The notes beneath the pieces were generated by a model. The model was given only the letters and a program-made list of their open reading frames with translations, was not told where the DNA came from and searched no databases. A DNA stretch of 64,000 bases from Hygrophila difformis (taxonomy: Eukaryota; Streptophyta; Magnoliopsida; Lamiales; Acanthaceae): NCBI GenBank assembly GCA_030278955.1, contig JAOANR010000006.1, positions 52,976,915-53,040,914 of the forward strand, read 5' to 3'. Position 1 is the stretch's first letter. Each line of letters begins with the position of its first letter. Below, piece after piece: positions 1 through 64,000 of the stretch. The position numbers and the translations under genes are program-made.

Positions 1-360
1 AACTCAATTAAGGGTAAATGAGTTTCCCAATTTCCCTTAAACTCCAACACACATGCTCTCAGCATGTCTTCCAGTGTTTGGATCGTTCTCTCGGTTTGTC
101 CATCCGTCATCGGGTGGAATGCGGTGCTCATTTTGATTTGAGTACCGATAGCTTTTTGTAACTCCGTCCAAAAATGAGAGACAAATCTACCGTCTCTGTC
201 AGAAATGATGTCATGTGGTACTCCATGTCGTCGTACCACATTATCAATGTAGGCTCGAGCCAATTGGTCCATAGTCAACGTGTCCTTCATCGGGATAAAT
301 ATGGCCGTCTTCGTTAGCCTATCCACAATCACCCAAATCTTGTTCATGCCTTTAGGTGAT
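1..360 (-). pseudogene. Ty3/gypsy integrase core, partial (element E0)
   Basis: Translated on the minus strand this gives the catalytic core of a Ty3/gypsy integrase, which inserts element cDNA into chromosomes. All three parts of the D-D-E core can be placed: the first Asp in the stretch after KIWVIVD, the second in ISDRDGRF, and the Glu in DGQTERTIQTLED. The reading frame runs off the left window edge. Its N-terminal half lies at 6274-7515, and the two halves are separated by the 361-6268 insertion. The target duplication GTGAT (356-360 and 6269-6273) falls inside the codon run, and with one copy discounted the integrase frame is open across the site. The insertion therefore hit a previously continuous integrase. 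High confidence. Confidence 0.9.
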
Positions 361-832
361 TGATAATGGCCAAAATTGACCATTATTTTCAATCTATTTC
401 CGTGTCTAATCATGGGCATTTGATCGCATTCCGGTCTTATTTAATAAGAAAGCAGTTGAATTTGACAAATATATGCATGTTTGTATAAATAATAACCTGG
501 TATTGAAAAACACAAAAATATTGTTATTTTTATTAATTCTTATTAAAAAAATCCAAAAACATGATAAAAATATTAAAATTCCACATTTGATAATTATGGT
601 TTGGTAGTATCTGTTCGGTGGAACACGGATCCATTAAACGGGACACAAACAAAGTATCAAGTGGAGCAAATATCCTATATTTTTATATTTTATATTTTGA
701 TGTATATATTTTTAGTTTTTATGTTTATTTATTTTTTATTTATGTTTTCTGCAATAATTTAAAAATTAATTGGTCCACTAATCACTTTTAATTTTTAATT
801 AATTGCAGGTGAATTAATTTGGTCCAAGATTA

Positions 833-1630
833 TTGATCCAATCCAATATTTATCAGTCCAGTCCAAAACCTGTAAGCCCACCAACAATTAGCCCAATACT
901 CCCAACACCATGTGTCCAGGCCCAACACTCCACCAAGCCCAATCCATCACCAAACCCTAACCTAAAATCTAACCCTAAGTCTCCTGCCTCCACTTCCGCC
1001 GGCGCCGCCGCCGCCGGCCGGCGGCCACCACCTCGCACCAACAGCCTCATCCGCCACCAACACCCACATCTCCGCCGCTCGCCCTCAAATCCGCCGATTC
1101 CGACCGCCCTCATATCATCCCACAGCCGCCGGCCACCTGCCCTCAATCCAGCCTCAACCAACTTCGGCGTCCACCTTCCCTCAACCTCCGACCAACCCCG
1201 TTCGTCTTCTCCGGCCACTGCACCAAGCCCTCACAGGCGACTCCCATCCTCAACCTCCATCTTCTCCACCACTCCGGCCACCCCTCAACCTCAACCTCCA
1301 TCCGCCATCGCCGCCCAAGCACCACCCTTCAAAGCTCCGGCGACAGCTCCGCCACACCATCACCTCCGCGGCCGCCTCGCTGTTCACCTCACCACCGCCG
1401 AGCTCCCGCCGGCAGCAGATCCGACCCCCACTCGCACAGCGGCAGCCGCGCATCTCTTCTCCAGATTTGGCCCCTTCCAGGCCCCACCATCTCCGAATCG
1501 TTTCTGGCAACCAACCACCGCTGCTCCGGCAACCTCGCCTCCATCCTCCGAACTCCCTACCCTCGCCAGCGAGTCGCCACTGTCGCTGCACCATCCTTCC
1601 CATCCATTCCGATCACCATTTCAAACCTAG
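833..1630 (+). other. Pro/Ser/Ala-rich low-complexity open frame inside LTR-like element
   Basis: A 265-codon open frame sits in a sharply GC- and C-rich block that has no counterpart in the sister copy at 17905-22509. The translation is dominated by Pro, Ser, Ala, Thr and His with no recognisable domain, and the opposite strand is open over long stretches too, which is typical of C-rich repetitive DNA. It is followed by a purine-only stretch. It may be a leader-type or acquired sequence in this LTR subfamily. A real protein is possible but not supported. Confidence 0.3.
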
Positions 1631-1633
1631 TAG

Positions 1634-1830
1634 AAAAATGAAAACGAGAAACAGAGGAAAAGAAGAAACTGAAAGAAAGAAAATGAAAGAACGAGCAGGA
1701 AAGAGAAGAGAAATAGAGGAGGAAGAAGAAGAAAGAACATGTCGAGTAATGGGGAAGAAGAAATGAATGGAGGAAAGAAAGAGGAATGGAGTAAAGAAGA
1801 GAGAAGAAAATAAAAGAGTAAAGAGAAAAC
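1634..1830 (+). repeat. Purine (GA/GAA)-rich tract
   Basis: About 200 bases are almost exclusively A and G on the plus strand (runs such as GAGGAGGAAGAAGAAG). It directly follows the C-rich block and is absent from the sister copy. Such tracts can form triplex or nucleosome-excluding DNA; no role is shown here. Confidence 0.7.
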
Positions 1831-1835
1831 AAAAA

Positions 1836-2340
1836 AACCTGTCGAGAAAGAAAAATCCCAATCCGGGTCGAGATACCATGTATAGCGACCGGGTGTTTAG
1901 AGACAGAGAAATTGCTTAAGGACTGGGGATGTTTAGAGACACAAAATTCGTGTCGCTAAACAAACCCCGGGTCGAGATACCATGGACCGCGACCGGGTGC
2001 ACCGCGACCTGGACAGAAAATGGTTAGAGACTGGGAGCATCAAGACACAAAGTCTGTCGCGGAACACTCTGTTGCGGAACAATGGACCGCGATAAATGGA
2101 ACGCGACCGCGACTGGAGCAGTTCCGCGACACGGACAAAGAAAATAAAAAGCAGCAGCTCCCTCACGTGACATGTCTATTCTCAAATTCCCACATGTCGA
2201 ATCACTCACAAGGTCCCTGGACTTCAAGTCCCGCAGGCATAACATTTTCGTCTTCTTCCTCTGGACCTCGAGCTCCCGCCCCCTCCTATGCGCCATCCTG
2301 GAGCTAAAAATTGTGTCCTGAACCAGATTTGTTCCGCGAA
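1836..2340 (+). repeat. Upstream cluster of GTCGCG/CGCGAC palindromic motifs, copy 1
   Basis: Many degenerate copies of TGTCGCGG, CGCGACAC and related words (GTCGAGATACC, CCGCGAC) are scattered in alternating orientation just upstream of the TATA box at 2402. The same arrangement occurs upstream of the TATA box of copy 2 (18260-18610). Confidence 0.6.
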
Positions 2341-2401
2341 CAGGCTCAATTGTTTAGCGACTGGTGGGCCTTGAATGGGCCTATGGCTTAATTTCACCAC
2401 T

Positions 2402-2411
2402 CTATAAATAT
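2402..2411 (+). promoter_or_regulatory. TATA box of LTR-like element, copy 1
   Basis: The sequence CTATAAATATAT follows a GC-richer block and matches the equivalent site at 18662 in copy 2. It fixes the element orientation as plus and predicts that the hairpin array at 3197-3517 lies in the transcribed part. Inferred, not measured. Confidence 0.6.
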
Positions 2412-3183
2412 ATCCTCCCAACCCTTTTGAACAGTAACCTAGCCACACTTGTAGTTTAATTTCTGTTCTTGGGGCACCACTGTGCTCTCAAGTAGTTAGT
2501 ATAGATAGTTTTATTTTTATGCAATGTAGATTGTAGTGTAGCTTAGTTTAATTTATGTAATAAATTAGTGTGGCTAGTGTTCACTTTTTCCAGCTATTTT
2601 ATTTTTGTATCGTGGGTTAAAAACACTTAATCAATGGGTGTATTTTAAACCATATTTTGTTGGAATGATCAAGGTTTTGCTTCCCAAAAAAATCTGTTAT
2701 GGAATCCCCTCCATGGGTTGTTACTGTTTGTTGCATATTGGGCCTCTTGATCCTTTTCTTATTTTTAGTTAGGTTTAAATGCTTTATTTAGACTTAATAA
2801 ATGCATAAACACTTGTATTTGGCCCTTGCTAGATTTAGTCTAGTATCCTGTTCTTACTTTTTCTCCTCTAGTTCAGTGTAGTGTCCTGTTCTTTTTTTTA
2901 GTTAGTGTCCTGTTGTTTATTTTATCTTTAGGGTAGTGTTTTTATTTTTTTAGTTTTATTTTTTATTTTCTCATGCACTAGATCTAAAAATGGATAATAT
3001 TGAAGTGTTTATGCATATTTATTTAAAAATTGCATCTTCTATATTGTATTGCATCATGTTGTAACCCCACGGGTTGCAACATAATTTTCCCGTTGTGATC
3101 CCACGGATCACAACGCACTCCCCTACAATGCAATATTAGGCGTTATGCTGCCAAAATTTTTATAAAATTTTTTAAACCCCTCT

Positions 3184-3540
3184 GTCGCGAAACCTCTGTC
3201 GTGGACCCACGGTCCGCGACACACTTCTTGATTAGCGACAGAGGACCCAAAAACTTGTAATCTTATTTTGGAAGGGCTCTGTCGCGGAACCCCTGTCGCG
3301 GACCCACGGTCCGCGACACACCCCTTGTTCCGCGACCAGGAATTATGCCCTTGTTGGATTTTCACACCTTGTGTCGCGGAACCCCTGTCGCGGACCCATG
3401 GTCCGCGACACAATCCTTGTTCCGCGACACGACAACCCTAATTTCCAAAATTTCAATTTCTCTTATTTCTCACCTCTCTGTCGAGATCCTTTTGTCGCGG
3501 ACCGTGGGTCCGCGACACAATTTCTGTTTCTCGACAGGCT
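3184..3540 (+). repeat. Array of four nested hairpins (GTGTCGCG type), copy 1
   Basis: Four inner palindromes lie at 3197-3221, 3294-3318, 3386-3410 and 3493-3517, spaced 92-107 bp. Each is an 11-bp arm (TGTCGCGGACC), a 3-base loop (CAC, CAC, CAT, GTG) and the complementary arm (GGTCCGCGACA). The first has a T.G wobble. Each is enclosed by a second, outer inverted repeat of the GTGTCGCGGAA / TTCCGCGACAC kind, giving two-tier hairpins. The sister copy has the same layout with compensating stem changes. Confidence 0.9.
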
Positions 3541-5904
3541 TGGCACCTTTTTGCCAGATTTTTATTCTCCATCTCACCCCATTAATTAATTGAAACTTTA
3601 TATTAATATTTTTGAGGTTGAAATCCAATGATCTCAACCCATGATTAAATTGATATAAAGAACTTTGTTCAATTGTTCATTAAAAGATTCTTCTACAAAA
3701 ATTTAACTCTAATGATCTAAGTATATAATCCGGACTGTAATTAATTAATTAATTATGGAATGAGTGATTATTTAGACATAAAGAGAAATTATGGATTTAA
3801 TTCCATACCCTTGCATGAGAAACCAATGTCTCTCATACAAGATGACCCAAAAATATTTTCTTTTATTTATTTTGTCTTTTCCGTGTTGTGTGAAACAGCT
3901 AGTAAGAGAACAGATTAATGTTGGCGGGTATTCCCACACGGATAAACTAGCTCGTGGTCTGTATATTAATTACTAGATGTTATTTTGCATGGTCCGGATA
4001 GTGGTCGGTGGAAGCCTTGGCGGTTCGTCCATCCGGGATTATAATAGCTGCTCAGCTGACTCCTATCCGGATACAGTTTTCTTTTCTTTATCTTAATTTC
4101 AAACCTGAATTCAAGTTGTAGTATTATTAAATGATGTCGACCAACATTATTTGAGAACTATTACATCAAGAAAATATGTGGGTTTTTCCTCCATCCACAG
4201 ACAAAAGGGAGCTGAATGACGGTGGTCACCGTCACTTGGAATTCCTTTCTGTCTAAAAATCATTCCATCTGGAATAATTGGGAACTGGATAGCAGATGTT
4301 TGCAGTCCAGATCACCCCAGTTATTTCTGGCACTCTTTTTAGCCAAATAAATTCTTCTCATCTCCGGCTATTTCATCTCTGTGTTTCAGCTTCTGTCTAA
4401 ACCCACCTTATATTTTGGGTTATTTAATTTTACACTTCTTTATAAAATTTATGCATGATATTATTATGTAGATATTGTGGTCATGTTATTTTGGGATCCT
4501 TCCCTTGGACATAGGAGTCTTGATTTTAATCAGATGTCTCACAATAAATTTCCAACAAAAATTCATTTATAAAATCCGGATCTAAGTAAGGGATAAATTC
4601 CTCAGTTATGTTTAATTCATATTCTACCAGGGGTTGATTTTGGGAAATTAGAAGCAGAGTCAGCGATTAGGTCTCACCTAGACTGAAAGGGTCTGTGTTC
4701 TTATTGAGGGTCTAGTACCTGTTTAGGGAATGATTTTCAAATCTATTATTTTCCAAAATTGCTGTGTATTGGGAATTTAGTCTTAATTAACACACCGAGA
4801 TAGGATCCACTTGGATTCAAATACAGTGTGTTAGATAATTCTAGAGGAACAATACATAGGCCTTGGTTATTTTCTAAGGTAGGGTTGAGTATTCTTTCAA
4901 CTGCTATCCTCTTCTGCCAGAGCCTATTGTTGAGTCCTGAGTGAGTGCATCCGGAACGAACTAATTTATTAGTTCGTTTCATTAGTTTGTATCTCATAAC
5001 CACCCGGCGGGAAGTGAACACTGCGAGCGGTTCACCGAGAATAGGGAATTCTTGATCCACACCCAGTCATTCTGACTGGGGGCTTTCTTTTACTATCAGG
5101 GTCAGACTTTCAAAAACCTCCGAGTGATAGGATTTTAAATGCTTTCTTTATCGCTTTCTTTTAAATGCTTTCGTTAGAGGTCACTCGATTGTATTGAGAG
5201 TTGTGTAACTGCTACTAGGACTGAGAGTTAAGGGATAGTTCAGGGCTTGATTAGAATCTTTGGGCGTGACATGGGGGAATGATAGCGGTACTTGACACTT
5301 CAACTAATGATTTGTCAGGTGTTGCTTGTCCACCACAGATAAATAACATGCCTCTACACGGCCGTGTGAGGGCAGTTGTGCGTCTGTGGTATCTTAGATT
5401 TTGCTGTCTTAAGAGCATGTAAATTCTTACTGTAAGTACCTCTCTGTTAAAGGGAACACAGTATAGAAAACATGAGAGTTAGCTAATTGATGGATTATCC
5501 CAAACAAAGATCTGTGTAACAAAATGGAAGTTTAACTGTGTTTCATCTGAATCTTGTCCAATTTTTATTATTTTCTTCCCGTCCCTTCTGTCTCAATTTA
5601 AATCTGCTTTCTTAGAATAATCTTAACCGCTTTCTTAGAATAATTTTATTGCTTTCTTAGATTAAATTTAATTCGCTTTCTAGAATAATTTTATCTGCTT
5701 TAATTGTAATTGTTTTCATAGCTTAGTTTAAATTCTGTCAAGTAGTTGGTAATTAAAACACAAACTTGAATCGAGTAACCGAGTGGAAAATCTTAGTAAA
5801 CGATGTGGGCCCTGCTTCTATCGCACATCCTCCAGTGAACGATCCGGTACTTACTATAAATACTGCAATTTTTGACTCCGTGCGCTTTCGGGGGCACAGT
5901 TTCT

Positions 5905-6268
5905 TAACACGAGTAATAAAAACGTGACAACCTATAAATATATCCCTAATCCCAATTCCGCCTTCATAAAGTGATTTCATTAAATAATAAATCAAACCGG
6001 GATTAATATTTTTCAGAAAATACTCATGTAGTGGGAACTTGTCAAAAGTTTCATGGCAAGGATCTTCAAGGCACGAACTTGTCAAAGATTTCATGCCGGG
6101 GAGGTCCACAACGCCGTTTGAATTCCAAGTTTCTCACATGAGTAATAAAAACTGAAATATATCCTTAAACCCCTTCCCACGAACCATAACTCTTTCCATT
6201 TAATAAATTCCATCCTGATATATTTTATTGAAAAACGCTCGTGTTAGTGAAACTTGTCAAAAGTTTCA
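5905..6268 (+). repeat. Degenerate duplication of the element's 3' terminal segment
   Basis: Two diverged copies of a block of roughly 145 bp (about 5905-6051 and 6127-6268) both begin with A(C/T)GAGTAATAAAAAC and end with TTGTCAAAAGTTTCA. Copy 2 of the element (22362-22509) has only one. The true terminus is the second block, because the target duplication follows it. The duplication was therefore present before or at insertion. Confidence 0.7.
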
Positions 6269-6273
6269 GTGAT

Positions 6274-7515
6274 CGTGGTAATCCCGAGACAAAGTCCATC
6301 GAGATGCTATCTCACTTCCAACTTGGAATCTCTAGTGGCTGCATCAGTCCTAAGGGTTTATGTCGCACTGCCTTAACCCTTTGGCAGGTGAGGGATTTCG
6401 CCACGAAGTCTGCCACTTCCTTTTTCATTCCCGGCCACCAGTAGATCTTCTTCAGATCCTTATAAAGTTTGTCACCTCCGGGATGCACTGAATATGGTGT
6501 GTTGTGCCCTTCATTCATCAACCTTTGCTTCAACTCGGCACACTTTTGAGGCACACACCATCTCCCTTTGAAGCGAATGCTTCCATCCTCATGGATAGTG
6601 AATCCTATTGCCTTACCCTCGGCAATATACTCCTTTATCCTCTCCAATTTCGCGTCGCCCGGTTGGGTGAGTCTAATCTCGTCCAATATTGGAGTTTCTA
6701 CAACCATCGCGTTGATCGTTTCACTCACTGTGCCCGGATGCACAAGTTCCACATCCAATCTCGCCAAATCCATATACAATGCCGGCGGAATTACCAACGA
6801 GTTTGTCACGTGTTGGGTCTTCCGGCTTAGGGCATCGGCTACCACATTCGCCTTCCCCTCGTGGTAGGATATCTCCAAATCATAATCCTTAATAAGTTCC
6901 AACCACCTTCGCTGTCTCAGATTCAACTCCTTCTGAGTGAATATATAATTCAAGCTCTTGTGGTCGGTGAACATTCGACACTTTCGCCCATAAAGATAAT
7001 GTCTCCATATCTTTAGAGCGAAAATGACTGCTGCCAACTCCAGGTCATGTGTCGGGTAATTTTCCTCGTGAGGTTTCAGTTGGCGTGATGCATATGCAAC
7101 GACCCTCGAGTCTTGCATCAAGATACAACCTAAACCTTCCTTTGAAGCATCGCTGTAAACTTCGAAGTCACCATTCTCTGATGGTAGCGTCAATATGGGT
7201 GTGGTTGTGAGTCGTTTCTTCAGCTCTTGAAACACAGCCTCACACGCCTCTGTCCACTCGTATTTTACTCCCTTCTTCAGTACATGGGTTAAAGGACGTG
7301 CGATTTTCGAAAAATCTTTCACGAACCGTCTATAGTACCCGGCTAATCCAAGGAAACTCCTTATCTCAGTTGGGCTCTTTGGCGCTGCCCACTCTGTCAC
7401 GGCAGAAACTTTTGCCGGATCCACTGAAACTCCATCAGGGATACTATGTGTCCAAGAAATGCTACCTCCTTCAACCAAAAATCGCATTTGGACAATTTGC
7501 CGTACAGTTGATTGT
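6274..7515 (-). pseudogene. Ty3/gypsy reverse transcriptase end, RNase H and integrase start (E0)
   Basis: Read on the minus strand from 7515, this begins in the reverse transcriptase thumb ([13 protein letters not shown]). It continues through the connection ([18 protein letters not shown]), RNase H ([31 protein letters not shown]) and the integrase zinc-binding domain ([21 protein letters not shown]). A frameshift lies near 7435. One zinc-finger Cys appears replaced by Ser (AKSLTCQ), and a TGA stop interrupts the frame near 6312 where relatives have Trp. Everything upstream of the thumb is missing and an opposite-strand cassette begins abruptly at about 7515. Closest relative in the window is the plus-strand pol at 25787-27189. 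Certain as a gypsy pol remnant. Confidence 0.92.
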
Positions 7516-8679
7516 GTAAAACAAAAGAAAATAAGGAAAATCGAAAAAAATAAAACATTTTTTGTGGCCCGCGTGGGGATCGCACGGTCACAGCAGTCTG
7601 AAAAAAAATGGGGCTCGCGCCCCGCGCGAGCCATTCCTCCCCTTTCCACATCCGAGGCCTCTTCCAACTCGTTCCCAAATTCGTTCTCCAGTTCTCAAAT
7701 TCTCCCGGTTCCGACTTCGATTTTGCTTTGCAATGTATGTATCTACTACTTTCACTTATCAATTTCAAATTTTATGCTTTGAATAACTTGATTTTTAGAC
7801 GGACTTTGAAATTAGGGTTTATGTGTGAGAATTGAGGATTTGTGATTTTTAGGCTTGATTCGTGCGGATTAGCGAGTTTATGTGATACTTGATGCTATTT
7901 TTGTTGATTAGGAAGTGTTTGAGCAACAATGTATACCTATTTTGGGGAAGTTTTTTTTTTTTTTTTAACTAGATTTTAGGTTTTAGGAAGAATATGAAAT
8001 TTCTCAATTTATGTTGGTATTGCGGGCATGAAAATGGTTCATTGTTGTTGTTGGTTGTCACATTTTGATGATGAGTTGTTGCTGGAGTAATTGTTTCAAC
8101 TTGTGGACAATTTCGTGTAGTTTGAGAATAACATAGAGATTTGATGTTTTTCGCACTTAACGTGTTCGACGAAATGCCCCAAATGGGTTTGGAACTTGTT
8201 TTGGTATGTTTCTTGTTTAACTTGCCCTTTCAGTACGGATTACACATGTTGGACGTTTATGTTGATGTTTCCCTTATGCATTTTTTTCGATATCTTGTGC
8301 ACGGATTCTAGCCTTATAAATGGTTGTGGGCTTTTCGCAGGATGTTGCTTTTCCTTTGGGTTGTCTTGGCGTCTCTCATGTGCCCTCCAGGGGCCAAGAG
8401 ACGGGCCACTCGGCATGACGCAGCTGGCCCTAGCACTGCTGCTCCGGTGATGCCGGATGTTGATGACAGTGAGTCTGAGGAGGACGAGGAGCAGCGGGGC
8501 CCGAGACTCAGGGTCTTCCTGACGAGGTGCGTCCCCGCCGGCACGATAGACATCGGTTCGCGACGATGGCCTCTCAGGAGTTCTATTTCGACGAGCTTCG
8601 TCGGAACAGGGCTTATGTTCCGGAGAGAGGGATGTATCCTCGTCATGTAGACGATGACAGGGTTAGGGTGGTTTTGGAC
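7515..8679 (+). pseudogene. Antisense gene cassette in E0: plant transposon-protein gene, 5' part
   Basis: This block runs opposite to E0. It has a GC-rich start with a perfect 9-bp-stem hairpin (7612-7632), a first exon, a likely intron 7735-8340 (GTATGT...TTTTCGCAG) and a second exon with ATG at 8342. The product starts with a short hydrophobic run, then a basic stretch (AKRRATR) and an acidic stretch (DDSESEED), and enters a domain seen more completely at 42684-44013. One frameshift near 8510 separates the N-terminal part from QEFYFDELRR. The gene is cut at 8679 by insertion of E1. Homologous cassettes occur at 30990-33405 (minus) and about 41850-44650 (plus). Family assignment (Transposase_32-like, PF20167) is by motif memory only. 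Confidence 0.75.
7735..8340 (+). other. Predicted intron in the antisense cassette (E0 copy)
   Basis: Donor GTATGT and acceptor TTCGCAG bound 606 bases of T-rich sequence. The homologous boundaries in the other two cassettes give 633 and 622 bases, and exon 2 begins with the same GATGTTGCT in all three. Conservation of both splice sites supports a real intron. Confidence 0.7.
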
Positions 8680-9466
8680 TGTAATACCCGGGAAAATTGT
8701 TAAGAGAAATTGGAACTAATTTAATTAGATAAATTATCGCACGGAAATGTTACGAGCATTAATCCGAGCTCGTAATAAATTCAAGATGGAAATTTCGAAC
8801 CGTAAATGACCCGAAAAATCGAGCCGAAAATGTAGAAGGATAGAAGTTCGAAAGAGAGGAGGAAAGGACCCGACGGATCGCACGATGCACCCGGACCGCA
8901 GTCCAGGCGTTGGCCACGCGCTGGCCGTGGTGGAACGCGCCAACCCTGCGTGGGAGCGCTGAACGCGGCAGATCACGCGATCATGGCGATTTCTTGCCAA
9001 AATTTCGCCTCCCGACTAAGGTAAGTAAATTTGGACGAGTAGGGAAGCTTTTACACGACCTAGGGCTGCTTCCTCCACCCTTTTCATCAGTCAACAGCCC
9101 CCTTGTTCACTCTCAAACTCTCCCAAAGCCAAACACCTTCCCGACGACCTTCCAGCGACCTTCCGGCGAGTATTCCGGCGAAGACGGGACAATCGGGACA
9201 AAGCCACTGCCTTCTAGGACCTTGGTAAGTTGTGTTATAGTGTTTAATTCGTCCATAAGTATCAAAAACTCGAAATCTAACATTCTTTCCCTTGCTACAA
9301 TTTCACGTCGGGGGACGAACAAAAAGAGATCGGAGAAGTTGGCCGTTCGTCGCGACCCTAGGACGTCCGAAAAGCCCCGAAAACAATCCTAATCTCTAAC
9401 TAAGTAAGTTAGGACCTTACTCTACAATTTTTGTGGTTCCTTGTCGTTTAAAACAAAAGATCTAGA
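8680..9466 (+). repeat. E1 5' LTR, segment 1
   Basis: The segment begins TGTAATACCCGGG and includes the CGCG-rich block (8910-8980) and the conserved stretch GATCACGCGATCATGGCG shared with the LTR at 34629. It is interrupted at the LINE target duplication (9451-9466). Confidence 0.88.
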
Positions 9467-9518
9467 AGGCTAACTTTATTTTGGAATTATCTTCAAATGA
9501 AATTCAAGGTAGGAGAAG

Positions 9519-11793
9519 ATGCCAGCCGGGAACCCTAGAGAAGATAGCCGGAGAGTGGGTGTGGTTAGTCAGGCGGAAGGATACGAGAGGAGGAGGTCTG
9601 CAGTGGGAGGAGAGAGGGGGAGTTTGAACCTGGTTGGAATATTTGTCGGGAACATCCCAGTGGAGGTCGGAAATATCGATGTTCTCCGGGAGATTAACAA
9701 GATAACTAAAGTAAGAAATTGGTTCATCCCAAAAAGAAGATGGCTAGAGTTGGGGCATAAGTTTGGGTTCTTTAGGTTCCCAAGTAGGGAGGAGGCAGGA
9801 AAAGTCATGAAGAAGTTGCAGGGTATGGTGTTCCAGGGTAGAAGATTGAGGATCGGTTGGGCTGTTCCAAGCAGACAGAGAAGCTGGGGGAGTAGGGGAG
9901 CAGTTGATCACAAAGGGAAATTGGTCCGGATAATAGAGAGTGATAGGAATGAGGGTGCTAAACATGTCAGAGGAATAAACAAGGGGACATGGAGGGATGA
10001 GAGGACATATGCGGAAGTGATTAATAGGGGTAGGACTTGGAAGGGAGCTGTTAATAGCAATATGAATAGGAGTGCTGTGCACCTGAAGGTGGTTCAGAAA
10101 GACGAGGAAAGGCTACAGAGGGCGGCAGTGGTGCAACTATGGACGCTTGAAAAGTTAGTAGGGTTTCAAGAGTAGTTATATAGTGAATACCAGGCTTGTG
10201 AGGATGTGTTATATGGCGGGGGTTTGACAGTGGTGGTGGTGTTCAAGGAAGCAGAGAATCGGGAAAGCTTTCTGAAGGATCGGAGGGATCGTGATATGAT
10301 TGACTGGAAAAGGAGATGGGCCACTGGTGTCATGGTGACTAAACAGTTAGTTTGGACGTACATTTTTGGATTACCTTACACAGCATGGTGTCCGGAGAAT
10401 CTTCAGAGAATTGTTAGTGGGTGGGGAAGGGTGATTAACGTCCATAGCGAAACCACTGAGAAGAAACGGTTGGATAGGGCAAAGATTCTGGTTGCTTTAA
10501 AAGGAGGTGTTGAGCCACCATCGACAGTAAGGATACAAGTGGGGAAGTGGATGTCCATGGTGAGGGTGGTGACTAACTTCTGTGAGGATGTGGTGGTGCC
10601 GGATGTGGGAGAGGATGATCGGCCGTCGGAGAGTTGGAAGAGGCCGCTGGAGAGGGAGAAACCGGTAGCGGAGGTGGTGGAGGAGGTGAGGGGTGAAGGT
10701 AAGTCCTGGACTAGCGAATATGGGGAAGTGAGAAGGTTGTCTGGGGAAGTGCAAGAGAGAGATGGTAGTTCGAAAAAAAACGGCTAACTATAATGATGTT
10801 CCAAAGGTGATATGCAGGGAGGTTTCCCAAGATGCGGGGGAGGGGGAAGATTGGAATACAGTGGGAGATCTTAAGGATAATGGGCTAGATGAAAATGGGC
10901 TATTTGATAATGGGCTGAATTCTAATGGGATTTATGAGGAGTGGGCTGAGGGTAATAACGAGGGGGTTAGTTTGGGCTTCACTGGGGTTAATGAGAAAAG
11001 GTTATGTGTGAATGAACAAAATAAAAAGTGGGCTGAGGGGCACGAAGTGGGGGAGGATGGGATAAGTGGGAAGTTTAGAATTGAGATAGATGGGCCTCAG
11101 ATAGAAGGTTGCAGGCATAAGAGCGTCCCTGCGAATCGGGAAGAGGAGAGTGGGATTGAGGCTGGGACAGATATCGGAGCAAAGGGGGTGGAGGTTTCTG
11201 CTAGTATTCCGGATAAGGGATTGGTAGCAGAGGTGGTGATCTCGGCGGAGGAGATAGGATTGGGGTCTGGGGCTGTAAGAGGAGGCTGCTCAGAAGGTAA
11301 TGGAGAGACTAATTCGGAGGGAGACATTGGTGTTGAAGGGGTGGGGACTAGAAAGGTTATGAATTCTAAGAGTGGCACTGAGCAGTTAGGCTCTTCCATG
11401 GTCTCTTTGCATGCGTTGGAGGATGGGGATATGGAAAAGGTAGAAGAGTTGGAAAGGAGGGTGGCAGAAAGGGTCAGGGTGGTGGAAGAGGCGGTAGTGA
11501 AAGTAATTGAGGGGAGAAAAAGAAAGAATAATCGGAAAGGGCGAAAGAAAATAGCGAAGGGAACGAGAGGGAAGGAAATAGACGGGTCGAAAAGGCAGGA
11601 TAAGGTGGATAGGTTGGTAAATGGTTTTGCAACTCTGCAATTTGAAACTGTGAGGATGAAGAATGGGGTTAAGCTGGTTGATTACTTAGAGGCGGAAGAA
11701 ACATTAAAGCTTGCTGAAAGTCTGGGATTGGGATACAGGGTAGGTAGGGAGATGGCATTGGAGAGGGTTAGGGAAGAGATTGAGAATGAGTAA
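9519..11793 (+). pseudogene. LINE ORF1: RRM-type RNA-binding protein
   Basis: About 755 codons from the ATG at 9519. An RNA-recognition motif is visible near residues 40-110 (IFVGNIP as RNP2-like, KFGFFRFP as RNP1-like), followed by a basic linker, a second conserved region with TNFCEDVVV, an acidic and Gly/Glu-rich centre and a Lys/Arg-rich stretch (KRKNNRKGRKK) near the end. In plant L1 elements ORF1 coats element RNA and chaperones it into the RNP. Two lesions are visible: an in-frame TAG at 10173-10175 and a frameshift in the A8 run near 10775. The stop of ORF1 is 37 bases ahead of the ORF2 start. Strong call for ORF1, moderate for exact start. Confidence 0.85.
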
Positions 11794-11830
11794 TGAGGGT
11801 GGTTAGGTCTAGAAGGGTTGGGTCTGTGGG

Positions 11831-14800
11831 TTGTGGATAGCAAGTATTATGCGGATAATTACATGCAATCTTAGAGGGTTGAATGGGGGAGTTAGAAGGA
11901 GGGTTGTCAAGAGGTTGTGTAAGAAGGCTAAACCACGGATGGCTTGTTTCCAAGAAATAAAAATGAGTGAGTTTAGGGATAGGTTCATTTTAAGCTTATG
12001 GGGTTCAAGGAATTACGATTTTTGCTTCCAGCCGAGTGTGGCGAGTGCGGGGGGATTGCTCATTGTGTGGGATACAAACTGGGGGAATTTCAGGGTGATC
12101 AAAAAGGAACATAATTTTATCTGGGTAAAGGATAGGTGTACTGGGGTGAGAGGAGATTAACATGGTGTGTGTTCATGCTCCAAATGACAGACGAGAAAGA
12201 TGGGTTCTTTGGGATCTCTTTATGCAGAAGTGTGAGATGAATAATGGTGATCTATGGTGCTTTTTGGGGGACTTCAATGCGGTTATCGGAGAGGGTGAAA
12301 GAATGGGGTGTGGCGGGGAGGCGGGTTCGAGTAGGGATTTTAGGAATTTTATTGAGCATATGGGATTGGTGGATGTACCTATGGAGGGGGGCTTTTTCAC
12401 TTGGGTTCGGAGAGGCGGGAGAGCGATGAGTCGTCTAGATAGGTTTCTTATCACACCGGGGTGGCTTTGTTTAGAGGGGTCAGTGGTGCAAAAGAGAGGG
12501 GAGTCGGTACTTTCGGACCATTACCCGGTTATATTTGAGGTGGGGGAAAAATCGTGGGGGCATAAACCTTTTAGATTTTATAACTATTGGTTGGAGATGA
12601 AGGGATTTTCCGAGGTGGTTAAACAAGCTTGGGATGGGTCAAGGGCTGCTAGAGGGAGGGGCATCCTGTGGAGGTTTCAAGAGTTGAAAAAAAGGATTAA
12701 AGGATGGAATGGATATGGGCGACTGATATGGAGTCTAATATCCAAAGGCTTCAGGAGGATATTAGTCTGTTGGAAGAGAAGTTTTTAGGTGGAGGGGGGG
12801 ATGGGGCCGTGAGGGAGGAGTGGTATAAAAAGAAAAAGGAGTTGAAGGTTTTGATGCTGGCGGAGGAGCGAAGATGGTTGCAAAAATCTCGCATCCGGTG
12901 GCTTAGAGAAGGGGACCAAAATACAAAATTTTTTCACGCCGTTATTGCTTTCAACAAGAGGAGGAATTATATTGGTGCTATTAAAATAGATGGTGTGATG
13001 GCTGATGAACCGCGGTTAATAAAAGAAGAAGCGATCAGGTTTTTCCGATCAAAATTTACCAGGCAGAGGGAGGAGATATTTGATATTGAAAATATTGGAA
13101 TGGCACAGGTGGACGAGGGGGAGAGGAACTGGATGATTTGATGCTTTACAGAGGAGGAAATTCATGAAGTTGTGTGGAGTTGTGATGGGAATAAGGCGCC
13201 GGGGTCGGATGGGTTCAATATTGAATTTATTAAGAAGTTCTGGCAGAATGTGAAGGAGGAGCTGTTGGAGGTGTTTAAAGGCTTGGAGACAGAGGATGCT
13301 TTGCCGAGGGATTTAGGGAACTCTTTCATTACCTTAATTCCTAAGGTAGAAAATCCAATGGAATTTGGCGAATATAGACCGATATCATTACTAGGAAGTG
13401 TGTATAAAATTGTGGCAAAGGCTCTAGCAAGGCGGTTGAAAGAGGTGATGAGCGGATTAGTGGGAGAGGCTCAAATGGCATTCGTTAAAGGGAGACAGAT
13501 ATTGGATGGAGTGCTAATAGCGTCCGAAGTTATCCAAGCTACTCAAAGTTCAGGGAGGAAGGGATTCGTGGTGAAGTTAGATTTTGAAAAGGCGTATGAT
13601 AATGTATCGTGGGAGGCATTGGGTAGAGTTTTGAGGGTAATGAAATTTGAAGAGAAGTGGATACGGTGGATGATGGTTTGTGTGAAATCCGCAAAAGCAT
13701 CGGTACTTATTAATGGTACTCCAACAAGATATTTCAAGATGGAAAAGGGTCTTAGACAAGGGGATCCCTTATCCCCCTATCTTTTTGTTTTGGTAGCTGA
13801 GGTTTTTAACTGTTTAATGAGTCGGGCGGTTGAGCTGGGAGTGTATAGGGGACTGGCGGCTGGGAGTGACAGTTCGGCTGTTTCGCACCTCCAATATGCG
13901 GACGACACGGTACTATTTTGTGAAGGGGAGCTGATGCAAGTGATCAATTTAAAGCGAATTCTGAGATGCCTTGAGTTGGCGACAGGCCTTAAGATTAATT
14001 TCAATAAGAGTTGCATTTTTGGTATCAAATGTGAAGAGGATCTTCTAAGGGAAGCAGCAGGGGTCATGGGATGTGGTGTGGGAAAATGGCCGATGCAATA
14101 TTTGGGGATTCCGGTAGGGAGCCGTATTAATGGGGTGTCGCTTTGGCAACCGGTTATTGATAAGGTTGAGAAGAGATTGGCGGGATGGAAGGGTAGGTTG
14201 TTGTCGCAAGCTGGGAGATTATGCTTGGTTAAGTCCGTTATGAATAGCCTTCCAATATATTTTTTGTCAATTTTCAAAATCCCGAGGACGGTGGCTGAAA
14301 GTTTTGAGAGGCTTAAGAGGAGGTTTTTTTAGAATGAATGGGAAGGCATGAGGCGATTACATACTGTTAAGTGGGATGATATGTGCTTACATTGGGACAG
14401 GGGGGGTTAAGTATTAGAAACGTGGAGACAATGAACAGGATATTGATGTACAAATGGAGATGGCGTTTTGGAGGGGAGAACACACTTTGGAAAAAGGTGA
14501 TATATGCTAAGTATTATTGTTGTAAGACACCGTTGATACCTGAAGTTAAAAAAGGAAGGTCGGTGTGGGGGAATATTTGCAGCGGGTGGGAGAGTTGTGA
14601 TCAGATAGGGACGGATGGTACCATATTTATTCTGGTGGGGGATGGGGCTAGGACGAGGTTTTGGGATGACAGGTGGCTGGAGGGGGGTTTGACATTAAAG
14701 GAGATGTATCCGAGGATGTTTGCTTTAGCGGTAAATAAGGTGGGGAAGATAGAAGAGTTTGGGAATTGGAGTGGAGTTGAATGGGAATGGAAGATAGATC

Positions 14801-15987
14801 TAAGAAGACACTTGTTTGATTGGGAATTAGGAGTGTGGGATAATTTTATTCAGTGTATCAACCAAGCTCGGATGAACAGGTTTTTGGGGGATAGAATTAG
14901 ATGGAAACATGAGAGGAGCGGAAAGTTCTCAACGAGTTCATGCTGGAGGCGTTTGGAGGCTGCTGGTGTCGATGATATGAGGTGGTTTTTTAATAAAATG
15001 TGGAAGGTAAAATGTCCTATGAAAGTGAAGGTGTTGGTATGGAAGATATTTCACAATGCACTTCCAGTGAGAGAGCTGTTGGTCAGGAGAGGATGTGTTC
15101 AGGTAACAAATTGGATGTGTCCCTGCTGCGGTGTGGAAGTTGAAACACTGGATCACTTGTTTTGTCAGTGTAAGGAGGTACGTGATTTATGGTATTATGC
15201 TTTAAATTGGTTTGGATTGGAATGGATGGCTCCAGGGAAGGCAGTAGAAATGATGGTCGGATGGTTTGATTGCCCTATTAAATGGAAAAGAAAGAAGGCT
15301 TGGTATTTGACAGGCCTAGCAATTTTTTGGTCTGTATGGAAGCTTCGTAATGAGGTGGTTTTCAAAGGAGCACGGTTTGATAAAAGAATGGCGGAGGAGA
15401 TGGTTAAATGGAGGGTTGGTGTATGGTGGCATGCAGATGAGGGAGGAGGTGCGGTAAACTGGTCTGAACTGCAAATTGCTAGCCCTGGAGAGTTGACAAT
15501 TTCCGGAGATCGCCGAAGTTGTGTGCCGAGGGGTCTGTTGGAGTGGGAGCACCCAGATAGTGGATGCTGGAAAGTAAATACCGATGGGTCGTCGCTTGGT
15601 AACCCGGGAGCTGCTGGAGTAGGTGGTGTAATTAGGGACGATAGTGGAAAGGTTATATATATTCTGTCGGACTATATTGGGCTCAAAAACTCCAATGAGG
15701 CTGAATTTGCAGCGGTGAGTAGAGTATGCAATGCTGTATTATGTGAGCATGGATTCCCTATCCCCATGTTGATCTTTGAAAGTGACTCTCAGAATGTGGT
15801 CCATTGGTTGAAGGAGCCGGACAAAGTTCCATGGAGATTTAATGAGTACATGAGATCTGTTATGACTATTTTCAGATGTGGGGGTTATGTGAAAGTTCAA
15901 GACACTTTTAGGGAAAGGAATGCTTTAGCGGATTATTGGGCTAGAAGAGGTGCGACTGGGAATGAGAAATTGGAGGTGTGGCTATGA
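11831..15987 (+). pseudogene. LINE ORF2: endonuclease, reverse transcriptase, zf-RVT, RNase H
   Basis: This is the replication protein for target-primed reverse transcription. Order: apurinic-like endonuclease (ITCNLRGLNG, CFQEIKM, LGDFNAVIGEGER, SDHYPV; 11849-12540), then reverse transcriptase (PGSDGFNIEF, FITLIPK, EYRPISLL, KLDFEKAYDNVSW, GLRQGDPLSPYLF, YADDTVLF; 13140-14330), then a Cys/His region (CPCCGVEVETLDHLFCQC; near 15120) and a C-terminal RNase H (VNTDGSSLGNPGAAG with the later SNEAEF and SDSQNVVHWL motifs; 15570-15960). The RT active site YADD is intact. Lesions: shifts near 12155, 12750 and 14375, and stops near 13139 (TGA) and 14330 (TAG). The RNase H tail is typical of many plant L1s. 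Confidence 0.92.
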
Positions 15988-16306
15988 TTATCAGGTTTAG
16001 AATCTCAGGCAGAACAAAGGCAAGAGGGAGGTGGAAAGTGGAGCAGGTGGAAACAGCCTCTGGGGAGACATCCGAGAGCTTCAGGATGATATTTTGCTGC
16101 AGAAGGTCTCTGGTCTCTTTTCTCTTTTCTGTTGAATCTGATGTTTGTGTTTCTGATTAAAAAGGATGTCCTATTGCGAGTGATTATGCTTGGTGCTTCA
16201 TACTAAGATGTTTTCTGTTGTATGATGATGGGTATCTGTAAGGGTTGTAATGCTACAATCTGGTTCTGGTTTGAATAAACAAAGAAAAATTCCTCAAAAA
16301 AAAAAA
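15988..16306 (+). other. LINE 3' untranslated region with poly(A) tail
   Basis: Non-coding T/G-rich trailer ending in an A run at 16295-16309, directly followed by the second target duplication. The tail marks the plus-strand sense of the LINE. Confidence 0.8.
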
Positions 16307-16322
16307 AAACAAAAGATCTAGA

Positions 16323-17904
16323 CACGTAACTAAAATCGGTTTTCAAAAACCCTATTTTCGACCAATTTCAGTAACTCGACTAAAACCCTATATTCGGGAA
16401 TCCAAACCATAAACTTTTCAACATGGATTTTGTTCATAAGACTCTAATCTACCTTATGTCAAAATTTCAGCCATTGACATAAAGATTTAATACCCCAAAT
16501 CGTGACACAAAGTTTCTGTGTAAAAACCGAAGATTCGAAATCCTGACAGTTTTAATGACTCGACTTGATGCATGTTTTTCACCCGTTTCTAGACCGAATC
16601 AAACTTGCATTTCTAAACAAAAGTTGTAGAAACTTTTGTCTAGATTATACATATAAAATCTCATGAATTTTGGAGTTCATTTGATATGTTAAATCGGACG
16701 AATTCAAAACCTGTGTAAAACTGATTTTTGAACCCCGAGCGTGAACAGTGTGTTGATGATGATTTTTGAACACCTAAATCTCATTATTTCCAAAATCTTA
16801 AAACATGAAAGTTGTTCATTAAGATGTTTTCTACAACCTGTAAAAATTTCAGATCAATTGGACTTAGAATAAATTTTTAATCGGCGTTGGACTAAACTGT
16901 GTCAAACTCAATTTTGTGGGCAGGAATCTTTCCTTCTAAAGAACTCGAATTTTGAATCATTTCAAAACTTATTTCCTAAAACTCGAAACTTGAAAGTTGT
17001 TCGTATGGGTGTCATTGAGCTACTGTGTAAATTTCAGAATTTTTGGTTAAAAGATGGATTTTTAATTTAAAAAGGCGTAACCTGTGACAAGATAGATTTT
17101 TCGAACTTAAGAAAACTCGAACTATGAATCGCGATATCGAATATCTTGTAAACGATGAAACATAAACTTTCGAAAAATCCCGTTCACTAGGCTGAGCCGA
17201 TCTTCATGCTAATATTATTTCGAGACTGCCTCGTTAGTGGTCTCCCTACTATCTGAGATTGCCTCGTTAGTGATCTCGCGCGCTGTGTATTTATTTGGAC
17301 TGCCTCGTTAGTGGTCCTACGACTATTGAGACTGCCTCGTTAGTGGTCTCCCATTTATTTGAACTGCCTCGTTAGTGGTCCTATGATTTGAGATTGCCTC
17401 GTTAGTGATCTCCCCGGTATGGTGTCATCTTCTTAGTTATCGGGATTATATTAAAAGACTCGTGTGTGTATTTAATTAAATTATATTTATTTATCACGTT
17501 TTTAAATTTATGCCTTTAAATTATGCTTCTAAATTTCGCACTCTAGTCTTGTATAATGATCATGTCTTTCCGCTGCATGTAATCTGTAAACTTTAAATAA
17601 TTTCATTATGCACGAAAAATCTAATTTTTAATTAAACACATGTAACCCCTTAATTTTTTAGTTAGGAATTGACTTACTCGGTATATTTTTATATTGATAA
17701 ACCCGTTGTTATTTTTCTTTTACAGAGTATGTCGAGTGACGCATGCTCATGCATTTGGGGGAAAAACTTTTATGAACACTTTCGATTCTTGCATTTCATT
17801 ACTGTTTTAAATCGGGTCTGTTAAACCCGAGTTTTGGCCATGTTGGCCGTGATTACTTTCCGCTGCATCATTTACTCTATTGCATGCATGGATGACTAGT
17901 ATCT
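16323..17904 (+). repeat. E1 5' LTR, segment 2
   Basis: Continuation of the E1 LTR after the LINE. It contains many short AT-rich motifs shared with the minus-strand E5 LTRs (for example GAAAGTTGTTC, AAAATTTCAGA) and the class A hairpin array at 17222-17412. It stops at TATCT, the target duplication of LTR-like copy 2. Apart from the array no gene is present. Confidence 0.85.
17222..17412 (+). repeat. Class A hairpin array in E1 LTR (six units)
   Basis: Six units share the loop TGCCTCGTTAGTG but differ in the flanking arms, which stay complementary: GAGAC/GTCTC, GAGAT/ATCTC, GGAC/GTCC. One unit (GAAC/GTCC) has a mismatch. The same units occur eight times in each E5 LTR on the opposite strand. 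The paired changes indicate selection on a stem-loop rather than on primary sequence. Confidence 0.9.
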
Positions 17905-18230
17905 TGATAATGGCCAGAAATGTCCATTATTTTCAATCAATTTCCGTGTCTGAAACGGGCATTTATCGCATTCCGGTCTTATATTAAATAAGAAAGCAGT
18001 AGAATTAGGCTGATTTATGCATATTTGTAAAAGTATTGAGCTGGTATGAAAAATGTATAAATATGTAACTTTATTACACATTTATGTTAGAAAAATCCAA
18101 AAACATGAGAAAAAGAAAAGAAAAGAAAAAGGAATAAAAAAGATGGGAAAAGAAAGAAATGCCCACAAAAGAGTAACTTCGGCCCATCTGGCCCAACCAG
18201 TCTTGACATGGAGCATCCTGTCGCTAGACC

Positions 18231-18262
18231 ACCCACCCCCCCCCCCTCCCCCCCCCCCCCCC
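18231..18262 (+). repeat. Poly(C) tract
   Basis: About 30 nearly pure C residues precede the first GTGTCGCG motif in copy 2. It is a likely sequencing or assembly weak point. Confidence 0.9.
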
Positions 18263-18610
18263 GTGTCGCGAAGCTGTGACTCGCGACAGGTGGTGCCTAG
18301 CGACACAACAACCAATTAGAGAGAAGGCCAGTCCAGGAAGACCGTGTCGCTAGACCTGTGTCGCGAGACATGGTCTAGCGACACGGATGAGTCCGCGCCA
18401 CCAGCATCAAATGGAGAAGGAACCATGTCCACAGACCCCTGTCGCTAGCCACCGTGTCGCGAAACATGGCCTCACGACATGGGTATGTCTGGCAACACAA
18501 AATCATAAATTGAGGAGGACCAAGACCCAGTCGAGAAGCCTTGCGACATGCAACCTTGTCTCGCGCCACAACGCGTGATTCCGCGACACAGCTGTGATGT
18601 GTGTGATGTC
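18263..18610 (+). repeat. Upstream GTGTCGCG palindrome cluster, copy 2
   Basis: Alternating GTGTCGCGA/TCGCGACA and GTGTCGCTAGAC/GTCTAGCGACAC words form inverted pairs, for example GTGTCGCTAGACC (18343) with GGTCTAGCGACAC (18372). It lies just upstream of the TATA box, like 1836-2340 in copy 1. Confidence 0.75.
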
Positions 18611-18661
18611 TTGAGACATAATGGGCCTCAGACCAAAGCCCATGGGCCTAGGGTTGCACCT

Positions 18662-18671
18662 CTATAAATAT
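18662..18671 (+). promoter_or_regulatory. TATA box of LTR-like element, copy 2
   Basis: CTATAAATATAT stands in the same context (CACCTCTATAAATATAT versus CCACTCTATAAATATAT) as at 2402 in copy 1. Confidence 0.6.
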
Positions 18672-19320
18672 ATGGTGATCCCTAGGTGCTGGGAGTTAGA
18701 AATTCACTCTTGAAGGCAAGTTTGGAGAGATCAGTTCTTAGGTAGTTTTTCTTAGTTTAGTTTTAATTTTTTTTTGTATTATTTAATTAATGCATTAGTT
18801 TAGCCTAGTTTAGAATTGATTTCTTAATGTTAGTTTCCATTTTAGCAGTTACGTAGCCACTGTTCATATTTGTTACTCTTGGTTAAACTTGGTTTAAGGT
18901 TTGCTATACCCAAAGTAATGGATATTAGCAAACCCATCAATAAAATGGGAATTTATTCAAGATGTTGTGTCCCAAAAACATGAAATGAGTCTCACACCCC
19001 ATGGATTTTTATGGCTTTCCTTTTCTTTTGGGTCATTTGACCTTTATTTTCTTTTTTTTAATGCTTACTGTCTATTTATTTTTGGATAATGGTGCATGTT
19101 TATGCGTGATTAAACCTAGATTAGGGTTTGCTTCTTTTTAAATACTGTTTTAGTTTATGTTTTTTTTTTATTCAAGCATGTTCTTGTTAGATTTAATTTG
19201 TGTTTGGTTATTTTAGGCTAGAATAGCTTTTTAATCTGAAATGGGTGAGATCACGCACAATGCATGCCACTGTTCCCTTCTGACATGTGTCCTGAGCATG
19301 TCCATGCGCTAGCCTCTTTC

Positions 19321-19845
19321 TGTCGCGAGACCACGTCTAGTGGCAGGAAGGCAGTCTCGCGACATGAGTGCTAGGGACACTTGTCTCAAATTATTTAAAA
19401 CCCTCAGTCGTGAAGCACTCCTGTCGCGAACCCACGGTTCGCGACACAATCCTTGCTTAGCGACTGGGGACCAAACTCTTGCATTTATCTCTGAATGGCT
19501 TCTGTCGAGAAACCCCTGTCGCGAACCCACGGTTCACGACACACTCTTGCTTCGAGACAGAAAATTATGCCTTGGTAAATTTTTGAAAACCCCAGTCGCT
19601 AGACTATCCTGTCGCGAGACCACGTCTCGCGACACAATTTGGGAATCTCGCGACTGGGAACCAAATACTTTGAAAATTTTCAGCAAAGCCTCGTGTCGCC
19701 AGACTCCTGTCGCGAGACCACGTCTCGCAACACACCTTCTGTCTAGCGACACAAAGCCTAGCTTACCAAAACTTTCTATAATCCACCTGTCGTGATACCC
19801 ATGTCGCGAACCTGGTTCGCGACACAATTTATGGTATCATGACAG
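19321..19845 (+). repeat. Array of six nested hairpins (GTGTCGCG type), copy 2
   Basis: Inner palindromes start at 19321, 19422, 19517, 19610, 19708 and 19802, a period near 95 bp. Arms are TGTCGCGAACC/GGTTCGCGACA or TGTCGCGAGAC/GTCTCGCGACA, against TGTCGCGGACC/GGTCCGCGACA in copy 1. Both sides of the stem change together, at two adjacent pairs. Each unit also has outer arms. In the last unit these are CCTGTCGTGATACC (19787) and GGTATCATGACAGG (19832), almost perfectly complementary. Confidence 0.9.
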
Positions 19846-22514
19846 GATTCTTATCTCTTTCAATTCCCAAAAATTCTGATTTCTAATCCTCCATTATATT
19901 GCATCATTCACGTCTTAACCCCACGGGTTAAGATGTAATACCCTAGATTGCAATATAAGGCGTTATGCTGTCGAAATTTTGATTCTCCATTCTCTCACTT
20001 AAATAATTGAACCCTTAAATCAATAATTAAAGATCATGATTAGCAATAATTAAGGTCAATAATTACCATGATTAAAGGATTTTTGTTCAATTCTCAATAA
20101 AATATTTTTCTATAAACAAAACCTTAATGCCTTAAGCAGATAATCCAGACTGTATTTAATTATAGTGTGAAGGGTTATTAAAGTCATTAATTATGGATTA
20201 ATTCCATAACCTTGCATGAGAAACCAATGTCTCTCATACAAGGCACCCTCTTTTATTTTATTTATTTTTCATTTTTCATTTTGTCTTTTCGTGATGTGTG
20301 AATGAAGTGTAAAAGATATTACAGAATAATGTCGGCGAACGGTCCTTTCACTGGGAAATTAAGTAGCCCGTAGTCTGAATATTAATTACTGTTTGTTAGT
20401 TTGCATGATTTGGATAATCATTAACGAGGTCAGGCGAACGGTCCTTTTATCGGGAAATGAAGTAGCCACTCAGTTAGTTACTGTCCAAATACAGTTTTAT
20501 TTTCTTTATCTTAATTTCCAAACCCAAATTCCAATATGTAATATAAGTTGGTTAATATCTGTCAATATTAGCTGATGAGTATTGCAGAGAGGAAGCATGT
20601 AGGTTTTTATCTGAATTTGCAGACAGTAGAGGCCCAACTGGTAGCGACACTGCCATTATAGGGTTTCTGTTGTCTAAATTCACTCCATCCGAGTAATTGG
20701 GAAACTGGACAGCAGATGTTTGCAATCCACCTGATTACACTGCCACCACTTTTGGCCTCACGACCACTACATATCTGTGTCCCACATTCTGTCTAAACCC
20801 ACCTTTATATTTGGGTTAATTAATTTTACACTTCCATATATCCTTATGCATGATATTATTATGTAACTACTGTGGTCTGTAATATCTTGGGATCCTTCCC
20901 TTGGACATTAGAAGTCCAGATTTAAACAGATATTGCATACAGTATTAAATTTCCAACAAAAATTCATTTATAAAATCCGGATCTAAGTAAGGGATAAATT
21001 CCTCAGTTATGACTAGTTCATATTCAGTCAAGGGTTAAATTTTGGGGAATTAGAAACAGAGTCAGCGATTAGGTCTCTTCTAGACTGAAAGGGTCTGGGT
21101 ACTTATTGAGAGTCTAGTACCTGTTTAGGGAATGATTTTCAAATCTATTATTTTCCAAAAATGCTATGTGTTGGGAATTTAGTCTTAACTATCATACCGA
21201 GATGGGATCCACTTGGATTCAAATATAGTGTGACAGATAATTCTAAAGGAACAATACACAGGCCTTGGTTATTTTCTAAGATAGGGTTGAGTTCCTTTCA
21301 ACTGCTATCCTCTTCTGCCAAAGCCTATTCTTGAGTCCTGAGTGAGTGCATCCGGAACGAACTAATTAATTAGTTCATTTCATTAGTTTGTATTTCATAA
21401 TCACCCGGAAGGAAGTGAACACTACGAGCGGTTCACTGAGAGTCGGGAATTCTTGATCCACGTCCGGTCGTTCTGACTGGAGGCTTTCTTTCACTACCAG
21501 TACAAAGCTTTTGAAACTTCCGAGTGATAGGTTTTAACTGCTTCCTTTACTGTTTTCTTTACTGCTTTTCTTTAACTGCTTTTATAGAGGTCACTCGGAT
21601 GCGTCACTAGATCTTCTAACTGCTACTAGGACTGAGAGTTAAGGGATAATTCAGACTTATTTGTAGACTTTGGGTGTGACATGGGGGAATGATAGCAGTA
21701 CTTGGCACTTCAACTAATGATTTTTCGGGTGTTGCTTGTCCACCACAGATGAAATAACATACCCTGGCCGGGGCAGTTATGAATCTGTGGTATCTTAGAA
21801 TTTGTGGTCTTGAGAACATGTAAACTCATACTGTAAGTACCTGTCTGTTAAAGGGAACATAGTACTGAGAGCATGAGAACTAGCTATCTGACAGGATTAT
21901 CCCAAACGAAGATCTGCGTATAAAAATGGAAGTTTAATCATGCTTTATCTAAATCTTGTCCAATCTTTATTTTTTTCTCCCTGTCCATTCTGTCATCATT
22001 TTGAATCAGCTTCATAGCTAGTATAGCTTAGATTACGGCTTTCCTAGAATAATTTTATTGCTTCCACAGGGTAAATTTACCTGCTTTTTAGGCCTAATTT
22101 TAATTGCTTTTTAGCTTAAACTTATCTGCATTCTAGAATAGGATTTTATATGCACAGAATAACTTTAATTGCTTCCATAGTTTAGTTTGAATTCAGTAAA
22201 GTAGTTGTTAGTCAACTTCTCAAACTGATTCGAGTAACCGAGTTGAAAATCTTGTAAAATGGCGTGGGACCTGCTTCCATCGCACATCCTCCAATGAACG
22301 ATCCGGACTTACCTACAAATTATTGTAATTTTTGACACCGTGCGCTTTCGGGCCACAGTTTCTTAACACGAGTAATAAAAACGTGACAACCTATACATAT
22401 ATCCCTAATCCCAACTCCGTATTCATAAATCGATTTTCATTAAATAAAATCAAGACCGGGATTCTTTTTATTTCGAAAATACTCGTGCGGGAAATTGTCA
22501 AAAGTTTCATATCT

Positions 22515-22684
22515 CATATTTTGAAACTTATTATTATTATTCCGGACTCAATATTTAAAATGTCTTTAAATCTTTTAAGTACCCATAAGCCTTGCATCTC
22601 CTTGGCGAGCTCGAAACGTCGTGTCTTGCTAGGGAGGTGTGGCGGTGGCATCCCGGCCTGGGTTATCAAATCCGGGGTGTTACA
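22515..22684 (+). repeat. E1 5' LTR, segment 3 (3' end)
   Basis: The last 170 bases of the LTR end in GGGGTGTTACA, the inverted partner of the TGTAATACCC start. The motif GTGTCTTGCTAGGGAGGTG is shared by every gypsy LTR end in the window. Confidence 0.9.
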
Positions 22685-22687
22685 AGT

Positions 22688-22700
22688 TGGTATCAGAGCC
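22688..22700 (+). promoter_or_regulatory. Primer binding site, initiator tRNA-Met (E1)
   Basis: TGGTATCAGAGCC starts 3 bases after the LTR end and is complementary to the 3' end of plant initiator tRNA-Met, the usual primer for many plant gypsy and copia elements. Equivalent sites lie at 29734 and, on the minus strand, at 45420-45408. Confidence 0.92.
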
Positions 22701-22719
22701 CGGAATATATTTTTAAAGC

Positions 22720-22792
<73 letters not shown>

Positions 22793-22793
22793 T
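22720..22793 (+). repeat. (ATT)n microsatellite
   Basis: About 24 uninterrupted ATT triplets directly follow the primer site in the E1 leader. They produce meaningless poly-Ile or poly-Leu open frames. Confidence 0.95.
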
Positions 22794-23107
22794 TGACACC
22801 ATTATTTTAAAACTTAGCATTATTTTTAAATGTATCACTTCTAAAACCACTAGTTTTACTTTTAGCCCAAAAATTTATTTTTACGTAGCCCAATATTTTA
22901 GCCAAAGAAATATTAAAATTTTTGGTCCAATATAGAGACCCAACTTTTATTATTACCCATGTAGTAAATTTATTTTAAACACATGGATAAATTAAATTTT
23001 TAATTGGGGAGGGAACTTGCACCTGCATTGCGTGTAGATTTAAATTCATACATATCTAATCTTGCCTAAAAACATATTCTAAATCTAACCTACCTTGTTA
23101 ACATTAA

Positions 23108-23632
23108 ATGGCCGCACCAAACGTAAACATGATCAAACTTCTAATGAGATTGATTGTAGCATACCTCGAGTCCCCTCAAAACGTGAACAACTTCAGACTA
23201 AGGGTAGAACAAATGGAGGCTAACCTGGGCCACCTAACTAATCTGAGAGAAGCCGGACATCAAGATCTGACCCAACTCCAGATTCAAGTCAACGAACTCC
23301 AGACCCGCGAGACTGAGCTCCGGACCCAGATTGACGGCATAGAGACTCAAGCAGGGATCTTGGGAAATGAACTGATTAACCTGACTGCTACCTTGTTCCC
23401 ACATGCCCCTTTTAGCCCAGGAGCTCCTCCCGTAGCTAGCCCGTTGCTGATCCTGCCGCTGCCCCTGCAGCCGCCCCTCTTCCAGTTGCCGCCGTTGATC
23501 CTGCTTCTGCTGCTGGGCCAATTGGCCGGCAAGCCCAGTGTTCCATGGACCCCTTGGCACGGGCACGATTGAGGATTCGAGTGATGAGGATGACCCCATG
23601 GAGGATCCGGCCACCTACCCTCCCCAGGCTTA
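23108..23632 (+). pseudogene. ORF0: small leader ORF between primer site and gag (E1)
   Basis: The frame starts MAAPNVNMIKLLMRLIVAYLE and is predicted helical with heptad-like spacing of Leu/Ile up to residue 85 (coiled coil). A Pro/Ala-rich stretch and an acidic end follow (SSDEDDPMEDPAT). The last part is in another frame, so there is one frameshift near 23450. Homologues follow the primer site in E4 (30165) and E5 (45089, minus). About 160 residues. I do not recognise the family; it precedes gag, whose start is at 24008. It may be an accessory protein or a leader retained for RNA reasons. Confidence 0.7.
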
Positions 23633-24007
23633 GGGATTATTGATTCATTATTCCTATTGTTCTCTTTTCTATTTTCCGAACTATTCTTAGCATTGTGATT
23701 CCTATAGCTTGTACCGAATAAAGTTCCCTATTAAGCAATAAATTCACAAGCATCTATTTTATACACAATCTTTATATTTTATTTCGTTGAAACTCAACCA
23801 AACAAGGGTACCTCGAACCCTAAATCCTAAAACCTAGGGTCTCAACGTTTCGACCCTCGTACCCTTAACGTAAACAACTAAATAAATAAATACGAATCCT
23901 AAACGATTCCTAGTAGACGCCGCTCGATTTAATAAATCATTTTCTTCCAACACTCTATCAAATCCTCCGAACTCTAATCTTCTTCGTGCTCATATGTTTA
24001 AAACAGA

Positions 24008-27000
24008 ATGGCACCTAGAGGGCGACCAAGGACCTTACCTACCACTCCCAACACCCACGAGGTGCCAAGGCAACCTGATGAACAGGCACCTAACGTCGAA
24101 GCACCAAACCCAGCGGAAGGGCAAATGAGGAATATGGAGGAACTACTGGTCGCACTTGGCAATGCCTACGTTAACCAGGGCTGGGCTGCCGCTGCACCAC
24201 CGTCGGAAGCAAGGATCAATTACTTGGCGGCGGTGAAACCCTACCGACCTCCCTACTATGTCGGTGAGGAAGACCCAGCTAAGCTAGAGGAGTGGTTAAG
24301 GACCTTTGACAAATTACTGAATGCGGTAAGGTGCCCGGAGGGAGAGAAGGTTCACGTGGCTTTGTACTATCTGGGCGGCGAGGCCGACGACTGGTGGCAA
24401 GCTGCCTAGGGAAAACTTAGCGAAGACGACGAACCTTACTCATAGAACGAGTTTATGGAGTTACTTAGGGAGCGCTTCTACCCTATGAGCACTAAGGCAG
24501 CACTGTACGAAGAGTTCTCATCCTTGAAACAAGGGGAAAAATCTGTTCAGGAATATTATGCTCGGTTTAAGGAATTGGTGAGATTCGCGCCTCGGATGGT
24601 ACCCACAGACGGGGAGAAGGTGCAGAAATTTGAAATGGGACTGAACTTGTCAATTGGGGAGGTGATCACCGGAGTTAACTATCCGGACCTACAAGCTGTC
24701 TACGATCGTGCGGTAGCAGTCGCGCGAGTGCAACAGCTAAAGAGGAAGGCTGTTGGGGAACCTAGCCGAGGGGCACAAGGACCGGACAAAAGTAACAGAG
24801 ACAACAGGACTGGCAACACTACTGGTGGGGACAACTTTCGGGGAGGCCCGAACATGAATATTCAAAACAACAGTGGTTGGAATCTCAACCAAGGAGGACG
24901 AGTGCCACCGTGTCCGAGGTGTGGCAGGACGCATCTGGTGAGGAGATGCCCCCAGGTGGGCGAATGTTTCCGGTGCGGCCGTATTGGCCACCGGAGGGAG
25001 GAATGTCGAACCTGACTCGAGAACATCACGAAGAGAGAAGATTTGGTCACTAGACCTAATGAGCCATTCAACCAAGGAGGCAGGAACGACAACAATCATG
25101 GATATCAGCCTCCTCAGAATCCGAACCAGCGCCCGCCAAACCAGCAAAAAAATCCAAATCCGAATCAGAACCAGCCGGCAAATCAAGGGAGGCCGATGGG
25201 AAGGTTGAACGTGATCAATCAGGCTGATATACCCGCGCAGGGTGATGTAATGGCAGGTATTTTTCATGTCCTAAGTACTCCACTTAGAGTTTTATTTGAC
25301 TCCGGAGCCAGTTGTTCCATTATATCTTCGAGAGTTGTATCTGGACTAGATCTACCTAAGTGCGAAATGATTAGCTTAGGAATCCAACTGCCTTCTGGAG
25401 AAGTAATAGCATGCTCTAAGCGTTACAACGGAATACCTGTAGTAATAAAAAACGTAGAGTTTTTCGCGAACTTGGTAGAGTTTAACGTCAGAGACTTTGA
25501 CGTCATACTAGGGATGGATTGGCTAACTCGATATAAGGCCATGATCGAATGCCAAAAGCAAAAGATCACGCTGTCAAAGAGTAGGGGGAAGAGAGTCATC
25601 TTCTACTCCCAATCCCCTAAAAAGTCTAACAAGATAGTCAACGCCCTCAGGTTATGTAGCTTAATGCGGAAGGGTTACGCGTTATATGCGTGCTATATTC
25701 ATAACCTTGAAGCTGAAGGAATCAAGGTAGACAACATTCCGGTGGTGAGGGAATACCCGGATGTATTTCCTTAAGACATTCCCGGCATGCCACCTGAGAG
25801 AGATCTTGAATTCACCATAGATCTCATTCCGGGAATGGAACCTGTCTCAAAAGCTCCTTACCGCATGGCGCCACTGGAAATGAAGGAACTAAAGGAACAA
25901 CTCGAGGAGTTCTTGGAGAAGGGATACATTAGGCCGAGCACGTCCCCATGGGGAGCACCGGTCTTATTTGTTAAGAAGAAAGACGGGGGTTTACAACTGT
26001 GCATTGATTATAGAGGACTTAATCAAGTCACCGTCAAGAACAAGTACTCGTTGCCCAGAATCGAAGATTTGTTCGACCAACTGAGGGGAGCTGCAGTATT
26101 CTCAAAGATCGACATGCGTTCTGGATATCACCAATTGAGGATCGCCGAGAAGGATATCCCAAAGACGGCGTTCAGGACTCGCTACGGACACTACGAGTTC
26201 ACGGTGTTATCTTTCGGGCTAACTAACGCCCCAGCCATGTTCATGAATCTTATGAACAATGTATTTCAGGAATTACTGGATCAATGCGTGGTAGTGTTCA
26301 TAGATGACATCTTGATCTACTCGAAAAGCGAAGAAGAACACTCCGAGCACTTACACAAAGTGTTAGGGATCTTACGAGTAAATCAACTGTATGGCAAGCT
26401 GTCCAAATGCGACTTCTGGTTAAGGGAAGTTGCTTTTCTTGGGCATATAGTATCCGCCAACGGAGTGGCAGTAGACCCGGCAAAGATCTCGGCAGTGACC
26501 GAGTGGGTGCCACCGAAGAATCCAACGGAGATAAGAAGTTTTCTTGGACTGGCGGGGTACTATAGGCGATTTGTAAAAGATTTCTCGAAAATCGCACGCC
26601 CGTTGACCCAGCTGTTGAAGAAAGGGGCGAAATACGACTGGACCAGTGAGTGTGAGACCGCATTCCAAGACTTGAAGAAAAGACTTACCACAGCGCCAGC
26701 ATTGGCGTTACCATCAGAGGATGGTGACTTCGAGGTGTACAGCGATGCCTCGAAAGAGGGATTAGGATGCGTACTGATGCAGGATCAAAGGGTTATAGCA
26801 TACGCATCGCGTCAACTAAAACCACACGAAGAGAACTACCCGACACACGACTTAGAACTGGCCGCAGTCGTGTTCGCCTTAAAAATATGGAGACATTATC
26901 TCTATGGACGGAAATGTCGGATGTTCACCGACCATAAGAGCCTCAAGTATATATTCACGCAAAAAGAGCTGAATTTGAGGCAAAGAAGATGGTTGGAACT

Positions 27001-27189
27001 GATTAAGGATTATGACCTGGAGATTTCTTATCAAGAAGGAAAAGCCAACGTAGTTGCCGATGCCTTGAGTCGAAAGACTCAACATGTGGCAAATTCACTT
27101 GTGATACCAGCCGAGTTGTACAGAGACTTGGCAAGACTAAGTCTAGAGTTGGTACATCCTGGCACAGTAAACGAATTCGTCAACGTGAT
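24008..27189 (+). pseudogene. Gypsy gag-pol polyprotein (E1), cut in integrase
   Basis: A single reading frame from ATG 24008. Gag: capsid region with DPAKLEEWLRTFDKLL and LRERFYPMSTKAA. Nucleocapsid: zinc knuckle CFRCGRIGHRREEC near 24965, preceded by CPRCGRTHLVRRC. Protease: LFDSGASCSII (25290). Reverse transcriptase: [20 protein letters not shown] and [11 protein letters not shown] (26290). RNase [15 protein letters not shown] to VVADALSRK. The frame ends in the integrase N-terminal region at 27189, where an LTR starts. There are four in-frame stops (24407, 24443, 25013, 25772) and no frameshift seen. At least three of the four look like G:C to A:T changes, as expected from methylated DNA. 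This is the only near-complete pol in the window and a plausible model of the autonomous helper. Confidence 0.93.
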
Positions 27190-27750
27190 TGTAATACCCG
27201 AGAATTTTCCAACATAAAATAAATACAATAAATAAAATAAATAAATAAATAAATAAAGATAAGGAAATGAGAAATGAAATTTAACTTAAAAAGGAATTAA
27301 AGGAAGTTAATTAAAGGAATCAAAATTCCGAGAACCCGGGAAGCCGAAGACAATTAAATCGAATAAATGGTTACATGGAAACCCAACACCGATGGACTCA
27401 ATAACTCAAGTCCAAATGTAAATTTAGATCCGAATAAAATTAAGATAGGAAATCGGAGCCCGAAAATATCCCGAAAATCCGAATCCGAGAACATAGAGGG
27501 ATGGAAGTCCGAAAGAGAGGAGGAAATGCCCGACGGATCGCACGACCCGGCCCAGACCGCAGCCTGGACCGAGGCCGCGCGGTGGCCGCGCGCCCATAAG
27601 GGAAACACCGCGCCAAGTGCGCGCCACGCGACAGAATCGGCCGTTGCGAGATTCACTCGCCCGAATCCGGATTTTCCGACTTCGGTTGAACACCTTGCGG
27701 CTCAAGACTCACACAAGGCTGACCTTGGACGTCCCTAGGTCATGTCTATC

Positions 27751-27760
27751 TATAAATAAC
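27751..27760 (+). promoter_or_regulatory. TATA box in E4 5' LTR
   Basis: TCTATAAATAAC lies about 560 bases into the LTR and 110 bases after the CGCG-rich block. E6 has the mirror site (CTATAAATAACCC, minus, near 55550). It implies that the hairpin array at 29117 lies in the transcribed leader. Confidence 0.65.
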
Positions 27761-29116
27761 ACCTCTTGGAAGCCCCGAACATTTTTCAAAATCCTAGGAT
27801 ACTCTCTATACACAAAACCCTAGATCCGGAAGTTGTCGGAGGCACAAAACCGAACAAGGGGACTGACTTGGACGAAAATTGGGAGCCTTTGATCGTCGGG
27901 GTAAGATCCGATCTATTCTTGTCCATTCTTTTCCCGTTCTTGATGCAAAACGAGTCCTAATTCGATCTTTTCCTATTCTAAACCCCCGATCGGGATCGAG
28001 AACGAAGAACCCGACGAACGGAGAAGATAAACGGTGGACTGGAAGCCACGCCTCCGAAATCGACGTTCCCGGACGACTAGAAATCTGTAAGTTGACACTT
28101 ACATGGTTTTGGGAGTAGTTAAAATATTTCAATCTAAAAGCTTAATCAAAACTTTCGAAAATCTGTCAACACGTAATTTCTACCGGCGCAGCGATTTTGT
28201 CCAATTTTTCCAAACCCTTAAAAGTCTTCAAACGAGAAAACTTAAAACACGAAAAACGTTTCTAAGACATAGATCTATCTACTGTAAAAATTTCATAATG
28301 TTTCATCATGTTTTGATATCCGAAAATGACCGTGAACAGACCTGCCTTCGATTTAGATCTTGAAACGGTGATAGATTCTTTATCCGAACTTGAGGTTGAT
28401 TTTTACCTTAGATCTAGATCGATCTAGGATTGGTGTTGAACATAAGAATTGTAGATCTATGAATTTAGAACATCCCTGTAAATGTTTAGAATTTTTCGTT
28501 GAGATTTAAACCTCCGAACCTGAGCCGATCCGTTCTACGTTCATACCGAAATCAAGAACCTTGACAGAAATTAGTTTCGAACTTGAGCTGAAGATTAACC
28601 TCTGATCAGATGAGAATTGGGCTTTGAGTTCTAAATGAAAGTTGTAGATAATCATCTTAAAAATCATCTTGTAAAATTTTATCAAATTTGGAGTTAGTTT
28701 GCTATGGTAGATCTTGAAATCTTGAAACTGATGCGAAGAAACTCGAACAGATTATCACCCTGTTAAAGATTGACGTTTTTCACCTACTTCCGTATCTCGG
28801 ATTGAAAAACGTAAAACATCAAACGTGTTCCTCTCTGTGTTTTGGAGTCACCGGTCAAATTTCAGAATTTTTGGACTTAAACTCGATTTTTAATGAATTT
28901 TGAAGTAAACTGTGGTTGACCGAGTCAAATGTTGAAAATCTTGTTGAAAAAGGATTTCAAATGATATCGGAGCGAATAGCATCCTGAAATAGTATATTTT
29001 GAGAAACTTACTAAATTTGAGAAATTGGCCTTTAAGGTTTAAATGAGTGGAAACTCCTTTGAAATGAAATACATAAACAAACATTTTTGAAATCCCGTTA
29101 TGACTAGTTTGAGCTT

Positions 29117-29335
29117 TCTACGTAGAGGGTGAGTGCTCCATCGGGTGCCCCTCTAGCTTTTTGCTTCGTGCCTAAACGGACGAGAGTGACCTATGTAGGG
29201 GGTGAGTGCTCCATCGGGTGCCCCTCTAGCTTTTTGCTTCGTGCCTAAACGGACGGGAGTAATCTACGTAGGGGGTGAGTGCTGTGCAGGGTGCCCTCCT
29301 AGCTTTGCACATCGTGCCTGATTGGACGATGGTGT
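29117..29335 (+). repeat. Class B hairpin array in E4 5' LTR (three units)
   Basis: Three tandem units of about 80 bp. Each has a long-arm hairpin (TAGAGGG ... CCCTCTA, or TAGGGGG variants with one G.U) and a short one (TTCGTGCC ... GGACGAG in units 1-2, ATCGTGCC ... GGACGAT in unit 3). The stem changes compensate between units. A single related unit lies in the 3' LTR at 36424-36500. Confidence 0.85.
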
Positions 29336-29733
29336 TGAACATGAGAAACTGTGCCAAAACGGCGAGAGAAACTTGACTACGAATAAAATCTTGATACTCG
29401 GCTAGGGATTAACGGGAAAAATTAAAAGACTTGAATGTTTCTTTCCCTTATTTAAATTATGCTCTTAAATTATGTTCTACAATCATTTGGTGTGTTTGCT
29501 TTCTCAATCATGTCGGCCCCATTTTTATTATTTTCGCTGCGACATATTATTATTACTATTATGTGTGGATGAGACTACATCATTATTTTTAAATAAATTC
29601 CGGACTTGTTTTAAACTCTTTTCAATACCCATAGCCTTGCATCTCTTTAGCAAGCTCGGAGAATCCGTGTCTTGCTAGGGAGGTGTGGCGGTGGCATCCC
29701 GGCCTGGGTTATCAAAATCGGGGTGTTACAAGT

Positions 29734-29746
29734 TGGTATCAGAGTC
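29734..29746 (+). promoter_or_regulatory. Primer binding site, initiator tRNA-Met (E4)
   Basis: TGGTATCAGAGTC starts 3 bases after the LTR end; one C-to-T change relative to E1. Confidence 0.88.
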
Positions 29747-30164
29747 CGGAATATTTTAAAACTATTATTTTAAAGAGCCCGGAATTTATTTTAAAGTTAC
29801 TATTATTATTTTTAAACTATTATTTTTTAAACCTAGTATTATTTTTAAATTTATTTATTTTTAAAACTACTAGTATTTTTTGAGCCAAAAGTTTTATTTA
29901 CTTAGTGCAACATTTTTAGCCCAAATATTTTGGCCCAATACCCATGTTTTTGTTACCTTATTCCAAATTATTATTTTCGGCCCAATATAGAAGCCCAACT
30001 TTTTAATTACTATAATCCATGAACTAAATTTAATTTAAAAACACATTACGTTAAATTTTTATTTGGGGGGATTGCATATGCATATTTCATATAGATTTAA
30101 ATTCCCGCATATCTTAACTTTGCTCGAAACGTGTTCTAACTCTAACCTCTCTTGTTGACATTAG

Positions 30165-30686
30165 ATGGCCGGACAAAACGCGAACACGATCAACCTTATG
30201 ATGAGATTGATCGACGCATATCTCGAAACACCACAAATTGTAAACAATTACAAATTGTGCTTAGAACAAATGAAGGCTAACATGGCCCACCTAGCGAATC
30301 TGAGGGAAGCGGATCAACCCGACCTGACCCAACTTAAGGTCCAAGTCGACGAACTCTAAGCCCGCGAGGCTGAACTCCGGGCCAAGAGTAATGACATAGA
30401 GACACAAGTAGGGAACTTGGAAGATGAGCTGATTAACCTGACCGATGACTTGTTCCCACATGCCCCTTATAGCCCAGGAGCTAATCCTGCCGCTGACCCC
30501 GTTGCTAACCCCGCCGCTGTCCCCGTCGCCGCTCCTCTTCCTGTTGCCGCCGCTGATCCTGCTCTGGCTGCTGGGCCCAATTGGCCAGCAAGCCCCGTGT
30601 TCCATGGACCCCTTGGCATGGGCACTATTGAGGGTTCAAGTGATGAGGACGACCCCATGGAGGATCCGGCCACCTACACTCCCTAG
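30165..30686 (+). pseudogene. ORF0 of E4
   Basis: Begins MAGQNANTINLMMRLIDAYLE, homologous to the E1 and E5 leader ORFs. A TAA at about 30357 interrupts the coiled-coil part. The rest stays open to the acidic end (GSSDEDDPMEDPATYTP, stop near 30686) with an Ala/Pro/Val/Asp-rich middle. It is the only sense-strand protein upstream of the cassette in E4, because gag is missing. Function unknown. Confidence 0.7.
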
Positions 30687-30989
30687 ACTTAGGAATCTTT
30701 TGTCGCATTATTCCTATTATTACCGTTCCTATTTCCCGAACTATTCCTAGCTTTGCGATTCCTACAGCTTGTATCGAATAATGTTTTTCTATTAAGCAAT
30801 AAATTACAAGCAATTATATTATATTCTCTTATTTAATGTACCCCAAATATATATTTTAAAATTGCTTTCTACATCCAAACACCTGGTGGGGTTCAACCAA
30901 ACAAGGGTACAAGGTATTAATAAGCAAACAACACATATATAGAAATAACAATCAAACAGGGGTACCTCAAACCCTAAACCCTAAAATGC

Positions 30990-33405
30990 CGAGTCATCAA
31001 TCAACCGCATAAACTACGACAGAACAATTCAACCGCATTTCTAGAGACAATAATCAAAACAGATAACCAGGCAGTGATACAACGAAAGCAAAAACTACAA
31101 ATCACAGTCATTAGGATCATCGTCATAACAACTGAACAAAATATTTCTACTACGAACCCTAAATGAAAATGCAAAGACGAAAGATCACTGATCAGGAGGC
31201 GGGAACTGCCGACGCATGTACTCATCCATCTGTCGCATCTAGGCGTACATGTCAGTCATAGTGGCCTGCTGCTATACCTGTCTCGTAGTAATCGTATCCA
31301 TACGAGCCTGGTAAAGATCCATCCTGGCATCCAAGGCGTCGTACCGAGCATCTAGAGCATCACAACGAGCATGCCCGGCGGCGAACCCAGCATCTATACT
31401 AAGCTGCATCCCTTGCATCATCTGGAGCATCTGCGTCATCTCCTGACCCTGCTGTGGGACCACAGGAGGTGGAGGTGGAGGTGGCTGCTCCGGGGGAACA
31501 ACTAGAATCAACCCACCATCGTCGGGTTGCGGGCGAAGTACAGCCCGAGACGCTCCACGCCGCAAGGCATTACGCCGGACAGTGTAAGTCGGAAGACGGT
31601 AATGCTCACCCGCAGCTAACTCGTAAGGGTCCGTCTTCGGCGTCGTACGGATCCCCTGGGCGGCGCATAAACCACAAATGAGGTGAACGTGAGTAATCAC
31701 CCTACTCCCTCGCCCTCGTCGCAAGCCTCTCAGATTGTCCTCAATGCAAGCTCCCACATTTACCCTACCGCCCCGAGCGATAAAGCAAATGGTCTCATAG
31801 ACATGATCTATGACGATATGGCTCTGGGTAATCGGCCGGACGCGTCCTAACCCTAGCTGAGCGAGAACACGCCAAGCAGTGTCCATCGACGTCAACCGCA
31901 GCTCGTGGTCATGCTCGGTCTGCGGGGGTGCATCGGTGCACAAGACACCCCATGCGGGAGCAAGTACACGGCCCTCAGGCTGTGGCCGGAATACGCCATC
32001 ATCAGGCAGACCGAAATAGAGGTTGATCGCCCGAGCACTGAAGTCTAGGTGGCGACCACAAACCCAGACCTGAGATAAGTCGTCGTGCTCCCCAAGACCG
32101 CCAATGTTGGCGATGACCTCCATGGCTAGATAACTGGAGGCAATGCTCTCGGGATGGCGTGCGATTCCGGTCCACTGAAGATGCTCCAAAAACGCACTGA
32201 CCCTGTCATCACCCACATGATCAACAAACATGCCTCTCTCAGGAACATAAGCTCTAGTCCGACGAAGCTCGTCGAAATAGAACTCCTGCGAGGCATCGTC
32301 CTGAATCGATGCCTATCCTGCCGGCAAGGACGCTCCTCGTCAGGGAGATCCCTGAGTCTCGGACCCCGCTCCTCGCCCTCCTCAGACTCGCTGTCGTCTA
32401 TATCCGGCATCACCGAGGCCGCAGCACTAGAGCTTGCCTTGCCCCGCCGTGTGGCCCGTCTCTTGGCCCCCGGAAGAACCATGAGAGACGCCCAGACAAC
32501 CCATAAGAAAAGCAACATCCTGCAAATACCCAATACCAATTATAAGGCTAATTTCCACACAATAATTATCAAGCGTAAATACGCAAAAACATCAAATATA
32601 TTCTTCCAACGTGAGTAAACTAAGAGGACATCAAATCCAATAGTTCATCAATACAAACCGGAAGGTAACCAAACCAAAAGAATGTGCCGAAACAAATTCC
32701 AAAACCCATTTTGACATTTCGTCGAACACGTTATGTGCGCAATAAACCAAATCCAAAATTTACTTACAAACACATGGAATTTGTCCACAAATTGAAACAA
32801 TTCCTCAAGCAACGACTCATCATCAAAATGTGGCAACCAACAACAACCATGAACTCATTTCCATGCCTGCAATACCAACATAAATCGAAAATTCCATATC
32901 CTTCCTAAAAAAAGAAAAAAATCAAAAATCTAGTAGGAACTTTCCCAAGTTAGGCATACATTGGTGCACAAACATTTCCTAAACAAGAAAAATAGCATCA
33001 TCATATAAACTCGCTAATTTCGCACGAATCAAGCCTAAAAATCACAAATCCCCAATTCTCACACATAAACCCTAATTTCAAAATCCTCCCAAAAATCAAG
33101 TCATCCAAAGCATAAGAATTGAAATTGGTAAGTGGAAGTGGTAGATACATACCTTGCAAAGCAAAATCGAGGTCGGAACCGGGAGAACTTGAGAACGAGA
33201 GAACGAATTTGAGAGAAAATGTGGAGTGGTCTCGGATGGGGAAAGGGGTGAAATGGCTCGCGCCCCTTTTTTTTCAAACTGTCATGACCGCGCGGTCTCC
33301 GCGCGCTAAACCCCCTTCACCGCGCGGACACCGCGCGGGTCACAGAAGTTTTTTTTTTTATTATTATTATTTTTGATTTATCTTATTTTCTTTTGCTTTA
33401 CGCTA
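30990..33405 (-). other. Antisense gene cassette in E4
   Basis: The sense sequence matches the E1 leader up to about 30985 (CCCTAAACCCTAAA...). The cassette then runs on the minus strand to about 33405, where integrase sequence begins. It contains a GC-rich 5' part with CCGCGCGG palindromes (33285-33345), a predicted exon 1, an intron 33152-32520 (GTATGT ... TTTGCAG, 633 bases) and the coding exon. The non-gene parts (30990-31184 and 32525-33400) hold nothing else I recognise. Confidence 0.75.
31185..32518 (-). pseudogene. Plant transposon-protein family gene (antisense in E4)
   Basis: ATG at 32518 on the minus strand. Short hydrophobic start (MLLFLWVVWASLM), basic stretch, acidic stretch, then the domain with DDRVSAFLEHLQWTG, LDFSARAINLYFGLPDD, DHVYETICFIARGG, VNVGACIEDNLRG and ITHVHLICGLCAAQGI, a proline run (PPPPPPPVVP) and a C-terminal coiled coil with tandem heptads (RCDALDARYDALDARMD). 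Lesions: a frameshift near 32290, and TAG at 31272 and near 31237 before the natural TGA at 31185. The pattern resembles the Pfam 'putative plant transposon protein' (Transposase_32) group; biochemical role unknown. Confidence 0.8.
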
Positions 33406-34354
33406 CTCACTTAGCCCGAGCGTACATCGATAATGTGGTACGACGAATGGGGTACCACACGACATCATTTCTGACAGAGACAGTAGAATTGTCTCTCATT
33501 TTGGACGGAGTTACAAAAAGCTCTCGGTACTCAAATCAAAATGAGCACCGTATTCCACCCAATGACGGATGGACAAACCGAGAGAACAATCCAAACACTA
33601 GAAGACATGCTGAAGGCATGTATTTTGGAATTTAAAGGAATTTGGGAAAATCATTTACCCTTAATTGAATTTTCCTACAACAATAGTTACCATGCTAGCA
33701 TCGGCATGGCACCTTTCGAGGCACTGTATGGATGCAAGTACCGAAGCCCGTTGAACTGGGAAGAGAGCAATAGGACTATGGAAGTTGGACCACAACTTGT
33801 TAAGGACATGGCGCAACAAATCAAGATAATCCAAGGAAAGATGAGAGCCGCTCAAGACCGGCAAAAGAGTTATGCCGACGTGAGACGACAAGACTTGGAA
33901 TTTCAAATTGGCGATAAAGTCGTGCTGAAGGTATCACCAATGAAGGGTGTGATGCGCTTCGGCAAACGAGGGAAATTGAGTCCACAATACATAGGACCTT
34001 ACGAGGTTCTAGGAAGAGTCGGTAATCTAGCATATCGACTAGCCTTAACACCACAACTGGCTCGAGTGCACGATGTGTTCCACGTATCACAATTGAAGAA
34101 GTATGTGCACAAATGACCCATGTATTGCAACCGGAAGAAATTGAATTGGATGATGACTTGAGCTACGAGGAAATTCCGGTGCAAATTCTCGACTTCAAGG
34201 AGAGAGTGACAAGGAATAAAGCCGTCAAAATGGTCAAGGTTATGTGGTCTAACCACGAAACCGAGACGACAACATGGGAGTTAGAGGCAGACATGAGGGA
34301 TCGTTACCCAACCATATTCCAAGACGATGCAACCACAGTTATGGGGACATAACT
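33406..34354 (+). pseudogene. Integrase C-terminus and chromodomain (E4)
   Basis: Starts inside integrase (LARAYIDNVVRR) with a shifted frame to 33540, then is open as DGQTERTIQTLEDML, SYNNSYHASIGMAPFEALYGC, the GPY/F-type region (QYIGPYEVLGRVGNLAYRL) and VHDVFHVSQLKKY. A chromodomain follows in the next frame (34113-34352: YEEIPVQILDFKER, VKVMWSNHETETTTWELE). The C-terminal chromodomain, which in chromoviruses directs integration to heterochromatin, identifies the lineage. Its junction to the antisense cassette matches that in E5. Confidence 0.9.
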
Positions 34355-34363
34355 GTAATCTTA

Positions 34364-34375
34364 AGAGGTGGAGGA
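34364..34375 (+). promoter_or_regulatory. Upstream polypurine tract (PPT1) of E4
   Basis: AAGAGGTGGAGGA is followed by TGTAACGACCCGAG, a perfect-looking LTR start that is not the actual LTR start here. In E5 the LTR begins exactly at the homologous site; E6 also keeps it (56307, minus). Confidence 0.65.
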
Positions 34376-34615
34376 TGTAACGACCCGAGTATTTTTGTTC
34401 GAATATCATTGTATCCCAATTAAACAAATTCAAATTGTTTTGAACTACGTAATGACTTGATCCCTTCACGGGGTACGTAGGCAACTTGGAAATTTCAATT
34501 CTGGGTTCAGTCAAATAATAACAAACAACAACTCACAATAATACAATCACTCAATAAAACAAGTCCCGAACTCGCGAAATGATAAAGCGCAACTTCGAGG
34601 ACGAAGTTGGTTCTT

Positions 34616-34628
34616 AAGTGGGGTAGAC
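34616..34628 (+). promoter_or_regulatory. Proximal polypurine tract (PPT2) of E4
   Basis: AAGTGGGGTAGAC immediately precedes the 3' LTR start TTTAATACCCG (expected TG mutated to TT). The E6 equivalent is AGGAGGGTAGAC before TGTAATACCCG. Confidence 0.7.
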
Positions 34629-35314
34629 TTTAATACCCGTAATTTTTAGGATAGAAAATAGAATTTAATCCGATGAGAAAAGAGGTTTTGTTTCCGAGAA
34701 CCCGTAAGAATCGGAAACGCACGGAAGTCAAAAGACGACGATTTAAAAGCCGACGAATCCAAAACCGACGAACTTAAGATTTCAAACATGAAATCAATTT
34801 CAGTCGGAATAAGTTTAGGATGGGAATCATAATCCGAGAATGACCCGGAAAATCGAGCCCGAAAACGTGGAAGGATGGAAGTCCGAAAGAGAGGAGGAAA
34901 AGACCGACGGATCGCACGGACCGGTTCGGACCGCAGCCCAGACCGGTGTCGCGCACTGTCCGCGCGCTACCGCGCTGACCCCGCGTGGCTGCACAGAATG
35001 CGGCAGATCACGCGATCATGGCGATTTCTTGCCAAAATTTCGACTCCCGATTATGGTAAGTAAATTTTGGACGGGGGAAAGCTTTTAGGGACGAATTAGG
35101 GCTGCCTCCTCCACCCATTCCTCAGTCATCCAACCCTTGGTTCACCCTAAAGCACTCCCAAAACCAAAATACAAAGTCCTCACCTTCCGACGACTTCCCT
35201 ATGACTTTCCGACGAATTTCCGGCAACCAACGACGACCGAGGAAGGGTGTAGATCAAGGATTATAGTCTTTGGATCATTGGTAAGGATTATATTAGGTCC
35301 CTTTCTCATTTTTA

Positions 35315-35525
35315 CACTACTAGAAAAAATCCGGATTCGGTCGCTAAAATTGTGATAGCTAACGAGTTTCAGTCGCTAAAATTATGGTCGCTAACGAATT
35401 TCGGTCGCAAATTCAAATATTGGTTTCATATGGAATGAAATGATGTTTTCCTAAAAAAAAAACCCCTTTAGCTACCGAATTTTACCAAATTTTTTCAGTC
35501 TCTAAAACAAAAAATTCTTGTAGTG
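35315..35525 (+). mobile_element. CACTA-type miniature element (211 bp)
   Basis: Starts CACTACTAGAAAAAA and ends TTCTTGTAGTG (terminal inverted repeats), flanked by the 3-bp duplication TTA (35312-35314 and 35526-35528). The interior has repeated GGTCGCTAA words, typical of CACTA subterminal repeats. Too short for a transposase; non-autonomous. Confidence 0.92.
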
Positions 35526-36423
35526 TTAATCTCAATCCTTAATCTAACTTTCGGATATTTGACTTGCAAACATGTTCGTTGCCGAATGAGAATGAGAACG
35601 TGTGCGTAGATCCGTTCATGGTGATTTTGGACGAGTCGAGTGACCCTAGGATGACCAAGAACACCATTACAGTAAGTTTATACCTTTCATACCAATACGG
35701 GTGGTTTAGGGGCGTCCGAATTAGTGACTTTGTAACGAAACGTAAAAATCGAACCTAAAAACCCCAACTTGCGCGTTTTCTGGAATCCGTTTAAAACTCC
35801 TATTTCGAGAGTTCAAACCGAAAAACTCAAAACTAGAATTTTGATCCTAACACCTTAAGCTATGTTGTGTAAAAATTTCAGAGATTTTCATCAACGTTTA
35901 CTACCTCAAATCGCGTCGAACACAAACTGTATTTTCAAACATTTTCGAAAAACTGACAGCATGTGTGTCCGAAATTGATGAGCATGTTTCTATGATTTCT
36001 AGTCCGAATTAATATTTGCAATGTAAAAAAGGTTGTAGATAATCATGTCTAGTATATGTCCACCAAATTTCAGAATTTTTTGAGTCCATTTGATATGTCA
36101 AAAAGTCGAATTATTGAACTGTGTCAAAACTGAATCCGGACAGCACACTGTTTGTGTAATAAACTCGATTTTTGACATGTTTCCTCACCTTATTTCAAAA
36201 TTGTTAAAACAAAAAGTTGTTCGTGAGGGTGTTTTTGATATACTGTAAAAATTTCAGATTTTTCGGACTTGAAATGAATTTTTAATTAAAAAGGCGTAAA
36301 CTGTGACGTTAAACGATTTTAAATCGATGAGATTTTTAAATTTCGAAACAAACGATCGAAACCTTGAAATACGTTAAAGTTATATTTTCAAAAATCCCGT
36401 TACACTAATTTGAAATGATATCG

Positions 36424-36680
36424 GATACTTAGGTAGGGGTGAGTGCTCTGCAGGGTGCCCCTCTAGCCTTTTTCGGCGTGCCTATAATGGACGCAAGATA
36501 CTTGAATGAAAAACTATGCCAAAACGGCATGAGATATATGGCCTACACTCTCGGGAGTATCCGTATGGGTTTCCCGAGGCTCCGGAGTGTTACTGGGTAT
36601 GGCGGATACGGCTGCGGCCGCCGAATGACTGGCTACACAAGAAACTTACGAAACGGCTGCGGCCGCCGGACTACCGGCTA
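36424..36680 (+). repeat. Class B unit plus GCGGCCGC palindromes in E4 3' LTR
   Basis: One class B unit (TAGGGG ... CCCCTCTA, then GCGTGCC ... GGACGC) is followed by a perfect small hairpin ATGCC/GGCAT (near 36523) and two copies of CGGCTGCGGCCGCCG (near 36610 and 36653). It sits at the same LTR position as arrays A and C in other subfamilies. Confidence 0.75.
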
Positions 36681-37344
36681 AACTAAATATTGTTGAGATG
36701 GTGACGTAACGGAAGAAATTAAAAAACTTGATCCTTTTCCTTTATGTATTTATTTATTTAAGTCTTTAATTATGCATTTAAATTATGTCTTAAATTTTAT
36801 ACCATGCTTAATTTATTATTTATGAAATTTAAATGCATGTTTAAGAATACAAATTAAATTCTTATTTTTAATTTGATAAATGGAGTGTCTTGTATGCATG
36901 CTTAGGAGTAAAATTTTAATTATTAAATTAAACCCCTTCATTGCTATGTTAGGATCGACTTACTCAATATTTTATAATATTGATAAAATTGTTGTTTTTC
37001 CATTTTTTCAGAGTATGGAGAAAATGCATAAGCATGTGCATTCGGGGACATCTTTTTTTTTAACATTGAATTGTCGTTTTTATGATACTTGCATATCGGG
37101 CCTGTATAACCCGAGGTTTGGCCATGTCGGCCCCATTTTTATTATTTCTGCTGTGACATATTATTATTACTATTATGTGTGGATGAGACTACATCATTAT
37201 TTTTAAATAAATTCCGGACTTGTTTTAAACTCTTTTCAATACCCATAGCCTTGCATCTCTTTAGCAAGCTCGGAGAATCCGTGTCTTGCTAGGGAGGTGT
37301 GGCAGTGGCATCCCGGCCTGAGTTACCAAAACCAGGGTGTTACA

Positions 37345-38507
37345 CACATAATCCTAATTCAAATTCTAACATCTTTACAGATTAATCCAAATTTAACACA
37401 GAAACATCGATCATTAAAATAATTCCATAAAAGATGAATTCATACTTCAAAAGTGATTCTGAACTCCCGTTCTAGATCACTCCTAACACGAACATTACAG
37501 AAATCCGTCTACAAATTCGAAACATAATAGCAGATTACATTTAGAGGCAAATTCATAACATTACAAATCAAGAAAAAGAAAGGCAACACCTAGAATATGA
37601 AGAACACGCCCAGAACAGCGTTCTTGATGCATTCCTCCGGCATGGATTTGTGTTTCCGGCCTTCTTCTCCCATTAGTAAGCGTTTACAGAATGTTTCAGT
37701 CGAGTATTGCAGTCTAAATGAAGAAGAAAGGCGAAGAACGACATTTAAAACCGAGTTCGGGAGGTTAGAAAACTGTTCAACCGCGACTGTGGCGCTGAAT
37801 GTGGCGCTCGAGACCTATTTTAGGCGCCACCAAGGAGGTGCGGCACATTCTGACGATTTTCCCATTTTTCTGATTGCGGCGCCTAAATTGGCGCTCAGGG
37901 GCTGATTTCGGCGCCGCCATGCACGTGCGGTGCATCTGAAGCTTTTTCATCCGAAATTTTCCCATGTGTTGTAGTGGCGCCTAGTGTGGCACTCCAAGGT
38001 CCGTTTGGGCGCCACCATGCCAATGCGGCGCATTCTGGGCACACTTCAGTGTTGAAAAATCCGAATTTGATATCCTTTGTCCTCCGAACATCTTCCTTTC
38101 TTCATTTTAATGCCTGAAACATCATTGCAATATATTAGATTTGCCAAAGTCTTATTAAAAGCATAAAACATGGTAAATTGAACTCAAATAAGCTTAATTT
38201 AACCATGATTATTAAGATTTACAAACCTCATGAAATATAAACTAAAAACATTAAAATAGGGTCACATGCATGCAAATTAGGCTCATTTTAACACGATTTA
38301 AGCTCATTTAAATGTGGTTTCACATGGTGCATCAACATCCTCACACTTAAATATTGCTCGTCCCTTGAGCAATGAAATCAATTAACACATCAACATGCCA
38401 ATCAAGATAATAAAGATGAAGTCACTATAGTTCTGCCAAATCATAGATTTCAACAACATAATGAGCAAAAAGGGTTCAAAATTTAATGTACTAGAACAAG
38501 GTAAATT
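37345..38507 (-). mobile_element. Left part of a non-gypsy element with transposon-protein genes (element P)
   Basis: Sequence beyond the E4 LTR is unrelated to gypsy. On the minus strand it contains a purine run AAGTGTGAGGA near 38340-38350 directly before TGTTGATGCACC, resembling a polypurine tract and LTR start, then a GGCGCC hairpin array and TTTTAAATG. It is continuous with 48215-53395 once E5 is discounted. Type uncertain; possibly an LTR element whose 3' LTR is truncated at 37345. Confidence 0.5.
37785..38035 (-). repeat. GGCGCC hairpin array, copy 1 (element P)
   Basis: Three to four units of about 80 bp, each with a TGGCGCTC word and a hairpin such as GCGCCACC/GGTGCGGC, GCGCCGCCA/TGCGGTGC or GCGCCACCA/ATGCGGCGC. 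The same architecture recurs at 51265-51600. Confidence 0.75.
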
Positions 38508-41292
38508 TGTAACACCCCGGATTTGATAACCCAGGCCGAGGTGTCACCGCCGCATTCCCCTAGCAAGACACGGCTTCCCGAGCTCGCTAAGGAAACGCAA
38601 GGCTTGTGGGTATGTAAAAGATTTAAAACGTTCAAGATATAGTCCGGAAATTTATAATACTTAGTACGATAGTCGAAATTATCACGTGCAGAAAATAAAT
38701 AAAGTAAGTGCAGCGGAAAGTAAAATCACGGCCAACATGGCCAAATCCTCGGGTTTAACAGACCCGGTAAAACAGTACGATGCAGAAATAAAAGGTTCAT
38801 AAATAATTCCCCCAAGTGCATGCGTATGCGTCACTCGACATACTCTGTAAAAGGAAAAATGACAACGGTTGTCAGTATAAAAATATACTGAGTAAGTTAA
38901 TCCCTAACTAACAAATAAAAGGGGTTACCAGTGTTTAAAACTAAAGATTTCGCTTACCGTACGAGAATTTAAAAATACATGATTTATTAGCAGCGGAAAA
39001 TTATGATTAAAGAACTTAATTTAAAAAGCGAAACTTAAAGCATAATTTAAGGTGCATAAAATTTAAATACGTAATTAAAGACAGGATAAATACGATTTAA
39101 GCATAATGAAACACTCACACGAGTCTTTTACTTTTCATCCCGTAAACTAAGAAGAGGACACCATACCGGGAGATCACTAACGAGGCAATCTCAACATAGG
39201 ACCACTAACGAGGCAGTCCAAACAATGGGAGACCACTAACGAGGCAGTCTCAAAGATAGTAGGACCACTAACGAGGCGATCCACAAAGATAGTAGGACCA
39301 CTAACGAGGCGATCCACAAAGATGGTAGGACCACTAACGAGGCAGTCCACAAATACAGCGCGCGAGATCACTAACGAGGCAATCTCAGATAGTAAGGAGA
39401 CCACTAACGAGGCAGTCTCAAAGATAATGATAGTATGAAGATCGGCTCAGCCTAGTGAACGGGATTTTTCGAAAGTTCGTATTTCAAGTTATCAAAGGAT
39501 CGATATCGCGTTTTCATAGTTCGAGTTTTCTCAAGTTCGAAAAATCCTATTCGAGGCAGTTCACGCCTTTCTTAATTTAAAATTCGTTTTTCCTCCAAAA
39601 ATTCTGAAACTTGGCCAGTAATTCAAAAACACACACACGAACAACTTTCATGTTTTAAGTTTTTGGAAATAAGGTTCCGAAGTGAGTTAAAATTTGAGTT
39701 TATTGCAAAGAATACTTTACGTCTTAAAAACTGTTGTCGTCACAGGTTCGTGTAACGCCGATTAAAAATTCATTTCAAAACCAATCGATGTGAAATTTTT
39801 ACAGTAACTACACGACACATTAAGGAACAACTTTCATGTTTTAAGTTTTTGGAAATAATGAATTCTTGGTACTCAAAAATCGTGTGCAACTCACTGCATG
39901 CTCATGGCCCTTAAAACGAATTCAAAACAGTTTCAAAGACTTGGCCGTTTGACATATCAAATGAACACCAAAATTCGTGAAATTTTGTAGGCATAATCTA
40001 GACACAATTATCTACAACTTTTGTTTAGAAATGCAAAGTTAAATCATTCGAAAAATGGGTGAAAAACATGCACCAAGTTGAATGATGGAATCTGTCACAG
40101 ATTTAAACGGTTCGGTTCAATACAGAAAGTTCATGGCGAAAATTGGGATAGCAAAACTTAATGTCAATGGCTGAAATTTGGACACAAGATAGATAAAGGT
40201 GTTAGGAACAACTTTTATGTTGAAAAGTTTTCGGTTCGAATTCCCGAAGGTCGAGTTTTTGGCGAGTCTTTAAAATTGGACGAAAATAGGGTTTTTGAAA
40301 ACCGATTTTTGTTACAAGCCTATATCTCGAGATTTAAACAACAAACAACCGCAAAAATTTGTGAGTAAGGTGTTAACTTACTTAGAATGATGTTAGGGTC
40401 GCTGGATTGGGTTTCCGGATGTCCTAGGGTCACGACGAACGGCCAACTTCTCCGATCGCTTTTTGTTCGTTTTCCGACGGGAAATCGTAGTAAGGAAAAA
40501 GGGTTAGAATATGAGTTTTTGAGACCTATGGACGAATTGAAACGTTGCACAATGGCTTACCAAGAGTCTAGAGAGCAGGGGCTTGTCCCGGTCGTCCCGT
40601 CGTCGCCGGAATACTCGCCGGAAAGTGGTGTCGAAGGAGTTTTCAACTTGGAGAAGGAAGATGGAGTGTCTAGGGTTTGTTTACTGAAAATAAGGGGTAG
40701 GGGGCGCCCAATGCCGAGTTTATGCACTTCCCTACTGCTGGGATCCGTTTACCATCGAAGAGAATGTTAATTTAGGCAAGAAAATCGCCATGGAAGGAAA
40801 GTTTACACTTTCAGCACCTCTGGCGCGCTGGTGGCGCGCACCTAAGCTTTTGTCCGCGCGGAGCACGCGTGCCAGCCCTGGCGTCGCGACGCCCTTGGCC
40901 GCGCGGTGGCCGCGCGGCGGCGCGCGGACAGCGCGGGCCGGCCGGACCGGCCGGTTCGGCTCCGCGTGTTCCGTCGGGTCTTTCCTTGCTTTCCCCTATC
41001 GATTTTCTACGTGTTAGCTCGATTCCTTGGGTCGTCTCTAGCCCGAAATCCTTTCCTTAATCTCGTTGCGAGTTCGGCTTATCGCTCGCAACATTTCCGT
41101 ATCCTAATTGGCCTAGTCTAAATTGGTTCCAACTTCCCCTATCGTCCTTGTGGTCTAATTCGTGATATATTTTGTGATTTATTTCGTGACTGAACTTAGA
41201 AATTAGTTCTAAGCTGCCTACGTACCCTGTGAAGGGATCAAGTCATGACGTAGTTCAAAACAATTTGAATTTGTCTTTCCTCGGGTGTTACA
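38508..41292 (-). repeat. E5 3' LTR
   Basis: 2785 bp; on the minus strand begins TGTAACACCCGAGG and ends GGGGTGTTACA. Contains class A hairpins (39170-39419) and a CGCG-rich island (40850-40975). Small open frames in it are duplicated exactly in the other LTR and are not supported as genes. Confidence 0.95.
39170..39419 (-). repeat. Class A hairpin array, E5 3' LTR (eight units)
   Basis: Eight units of constant core CACTAACGAGGCA (plus strand) with arms GAGAT/ATCTC, GGAC/GTCC, GAGAC/GTCTC. Two units carry a GGACC/GATCC mismatch. Confidence 0.92.
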
Positions 41293-41308
41293 TCCTCCCC
41301 CCCTTAAG
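41293..41308 (-). promoter_or_regulatory. Polypurine tract of E5
   Basis: The minus strand reads CTTAAGGGGGGGAGGA directly before the LTR start TGTAACACC. It corresponds to PPT1 of E4 and E6, not PPT2. Confidence 0.85.
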
Positions 41309-41315
41309 AATACAG

Positions 41316-41640
41316 TTATGTCCCCATAACTGTGGTCGGGTCGTCCTGGAAGAGGGTAGGGTAACGTTGCCTCATGTCGGCTTCCAATTCCCAGGTTGTC
41401 GTCTCCGTCTCGTGGTTGGACCACAGGACCTTGACCATCTTTACAGTTTTATTCCTTGTCACCCCTTTCCTTGTAGTCGAGTATTTGCACCGGGGTTTCT
41501 TCATAGGTCAAGTCATCATCCAATTTGATTACGTCCGGTCGGAGTACATGCGACGTGTCGGGCACATACTTCTTTAGTTGGGGGTCGTGGAACACATTGT
41601 GGTCACGAGTAAACGGTGGTGGGGTCGTTAGTTAACATGC
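41316..41640 (-). pseudogene. Integrase tail and chromodomain remnant (E5)
   Basis: The minus strand reads VFHDPQLKKYVPD, then YEETPVQILDYKER, and after a shift VKVLWSNHETETTTWELE. These are the end of integrase and the chromodomain seen in E4. Between 41640 and about 41850 the sequence is only weakly recognisable as integrase. It is non-functional; it may remain because it lies next to the polypurine tract. Confidence 0.8.
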
Positions 41641-41937
41641 CGCTCTCATTTCCCTACGGAATTTCTTAGGGTCCCTAGGTATTTACGTCCCGGGGGTTTC
41701 CCGTAGTCCTGCGAAAGGAGGGCGTGAGGCAATTCCGCCGTCCTTGCCCGGAATAATGCCAGGCGATGCTCCCTGTCGACGTATTTCTCTGTCAATGTAT
41801 GCCCGGGTTCAGCGAGGAGCGTATAGCGAAAGAGATTGAGCAGAACAGGAAAGATAAAACTCCACCCGGGTCTCACGCGGTGGCCGCGCGTTGGCGCGCG
41901 GGGAGCGCGCGGCAATCCCCTGTTCGAAAAAAAATAG

Positions 41938-41958
41938 GGCTCGCGCTCCGCGCGAGCC
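41938..41958 (+). promoter_or_regulatory. GC hairpin at the 5' end of the antisense cassette (E5)
   Basis: GGCTCGCGC and GCGCGAGCC around a 3-base loop, in the cassette's presumed promoter/leader. The same stem occurs at 7612-7632 in E0 and half of it in E4 (near 33258). It could mark the transcription start region. Confidence 0.5.
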
Positions 41959-42060
41959 ACTTCCTCCATTTCCCATCCGAGAATACACCCCCAATTCTCT
42001 CTAAATCCGGCGAGTTACCTTCCCTTTTGCTCGATTTCGACTTCAATTTCACTCATCCAG

Positions 42061-42682
42061 GTACGATTCTACTAAACCCACTTCCTAATTTCAACTTTTG
42101 TGTTTTGAATGATTCGATTTGTGAAGAGATTTAGGAAATTAGGGTTTGTGTACAAAAATTGGGGGTTTATGATTTTTAGGCTTGATTTGTGCAATTTAGC
42201 AAGTGTATGTGGCAATTGTTGTTTCTCTTGTTGCCTTGCCTATGTTTATGTTATAATGTGTTTATGTTTTTGGCAAATTCTTGTTGAATTCGAATCCTTA
42301 GAAAGGCTATGAAGTTATTGATGCTTGGTTGCTATTGGGGTGTGATTATTGGTTTGTTCCCTCGTTGTTTAGTGCTGTAGGATTTGCCGTATTGTTATTA
42401 GAATGATTGTTTCGTTCTGTGGGCGATTTCCGTGTGTTGTTAGTAACTTAGGTTTTGGTTTATTGTGCACATAACGTGTTCGACGAAATGCCACATAGGG
42501 TTTAGGCACTAGTTTTAGCATATTCTTTGTCTAGGTCACCTCCTGGTTGGTCTTAGTAAACGGTAGGATTTGTTGTTCTTACGGTACATTCACGTTGGGA
42601 TTATATATTAATGCCCTATTCGTATTTTCGCTTGACTTCTGTGTGGGACTTAGTCTTATAATTGGTGTTTGGTAACTTGCAG
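42061..42682 (+). other. Predicted intron in the antisense cassette (E5)
   Basis: Donor CAG/GTACGA and acceptor ACTTGCAG/GATGTT; 622 bases, T-rich, boundaries homologous to those in E0 and E4. Confidence 0.7.
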
Positions 42683-42683
42683 G

Positions 42684-44013
42684 ATGTTGCTCTTTTTGTG
42701 GGTCGTTTTGGCGTCTCTCATGTGTCCTCCGAGGACTAGGAGACGGGTTGCTGATGAGGCTGGCCCCAGTCATGCTGCTCCGGCGATGCCGGATTTCGAC
42801 GAGAGCGAGTCTGAGGAGGATGAGGTGCAGAGGGGCCCGCGTCTCAGGGGCCTCCCGGATGCGTCCTCACCGGCATGACAGGTTCCGGTTTAGGACGAGG
42901 GCTGCCCAGGACTTTTATTTCGACGAGCTTCGTCGAAACAGGTCTTACATCCCTGAGAGAGGCATATATCCTCTTCATATGGGCGATGACAGGGTCAGTG
43001 CGGTCTTGGAGTATTTACAGTGGACTGGTCTGGCACGTCACCCCGAGGGCGTCGCCTCCGGTTATTTGGCTATGGAGGTTATTGCCAACATCGGCGGTCT
43101 CGGGGAGGGTGACGATCTATCCCGAGTATGGGTCCGTGGTCGCTATCTCGACTTCAGTGCTCGGGCGATCAACGTCTATTTTGGCTTGCCCGACGATGGC
43201 GTGTTCCGACCCCAGCCTGAGGGGCGCGTTCTTGCTCCTGCGTGGAACACCTTATGCACCCTAGTGCCTCCTGCGTTCGAGCACAGTCATGAGCTTCGTT
43301 TGACGTCGGTGGACTCCCCTTGGCGAGAGCTCGCTCAGCTATGGTTCGGGCGTGTCCGGCCGATGTCCCGGAGCCACATTGTCTTGGATCACGTCTACGA
43401 GACCATTTGCTTCATCGCGCGGGACGGTAGGGTGAATGTAGGGGCTTGCATCGAGGACAACTTGCGGGGTATGCGCAGAGGACGAGGGAGCAGGGTGATT
43501 ACCCATGTTCACCTCATCTGTGGGTTGTGCGCGGCACAGGGGATTCGCACTACACCGGAGACAGATCCGTACGACCTAGCACCTGGCCGTTGCTACCGTA
43601 TTCCGTCTTATGCGGAGCGGCGTAGCGCCTTACGTCGTGGGGCTCCCCGTGCTGTACTTCGCCCGCATCCTGATGACGGCGGCCTGATCCTCGTTGTACC
43701 ACCGGAGCAGCCACCCCCTCCTCCAGTGGTTCCACCTCCTGCTGGGGCACCTCCTGCCGTGGCACCTCAGGGGCAGGAGATGATTCAGATGCTGCAGATG
43801 ATGCAGGAGATGCGGGTCGGTATGGACGCCGGGTTTGCAGCTGGGCAGGCTCGTTATGACGCCCTCGACGCTAGGTTGGACCTCTATCAGACCCGCATGG
43901 ACTCGTTTGCTACGAGGCAGGCTCAGCAGCAGGCCACCATGTCCGACATGTACGCCTATGTGCGGCAGATGGACGACTTCATGCGCCGACAGTTTCCGCC
44001 TCCCGATCAGTGA
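42684..44013 (+). CDS. Plant transposon-protein family gene (antisense in E5), best copy
   Basis: ATG at 42684 right after the predicted intron. Hydrophobic start, basic stretch (RTRRRVADE), acidic stretch (DESESEEDE), then a gap of about five bases near 42861 that shifts frame relative to the other copies. From there it is open to TGA at 44013 for about 380 codons. Domain landmarks: FDELRRNRSYIPERG, VLEYLQWTG, YLDFSARAINVYFGLPDD, SHIVLDHVYETICFIARDG, VNVGACIEDNLRG, HVHLICGLCAAQGI. Then a proline-rich linker and a coiled coil (QMLQMMQEMRVGMDAGF; DALDARLDLYQTRMD) ending FPPPDQ. It resembles the Pfam Transposase_32 group. No catalytic residues can be named; role unknown. It lies opposite to the element's own transcription. 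Confidence 0.8.
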
Positions 44014-44257
44014 TGTCTCCCTTTGGTTTCGTGTTTTCGTTTAGGTTTTGCGTTTAGACGTACCTTGTTTAGGCTCCTCCTTATGAGAACGTCTCTGTTG
44101 TCTGGGATTTGTGGTTTATATTTTCGTTGTGTTATTGCTTAGTTATGTGTTTGACATGTGTGTGGGTCGCCCAACAATACTTGCACTGTTGCTTGACTAA
44201 ACCGCTTCAAGGAACTTAGATAAACTAGTGTGATAAGATATAAGGGGTAGGGTTTAT

Positions 44258-44424
44258 ATGTTAAATAAAATTAGTCTTTTAATAGGTATCAATTTATCAG
44301 GGTTTTCTTGTAAAAGTTGTTGGAATTTATTTATTTATATGTACATATTGTATATATTTTATTATCTTTATTATTATTATTTCCATTGTTATTATTTTTA
44401 TATTTTTATTTTCATCTATTATCA

Positions 44425-44455
<31 letters not shown>

Positions 44456-44560
44456 TTTTTTTTATTTTTATTTTTATTTTTATTTTTTTATTTTTTCATT
44501 TTTTTATTTTTTTATTTTTTATTTTTTATTTTTTTATTTTTTTTTTTTGGTTGTAGGTTT
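44258..44560 (+). repeat. T-rich low-complexity tract (TTA/TTTA/TTTTTA)
   Basis: A simple-sequence region between the end of the antisense gene and ORF0. Its Phe/Tyr/Leu open frames are artefacts of composition. Confidence 0.9.
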
Positions 44561-44699
44561 CCCTCCTTGATTATGGTAGTTAAAGAACTAAATAAAATGC
44601 ATGGAATAAATTTAAATAGGCTTGTATTTTATTACTCAAGAATTTTGGTTTACAAGCATTCGAAATAGAAATAGCAATGGTGCATCAATATGGATCCCT

Positions 44700-45089
44700 A
44701 AATCTAGGGTGACTAGGCAGGTATATCCTCGATGGGTTCGTCCTCGTCGCTGGATATGTCAATGGGAATGGGCGTCCCCACCGGGCTCGGGCTCGGAGGG
44801 AAGATGTCGGCCTCTAGGCCCAGTAGCTCAGCTGCTAAGTGTCCTATTTGCATCATCAGTTCGTTATCCTTGTTTGGAGCGCAACCACTAGTGTTTGGAG
44901 TTCGGCGACTTGGGCCTTGAGTTGGGTTATTTCGTGATGGTCAGCTTCCCTAAGATTTCTCAGATAGTCCACGTTACTCTCTAGATGCCCCACTCGAGCT
45001 TTGAAGTGATTGACATGCTGTTGGGACTCGAGGTATGCATTGGTCAGTTTCATCATCAGGTTGGTCATGTTTGCGTTCGGTTCGGCCAT
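44700..45089 (-). pseudogene. ORF0 of E5
   Basis: Minus strand, start at 45089: MAEPNANMTNLMMKLTNAYLE, then a coiled-coil-like run (VGHLESNVDYLRNLRE, LKAQVAELQTLVVAL). A single frameshift near 44880 leads into NELMMQIGHLAAELLGLEADI and the conserved acidic end ISSDEDEPIEDIPA. The start is about 320 bases after the primer site. Conserved in a very young element that lacks gag, so it is either useful or part of an RNA signal. Confidence 0.75.
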
Positions 45090-45407
45090 CTATTGTCAAC
45101 AAGGGAGGTTAGAGTTAGATGTTTTTCAGGCAAAGTTAAGATATGCATAAATTTAAATCTATATGCAACATGCAAGTGCAAGTCCCTTCCCCATAAAATT
45201 TAGTTTAAAATAAATTGCTAAAGGTTGGGCCTCTATAGTGGGCCAAAATCTAATATTTCTTGGGCTAAGATTTGGGCTATGTAAAAAGGATTATAGATTT
45301 TTGGGCTAAAAATAGTACTAGTAGTCAAATAAATAATTTAAAGGAAATAACACTTGGGCTTAAAAATATTGGTTTAAAATAATAGTAGTAGCTTTAAAAA
45401 TTTTCCG

Positions 45408-45420
45408 GGCTCTGATACCA
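45408..45420 (-). promoter_or_regulatory. Primer binding site, initiator tRNA-Met (E5)
   Basis: The plus strand reads GGCTCTGATACCA, the complement of TGGTATCAGAGCC, 3 bases inside the LTR boundary at 45424. It confirms the minus orientation. Confidence 0.92.
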
Positions 45421-45423
45421 ACT

Positions 45424-48209
45424 TGTAACACCCCGGATTTGATAACCCAGGCCGAGGTGTCACCGCCGCATTCCCCTAGCAAGACACGGCTTCCCGAGCT
45501 CGCTAAGGAAACGCAAGGCTTGTGGGTATGTAAAAGATTTAAAACGTTCAAGATATAGTCCGGAAATTTATAATACTTAGTACGATAGTCGAAATTATCA
45601 CGTGCGGAAAATAAATAAAGTAAGTGCAGCGGAAAGTAAAATCACGGCCAACATGGCCAAATCCTCGGGTTTAACAGACCCGGTAAAACAGTACGATGCA
45701 GAAATAAAAGGTTCATAAATAATTCCCCCAAGTGCATGCGTATGCGTCACTCGACATACTCTGTAAAAGGAAAAATGACAACGGTTGTCAGTATAAAAAT
45801 ATACTGAGTAAGTTAATCCCTAACTAACAAATAAAAGGGGTTACCAGTGTTTAAAAACTAAAGATTTCGCTTACCGTACGAGAATTTAAAAATACATGAT
45901 TTATTAGCAGCGGAAAATTATGATTAAAGAACTTAATTTAAAAAGCGAAACTTAAAGCATAATTTAAGGTGCATAAAATTTAAATACGTAATTAAAGACA
46001 GGATAAATACGATTTAAGCATAATGAAACACTCACACGAGTCTTTTACTTTTCATCCCGTAAACTAAGAAGAGGACACCATACCGGGAGATCACTAACGA
46101 GGCAATCTCAACATAGGACCACTAACGAGGCAGTCCAAACAATGGGAGACCACTAACGAGGCAGTCTCAAAGATAGTAGGACCACTAACGAGGCGATCCA
46201 CAAAGATAGTAGGACCACTAACGAGGCGATCCACAAAGATGGTAGGACCACTAACGAGGCAGTCCACAAATACAGCGCGCGAGATCACTAACGAGGCAAT
46301 CTCAGATAGTAAGGAGACCACTAACGAGGCAGTCTCAAAGATAATGATAGTATGAAGATCGGCTCAGCCTAGTGAACGGGATTTTTCGAAAGTTCGTATT
46401 TCAAGTTATCAAAGGATCGATATCGCGTTTTCATAGTTCGAGTTTTCTCAAGTTCGAAAAATCCTATTCGAGGCAGTTCACGCCTTTCTTAATTTAAAAT
46501 TCGTTTTTCCTCCAAAAATTCTGAAACTTGGCCAGTAATTCGAAAACACACACACGAACAACTTTCATGTTTTAAGTTTTTGGAAATAAGGTTCCGAAGT
46601 GAGTTAAAATTTGAGTTTATTGCAAAGAATACTTTACGTCTTAAAAACTGTTGTCGTCACAGGTTCGTGTAACGCCGATTAAAAATTCATTTCAAAACCA
46701 ATCGATGTGAAATTTTTACAGTAACTACACGACACATTAAGGAACAACTTTCATGTTTTAAGTTTTTGGAAATAATGAATTCTTGGTACTCAAAAATCGT
46801 GTGCAACTCACTGCATGCTCATGGCCCTTAAAACGAATTCAAAACAGTTTCAAAGACTTGGCCGTTTGACATATCAAATGAACACCAAAATTCGTGAAAT
46901 TTTGTAGGCATAATCTAGACACAATTATCTACAACTTTTGTTTAGAAATGCAAAGTTAAATCATTCGAAAAATGGGTGAAAAACATGCACCAAGTTGAAT
47001 GATGGAATCTGTCACAGATTTAAACGGTTCGGTTCAATACAGAAAGTTCATGGCGAAAATTGGGATAGCAAAACTTAATGTCAATGGCTGAAATTTGGAC
47101 ACAAGATAGATAAAGGTGTTAGGAACAACTTTTATGTTGAAAAGTTTTCGGTTCGAATTCCCGAAGGTCGAGTTTTTGGCGAGTCTTTAAAATTGGACGA
47201 AAATAGGGTTTTTGAAAACCGATTTTTGTTACAAGCCTATATCTCGAGATTTAAACAACAAACAACCGCAAAAATTTGTGAGTAAGGTGTTAACTTACTT
47301 AGAATGATGTTAGGGTCGCTGGATTGGGTTTCCGGATGTCCTAGGGTCACGACGAACGGCCAACTTCTCCGATCGCTTTTTGTTCGTTTTCCGACGGGAA
47401 ATCGTAGTAAGGAAAAAGGGTTAGAATATGAGTTTTTGAGACCTATGGACGAATTGAAACGTTGCACAATGGCTTACCAAGAGTCTAGAGAGCAGGGGCT
47501 TGTCCCGGTCGTCCCGTCGTCGCCGGAATACTCGCCGGAAAGTGGTGTCGAAGGAGTTTTCAACTTGGAGAAGGAAGATGGAGTGTCTAGGGTTTGTTTA
47601 CTGAAAATAAGGGGTAGGGGGCGCCCAATGCCGAGTTTATGCACTTCCCTACTGCTGGGATCCGTTTACCATCGAAGAGAATGTTAATTTAGGCAAGAAA
47701 ATCGCCATGGAAGGAAAGTTTACACTTTCAGCACCTCTGGCGCGCTGGTGGCGCGCACCTAAGCTTTTGTCCGCGCGGAGCACGCGTGCCAGCCCTGGCG
47801 TCGCGACGCCCTTGGCCGCGCGGTGGCCGCGCGGCGGCGCGCGGACAGCGCGGGCCGGCCGGACCGGCCGGTTCGGCTCCGCGTGTTCCGTCGGGTCTTT
47901 CCTTGCTTTCCCCTATCGATTTTCTACGTGTTAGCTCGATTCCTTGGGTCGTCTCTAGCCCGAAATCCTTTCCTTAATCTCGTTGCGAGTTCGGCTTATC
48001 GCTCGCAACATTTCCGTATCCTAATTGGCCTAGTCTAAATTGGTTCCAACTTCCCCTATCGTCCTTGTGGTCTAATTCGTGATATATTTTGTGATTTATT
48101 TCGTGACTGAACTTAGAAATTAGTTCTAAGCTGCCTACGTACCCTGTGAAGGGATCAAGTCATGACGTAGTTCAAAACAATTTGAATTTGTCTTTCCTCG
48201 GGTGTTACA
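45424..48209 (-). repeat. E5 5' LTR
   Basis: 2786 bp, nearly identical to 38508-41292, including the class A array (46087-46336), the CGCG island (47770-47890) and identical spurious frames. Confidence 0.95.
46087..46336 (-). repeat. Class A hairpin array, E5 5' LTR (eight units)
   Basis: Identical to the array at 39170-39419. Confidence 0.92.
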
Positions 48210-49620
48210 AAATTGATATGCATCAGTTATTAAAACCCGATACCCAAAGCACTTACAATACAGAAAACAAATTAATTACACATAGCACTTAAAATGAGAG
48301 AGTGAATAATGTAAATATGCTTTTCTATTCTAGTCTTCAAATATGCTCAATTAATGACTCGGTTTCACTATATTCTAGACAGTTTGGCTGAATTGTAGAC
48401 GGTTGAATTCCAAAAGCTACTCGTGTCACAGAATATGTGTCAGTCATCCAGTCAAGAGTTTATGAATTTTATTTAATTCCCCTTTAAATATTCTTTTCTT
48501 TTTTTTCTTCTTTTTTTTTTTGATCTTGCATTCTTCAATTTTTTTCTTATTCTTTTTGCAAGATTTGAGTACTATATTTTTTTTTTCAAATGTAGGGGTT
48601 TTACTCCGACTTTATTGTAATTAAGCATTTAAGAAGACTTGGAACGAGCATATTCATATATAAATAATGATAACTCTCCACATATTAAATAACTAGTCTA
48701 ATTAATCAAGTAATTTTCTGCAAGGTAAATAGAATCGTCACCAACAGTTCGAACAACTAGCATAACAATTTAACAAAGGCTAGGATTTTAAACTAAGAAA
48801 CCTAGTACTCATTAGGTTGTAAAATCGGATTTGAGCAGAATATTTAGACTTATTTGGATTTTCTCTAGATTGATAGTGATGTGATAATCTTAAATAGTAA
48901 TAGCACCACTTGTGAAAGCACAATTTAAATTTAAAATAATTAATATGTCCATGTTATGCATGTATCATTTCATTCAAAGCATAATAAATATTAAAATAAA
49001 ATTAAGCTAAGTTCTTACCAAGGTACCTCATGCAGATTGATAAACGTAAAACACGAAAAGATCACACCTGGAGTATTTAGACTTTTAGAATTTCACTTCA
49101 TCATCATGGATGTCCCCTTTTTGCTTCTTCGTAGCATATCCTGCTTCTTAATATATTTATATGGTATTCACTCATACAAAAGATAATCATTAGAGCACAT
49201 GGTAAATTATAAATTAAAACAATTAAATTCCATCCATAATTTATTTAAATTCAGAATTTTAATATTAAATTTCAGATTTTTTTATTTTTATTAGCACTTT
49301 TTATCAATTAAATAAATATGGATTGATTTAATTAAAATATTAAATTTTATAAATTCACCGAAAGCAAAATACCACAAGTTCTAGCAACTATCACATAAAG
49401 ATGTTAATTTAAAGTAAGCAAAATACTACCAAAATTAATCTAATCATGACAACTTTAATAAAAAATGGAGCAATCCTATCTAACCAAGAATCTAGAAATC
49501 TAAAGATCTATCCGAGTCGGCTACTTCAGCCTCCCTAGGATCATCATCACCATCTTCAGAGCTTGAATCATCAGGAGGAGCATATCGATCACCTAAACTT
49601 TCAGACATGAAGTGCTCAAG

Positions 49621-50966
49621 TCAGGAAGAAAGTCGTGCAAGCTGTGTCTGTGTACTATCCCCCTTCTTCTTTATCTCGGCTCTAAGCTGATGAATCTCAT
49701 AAGTCATCCTATTAATTGCAATCTCTGCAGGCTTTGCACTAGTACTAGATGTACTAGGTATATCAGCATGATGAGTAGGTGCCCTACGAGGTGAAGTCGG
49801 GTAAGCTAGCTCTGCACATCTTACTTCAGGCTTGGTATAGAAATTTTTGAAAGAGATAGGAGGTTTCTTTTTCAGATCATGAGCATAGGCTCTTAAATGC
49901 ACTCCAGCTCTCTCACAAAGTGCCCAAATAAGTGCAGGGAATCCAAGTACAGTTCTTGCAGCATCAGATGCCATGCTATCCAGCTCATGTGCTATCATCT
50001 CTCCAATATCAATAGGCAATCCATTCTTCACACAATACACAAAGTACAACTCCTCTGCACTAGGCTGTGAAGTGTGCGAAGTAGGATAAACCTTATGCTT
50101 ATAGAGCATGTAGATCTGGTATAGTGGGGCATCCATCGAAGTAGCAACAACTCTTTGATTGTTTGTACCATCTATGTAGACAACTTTTCTTTGCTGCCCA
50201 AACATCTCTTTTAAGATCCTTTTCTCCAACTCCAGTCCTCCTTCCTCTTCATAAATAGGCTCGTGAAAATTTTGCTTCTTTGTAGCCGGCCAAGAGACAT
50301 CCACAGTGCCATAAAGTTGATTGATTATTACAGGACCATACGGCACAGGCACTCCCTAAACCATGAAGTAAAGTGTTCATGCCGGGAATTACATAGGAAC
50401 TGCCTAGTGAGCTCCCAGGAATAAATTCCGTCAGGATGCTCAGCAAATTTCATCCATCCTCGACTCATCAGAGCATCATGAACCGAAATTCGCTCCATGT
50501 CATCTTCAATGAACCCTTTATCTTTGATAATCCATCTTTTCACCATTCTTTGATAATAGGATTATGCTGTTCGGTTTATAAAAATAGCTGGATTGAAGAT
50601 GTCTCCAGTTAGTTCCTGCAGAGGAGGTGTATCGTCCTTCCTATTATGACTTTTTCTCTTTGTTTTAGAACCACGTGAACGTTTAGTCCCCTCCGGTGAA
50701 ACTTCTTCTGGAGATTCAACTTCATCCTCTTCCTGCTGTGGATCATCCTCTTCCTGTTGAGCAGAATAGAAGGGAACCTCGTCTCCCTCCACAGAATCAG
50801 CACCCAGCAGGTCATTCACGAACATATCTTCATTACCGACAGCAGTTGGCTTCGGATTAGGTTCTCTAATAGCAAGGGGCTGCGATTGGGGAACCTCCTT
50901 GGCTTTCTGCTTCTTTCCGGCATTGTTCCTCTTGTTTCCTTGGGTTGATTTCCTCTTAGGTCTCAT
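49621..50966 (-). pseudogene. Gene Y: plant transposon-protein family (Transposase_32-like)
   Basis: ATG at 50966 (MRPKRKSTQG), with a basic then acidic N-terminus (QQEEDDPQQEEDEVESPEE) and a nuclear-signal-like KRSRGSKTKRKSH. The domain follows with KRWIIKDKGFIEDD, ALMSRGWMKFAEHPDG, YSWELTRQFL, PIDIGEMIAHELDSMA and FPALIWALCERAGVH, and then a Ser/Thr-rich linker and a short C-terminal helix (INRMTYEIHQLRAEIKKKG). Lesions: an in-frame TAA at 50562 and a frameshift near 50355. About 445 codons. This order (basic start, GW motif, DIG(E/K)xI, FPxLIxxLCxxAGV) is what I recall for the family named 'putative plant transposon protein'; enzymatic activity unknown. Confidence 0.8.
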
Positions 50967-51264
50967 GGTTAATGACTTTTTTTTAACAGCAATTAAGAGG
51001 TGGGACTAGTATTATGAAGCTAATTAAGATGATAAGGGAAGAAAGTGGACAGGTTGAGTGATTTGAAGAAGAGACCGATCGCTCTTCCTCTTTTTAAAGG
51101 GAGTGAAAATTTGATTTTGTTAGGATATGGAGAAAATATTCAAATCCAAGCCTCAATATACACCAAATATATGATTTAGAGTCGGTATAAAGCTGTTTTG
51201 GATCCCAAAAATCGATTGGATATGATTTGAATATCTTGGAATCGCGGATTTTTCAAAAATTCGC

Positions 51265-51600
51265 GTCGGTGGCGCCTCGTGGCGCTCAGAGGCCAATTTA
51301 GGCGCCACACAGTGTATCTGGCGCATACTAGAGAAAAAAATTAAATCTGCGGCGCCAAAAGTGGTGCTGGAAAGGGGATTTGGGCGCCGCACAGTTGATG
51401 CGGCGCATCCTGAAGCAAACTTGGAAAAATTCCCATTTTATGGCCCTAGATGTGGCGCTCCACAGCAGTTTTAGGCGTCGCATAGTATATGCAGCGCATT
51501 CTGAGAAAACTTGAAAAATTTTCTAAGTTTCCAGGCGCTAGTGTGGCGCTAGAAGGCCAATTTGGGCGCCACACAGTGTGTGTGGCGCATTCTGTTTAAA
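51265..51600 (-). repeat. GGCGCC hairpin array, copy 2 (element P)
   Basis: Four units of about 80 bp. Hairpins include GCGCCACACA/TGTGTGGCGC (10-bp perfect stem, near 51569), GCGCCGCA/TGCGGCGC (near 51387) and GCGCCA/TGGCGC (near 51302). Stem changes are compensated between units. It lies upstream of gene Y. Confidence 0.8.
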
Positions 51601-51969
51601 ATTCAGGCAGAATGTGTTTTTCCTAAGTTTGTCCCCATGATATCCAACATCTCCATATCAATCAACAACACCAATCTTACTTTTTCTATTTCTCAATCAT
51701 GCCCAAACATACTTCCAAGATCTCTTTATCTCCTCAAAACAACACAATTTAATATGCTATTGGTAAGAGCTACTTTATTAAACTTAAAGGCAACTAATGA
51801 GATTAATAAGATAAATAAGAACTTTTCATACTAAAACCAACAAGGTAACATCAACAACATATCCAAAATAACCAAATAGTAGCAAAAGACTCCAAGACAG
51901 TACAATAGAAAATGAAACCAACTAGAATGTAGCGAAACGAAGACAATAAAGACAAATCCATAGGCCTAT

Positions 51970-53380
51970 CAATACATGTCATCTATAACGATCAAAAGCC
52001 TATCTATCAGTCATCACTCAGTCAGAATCATCATCCTCATCTTCCTCATTGTCTCCTACTTCTTCCGATCCATCTCCAGCGTCATCATCAGCATCCTCAT
52101 CATCATCCTCATCACCATCACCAGAGCCCACATAGTCCTCATCATCATCATCCTCAGAAGGTGTCTGAGGGGCAACGTACCTCTGTCCCAAGGTCTGGGA
52201 CATAAAGTACTCCAATCGGGCGGCATGTTAGGCCTGGGCTTGTGCATTCTTAGCGATCTGATCACTCATGATGTGATGCCTCTGAGCCGCCAGCCTCATT
52301 TGCTCAGTCATTGTATTCATCCAATTTTGCTGATTGGTCATCATGATCTGCTGGTTCATCGGCAATGTCCTAGCCCACTCGGGCTCTCCCTGATACTGCT
52401 GTGACTGCTGTGACTGAGTCCTGCCTAGCCCCCTACCTCTGCCACCTCGAGTGGACTGTGATGGAGCCTCAGAATGTCCTGGCTGCCCTGTGATGGGGCA
52501 GGTGGTGGTGACTGCCTAGGTAACTGTCTGGGGAGTGTCATAGGTTGGCATCTTATGCCAGGCAACTTGAAGTTCTTGCCAAATGGAATTGGTGGTCTCA
52601 TCTCCCAATCCCTCTGAAACTGATCCATGTTCACCCCTGCTTTGGCACAAAGAAGCCAAATCAAGCTAGGGAACATGAGGGTTGACCTCTTTGACACCCC
52701 CGGAGTCTGCCTCAGCTCGAGTGATATAATCTCCCCAATATTAACCGGGCTCCCCATCTTGATACAGTACGGTACATACAAATTCGAGGCAGTTGGTCCC
52801 GAAGTATGAGTAGAGGGACTCATCTTGGACCTAAACAACATCAGAAGCTGGTACATAGGGCGTCCATCCTAGGCCCGTCCAACTTGCTTGGGTCATCACC
52901 ATAGATAAGGATATCCTCCTGTCCCTCAAACATAGACATTAACACCATTTTCTTGAAATCATCCCTGTCCTCAGCTCTCATCACTGGCTCCCAGAAATCT
53001 CTGCCATATGGCACATCGACTACTCCAAATACCTGATTGATATGCTGAGGTGTGATGGGAACAGTAACTCCAAGAATCCATGAATCCTCCTCTCAGCATT
53101 GGCTAAGAATAGCCTAGTCAACTCCCAAGAAAATGAGCCAACAGTATGTCGTACAAACCTCTCCCAGCCCCTGGATCGAATAGCATCTCTCAGCAAAGGG
53201 TGTTGTAAATCCTTCTCATAAAAGCCTCTATTTGCAATGATCCTTTTCTTGTGAAATCTCTTGTACAGGTCATATGCCCTAGCGCTCCTGAATATAGTGG
53301 CATCAAAGATGCCCTCTCTAACATACTGCAGGTCAGGGACATAGGCCCTGGGATCATGTCGTGTCTACCTTCCCCTTGTA
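51970..53380 (-). pseudogene. Gene X: second transposon-protein family gene, decayed
   Basis: Minus-strand fragments in several frames: YDLYKRFHKKRIIANRGFYE and SRGWERF with SFSWELTRLFLANA near 53290-53090, then VNIGEIISLEL and LMFPSLIWLLCAKAGVN (52425-52856), and an acidic tail with runs of Asp/Glu (52018-52215). Clearly the same family as gene Y but separately derived. It has at least three frame disruptions. The acidic tail is unusual compared with gene Y. Confidence 0.75.
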
Positions 53381-53395
53381 CTCCTCATCAACCAA

Positions 53396-56058
53396 TGTAA
53401 CACCCCAATTTTTGGTAACCCAGGTCGGGATGTCACCGCCACACCTCCCTAGCAAGACACGGTTTCTCCGAGCTCGCTAAAGAGATGCAAGGCTATGGTT
53501 TTTCAGAATTTAAAACATTCAAACAGCCCATTCATATATAGTTTAAAAATAATATATCAAAGTTGCAGCGGAAAGTATTAATTACATATGTATAATGCAG
53601 CGGAATTTAAAATTGGGCCAACACGGCCAAAATACGGGTTAAACAGGCCCGTTCATGCAATTCATAACTAAGAATAGAATAATCAAAGAAACTAATGTTT
53701 TCCCAAATATCCCATGCATGCATATGATGATGCATATTCTTCATACTCTGTAGAAAAAGGAAAAAACATGGTTTGGTCAGCAAAAACTTGCTGAGTAAGT
53801 TAACACATACATGATTATGGGGTTTCAAAGCCATTAATTAGATTTAAAGAAAACATGTGCATAACACCCCATAATTTAATTTATTTATTTAAGTGCATAA
53901 TTTAAAAGACAGGGATTCCATAAGATCATAAATATAGCTTGCAAAGTAATTAAATAAATTGACATAAATTTAAAGGCATAACTTAATCGGAATCTATTTT
54001 AAATTCCTTGTAAATGTCTCGCTTCGTTTCTTTCATAGATCACCATCGCTAGGGCTCTTATGTCCGCCAGCCTTACGCTCGGGCTCTTATGTCCACGAGT
54101 ATCATGGTCAATCTTTTAATAGGTTCATTACGTCCGCTGACCATGCAATCAATATGTCGCTAGGGCTCTTACGTCCACTAGACATACACTTGGGCTCTTA
54201 TGTCCACAAGCCGTAGACAACATTGATGGTATCCAACTTAGTCATAAACCACAATGTTTTAATCTTCTCTTTGTTTAGAAAGACCAATTCCCCAAATTTA
54301 GTAAATTTCTCAATATATACTATTTTAGGACGCTATCCGCTCCGATATCATTTAAAATATTCTTCAACAAGATTTTCAAAATTTGACTTGATCAAAACCA
54401 CTGTTTACTCCAAAATTAATTAAAAATCGGTTTTAAGTCCAAAAATTCTGAAATTTGACCAGTGACTCAAAAACACAAGGATGAACAAGTTTTGTGTTTT
54501 AACGTTTTCGATCCGGATTAAGGAAATAAGTCAAAAACATGGTTTTTCATCAGGATATTAATCTGTCCGAATTTTCACAGCCACAGTTTCTAAATTTCGA
54601 AATCTACCATAGCAAACGAACTCCAAATTTGATGAAATTTTACAGACTCATTCCTAACACGATTATATAAAACTTTTGTTTAGAACTCAAAGCCTAATTC
54701 TCGTCGGATCAGGGGTTAATATTTGGCTCAAGTTCAAAATTAATTTCTGTCAGCTTTTATGAATTCGGTAAGAACGCAGATTGGTTCGGTTCAGGTTCGG
54801 AGGTCCAAATCATAATGAAAAATTCTAAAACTTTACAGAGGTGTTTTAAACTTATAGATCTACAACTCTTATGTTTAACACTATTCCTAAATCGATCTAG
54901 ATCTAATGTAAAAATCACTAACAAGTTCTGAAGTAAAATCTGTCACTGTTTCAAGATCTAAACCCAAGGCAGATTCGTTTGAGACTGTTTTCGGATATCA
55001 AATCTTAACCAAAAATTATGAAATTTTTACGGGGAATAGATCAGTGTCTTAGGAACTTTTTTCGTGTTTTAAGTTTTCCCGTTTGAACACTTTTAAGGGT
55101 TCGAACAATTCGTGCTACTTGACTGCGCCGGTGTGAACAGATTTTTAGTTAGGATTTCTTATTAGATCTTATTCGTTCGGTTGTTTTTAGTCTACCAAAA
55201 CCACGGTAAGTATTAACTTACAGATTCACGGTTGTCCCGACTCATCGATTCGGAGGCGTGGCTTCCAGTCCACCATTTATCTCCTTGATTCCGTCGGGCT
55301 CTTCGCTCTCGATCCGGATCGGGGTGTAGAATGGAAAAAGGATGAGGTTAGGATTCATTTTCGAATCGATAATGGAAAAAGGAATAGATCGGATCTTACC
55401 ACGATGATAGAAGACCCCAAATTTTGTCCAAGACAGTCTCCTCTCTTGCCTTCGTGCCTCCGACGACTCCGGGATTAGGGTTTGGTACGTATAGAGATTT
55501 TCGTAGGGTTTGAAAAATATTCGGGATTGATTAAGAGGGTTATTTATAGATGTACAAGACCTAGGGGATGTCCAAAGGCTGTCCCTAAGTGTCTTGAGTC
55601 GAAAGGAAAGCAACCGAAGTTGAAAATTCCGGATTCGGGCGAGAGAATCTCGCAATAGCCGTTTCTGTCGAGTGGCGCGGGGTTGGCGCGCCTTTAGGCC
55701 AAACAGCGCGGACTCCGCCTTGACTTCGGTTCGGGCGGGTCGTGCGATCCACGGTCTTTTCTCCTCTCTTTCGAGCTTCTATCCCTCTATGTTCTCGGGG
55801 TCCGATTTTCAGGCTATTTTCGGGCTCCAATTTCCTATCCTAATTTTTACGCGGGTCTGAATTTAATATTGGCCTCGAATTCTCGAGTTCATTGGTGTCA
55901 GGTTTCGGTGTACAATTTATTCGATTAAATTGTCTTGAGGGTTTAGGTTAGATTAGATTTCATTTCTCATTTCTTTTCTCTTTATTTATTTAGTATATTT
56001 ATTTATTATTTATTTATTTAATTATTTGTTTTATGTTGCAAAATTCTCGGGTATTACA
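53396..56058 (-). repeat. E6 3' LTR
   Basis: 2663 bp, TGTAATACCCGAGAATTTT (minus, 56058) to GGGGTGTTACA. Its start is closest to the E4 5' LTR. It contains a TATA box (minus, near 55550), a CGCG-type block (55665-55720) and class C hairpins. The interval 54230-55220 is AT-rich and gene-free. Confidence 0.88.
54045..54215 (-). repeat. Class C hairpin array in E6 LTR (about five units)
   Basis: On the minus strand the constant loop TGGACATAAGAGCC is flanked by arms CTTG/CAAG, CTAG/CTAG, CTCG/CGAG and CTGG/CTAG (one G.U). The stems covary while the loop is fixed, as in class A, but the sequence is unrelated. Same position in the LTR as the class A and B arrays. Confidence 0.85.
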
Positions 56059-56320
56059 GTCTACCCTCCTTAAGAATTAACTTCGTCCTCGAAGTTGTGT
56101 TTCGGCTTTTCTCGTATTAGGAACTAATCCTTTTGTTTATTTTATTATTTTGTGGCTGAACTTAGAATTAAAACTTCTAAGCTGCCTACGTACCCTGTGA
56201 AGGGATCAAGCCATAACGTAGTTCAAAACAATTTGAATTTGTTTATTTATGATTTAGGATACATCTTCGAGTCGAACTCCAAAGAGAAATTATTATGGGG
56301 TATCACATCCTCTCCCCCTT
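56059..56320 (-). promoter_or_regulatory. Dual polypurine region of E6
   Basis: PPT2 (AGGAGGGTAGAC, minus, 56070-56059) directly precedes the LTR. PPT1 (AAGGGGGAGAGGA, minus, 56320-56308) precedes TGTGATACCCC at 56307, 249 bases upstream. E4 shows the same pair 253 bases apart. Confidence 0.65.
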
Positions 56321-56348
56321 AGGGCTTCAGTTATCTCCCCATAACTGC

Positions 56349-57466
56349 CTATACGTTATTGTCAAGAGGGTTCGGGTTTTGGTCTTGTTCCTCGTCCCTC
56401 TCTCCTTGCTGAAGGTTCACCAAATCTATCCTCTTTTCGATCGCCTCCTCCGGCGTTCGACATCCCCTAGCCTTGTGACCAAGCTTGCCACACCTATTGC
56501 AGGTTCCAGGCTTCGGGCATTGGCGCACCAGATGTGTATGGTTGCATCGTGGGCAGCGTGGTATAAACGCAACACGGTTGTCATCTCCTCCATTGTTGAG
56601 ACCTTTATTTTCCCTCCTTCGAGATCCATTGTCTTTCCTAGAGTTGTTATTGTTGTCTTTCCGATCCTTCTTCTCAAGTCCTTGCAAGTCCTTGCTCGAC
56701 TCACCAAGTTCCTTACGCTTCAATTGCTGGATTCGAGCAATTGCTACAGCAGGTCATATATCGTCTGCAGGTTCGTGAATTGTCCTACTGCAAGTATCTC
56801 CCGGATACTAAGGTTCAGACCCATCTCGAATTTCTGAGCCTTGTCAGAGTCGGTTGGCACTAGCCTCGTAGCAAATCGTACTAGCTCCTTGAATTTGGTG
56901 TAGTACTCTTGCACCGTTTGTGCACCTTGCTTTAAGTTGATGAATTCCTCGTACTTCGGAGTCTTGGTGCTCAGGGGGTAGAATCGTTCCCTCAAGGCTT
57001 CCTTAAGTTCGTCCCAAGTGTAGGTTTATTCGTCTTCCTCTGAATTCGCTCGAAGGTTTTGCCATCACTCATCGGCTTCGCCTCCTAAGTAGTAGGTTGC
57101 GACGTGTATCTTCTCCTCATCAGGGCATTTGATAGCGTTCAAGAGCTTATCAAAGGTACAGATCCACCCTTCCAACTTGGCCGGATCCTCCTGGCCGTCA
57201 TAATGGGGTGGGTTGTAGGGGTTTACTAACGCCAAGTAGTTGACTCGGGCTACTGGCGGAGGTACTGTTTGTGCCCTATGCACCTCAGCATTTCCTAATG
57301 CTACAAGGACTTCCTCCACAGTCCTTAGACGTTCTTCCATGTTCTTCGGTGCAGGAGGTACTCGTTCTCCTAAGTTTTGAGGGGTCTCATTGTTATTGGC
57401 CACGTTGGGGAGGTTAGCGTCAGTGCCATTTGGACTTACCTTCCTTGGGTTTCTCCTAGGTGTCAT
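56349..57466 (-). pseudogene. Gypsy gag (E6)
   Basis: Minus strand from ATG 57466 (MTPRRNPRKVSPNG): capsid region with DPAKLEGWICTFDKLLNAIKC and LRERFYPLSTKTPKYEEF, KFEMGLNLSI, then a basic linker and a zinc knuckle (CPRCNHTHLVRQCP, CNRCGKLGHKARGC). Stop codons near 57065 and a frameshift near 56750 break it. Homologous to the E1 gag at 24008-25015 with clear divergence. The coding sequence ends next to the polypurine region, so pol was lost in this copy or its parent. Confidence 0.9.
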
Positions 57467-57972
57467 TTTCTGTTATAATGTATATAGATTAGTTTATCAG
57501 AGTTTAGATAGATCGCTTGAACAAGAAATTTGCTAAATTGTATATGAGATCAAGTGTTAAACGCGCACCCATAAGGCCACGTTTAGAGCATCGTGAGTTT
57601 CAAATTTCGAATTTTGAATTTTTGGATTTGTTGTTTGGAAATCCAAACAAGGTTTTTTTTGGAATAAAGAGTGTTTTGATAAAACTTGATTTTTTTATTG
57701 TTCCACATAAGGAAATTTTCTAATTCGTACAAGGATAGGAATGGCTAAGGCCGGGGATTGTTATGCTTAGGCGTGCGCTTAGATGAACGCGATCTAGAAC
57801 TAAGGCAAGATCAGTCTCTAGTTAGCGTTCCTAATTCGATGTCAAGCCTCTAAGTTATCTAGGTGTAGCAAGAGATTTAAGTTAGAACATATCGCTTCTA
57901 GGTTTTCTAAGGTATTGAAAAAAAAAATGTGGTATGCACATGCAGATGATTTTCCCCCCCAAAATAATTCAT

Positions 57973-57976
<4 letters not shown>

Positions 57977-58019
<43 letters not shown>

Positions 58020-58032
58020 AATATATATATAT
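57977..58032 (+). repeat. (AT)n microsatellite
   Basis: About 50 bases of alternating TA at the border between E6 and the gene-fragment region; possible break and rejoin point. Confidence 0.95.
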
Positions 58033-58860
58033 GTGGGACGCCTTTTTGCTACAGTTGTTACTATGAATAGTGTCGGATCTTCCTCTTCCATACCCGACCC
58101 GATTTGTAATCTTATACGGAACTTCCTCCCCCAGCGTCGCCCGCTCCCCCATTTCCTCCAATTCACTCCCAGCTCCACCGATGTGCCCTATTTCCCTATT
58201 CGGATTACGCGACGCCATTACCTCTCCTCTTCCGTCGTTGTCGTCTCACCCGTAGCTCGCATTGCAATTAATCCGCAGGCCTTCGTCGTGGAATTGGTAG
58301 CAGCTTCGATTCCGTTTTCTGCCTCCCGTACCCAGAAACCCGGCGCGCCCTTCACGCTGTTGCGATTTCAGATTTTCCTTTAGAAATTGCAAACACCGCT
58401 GCGCCGCCGTTGTTGCGCCTTCGTGTACGCCGTTGTTGCCCTAGAAACCGCCCACTTTCGTCGCAACGCCCGAAAAGGTATTTCTCCATATTTTCCCTTT
58501 TTTCCTTCGATAGCTACAATTTTGTCGCTTTCTTTCGTTGCCCTTCGATGTGGATAGGGATTCAGTTTTGTGTTTGAAATTTTTATACCGTGCGCACTTG
58601 GACGCACTCTACAGTGTACAGATTCTGTGTAAAAGGTTTTATTTTTTTAGAATAGTTCATCACTGGATAATGTCGGACTGCTCATTTGTATGTCAGGTGC
58701 ATCAATTAGTATATACTTGGTATATTCAATTAGAAAGTTGCTTATATTTTGCCTTCTGTTGTAAGGGTAGAAGGAATGAGTCCAATTATTATATGTGAAC
58801 TATAATGGAGTATGCTTGATTTGTAATCCAACTATATTATTGTCATGGTGATAATATTGT
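58033..58860 (+). other. Unidentified gene-leader-like sequence
   Basis: 58060-58480 is a CT-rich block with an exon-like end CGAAAAG/GTATTTCTCC (possible donor near 58481), followed by T-rich intron-like sequence to 58860. Open frames of 60-150 codons occur but no domain is recognised. It resembles a 5' untranslated exon and first intron of an unknown plant gene. Confidence 0.35.
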
Positions 58861-58911
58861 AGCCTATATAAAAAAATTTTGAAGAAATATCAAACAAAAG
58901 ACCCAGCGTAC

Positions 58912-59340
58912 CTGGTGACAGCTCCCATTTTCTGCATTCCAGAGAGAAACTTCATTGCTTCCGGCAGCTACGTAAACAAGGGGCCTTGTGGTGGTAGACA
59001 AGGGAATGCAAGGTGGGACAAAAAGATAAATTTTTTCAATGGGGTATGACAAAGAATATTGCCATGAGTTGACAGGGATACAGAATCTGATATCCCACAA
59101 AGTAAGCACACCCCTAGATGATCCTGATACAAACCAAACCAGTTACCACAGGGGTCGGCCACCAGACTTGATATATAACCCTCCACAGGAGAAACTTTTG
59201 TATTCCACCCACTTGCACTTGTTCTTGTATCCCAGAGTTGAATCGCACAACTTTGTGTACTAAAGAGAATAATTTTACTAGTGCCGTCAGAATAATAGTT
59301 CAAAAGGCTTAATAGTGGACGAGTTGTTTTGTGAATACAT
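58912..59340 (-). pseudogene. VPS15-like WD40 gene fragment
   Basis: The minus strand encodes NYYSDGTSKIILFSTQS, IQLWDTRT, EGYISSLV, then after a short frame disturbance (near 59140) LTLWDIRFCIPVNSWQYS, TTTRPLVYVAAGSNEVSLWN and ENGSCHQ. It ends at a splice donor (CAG/GTACGC at 58912/58911). This pattern recalls the C-terminal WD repeats of plant VPS15, the PI3-kinase regulatory subunit in autophagy and endosome trafficking. Only one exon is present, frameshifted, and it runs opposite to the neighbouring PDI exon. The retained intron border shows a DNA-level copy, not a retrocopy. Identification from memory of the family; moderately high confidence. Confidence 0.75.
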
Positions 59341-59408
59341 GAACTTTTGAAAATGCTTACTGGTTTATGTTGCTTCTGTAGTTAGGATTGATTGTCATTC
59401 TTGTGCAG

Positions 59409-59493
59409 GTGTGGGCACGGTAAGAAGCTTGCTCCGGAGTGTGAGAAGCTTGGTGCCAGTTTCAAGAAAGCAAAATCTGTCTTCATCGCCAAG
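59409..59493 (+). pseudogene. PDI-like 2 (thioredoxin-domain) single-exon fragment
   Basis: An 85-base exon between TTGTGCAG and AAG/GTTAGC translates to [18 protein letters not shown] and [10 protein letters not shown]. This matches the active-site exon of plant protein disulfide isomerase-like 2 proteins, where the motif is CGHC. Here the second Cys is Gly, so the redox site is destroyed. No other PDI exon is seen nearby. An isolated genomic exon with both splice sites is typical of transduplicated fragments. Confidence 0.8.
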
Positions 59494-60615
59494 GTTAGCT
59501 GAATTTAGTTTTTTTTTTTTTTTTTTGGTGTTTGTGCGGCGTTCTGAAGTGCATTTGTGCGTGTCAAATTAATTACTGCTGTTAAAGTAATTTGATGCGT
59601 TGTGTTTGAATTCCTAAAGGATAAAGCACAGCCTATCCTATAGTGATCTAAATTCTTTAAAAGCCAATATGTAGGAGTGTCGTAGATTTCTTTCCAATTT
59701 TACGAATCAATAAGCCTATTAGATTCTACTTCTATAAACCTTACGGCATTCATTCACTGGAAACAACTTCCATAGGCCCAATGTTAACTGATACATATTT
59801 GCCACCAGAGGATATTTTCTGTCTCACTTGGCCCTGTAGAAGAATAAAATTTTATAGGGTATTTTCCTAATGTAGCTTAAGGTCTTGAACTGTGTTTTGA
59901 CTGACAAAAGCAGTAATGGAATTTAAACATCCGATATGGTGAATTTCTTTTCCAAGTAAAGGAAGAAACGGTCTTTATGCATAGTCATAGAAAGAAGAAA
60001 ATGGTATGAAGACCTACTCAATGATTTTCATAAGCTAAGCATTTATTATGACCCAAGTCCACAGCAAGGATCATAAGTGGTAATAATTCAGTTATTGTTA
60101 GTCAGGACAAGAAAGCAATGCAAACAGACGAAGAGAGGAAGCATCCCTCAAGAAAGTAATGGCACCCCATTGCTGGTTCAGAATAATAATTTTATAAATT
60201 CAGTAATGCTTCAGTAATTAGAAAAGTATGGCAGTCAGCTATAAAATGTGATCATTTTACAAATCAAATGCATTATAACTTTAAGGTCAAACAATGTGGG
60301 GTTAACTTAACAGGAAATTATATAAAGGCACCACAGGTGGTAGGGATTATTGTGGTTAATGAGGAGCTAAAAACAACCCACTTCTTCCATACGCATCTAA
60401 TACTCTCATCCCAATGTCCTTTTCTGCTTTAGCCCTTCACATGCACTAATCTGTATTTATCCATATTTCCTTTTCCAAGTTAATTTTCATGGACTCTTCA
60501 CCTTTAATTGTTTATTTGGAAAATAATTATAGTATTTTGTTAATTAGAAAAATTTAGCAACTCATTGCATAGTATTTATTTTATTAGTCCAGTTTTCAAT
60601 TCGAACTAAGTTAAC
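59494..60615. other. No gene seen between PDI fragment and Helitron ORF
   Basis: AT-rich sequence with a T run at 59510-59527 and no coding similarity recognised. It may contain the Helitron 5' end, but I could not locate a convincing terminus. Confidence 0.5.
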
Positions 60616-63600
60616 ATGCAACAACCACCTTTTCAAGATCAACCTATGCAAGGAAATGAAATATCCAATGCACAACCTCTTCGTAGGAGTTCTCTCTTTC
60701 GTCAGTTGCTTGAGGCACACGTTCGTAGAATTATTTCCTGATAATTTTCAAGCTGTATGAACAAATTTCTATTTCTCATTGGGTTCTTATTCATTATGTT
60801 AATTTAATCTATATTGTTGAAATGGTTGGCTTTTTAGGATACAGAACACGTCGAATCCAGGAGTCTTCCACGGCGTACTCTTCAACAGCGTATTGCTGAA
60901 CGTCGCAGCCATGCAGCCGAGCGCCGTGCTTCTACATCAAATGGACCACATGTACGCAGACGCAATATTAGCAATGCTCCCTGGGAAGCTCCGCTCCCTT
61001 CTATTTGCAATGATTGCAGTGCATTAATATTCTACGGCGAGTCCAAAGGATTATGTTGTGCCTTTGGAACATTTGCCTTAGATCCATTACTTGCACCTCC
61101 TATTCTTCAAGACCTTTTCCTTCACAGACATGCCTTATCGGATCATTTCCTTACATATATCGCACATACAACAATTCATTCTCTTTCTCAATCTTGGGAG
61201 TCCAATACGATGTTAATTTGCAGCGCAATGAACAAAATGTGTATGTATTCCGTGTCAATGGAACGATGCACCATTTCATTAGTTCCTTATTCCCAACTGC
61301 TGAATCGCACAAGAATCTCAAACTTTATTATAGTGATCCTGGAATTGAACTTGAAAGACGAATGCATGACAAGGCGGACTTAAACAAAGATCTTGTTGGT
61401 TTACTAATAAATATTACAGCATCAAATCCTTACGCAAGATTCTTCAGGCAACTTCATCATATCCCATGTCTGAATGAATATAAAATGTTCTTAAAAACAT
61501 CTAACCGCTTGGACAAACGAGTCTATAACCTTCCAATTGTTGATGATGTTTCTATTATATGGCAAGATGGACAATCAAGTGATGCTGACTTAGTTCGTGA
61601 TATACAAGTGTATCCATTCGATGGAATGCCCAAGAAAGTATCTTATTACTCTTTTGCATATGATCCTGTTCAGTACCCTTTAATCCATGCATATGGACAA
61701 CCGGGTTGGCAACCAGATACAATTAAGAAAAAACGTAATGCAAATGATGGTAATGCTGCTGACACCGCCGAAAATTTTTTTGCCAGCCTAAATGAGCAAT
61801 CTCTTGAAATAGGACAAGAACGTATGTTCTTTTAACACCTTTACTTTATTCTTTCTGATGCATTTACGTTCTTGCTTTAATGCCTTCTTTTCGTCCTTTC
61901 CACCAGCGCCACCCAAAAAGCAAAGATGGATGGATAAAAGTCATGTCTCCATTCGTGAGTACTACTCCTAACGGCTGCAGATTCGTCCATCTTTGCCAGG
62001 CATCTTACTCAGGACTGGCCGTTTATTTTCAACAATATGTTGTTGACCAATATATCAAAATAGAAACTCAACGCTTGGACTTTTACAGATCATAACAAAA
62101 TCAAAAAAAACAAAGAATTGAAACCATGCAGGGAATTCAGGATGCTTTTAATTTACAAGGATTGGATGATCTAAATCAAATTGGAAAACCAATTGTCTTA
62201 CCCTCTTCTTTTATCGGTGGACCTCGTGATATGCATCGACGTTATATGGATGATATGGCTCTTGTTCAAAAATTCGGAAAACCTGACTTCTTCATTACAA
62301 TGACATGTAATCCGCAATGGATTGAAATTACACAACATCTTTCTCAAAATGATAATTGCACTAATCGGCCTGACTTGACAGCACGAATCTTCCGTATGAA
62401 ACTTGAAGAGCTTAAACATGAACTTTTCGACAAAGATCTATTGGGCTGTGTTTGTGCTTACTCATATGTGGTTGAGTTCCAAAAAAGAGGCTTACCACAT
62501 GTCCATATGTTATTAATTATGTATCCTGAAGATAAAATGGAAGATCCTTCACAATATGATAATTTCATTTCTGCTGAACTTCCGGATCCTACTACAGAAA
62601 AGTACTTGCACGATTTAGTTTCCAAACATATGCTTCATGGCCCTTGTGGAACAGATAATCCAAACAATGCTTGTATGGGTGATGGAAAATGCAAAAATCA
62701 TTACCCTAAAGAATTCAATGATCTTACAACACATGCTCCCAATGGCTATCCTTTATATCGTAGGCGAAATAACGGCTCAGTTGTGTTTTCACGAAACCGT
62801 TTACTAGACAACATATGGATTGTGCCTTACAACCTATACTTGCTTGCAAAATTTGATTGCCATATTAATGTTGAAATTTGTTCCAAAATAAAATTAGTCA
62901 AGTATTTGTATAAATATGTATACAAAGGTCATGACCCTATTGCCTTTTCAGTACGTGCCTCTGATCAAGGTCAACAAATTGATGAAATTACTGCATTTCA
63001 AACAGGCCATTGGGTTGCCCCCCAGAGGCATGCTGGCGTATTCTTGGGTTTCTCATGAATGCAATGCGCCCTGCTGTTATAGCACTTCAATTACACTTGC
63101 CAAATTATCAGTACACTACTTTTTCTACAACTGCTCCTATTCAAACAGTTGTAGAAAATAATCAAGCGCACCGTACCATGCTTACAGAATTTTTCCACAT
63201 CAATAACCATAATAGTTTTGCTAAAGAGAAAAACCTTTTATATAAAGATTTTTCAGAACATTTTGTATGGGATTCAATAAAGAAAGAATGGCATCAAAGA
63301 AAGTGTGGTACTGTAGTAGGGCGTATTGTCACTGCACGGCCAAATGAAAATGAAAGATAAAATCTACGACTGCTTTTACAACATCGTCGAGCACCAACAT
63401 CATTTGATGACATTAAAACTGTTAGTGGCACATTGTGTGAGACTTTTCGATCTGCATGCGTTGTCCTAGGCTTGCTAGAGAGTGACACAGCCATCATCGA
63501 TTGCCTAACAGAAGCATCACATTTTCAGCTTCCAAATTCCTTCTCGCAACTCTTCGCATCGATCCTCATCTTCTATAATCCTACTGAACCTCAAAAATTG

Positions 63601-64000
63601 TGGACTGAATTCTACCAATTTTGCACAACTCTTGGATCATCTCCTACTAATCTTGACATCTCTATCAAAATACATGCTTCTATTAATGTGAACAGACATC
63701 TTTCAGCAACTGGAAACAGTTTGGCAGACTTTGGTATATAGTAAATAATGATCCAACCTCAAATGGAAATGAGAACATTTTCGAACAGAACCTTTTCACA
63801 AATTCTTCATTATATGGTACCCTTCCACTACCAAATACATTGAATGAAGAACAGTATCAAATTTTCCAGATTGTGGCAGATAAATTACATAAAAAATTGC
63901 CTTTTATATGTTTCATTGATGGTCCAGCTGGCACAGGTAAAACATATCTCTATAATTCCATTCTTGGTTATGCACACAAATTGAATCTTATTTCAGCTCC
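60616..64000 (+). mobile_element. Helitron, Rep-helicase region (runs off window)
   Basis: Coding remains of a rolling-circle Helitron on the plus strand, from a likely start codon at 60616 to the helicase Walker A motif at the window end. The 3' half of the helicase and the CTRR hairpin terminus lie outside. Neighbouring gene fragments at 58912-59493 may be cargo of this or a related Helitron. Confidence 0.85.
60616..64000 (+). pseudogene. Helitron RepHel protein, decayed
   Basis: Short first exon from ATG 60616 (MQQPPFQDQP) and likely acceptor at 60838. Zinc-finger-like ICNDCSALIFYGESKGLCC (61003). Frameshift near 61150. N-terminal Helitron region (61200-61820), then a probable intron 61826-61905 (GTATGT...CACCAG). 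Rep nuclease: GPRDMHRRYMDDMALVQKFG, FFITMTCNPQW, the HUH-type GLPHVHML (62495), and the tyrosine region KLVKYLYKYVYKG (62900). A frameshift near 63025 follows. The PIF1-like helicase starts near 63840 with Walker A GPAGTGKTYLY (63925). Stops near 62092, 63358 and 63740 add to the damage. This copy cannot encode active protein. Confidence 0.9.

What the first reader, a model, noticed from the sequence alone, without database searches (positions are those of the whole stretch)
41850..44650. Spliced antisense transposon-protein gene carried by gypsy elements in three copies
The same gene lies antisense to the host gypsy element in E0 (7515-8679), E4 (30990-33405) and E5. All three keep an intron of 606-633 bases with good GT...AG borders, a GC-rich start and a domain similar to the plant 'Transposase_32' group. 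The cassette replaces gag and most of pol. In E0 it is joined to RT thumb sequence, in E4 and E5 to integrase. Antisense extra ORFs are known in some Tat-lineage elements, but I know of no chromodomain element with a spliced one of this family. It could be a captured gene, a suppressor of sense transcripts, or a trans-acting helper.
Basis: partly seen in the sequence, partly recalled or inferred. Interest (0 to 1): 0.9.

Follow-up and report, generated by a model that had tools for sequence, protein, structure and literature searches.

The report
Conserved antisense gene in parasitic retrotransposons
A young, repeated group of plant jumping genes has lost most of its own copying machinery but carries, on its opposite strand, a gene with an apparent intron whose protein sequence is kept by natural selection, so these stripped-down elements seem to need that protein for something not yet known.

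Summary
E5 (38508-48209, element on -, TSD AAATT, LTRs 99.86% identical) carries a + strand gene with a PF20167 domain and a 622-base GT-AG intron; E4 (633) and E0 (606) carry the same gene. Corrections: the intron lies in the 5'UTR, and E5's own frame is broken. Among fetched genomic copies, 29 of 30 protein-ranked and 25 of 30 intron-ranked have an intact frame of about 444 aa. The gene is not a neutral passenger: dN/dS is 0.099 between E5 and E4 and 0.09-0.14 between intact subfamily copies; variants shared by young copies have an N/S ratio 0.17 of a context-matched neutral expectation. A short sense ORF is kept too (dN/dS 0.22-0.26), and one subfamily copy has an open RNase H-integrase frame. 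Nearly the same gene (1% diverged) sits beside LTR parts 13% diverged, so it has been exchanged between backbones. Best reading: trans-mobilised, gag- and RT-less chromovirus derivatives with an antisense accessory protein. Antisense ORFs in Retand, PF20167 in Athila, and selected ORFs in non-autonomous Athila are known; my open-literature searches listed no report of this combination. No RNA evidence; function unproven.

The parts
38508..41292 (-). E5 3' LTR (left LTR; element runs on the - strand), TGTAACACC...GGTGTTACA
41293..41306 (-). polypurine tract next to the 3' LTR
   Evidence: sequence
41307..41815 (-). remnant of pol 3' end: chromodomain end (TTWELEAD..YPLPG, read by eye) and, at 41795-41815, a short piece of integrase, joined to the gene's upstream boundary as in E4
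   Evidence: this side kept in 29 of 30 copies L009-L038
41816..42060 (+). antisense gene: upstream boundary, GC-rich segment with inverted repeat GGCTCGCGC/GCGCGAGCC (41938), 5'UTR exon; no ATG between 41802 and the donor
42061..42682 (+). 5'UTR intron, CAG|GTACG...TTGCAG|G, 622 nt, 43% T; contains the conserved block CACATAACGTGTTCGACGAAATG (42468-42490)
42684..44013 (+). antisense CDS: hydrophobic N-terminus MLLFLWVVLASLM, basic and acidic stretch, PF20167 domain, proline-rich linker, C-terminal predicted helix; the frame from the ATG ends after 64 codons in this copy, 444 aa intact in most fetched family copies
44280..44560 (.). AT-rich low-complexity tract between the gene's 3' end and the short sense ORF
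44719..45089 (-). short sense ORF region (MAEPNANM..., coiled-coil-like, acidic tail), at the place of the Tekay 5'aORF; frame truncated to 77 aa in E5, 122-132 aa in 26 of 30 copies
45410..45420 (-). PBS (TGGTATCAGAG on the - strand; tRNA-iMet type, recalled)
45424..48209 (-). E5 5' LTR (right LTR)
31057..33406 (-). E4 copy of the antisense gene (ATG at 32518, intron 32520-33152), joined to integrase at about 33410
7513..8679 (+). E0 copy, 5' part only (intron 7735-8340, ATG 8342, truncated at about 8679), joined to RT thumb

Best explanation
E5 belongs to a young, repeated group of non-autonomous chromovirus (most likely Tekay/Del-type) LTR retrotransposons. In them gag, protease and RT fingers/palm have been replaced by an antisense transcription unit with its own upstream region, a 5'UTR intron and one coding exon for a ~440-aa protein: hydrophobic N-terminus, basic and acidic stretch, PF20167 domain, proline-rich linker, C-terminal helix. 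The sense genomic RNA is copied and integrated by proteins of autonomous relatives supplied in trans; it can carry the intron because the splice sites are readable only on the other strand. The antisense mRNA is spliced in the nucleus and its protein acts as an accessory factor that helps these elements spread, for instance by countering silencing or aiding RNA or particle handling; the exact step is not known. A short sense coiled-coil-like ORF next to the PBS is a second accessory product. Shown: anatomy, orientation, intact frames in most fetched young copies, purifying selection on both ORFs, exchange of the gene among LTR and sense-ORF backbones. Inferred: splicing, translation, trans-mobilisation and the accessory role.
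For: Antisense layout from PBS, PPT and TSD. dN/dS 0.099 in the coding frame over 356 codons of E5 vs E4, against 1.0-2.3 with 7-18 stops in the other five frames. Intact copies from different subfamilies: 0.101 (L074 vs L010, 434 codons), 0.093 and 0.140. In 24 intact copies of the intron-ranked sample, shared variants are N6:S24 against an expected N of 17.8 (0 of 2000 simulations as low); singletons N33:S34 against 44.1. Among 29 protein-ranked copies (L037 dropped) the CDS differs by 0.84%, intron 2.6%, leader 1.7%, upstream 2.6%, 3' 2.5% (ranking by protein biases the CDS low). 25 of 30 intron-ranked copies keep the frame. 29 of 30 sit beside the same LTR/PPT side. Splice borders recur in L074: AAG|GTATGC...TTTGCAG|GATG, intron about 605. 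In codons 2-13 E5/E4/E0 differ synonymously at 5 and non-synonymously at 1. Short sense ORF dN/dS 0.22-0.26.
Against: No RNA or protein data. Selection could partly be inherited from an unseen source gene or helper element that is captured repeatedly. Young LTRs (1 mismatch in 736-760 nt in 4 of 4 copies) mean intactness alone proves little, and intron ranking favours young E5-like copies. E5, young by its LTRs, is frameshifted in both ORFs; if the breaks predate insertion, the copy moved without intact products of its own. Selection on the first 46-55 codons is weaker (0.30-0.61). Two gene copies with intact frames (L063/L037 and L073) lack the usual upstream region. No function is known for PF20167, and the fold prediction was useless (pLDDT 37).
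Confidence: 0.6

Rival explanations
1. Neutral passenger: a host or transposon gene fragment captured once and carried along without function.
For: Antisense placement; all three window copies are broken; PF20167 genes abound in this genome (150 scored of 9595 candidates).
Against: dN/dS of about 0.1 between subfamilies, N/S of 0.17 of neutral for shared variants, intact frames in 25 of 30 intron-ranked copies.
Confidence: 0.07
2. The antisense RNA itself is the active product (dsRNA or transcriptional interference regulating the sense RNA), and the protein is secondary.
For: Antisense transcripts with possible regulatory roles are discussed for plant LTR elements (PMC7264820, passages read); a block in the intron is strongly conserved.
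Against: Between E5 and E4 leader (0.61), intron (0.68) and 3' region (0.65) are less alike than CDS (0.745-0.79), and the differences in the CDS are concentrated at synonymous sites.
Confidence: 0.12
3. Selection is a relic: the gene functions and is selected in another, unseen context (autonomous helper elements or a host gene) and is repeatedly loaded onto non-autonomous backbones by recombination.
For: The gene is shuffled among LTR and sense-ORF types; junction type conflicts with the gene tree; only the best 109-150 candidates of thousands are listed.
Against: 29 of 30 intron-ranked copies have the same LTR/PPT side and 29 of 30 protein-ranked copies the same pol-remnant side, with the short ORF region on the other side, leaving no room for gag-pol.
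Confidence: 0.2
4. Nested insertion of an independent transposon (for example an Athila-type PF20167 gene) into a chromovirus, without integration into the element's biology.
For: PF20167 is reported from an Athila element (PMC11728184, passages read); in L063 the gene stands 31 leader bases behind a same-strand ORF with a GRPFL..GALID stretch (motif recalled as Athila-like protease, not searched).
Against: The same boundary recurs in several subfamilies with two pol junctions, and the unit amplified together with the LTRs. Terminal repeats of its own were not searched for systematically.
Confidence: 0.08

Closest known systems
Antisense aORFs of Tat/Retand elements (TRP28, PF04195; Grande gene23, RIRE2, Retand)
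   Same: Protein-coding ORF antisense to gag-pol inside a Ty3/gypsy LTR element, kept in most copies, function unknown, some nuclear (PMC11963269: abstract, sections 3 and 12, first part of section 11; PMC7264820: abstract and passages)
   Different: Those lie between pol and the 3' LTR of non-chromovirus elements and mostly carry PF04195. Here the gene lies between a short 5' sense ORF and the pol remnant of a chromodomain element, carries PF20167, and has a predicted 5'UTR intron
PF20167 aORF of sunflower Athila 14
   Same: PF20167 protein in a Ty3/gypsy LTR element (PMC11728184, passages)
   Different: Sense-strand ORF(+) in Athila, not antisense and not in a chromovirus
Tekay 5'aORF (sunflower group 2, RIRE3, RIRE8, Retrosat-2, FRetro3; PMC11728184, passages)
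   Same: The short sense coiled-coil-like ORF beside the PBS occupies that place
   Different: 122-199 aa here against 402 aa in sunflower; no sequence comparison was made; it accompanies an antisense gene
Non-autonomous Athila families of Arabidopsis
   Same: Pol-less elements whose remaining ORFs are under purifying selection, with recombination between families (PMC2410132, abstract and section 8)
   Different: Those ORFs are gag and env; here it is an antisense gene with a predicted intron in a chromovirus derivative

Membership tests
Chromovirus, Tekay/Del clade | integrase followed by a chromodomain | tested here: inconclusive
   L075 pol frame of a related copy: H2C2, rve core (30.8 bits, cut-off 32.6), SH3_Tf2-1, weak Chromo hit E=0.006 below cut-off; E5 keeps only the tail
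Chromovirus, Tekay/Del clade | tRNA-iMet PBS and PPT at LTR ends | tested here: met
   the tRNA match is recalled
Chromovirus, Tekay/Del clade | RT phylogeny within the clade | not tested
   E5 has no RT; the clade name rests on recalled features (5'aORF, long LTRs)
Transposase_32 (PF20167) | profile score above the curated cut-off of 45 bits | tested here: met
   E5 45.9, E4 46.2; but subfamily copy L074 scores 40.3, below it
Retand-type antisense aORF | PF04195 domain, antisense ORF between pol and 3' LTR | tested here: not met
   no PF04195 hit in the Pfam scans; gene lies 5' of the pol remnant
Athila 3' aORF / env-like | sense orientation, 3' of pol | tested here: not met
   antisense, 5' of the pol remnant
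Non-autonomous LTR element | LTRs, PBS, PPT, TSD present; gag, PR and RT absent | tested here: met
   E5: ends; no long sense frame inside 41293-45423 and no gag, PR or RT hit in the E5 frames scanned
Spliced gene | spliced transcript | not testable with these tools
   GT-AG borders, T-rich intron and conserved ATG after the acceptor only

The most novel reading that the evidence does not exclude
The antisense gene is a selfish module in its own right: a protein-coding cassette that has displaced gag and RT, rides the sense RNA of whichever chromovirus backbone it recombines onto, and is selected because its protein, perhaps with the short sense coiled-coil-like product, raises the success of any LTR family that carries it. 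That would be a gene-level parasite or helper nested within a family-level parasite.
Probability: 0.25. Interest if true: 0.8.

Novelty: new variant of a known kind. Interest (0 to 1): 0.64.

Why it matters
Antisense genes in plant retrotransposons are known but of unknown function, and open questions are whether the protein matters and why an element without gag and RT should keep any gene. Here young copies, several diverged subfamilies, a conserved intron position and a clear codon-level signal sit in one genome, with the gene largely unlinked from its LTRs by recombination. That makes it a tractable natural experiment on selection in non-autonomous elements and on how a retroelement can carry an intron-containing gene through RNA.

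Tried and rejected
Protein database search with the E5 stop-to-stop frame found no relative among 7994 candidates scored; that frame includes out-of-frame N-terminal residues. A second search with P0002 failed or timed out and was not repeated. IMG/VR scan: 11 pattern matches, none confirmed. PDB by sequence: one hit at E=0.16, not credible. AlphaFold with a 3-row alignment: pLDDT 37, not used. The 49621-50355 PF20167 gene is only distantly related (23% over 129 aa) and is not part of this. Considered and dropped: coding of the same stretch on the element's sense strand (7-12 stops and dN/dS above 1 in the reverse frames). For the conserved intron block a PPR-like reading AHNVFDEMP (recalled motif) was noted; no function tested. 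A copy count by pattern, and a search from the 5' internal region for LTR relatives without the gene, were sent but did not complete. First-draft figures of 28 and 24 intact copies were raised to 29 and 25 after one search showed that L014/L051 (one genomic copy, in both samples) has the open frame with another letter in the motif I had used; the first-draft leader divergence of 4.4% was due to one copy with unrelated upstream (L037) and is 1.7% without it.

Rows dropped before counts: L063 (no LTR part) from the LTR-class comparison; L022 (sense ORF lost) and, L037 from the sense-ORF-type comparison; L037 from the region divergences; six intron-ranked copies (five not intact, and L051) from the variant test. 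Loci L009-L038 are ranked by protein score and so biased toward intact proteins; L039-L068 are ranked by intron and so toward E5-like copies. The two samples share genomic copies.

Full report
WHAT IS THERE. E5 is a complete LTR insertion at 38508-48209 with target-site duplication AAATT. Its LTRs match at 99.857% over 2790 aligned positions. The PBS (tRNA-iMet type, recalled) lies beside the right LTR and the PPT beside the left LTR, so the element is read on the - strand. In the element's sense direction the order is: 5' LTR, PBS, a short coiled-coil-like ORF (45089-44719), an AT-rich tract, the antisense gene, a remnant of integrase and chromodomain end, PPT, 3' LTR.

THE ANTISENSE GENE. 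On the + strand a GC-rich segment with a perfect inverted repeat and a leader is followed by an intron at 42061-42682 (CAG|GTACG ... TTGCAG|G) and a CDS that starts at the ATG one base after the acceptor. The intron is thus in the 5'UTR; it is 43% T, while leader GC is 51-57%. The protein scores 45.9 bits (E5) and 46.2 bits (E4) to PF20167, just over the cut-off of 45; a subfamily copy, L074, scores 40.3, below it. In E5 the frame from the ATG ends after 64 codons because of a frameshift; E4 and E0 each carry another one, and E4 has 2 in-frame stops.

THE GENOME. The window's genome is held unnamed (915 Mb, 246 contigs). A search with the E5 protein scored 109 matches of 5511 candidates, all at 99-100% identity; by my count 104 of 109 have a 454-aa stop-to-stop frame and 108 of 109 no internal stop. 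Of 30 loci fetched, 28 have a 444-aa ORF from the ATG at the acceptor motif; L014 has the same open frame with a variant motif, so 29 of 30 are intact and E5 itself is the exception. Because that list is ranked by protein, I repeated it with the intron alone as query: 40 scored of 1596 candidates, 30 fetched, 24 intact by the motif test plus L051, the same copy as L014, so 25 of 30. In 29 of 30 the same PPT side and an LTR 82-100% identical to E5's precede the gene. In the protein-ranked set 29 of 30 keep the pol-remnant side and 26 of 30 a 122-132-aa short sense ORF (counted); the PBS motif is visible in 12 of 30, many fetched stretches ending before it. Four intron-ranked copies had LTR parts compared: one mismatch in 736-760 aligned nt each; in two of four the right LTR runs into PPT and another internal region, which fits tandem arrays. 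With such young LTRs, intact frames alone prove little.

SELECTION. E5 against E4 in the coding frame: dN/dS 0.099 over 356 codons (dS 1.18, dN 0.117). The other five frames give 1.0-2.3 and contain 7-18 stops. For the first 46-55 codons the values are weaker, 0.30-0.61, but in the hydrophobic start MLLFLWVVLASLM codons differ synonymously at five places and non-synonymously at one among E5, E4 and E0. Between intact copies of different subfamilies: 0.101 (L074-L010), 0.093 (L073-L074), 0.140 (L073-L010). Within the young E5 family, variants shared by two or more of 24 intact intron-ranked copies are 6 non-synonymous to 24 synonymous; placing the same changes at random sites of the same trinucleotide context gives 17.8 non-synonymous (0 of 2000 as low). 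Singletons are 33:34 against 44.1 expected. This is what is expected if selection acts while elements proliferate and relaxes after insertion. Region divergences among 29 protein-ranked copies (L037 dropped) are CDS 0.84%, leader 1.7%, 3' 2.5%, intron 2.6%, upstream 2.6%. The short sense ORF shows dN/dS 0.22-0.26 between its types.

SHUFFLING AND SUBFAMILIES. Sorting 29 of the 30 intron-ranked copies by LTR identity to E5 gives two classes (18 and 11). Between classes the 710-nt LTR part differs by 12.9% on average while the gene differs by 1.02%, the same as within classes (0.99% and 1.04%); some linkage remains, since gene and LTR distances correlate at 0.52 within the more diverse class (0.26 and 0.16 otherwise). 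The short sense ORF comes in three types, two of them 17-24% different from E5's region, while mean gene distances between types (1.3-1.7%) match those within types (1.0-1.8%, L037 and L022 dropped). E4's protein finds further subfamilies (117 scored of 4451 candidates, 79-89% identical apart from E4 itself, 74 of 117 without a stop by my count), with recurrent open frames of 449 and 460 aa. One copy of the 460 type, L074/L075, has an intact 443-aa antisense gene, a 199-aa sense frame and, on the sense strand, an open stop-to-stop frame from RT thumb through RNase H and integrase to the chromodomain end (840 aa by arithmetic on two overlapping loci; no start codon identified). Its gene joins RT at the same place as E0. 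The gene tree groups L074, E4 and E0 against E5, L010 and L073 (support 0.97-1.0), whereas the integrase junction is shared by E4 and E5. Junction and gene histories therefore conflict, which again implies recombination at the cassette boundary; independent formation of the same junction is the less likely alternative.

MECHANISM. The most economical reading is a non-autonomous element mobilised by autonomous relatives, carrying an antisense mRNA gene whose intron is invisible to splicing of the sense genomic RNA and so survives retrotransposition. The protein is selected, so some benefit accrues to carriers; an anti-silencing or particle/RNA-handling role is a guess. The hydrophobic N-terminus and PF20167's occurrence in an Athila aORF leave an envelope-like ancestry open.

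LITERATURE. Seen: PMC11963269 (Retand antisense TRP28: abstract, sections 3 and 12, first of two parts of section 11), PMC11728184 (sunflower Tekay 5'aORF and Athila PF20167: passages), PMC7264820 (aORF review: abstract, passages), PMC9289625 (orchid 2-ODD elements: passages), PMC6317226 (three passages; the find gave no 'antisense' in its text), PMC2410132 (abstract and section 8). The listings (titles and abstract starts) showed no report of an antisense PF20167 gene in a chromovirus; 'PF20167' occurs in one held paper. The library is open-access only, so this is weak evidence of absence.

LIMITS. No RNA; only top-ranked copies seen; clade assignment without RT phylogeny; host species unknown; neither copy number nor autonomous partner determined.

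Noticed in passing
window 49621-50355 (-): A second, distantly related PF20167 protein (60.3 bits) next to E5, with the same order of domain, proline/serine linker and likely helix; 23% identical over 129 aa to the E5 protein.
   Followed up: partly
window 42468-42490, 32715-32737, 8154-8176: A 23-nt block in the intron is identical in E5 and E4 and has one mismatch in E0, above its surroundings; in the gene's direction it reads AHNVFDEMP, like a PPR repeat (recalled). 30 of 30 intron-ranked copies keep a 19-nt core.
   Followed up: partly
L071, L072 (right-hand LTRs of copies C6:42268397 and C5:13154641): The right LTR is followed by PPT and another internal region, fitting tandem LTR-internal-LTR arrays, in 2 of 4 copies checked; gene hits 6920 and 7210 nt apart on C12 and C11 fit the same.
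   Followed up: partly
L063/L037 (C10, about 14889516-14891471): An intact copy of the gene with only 31 nt of leader left, directly behind a same-strand ORF whose end looks like an Athila-type gag-protease (recalled motif).
   Followed up: partly
L073 (C2:29465528-29470335): A 449-type copy with an intact 439-aa frame whose upstream 1.2 kb, with the leader and the first half of the intron, is not like E5 or E4.
   Followed up: partly
L074/L075 (C6:37184300-37192134): A related element with an open sense frame for RNase H-integrase-chromodomain end, joined to the antisense gene where gag and RT palm should be: an unusual non-autonomous design.
   Followed up: partly
genome G000: PF20167 is hugely expanded (9595 first-look candidates; recurrent 517-542-aa frames among the 150 scored) in families other than this one; their element context was not examined.
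   Followed up: no
window 13142-15987 and 62096-63055: LINE-type RT with zf-RVT and RNase H, and a Helitron_like_N domain.
   Followed up: no
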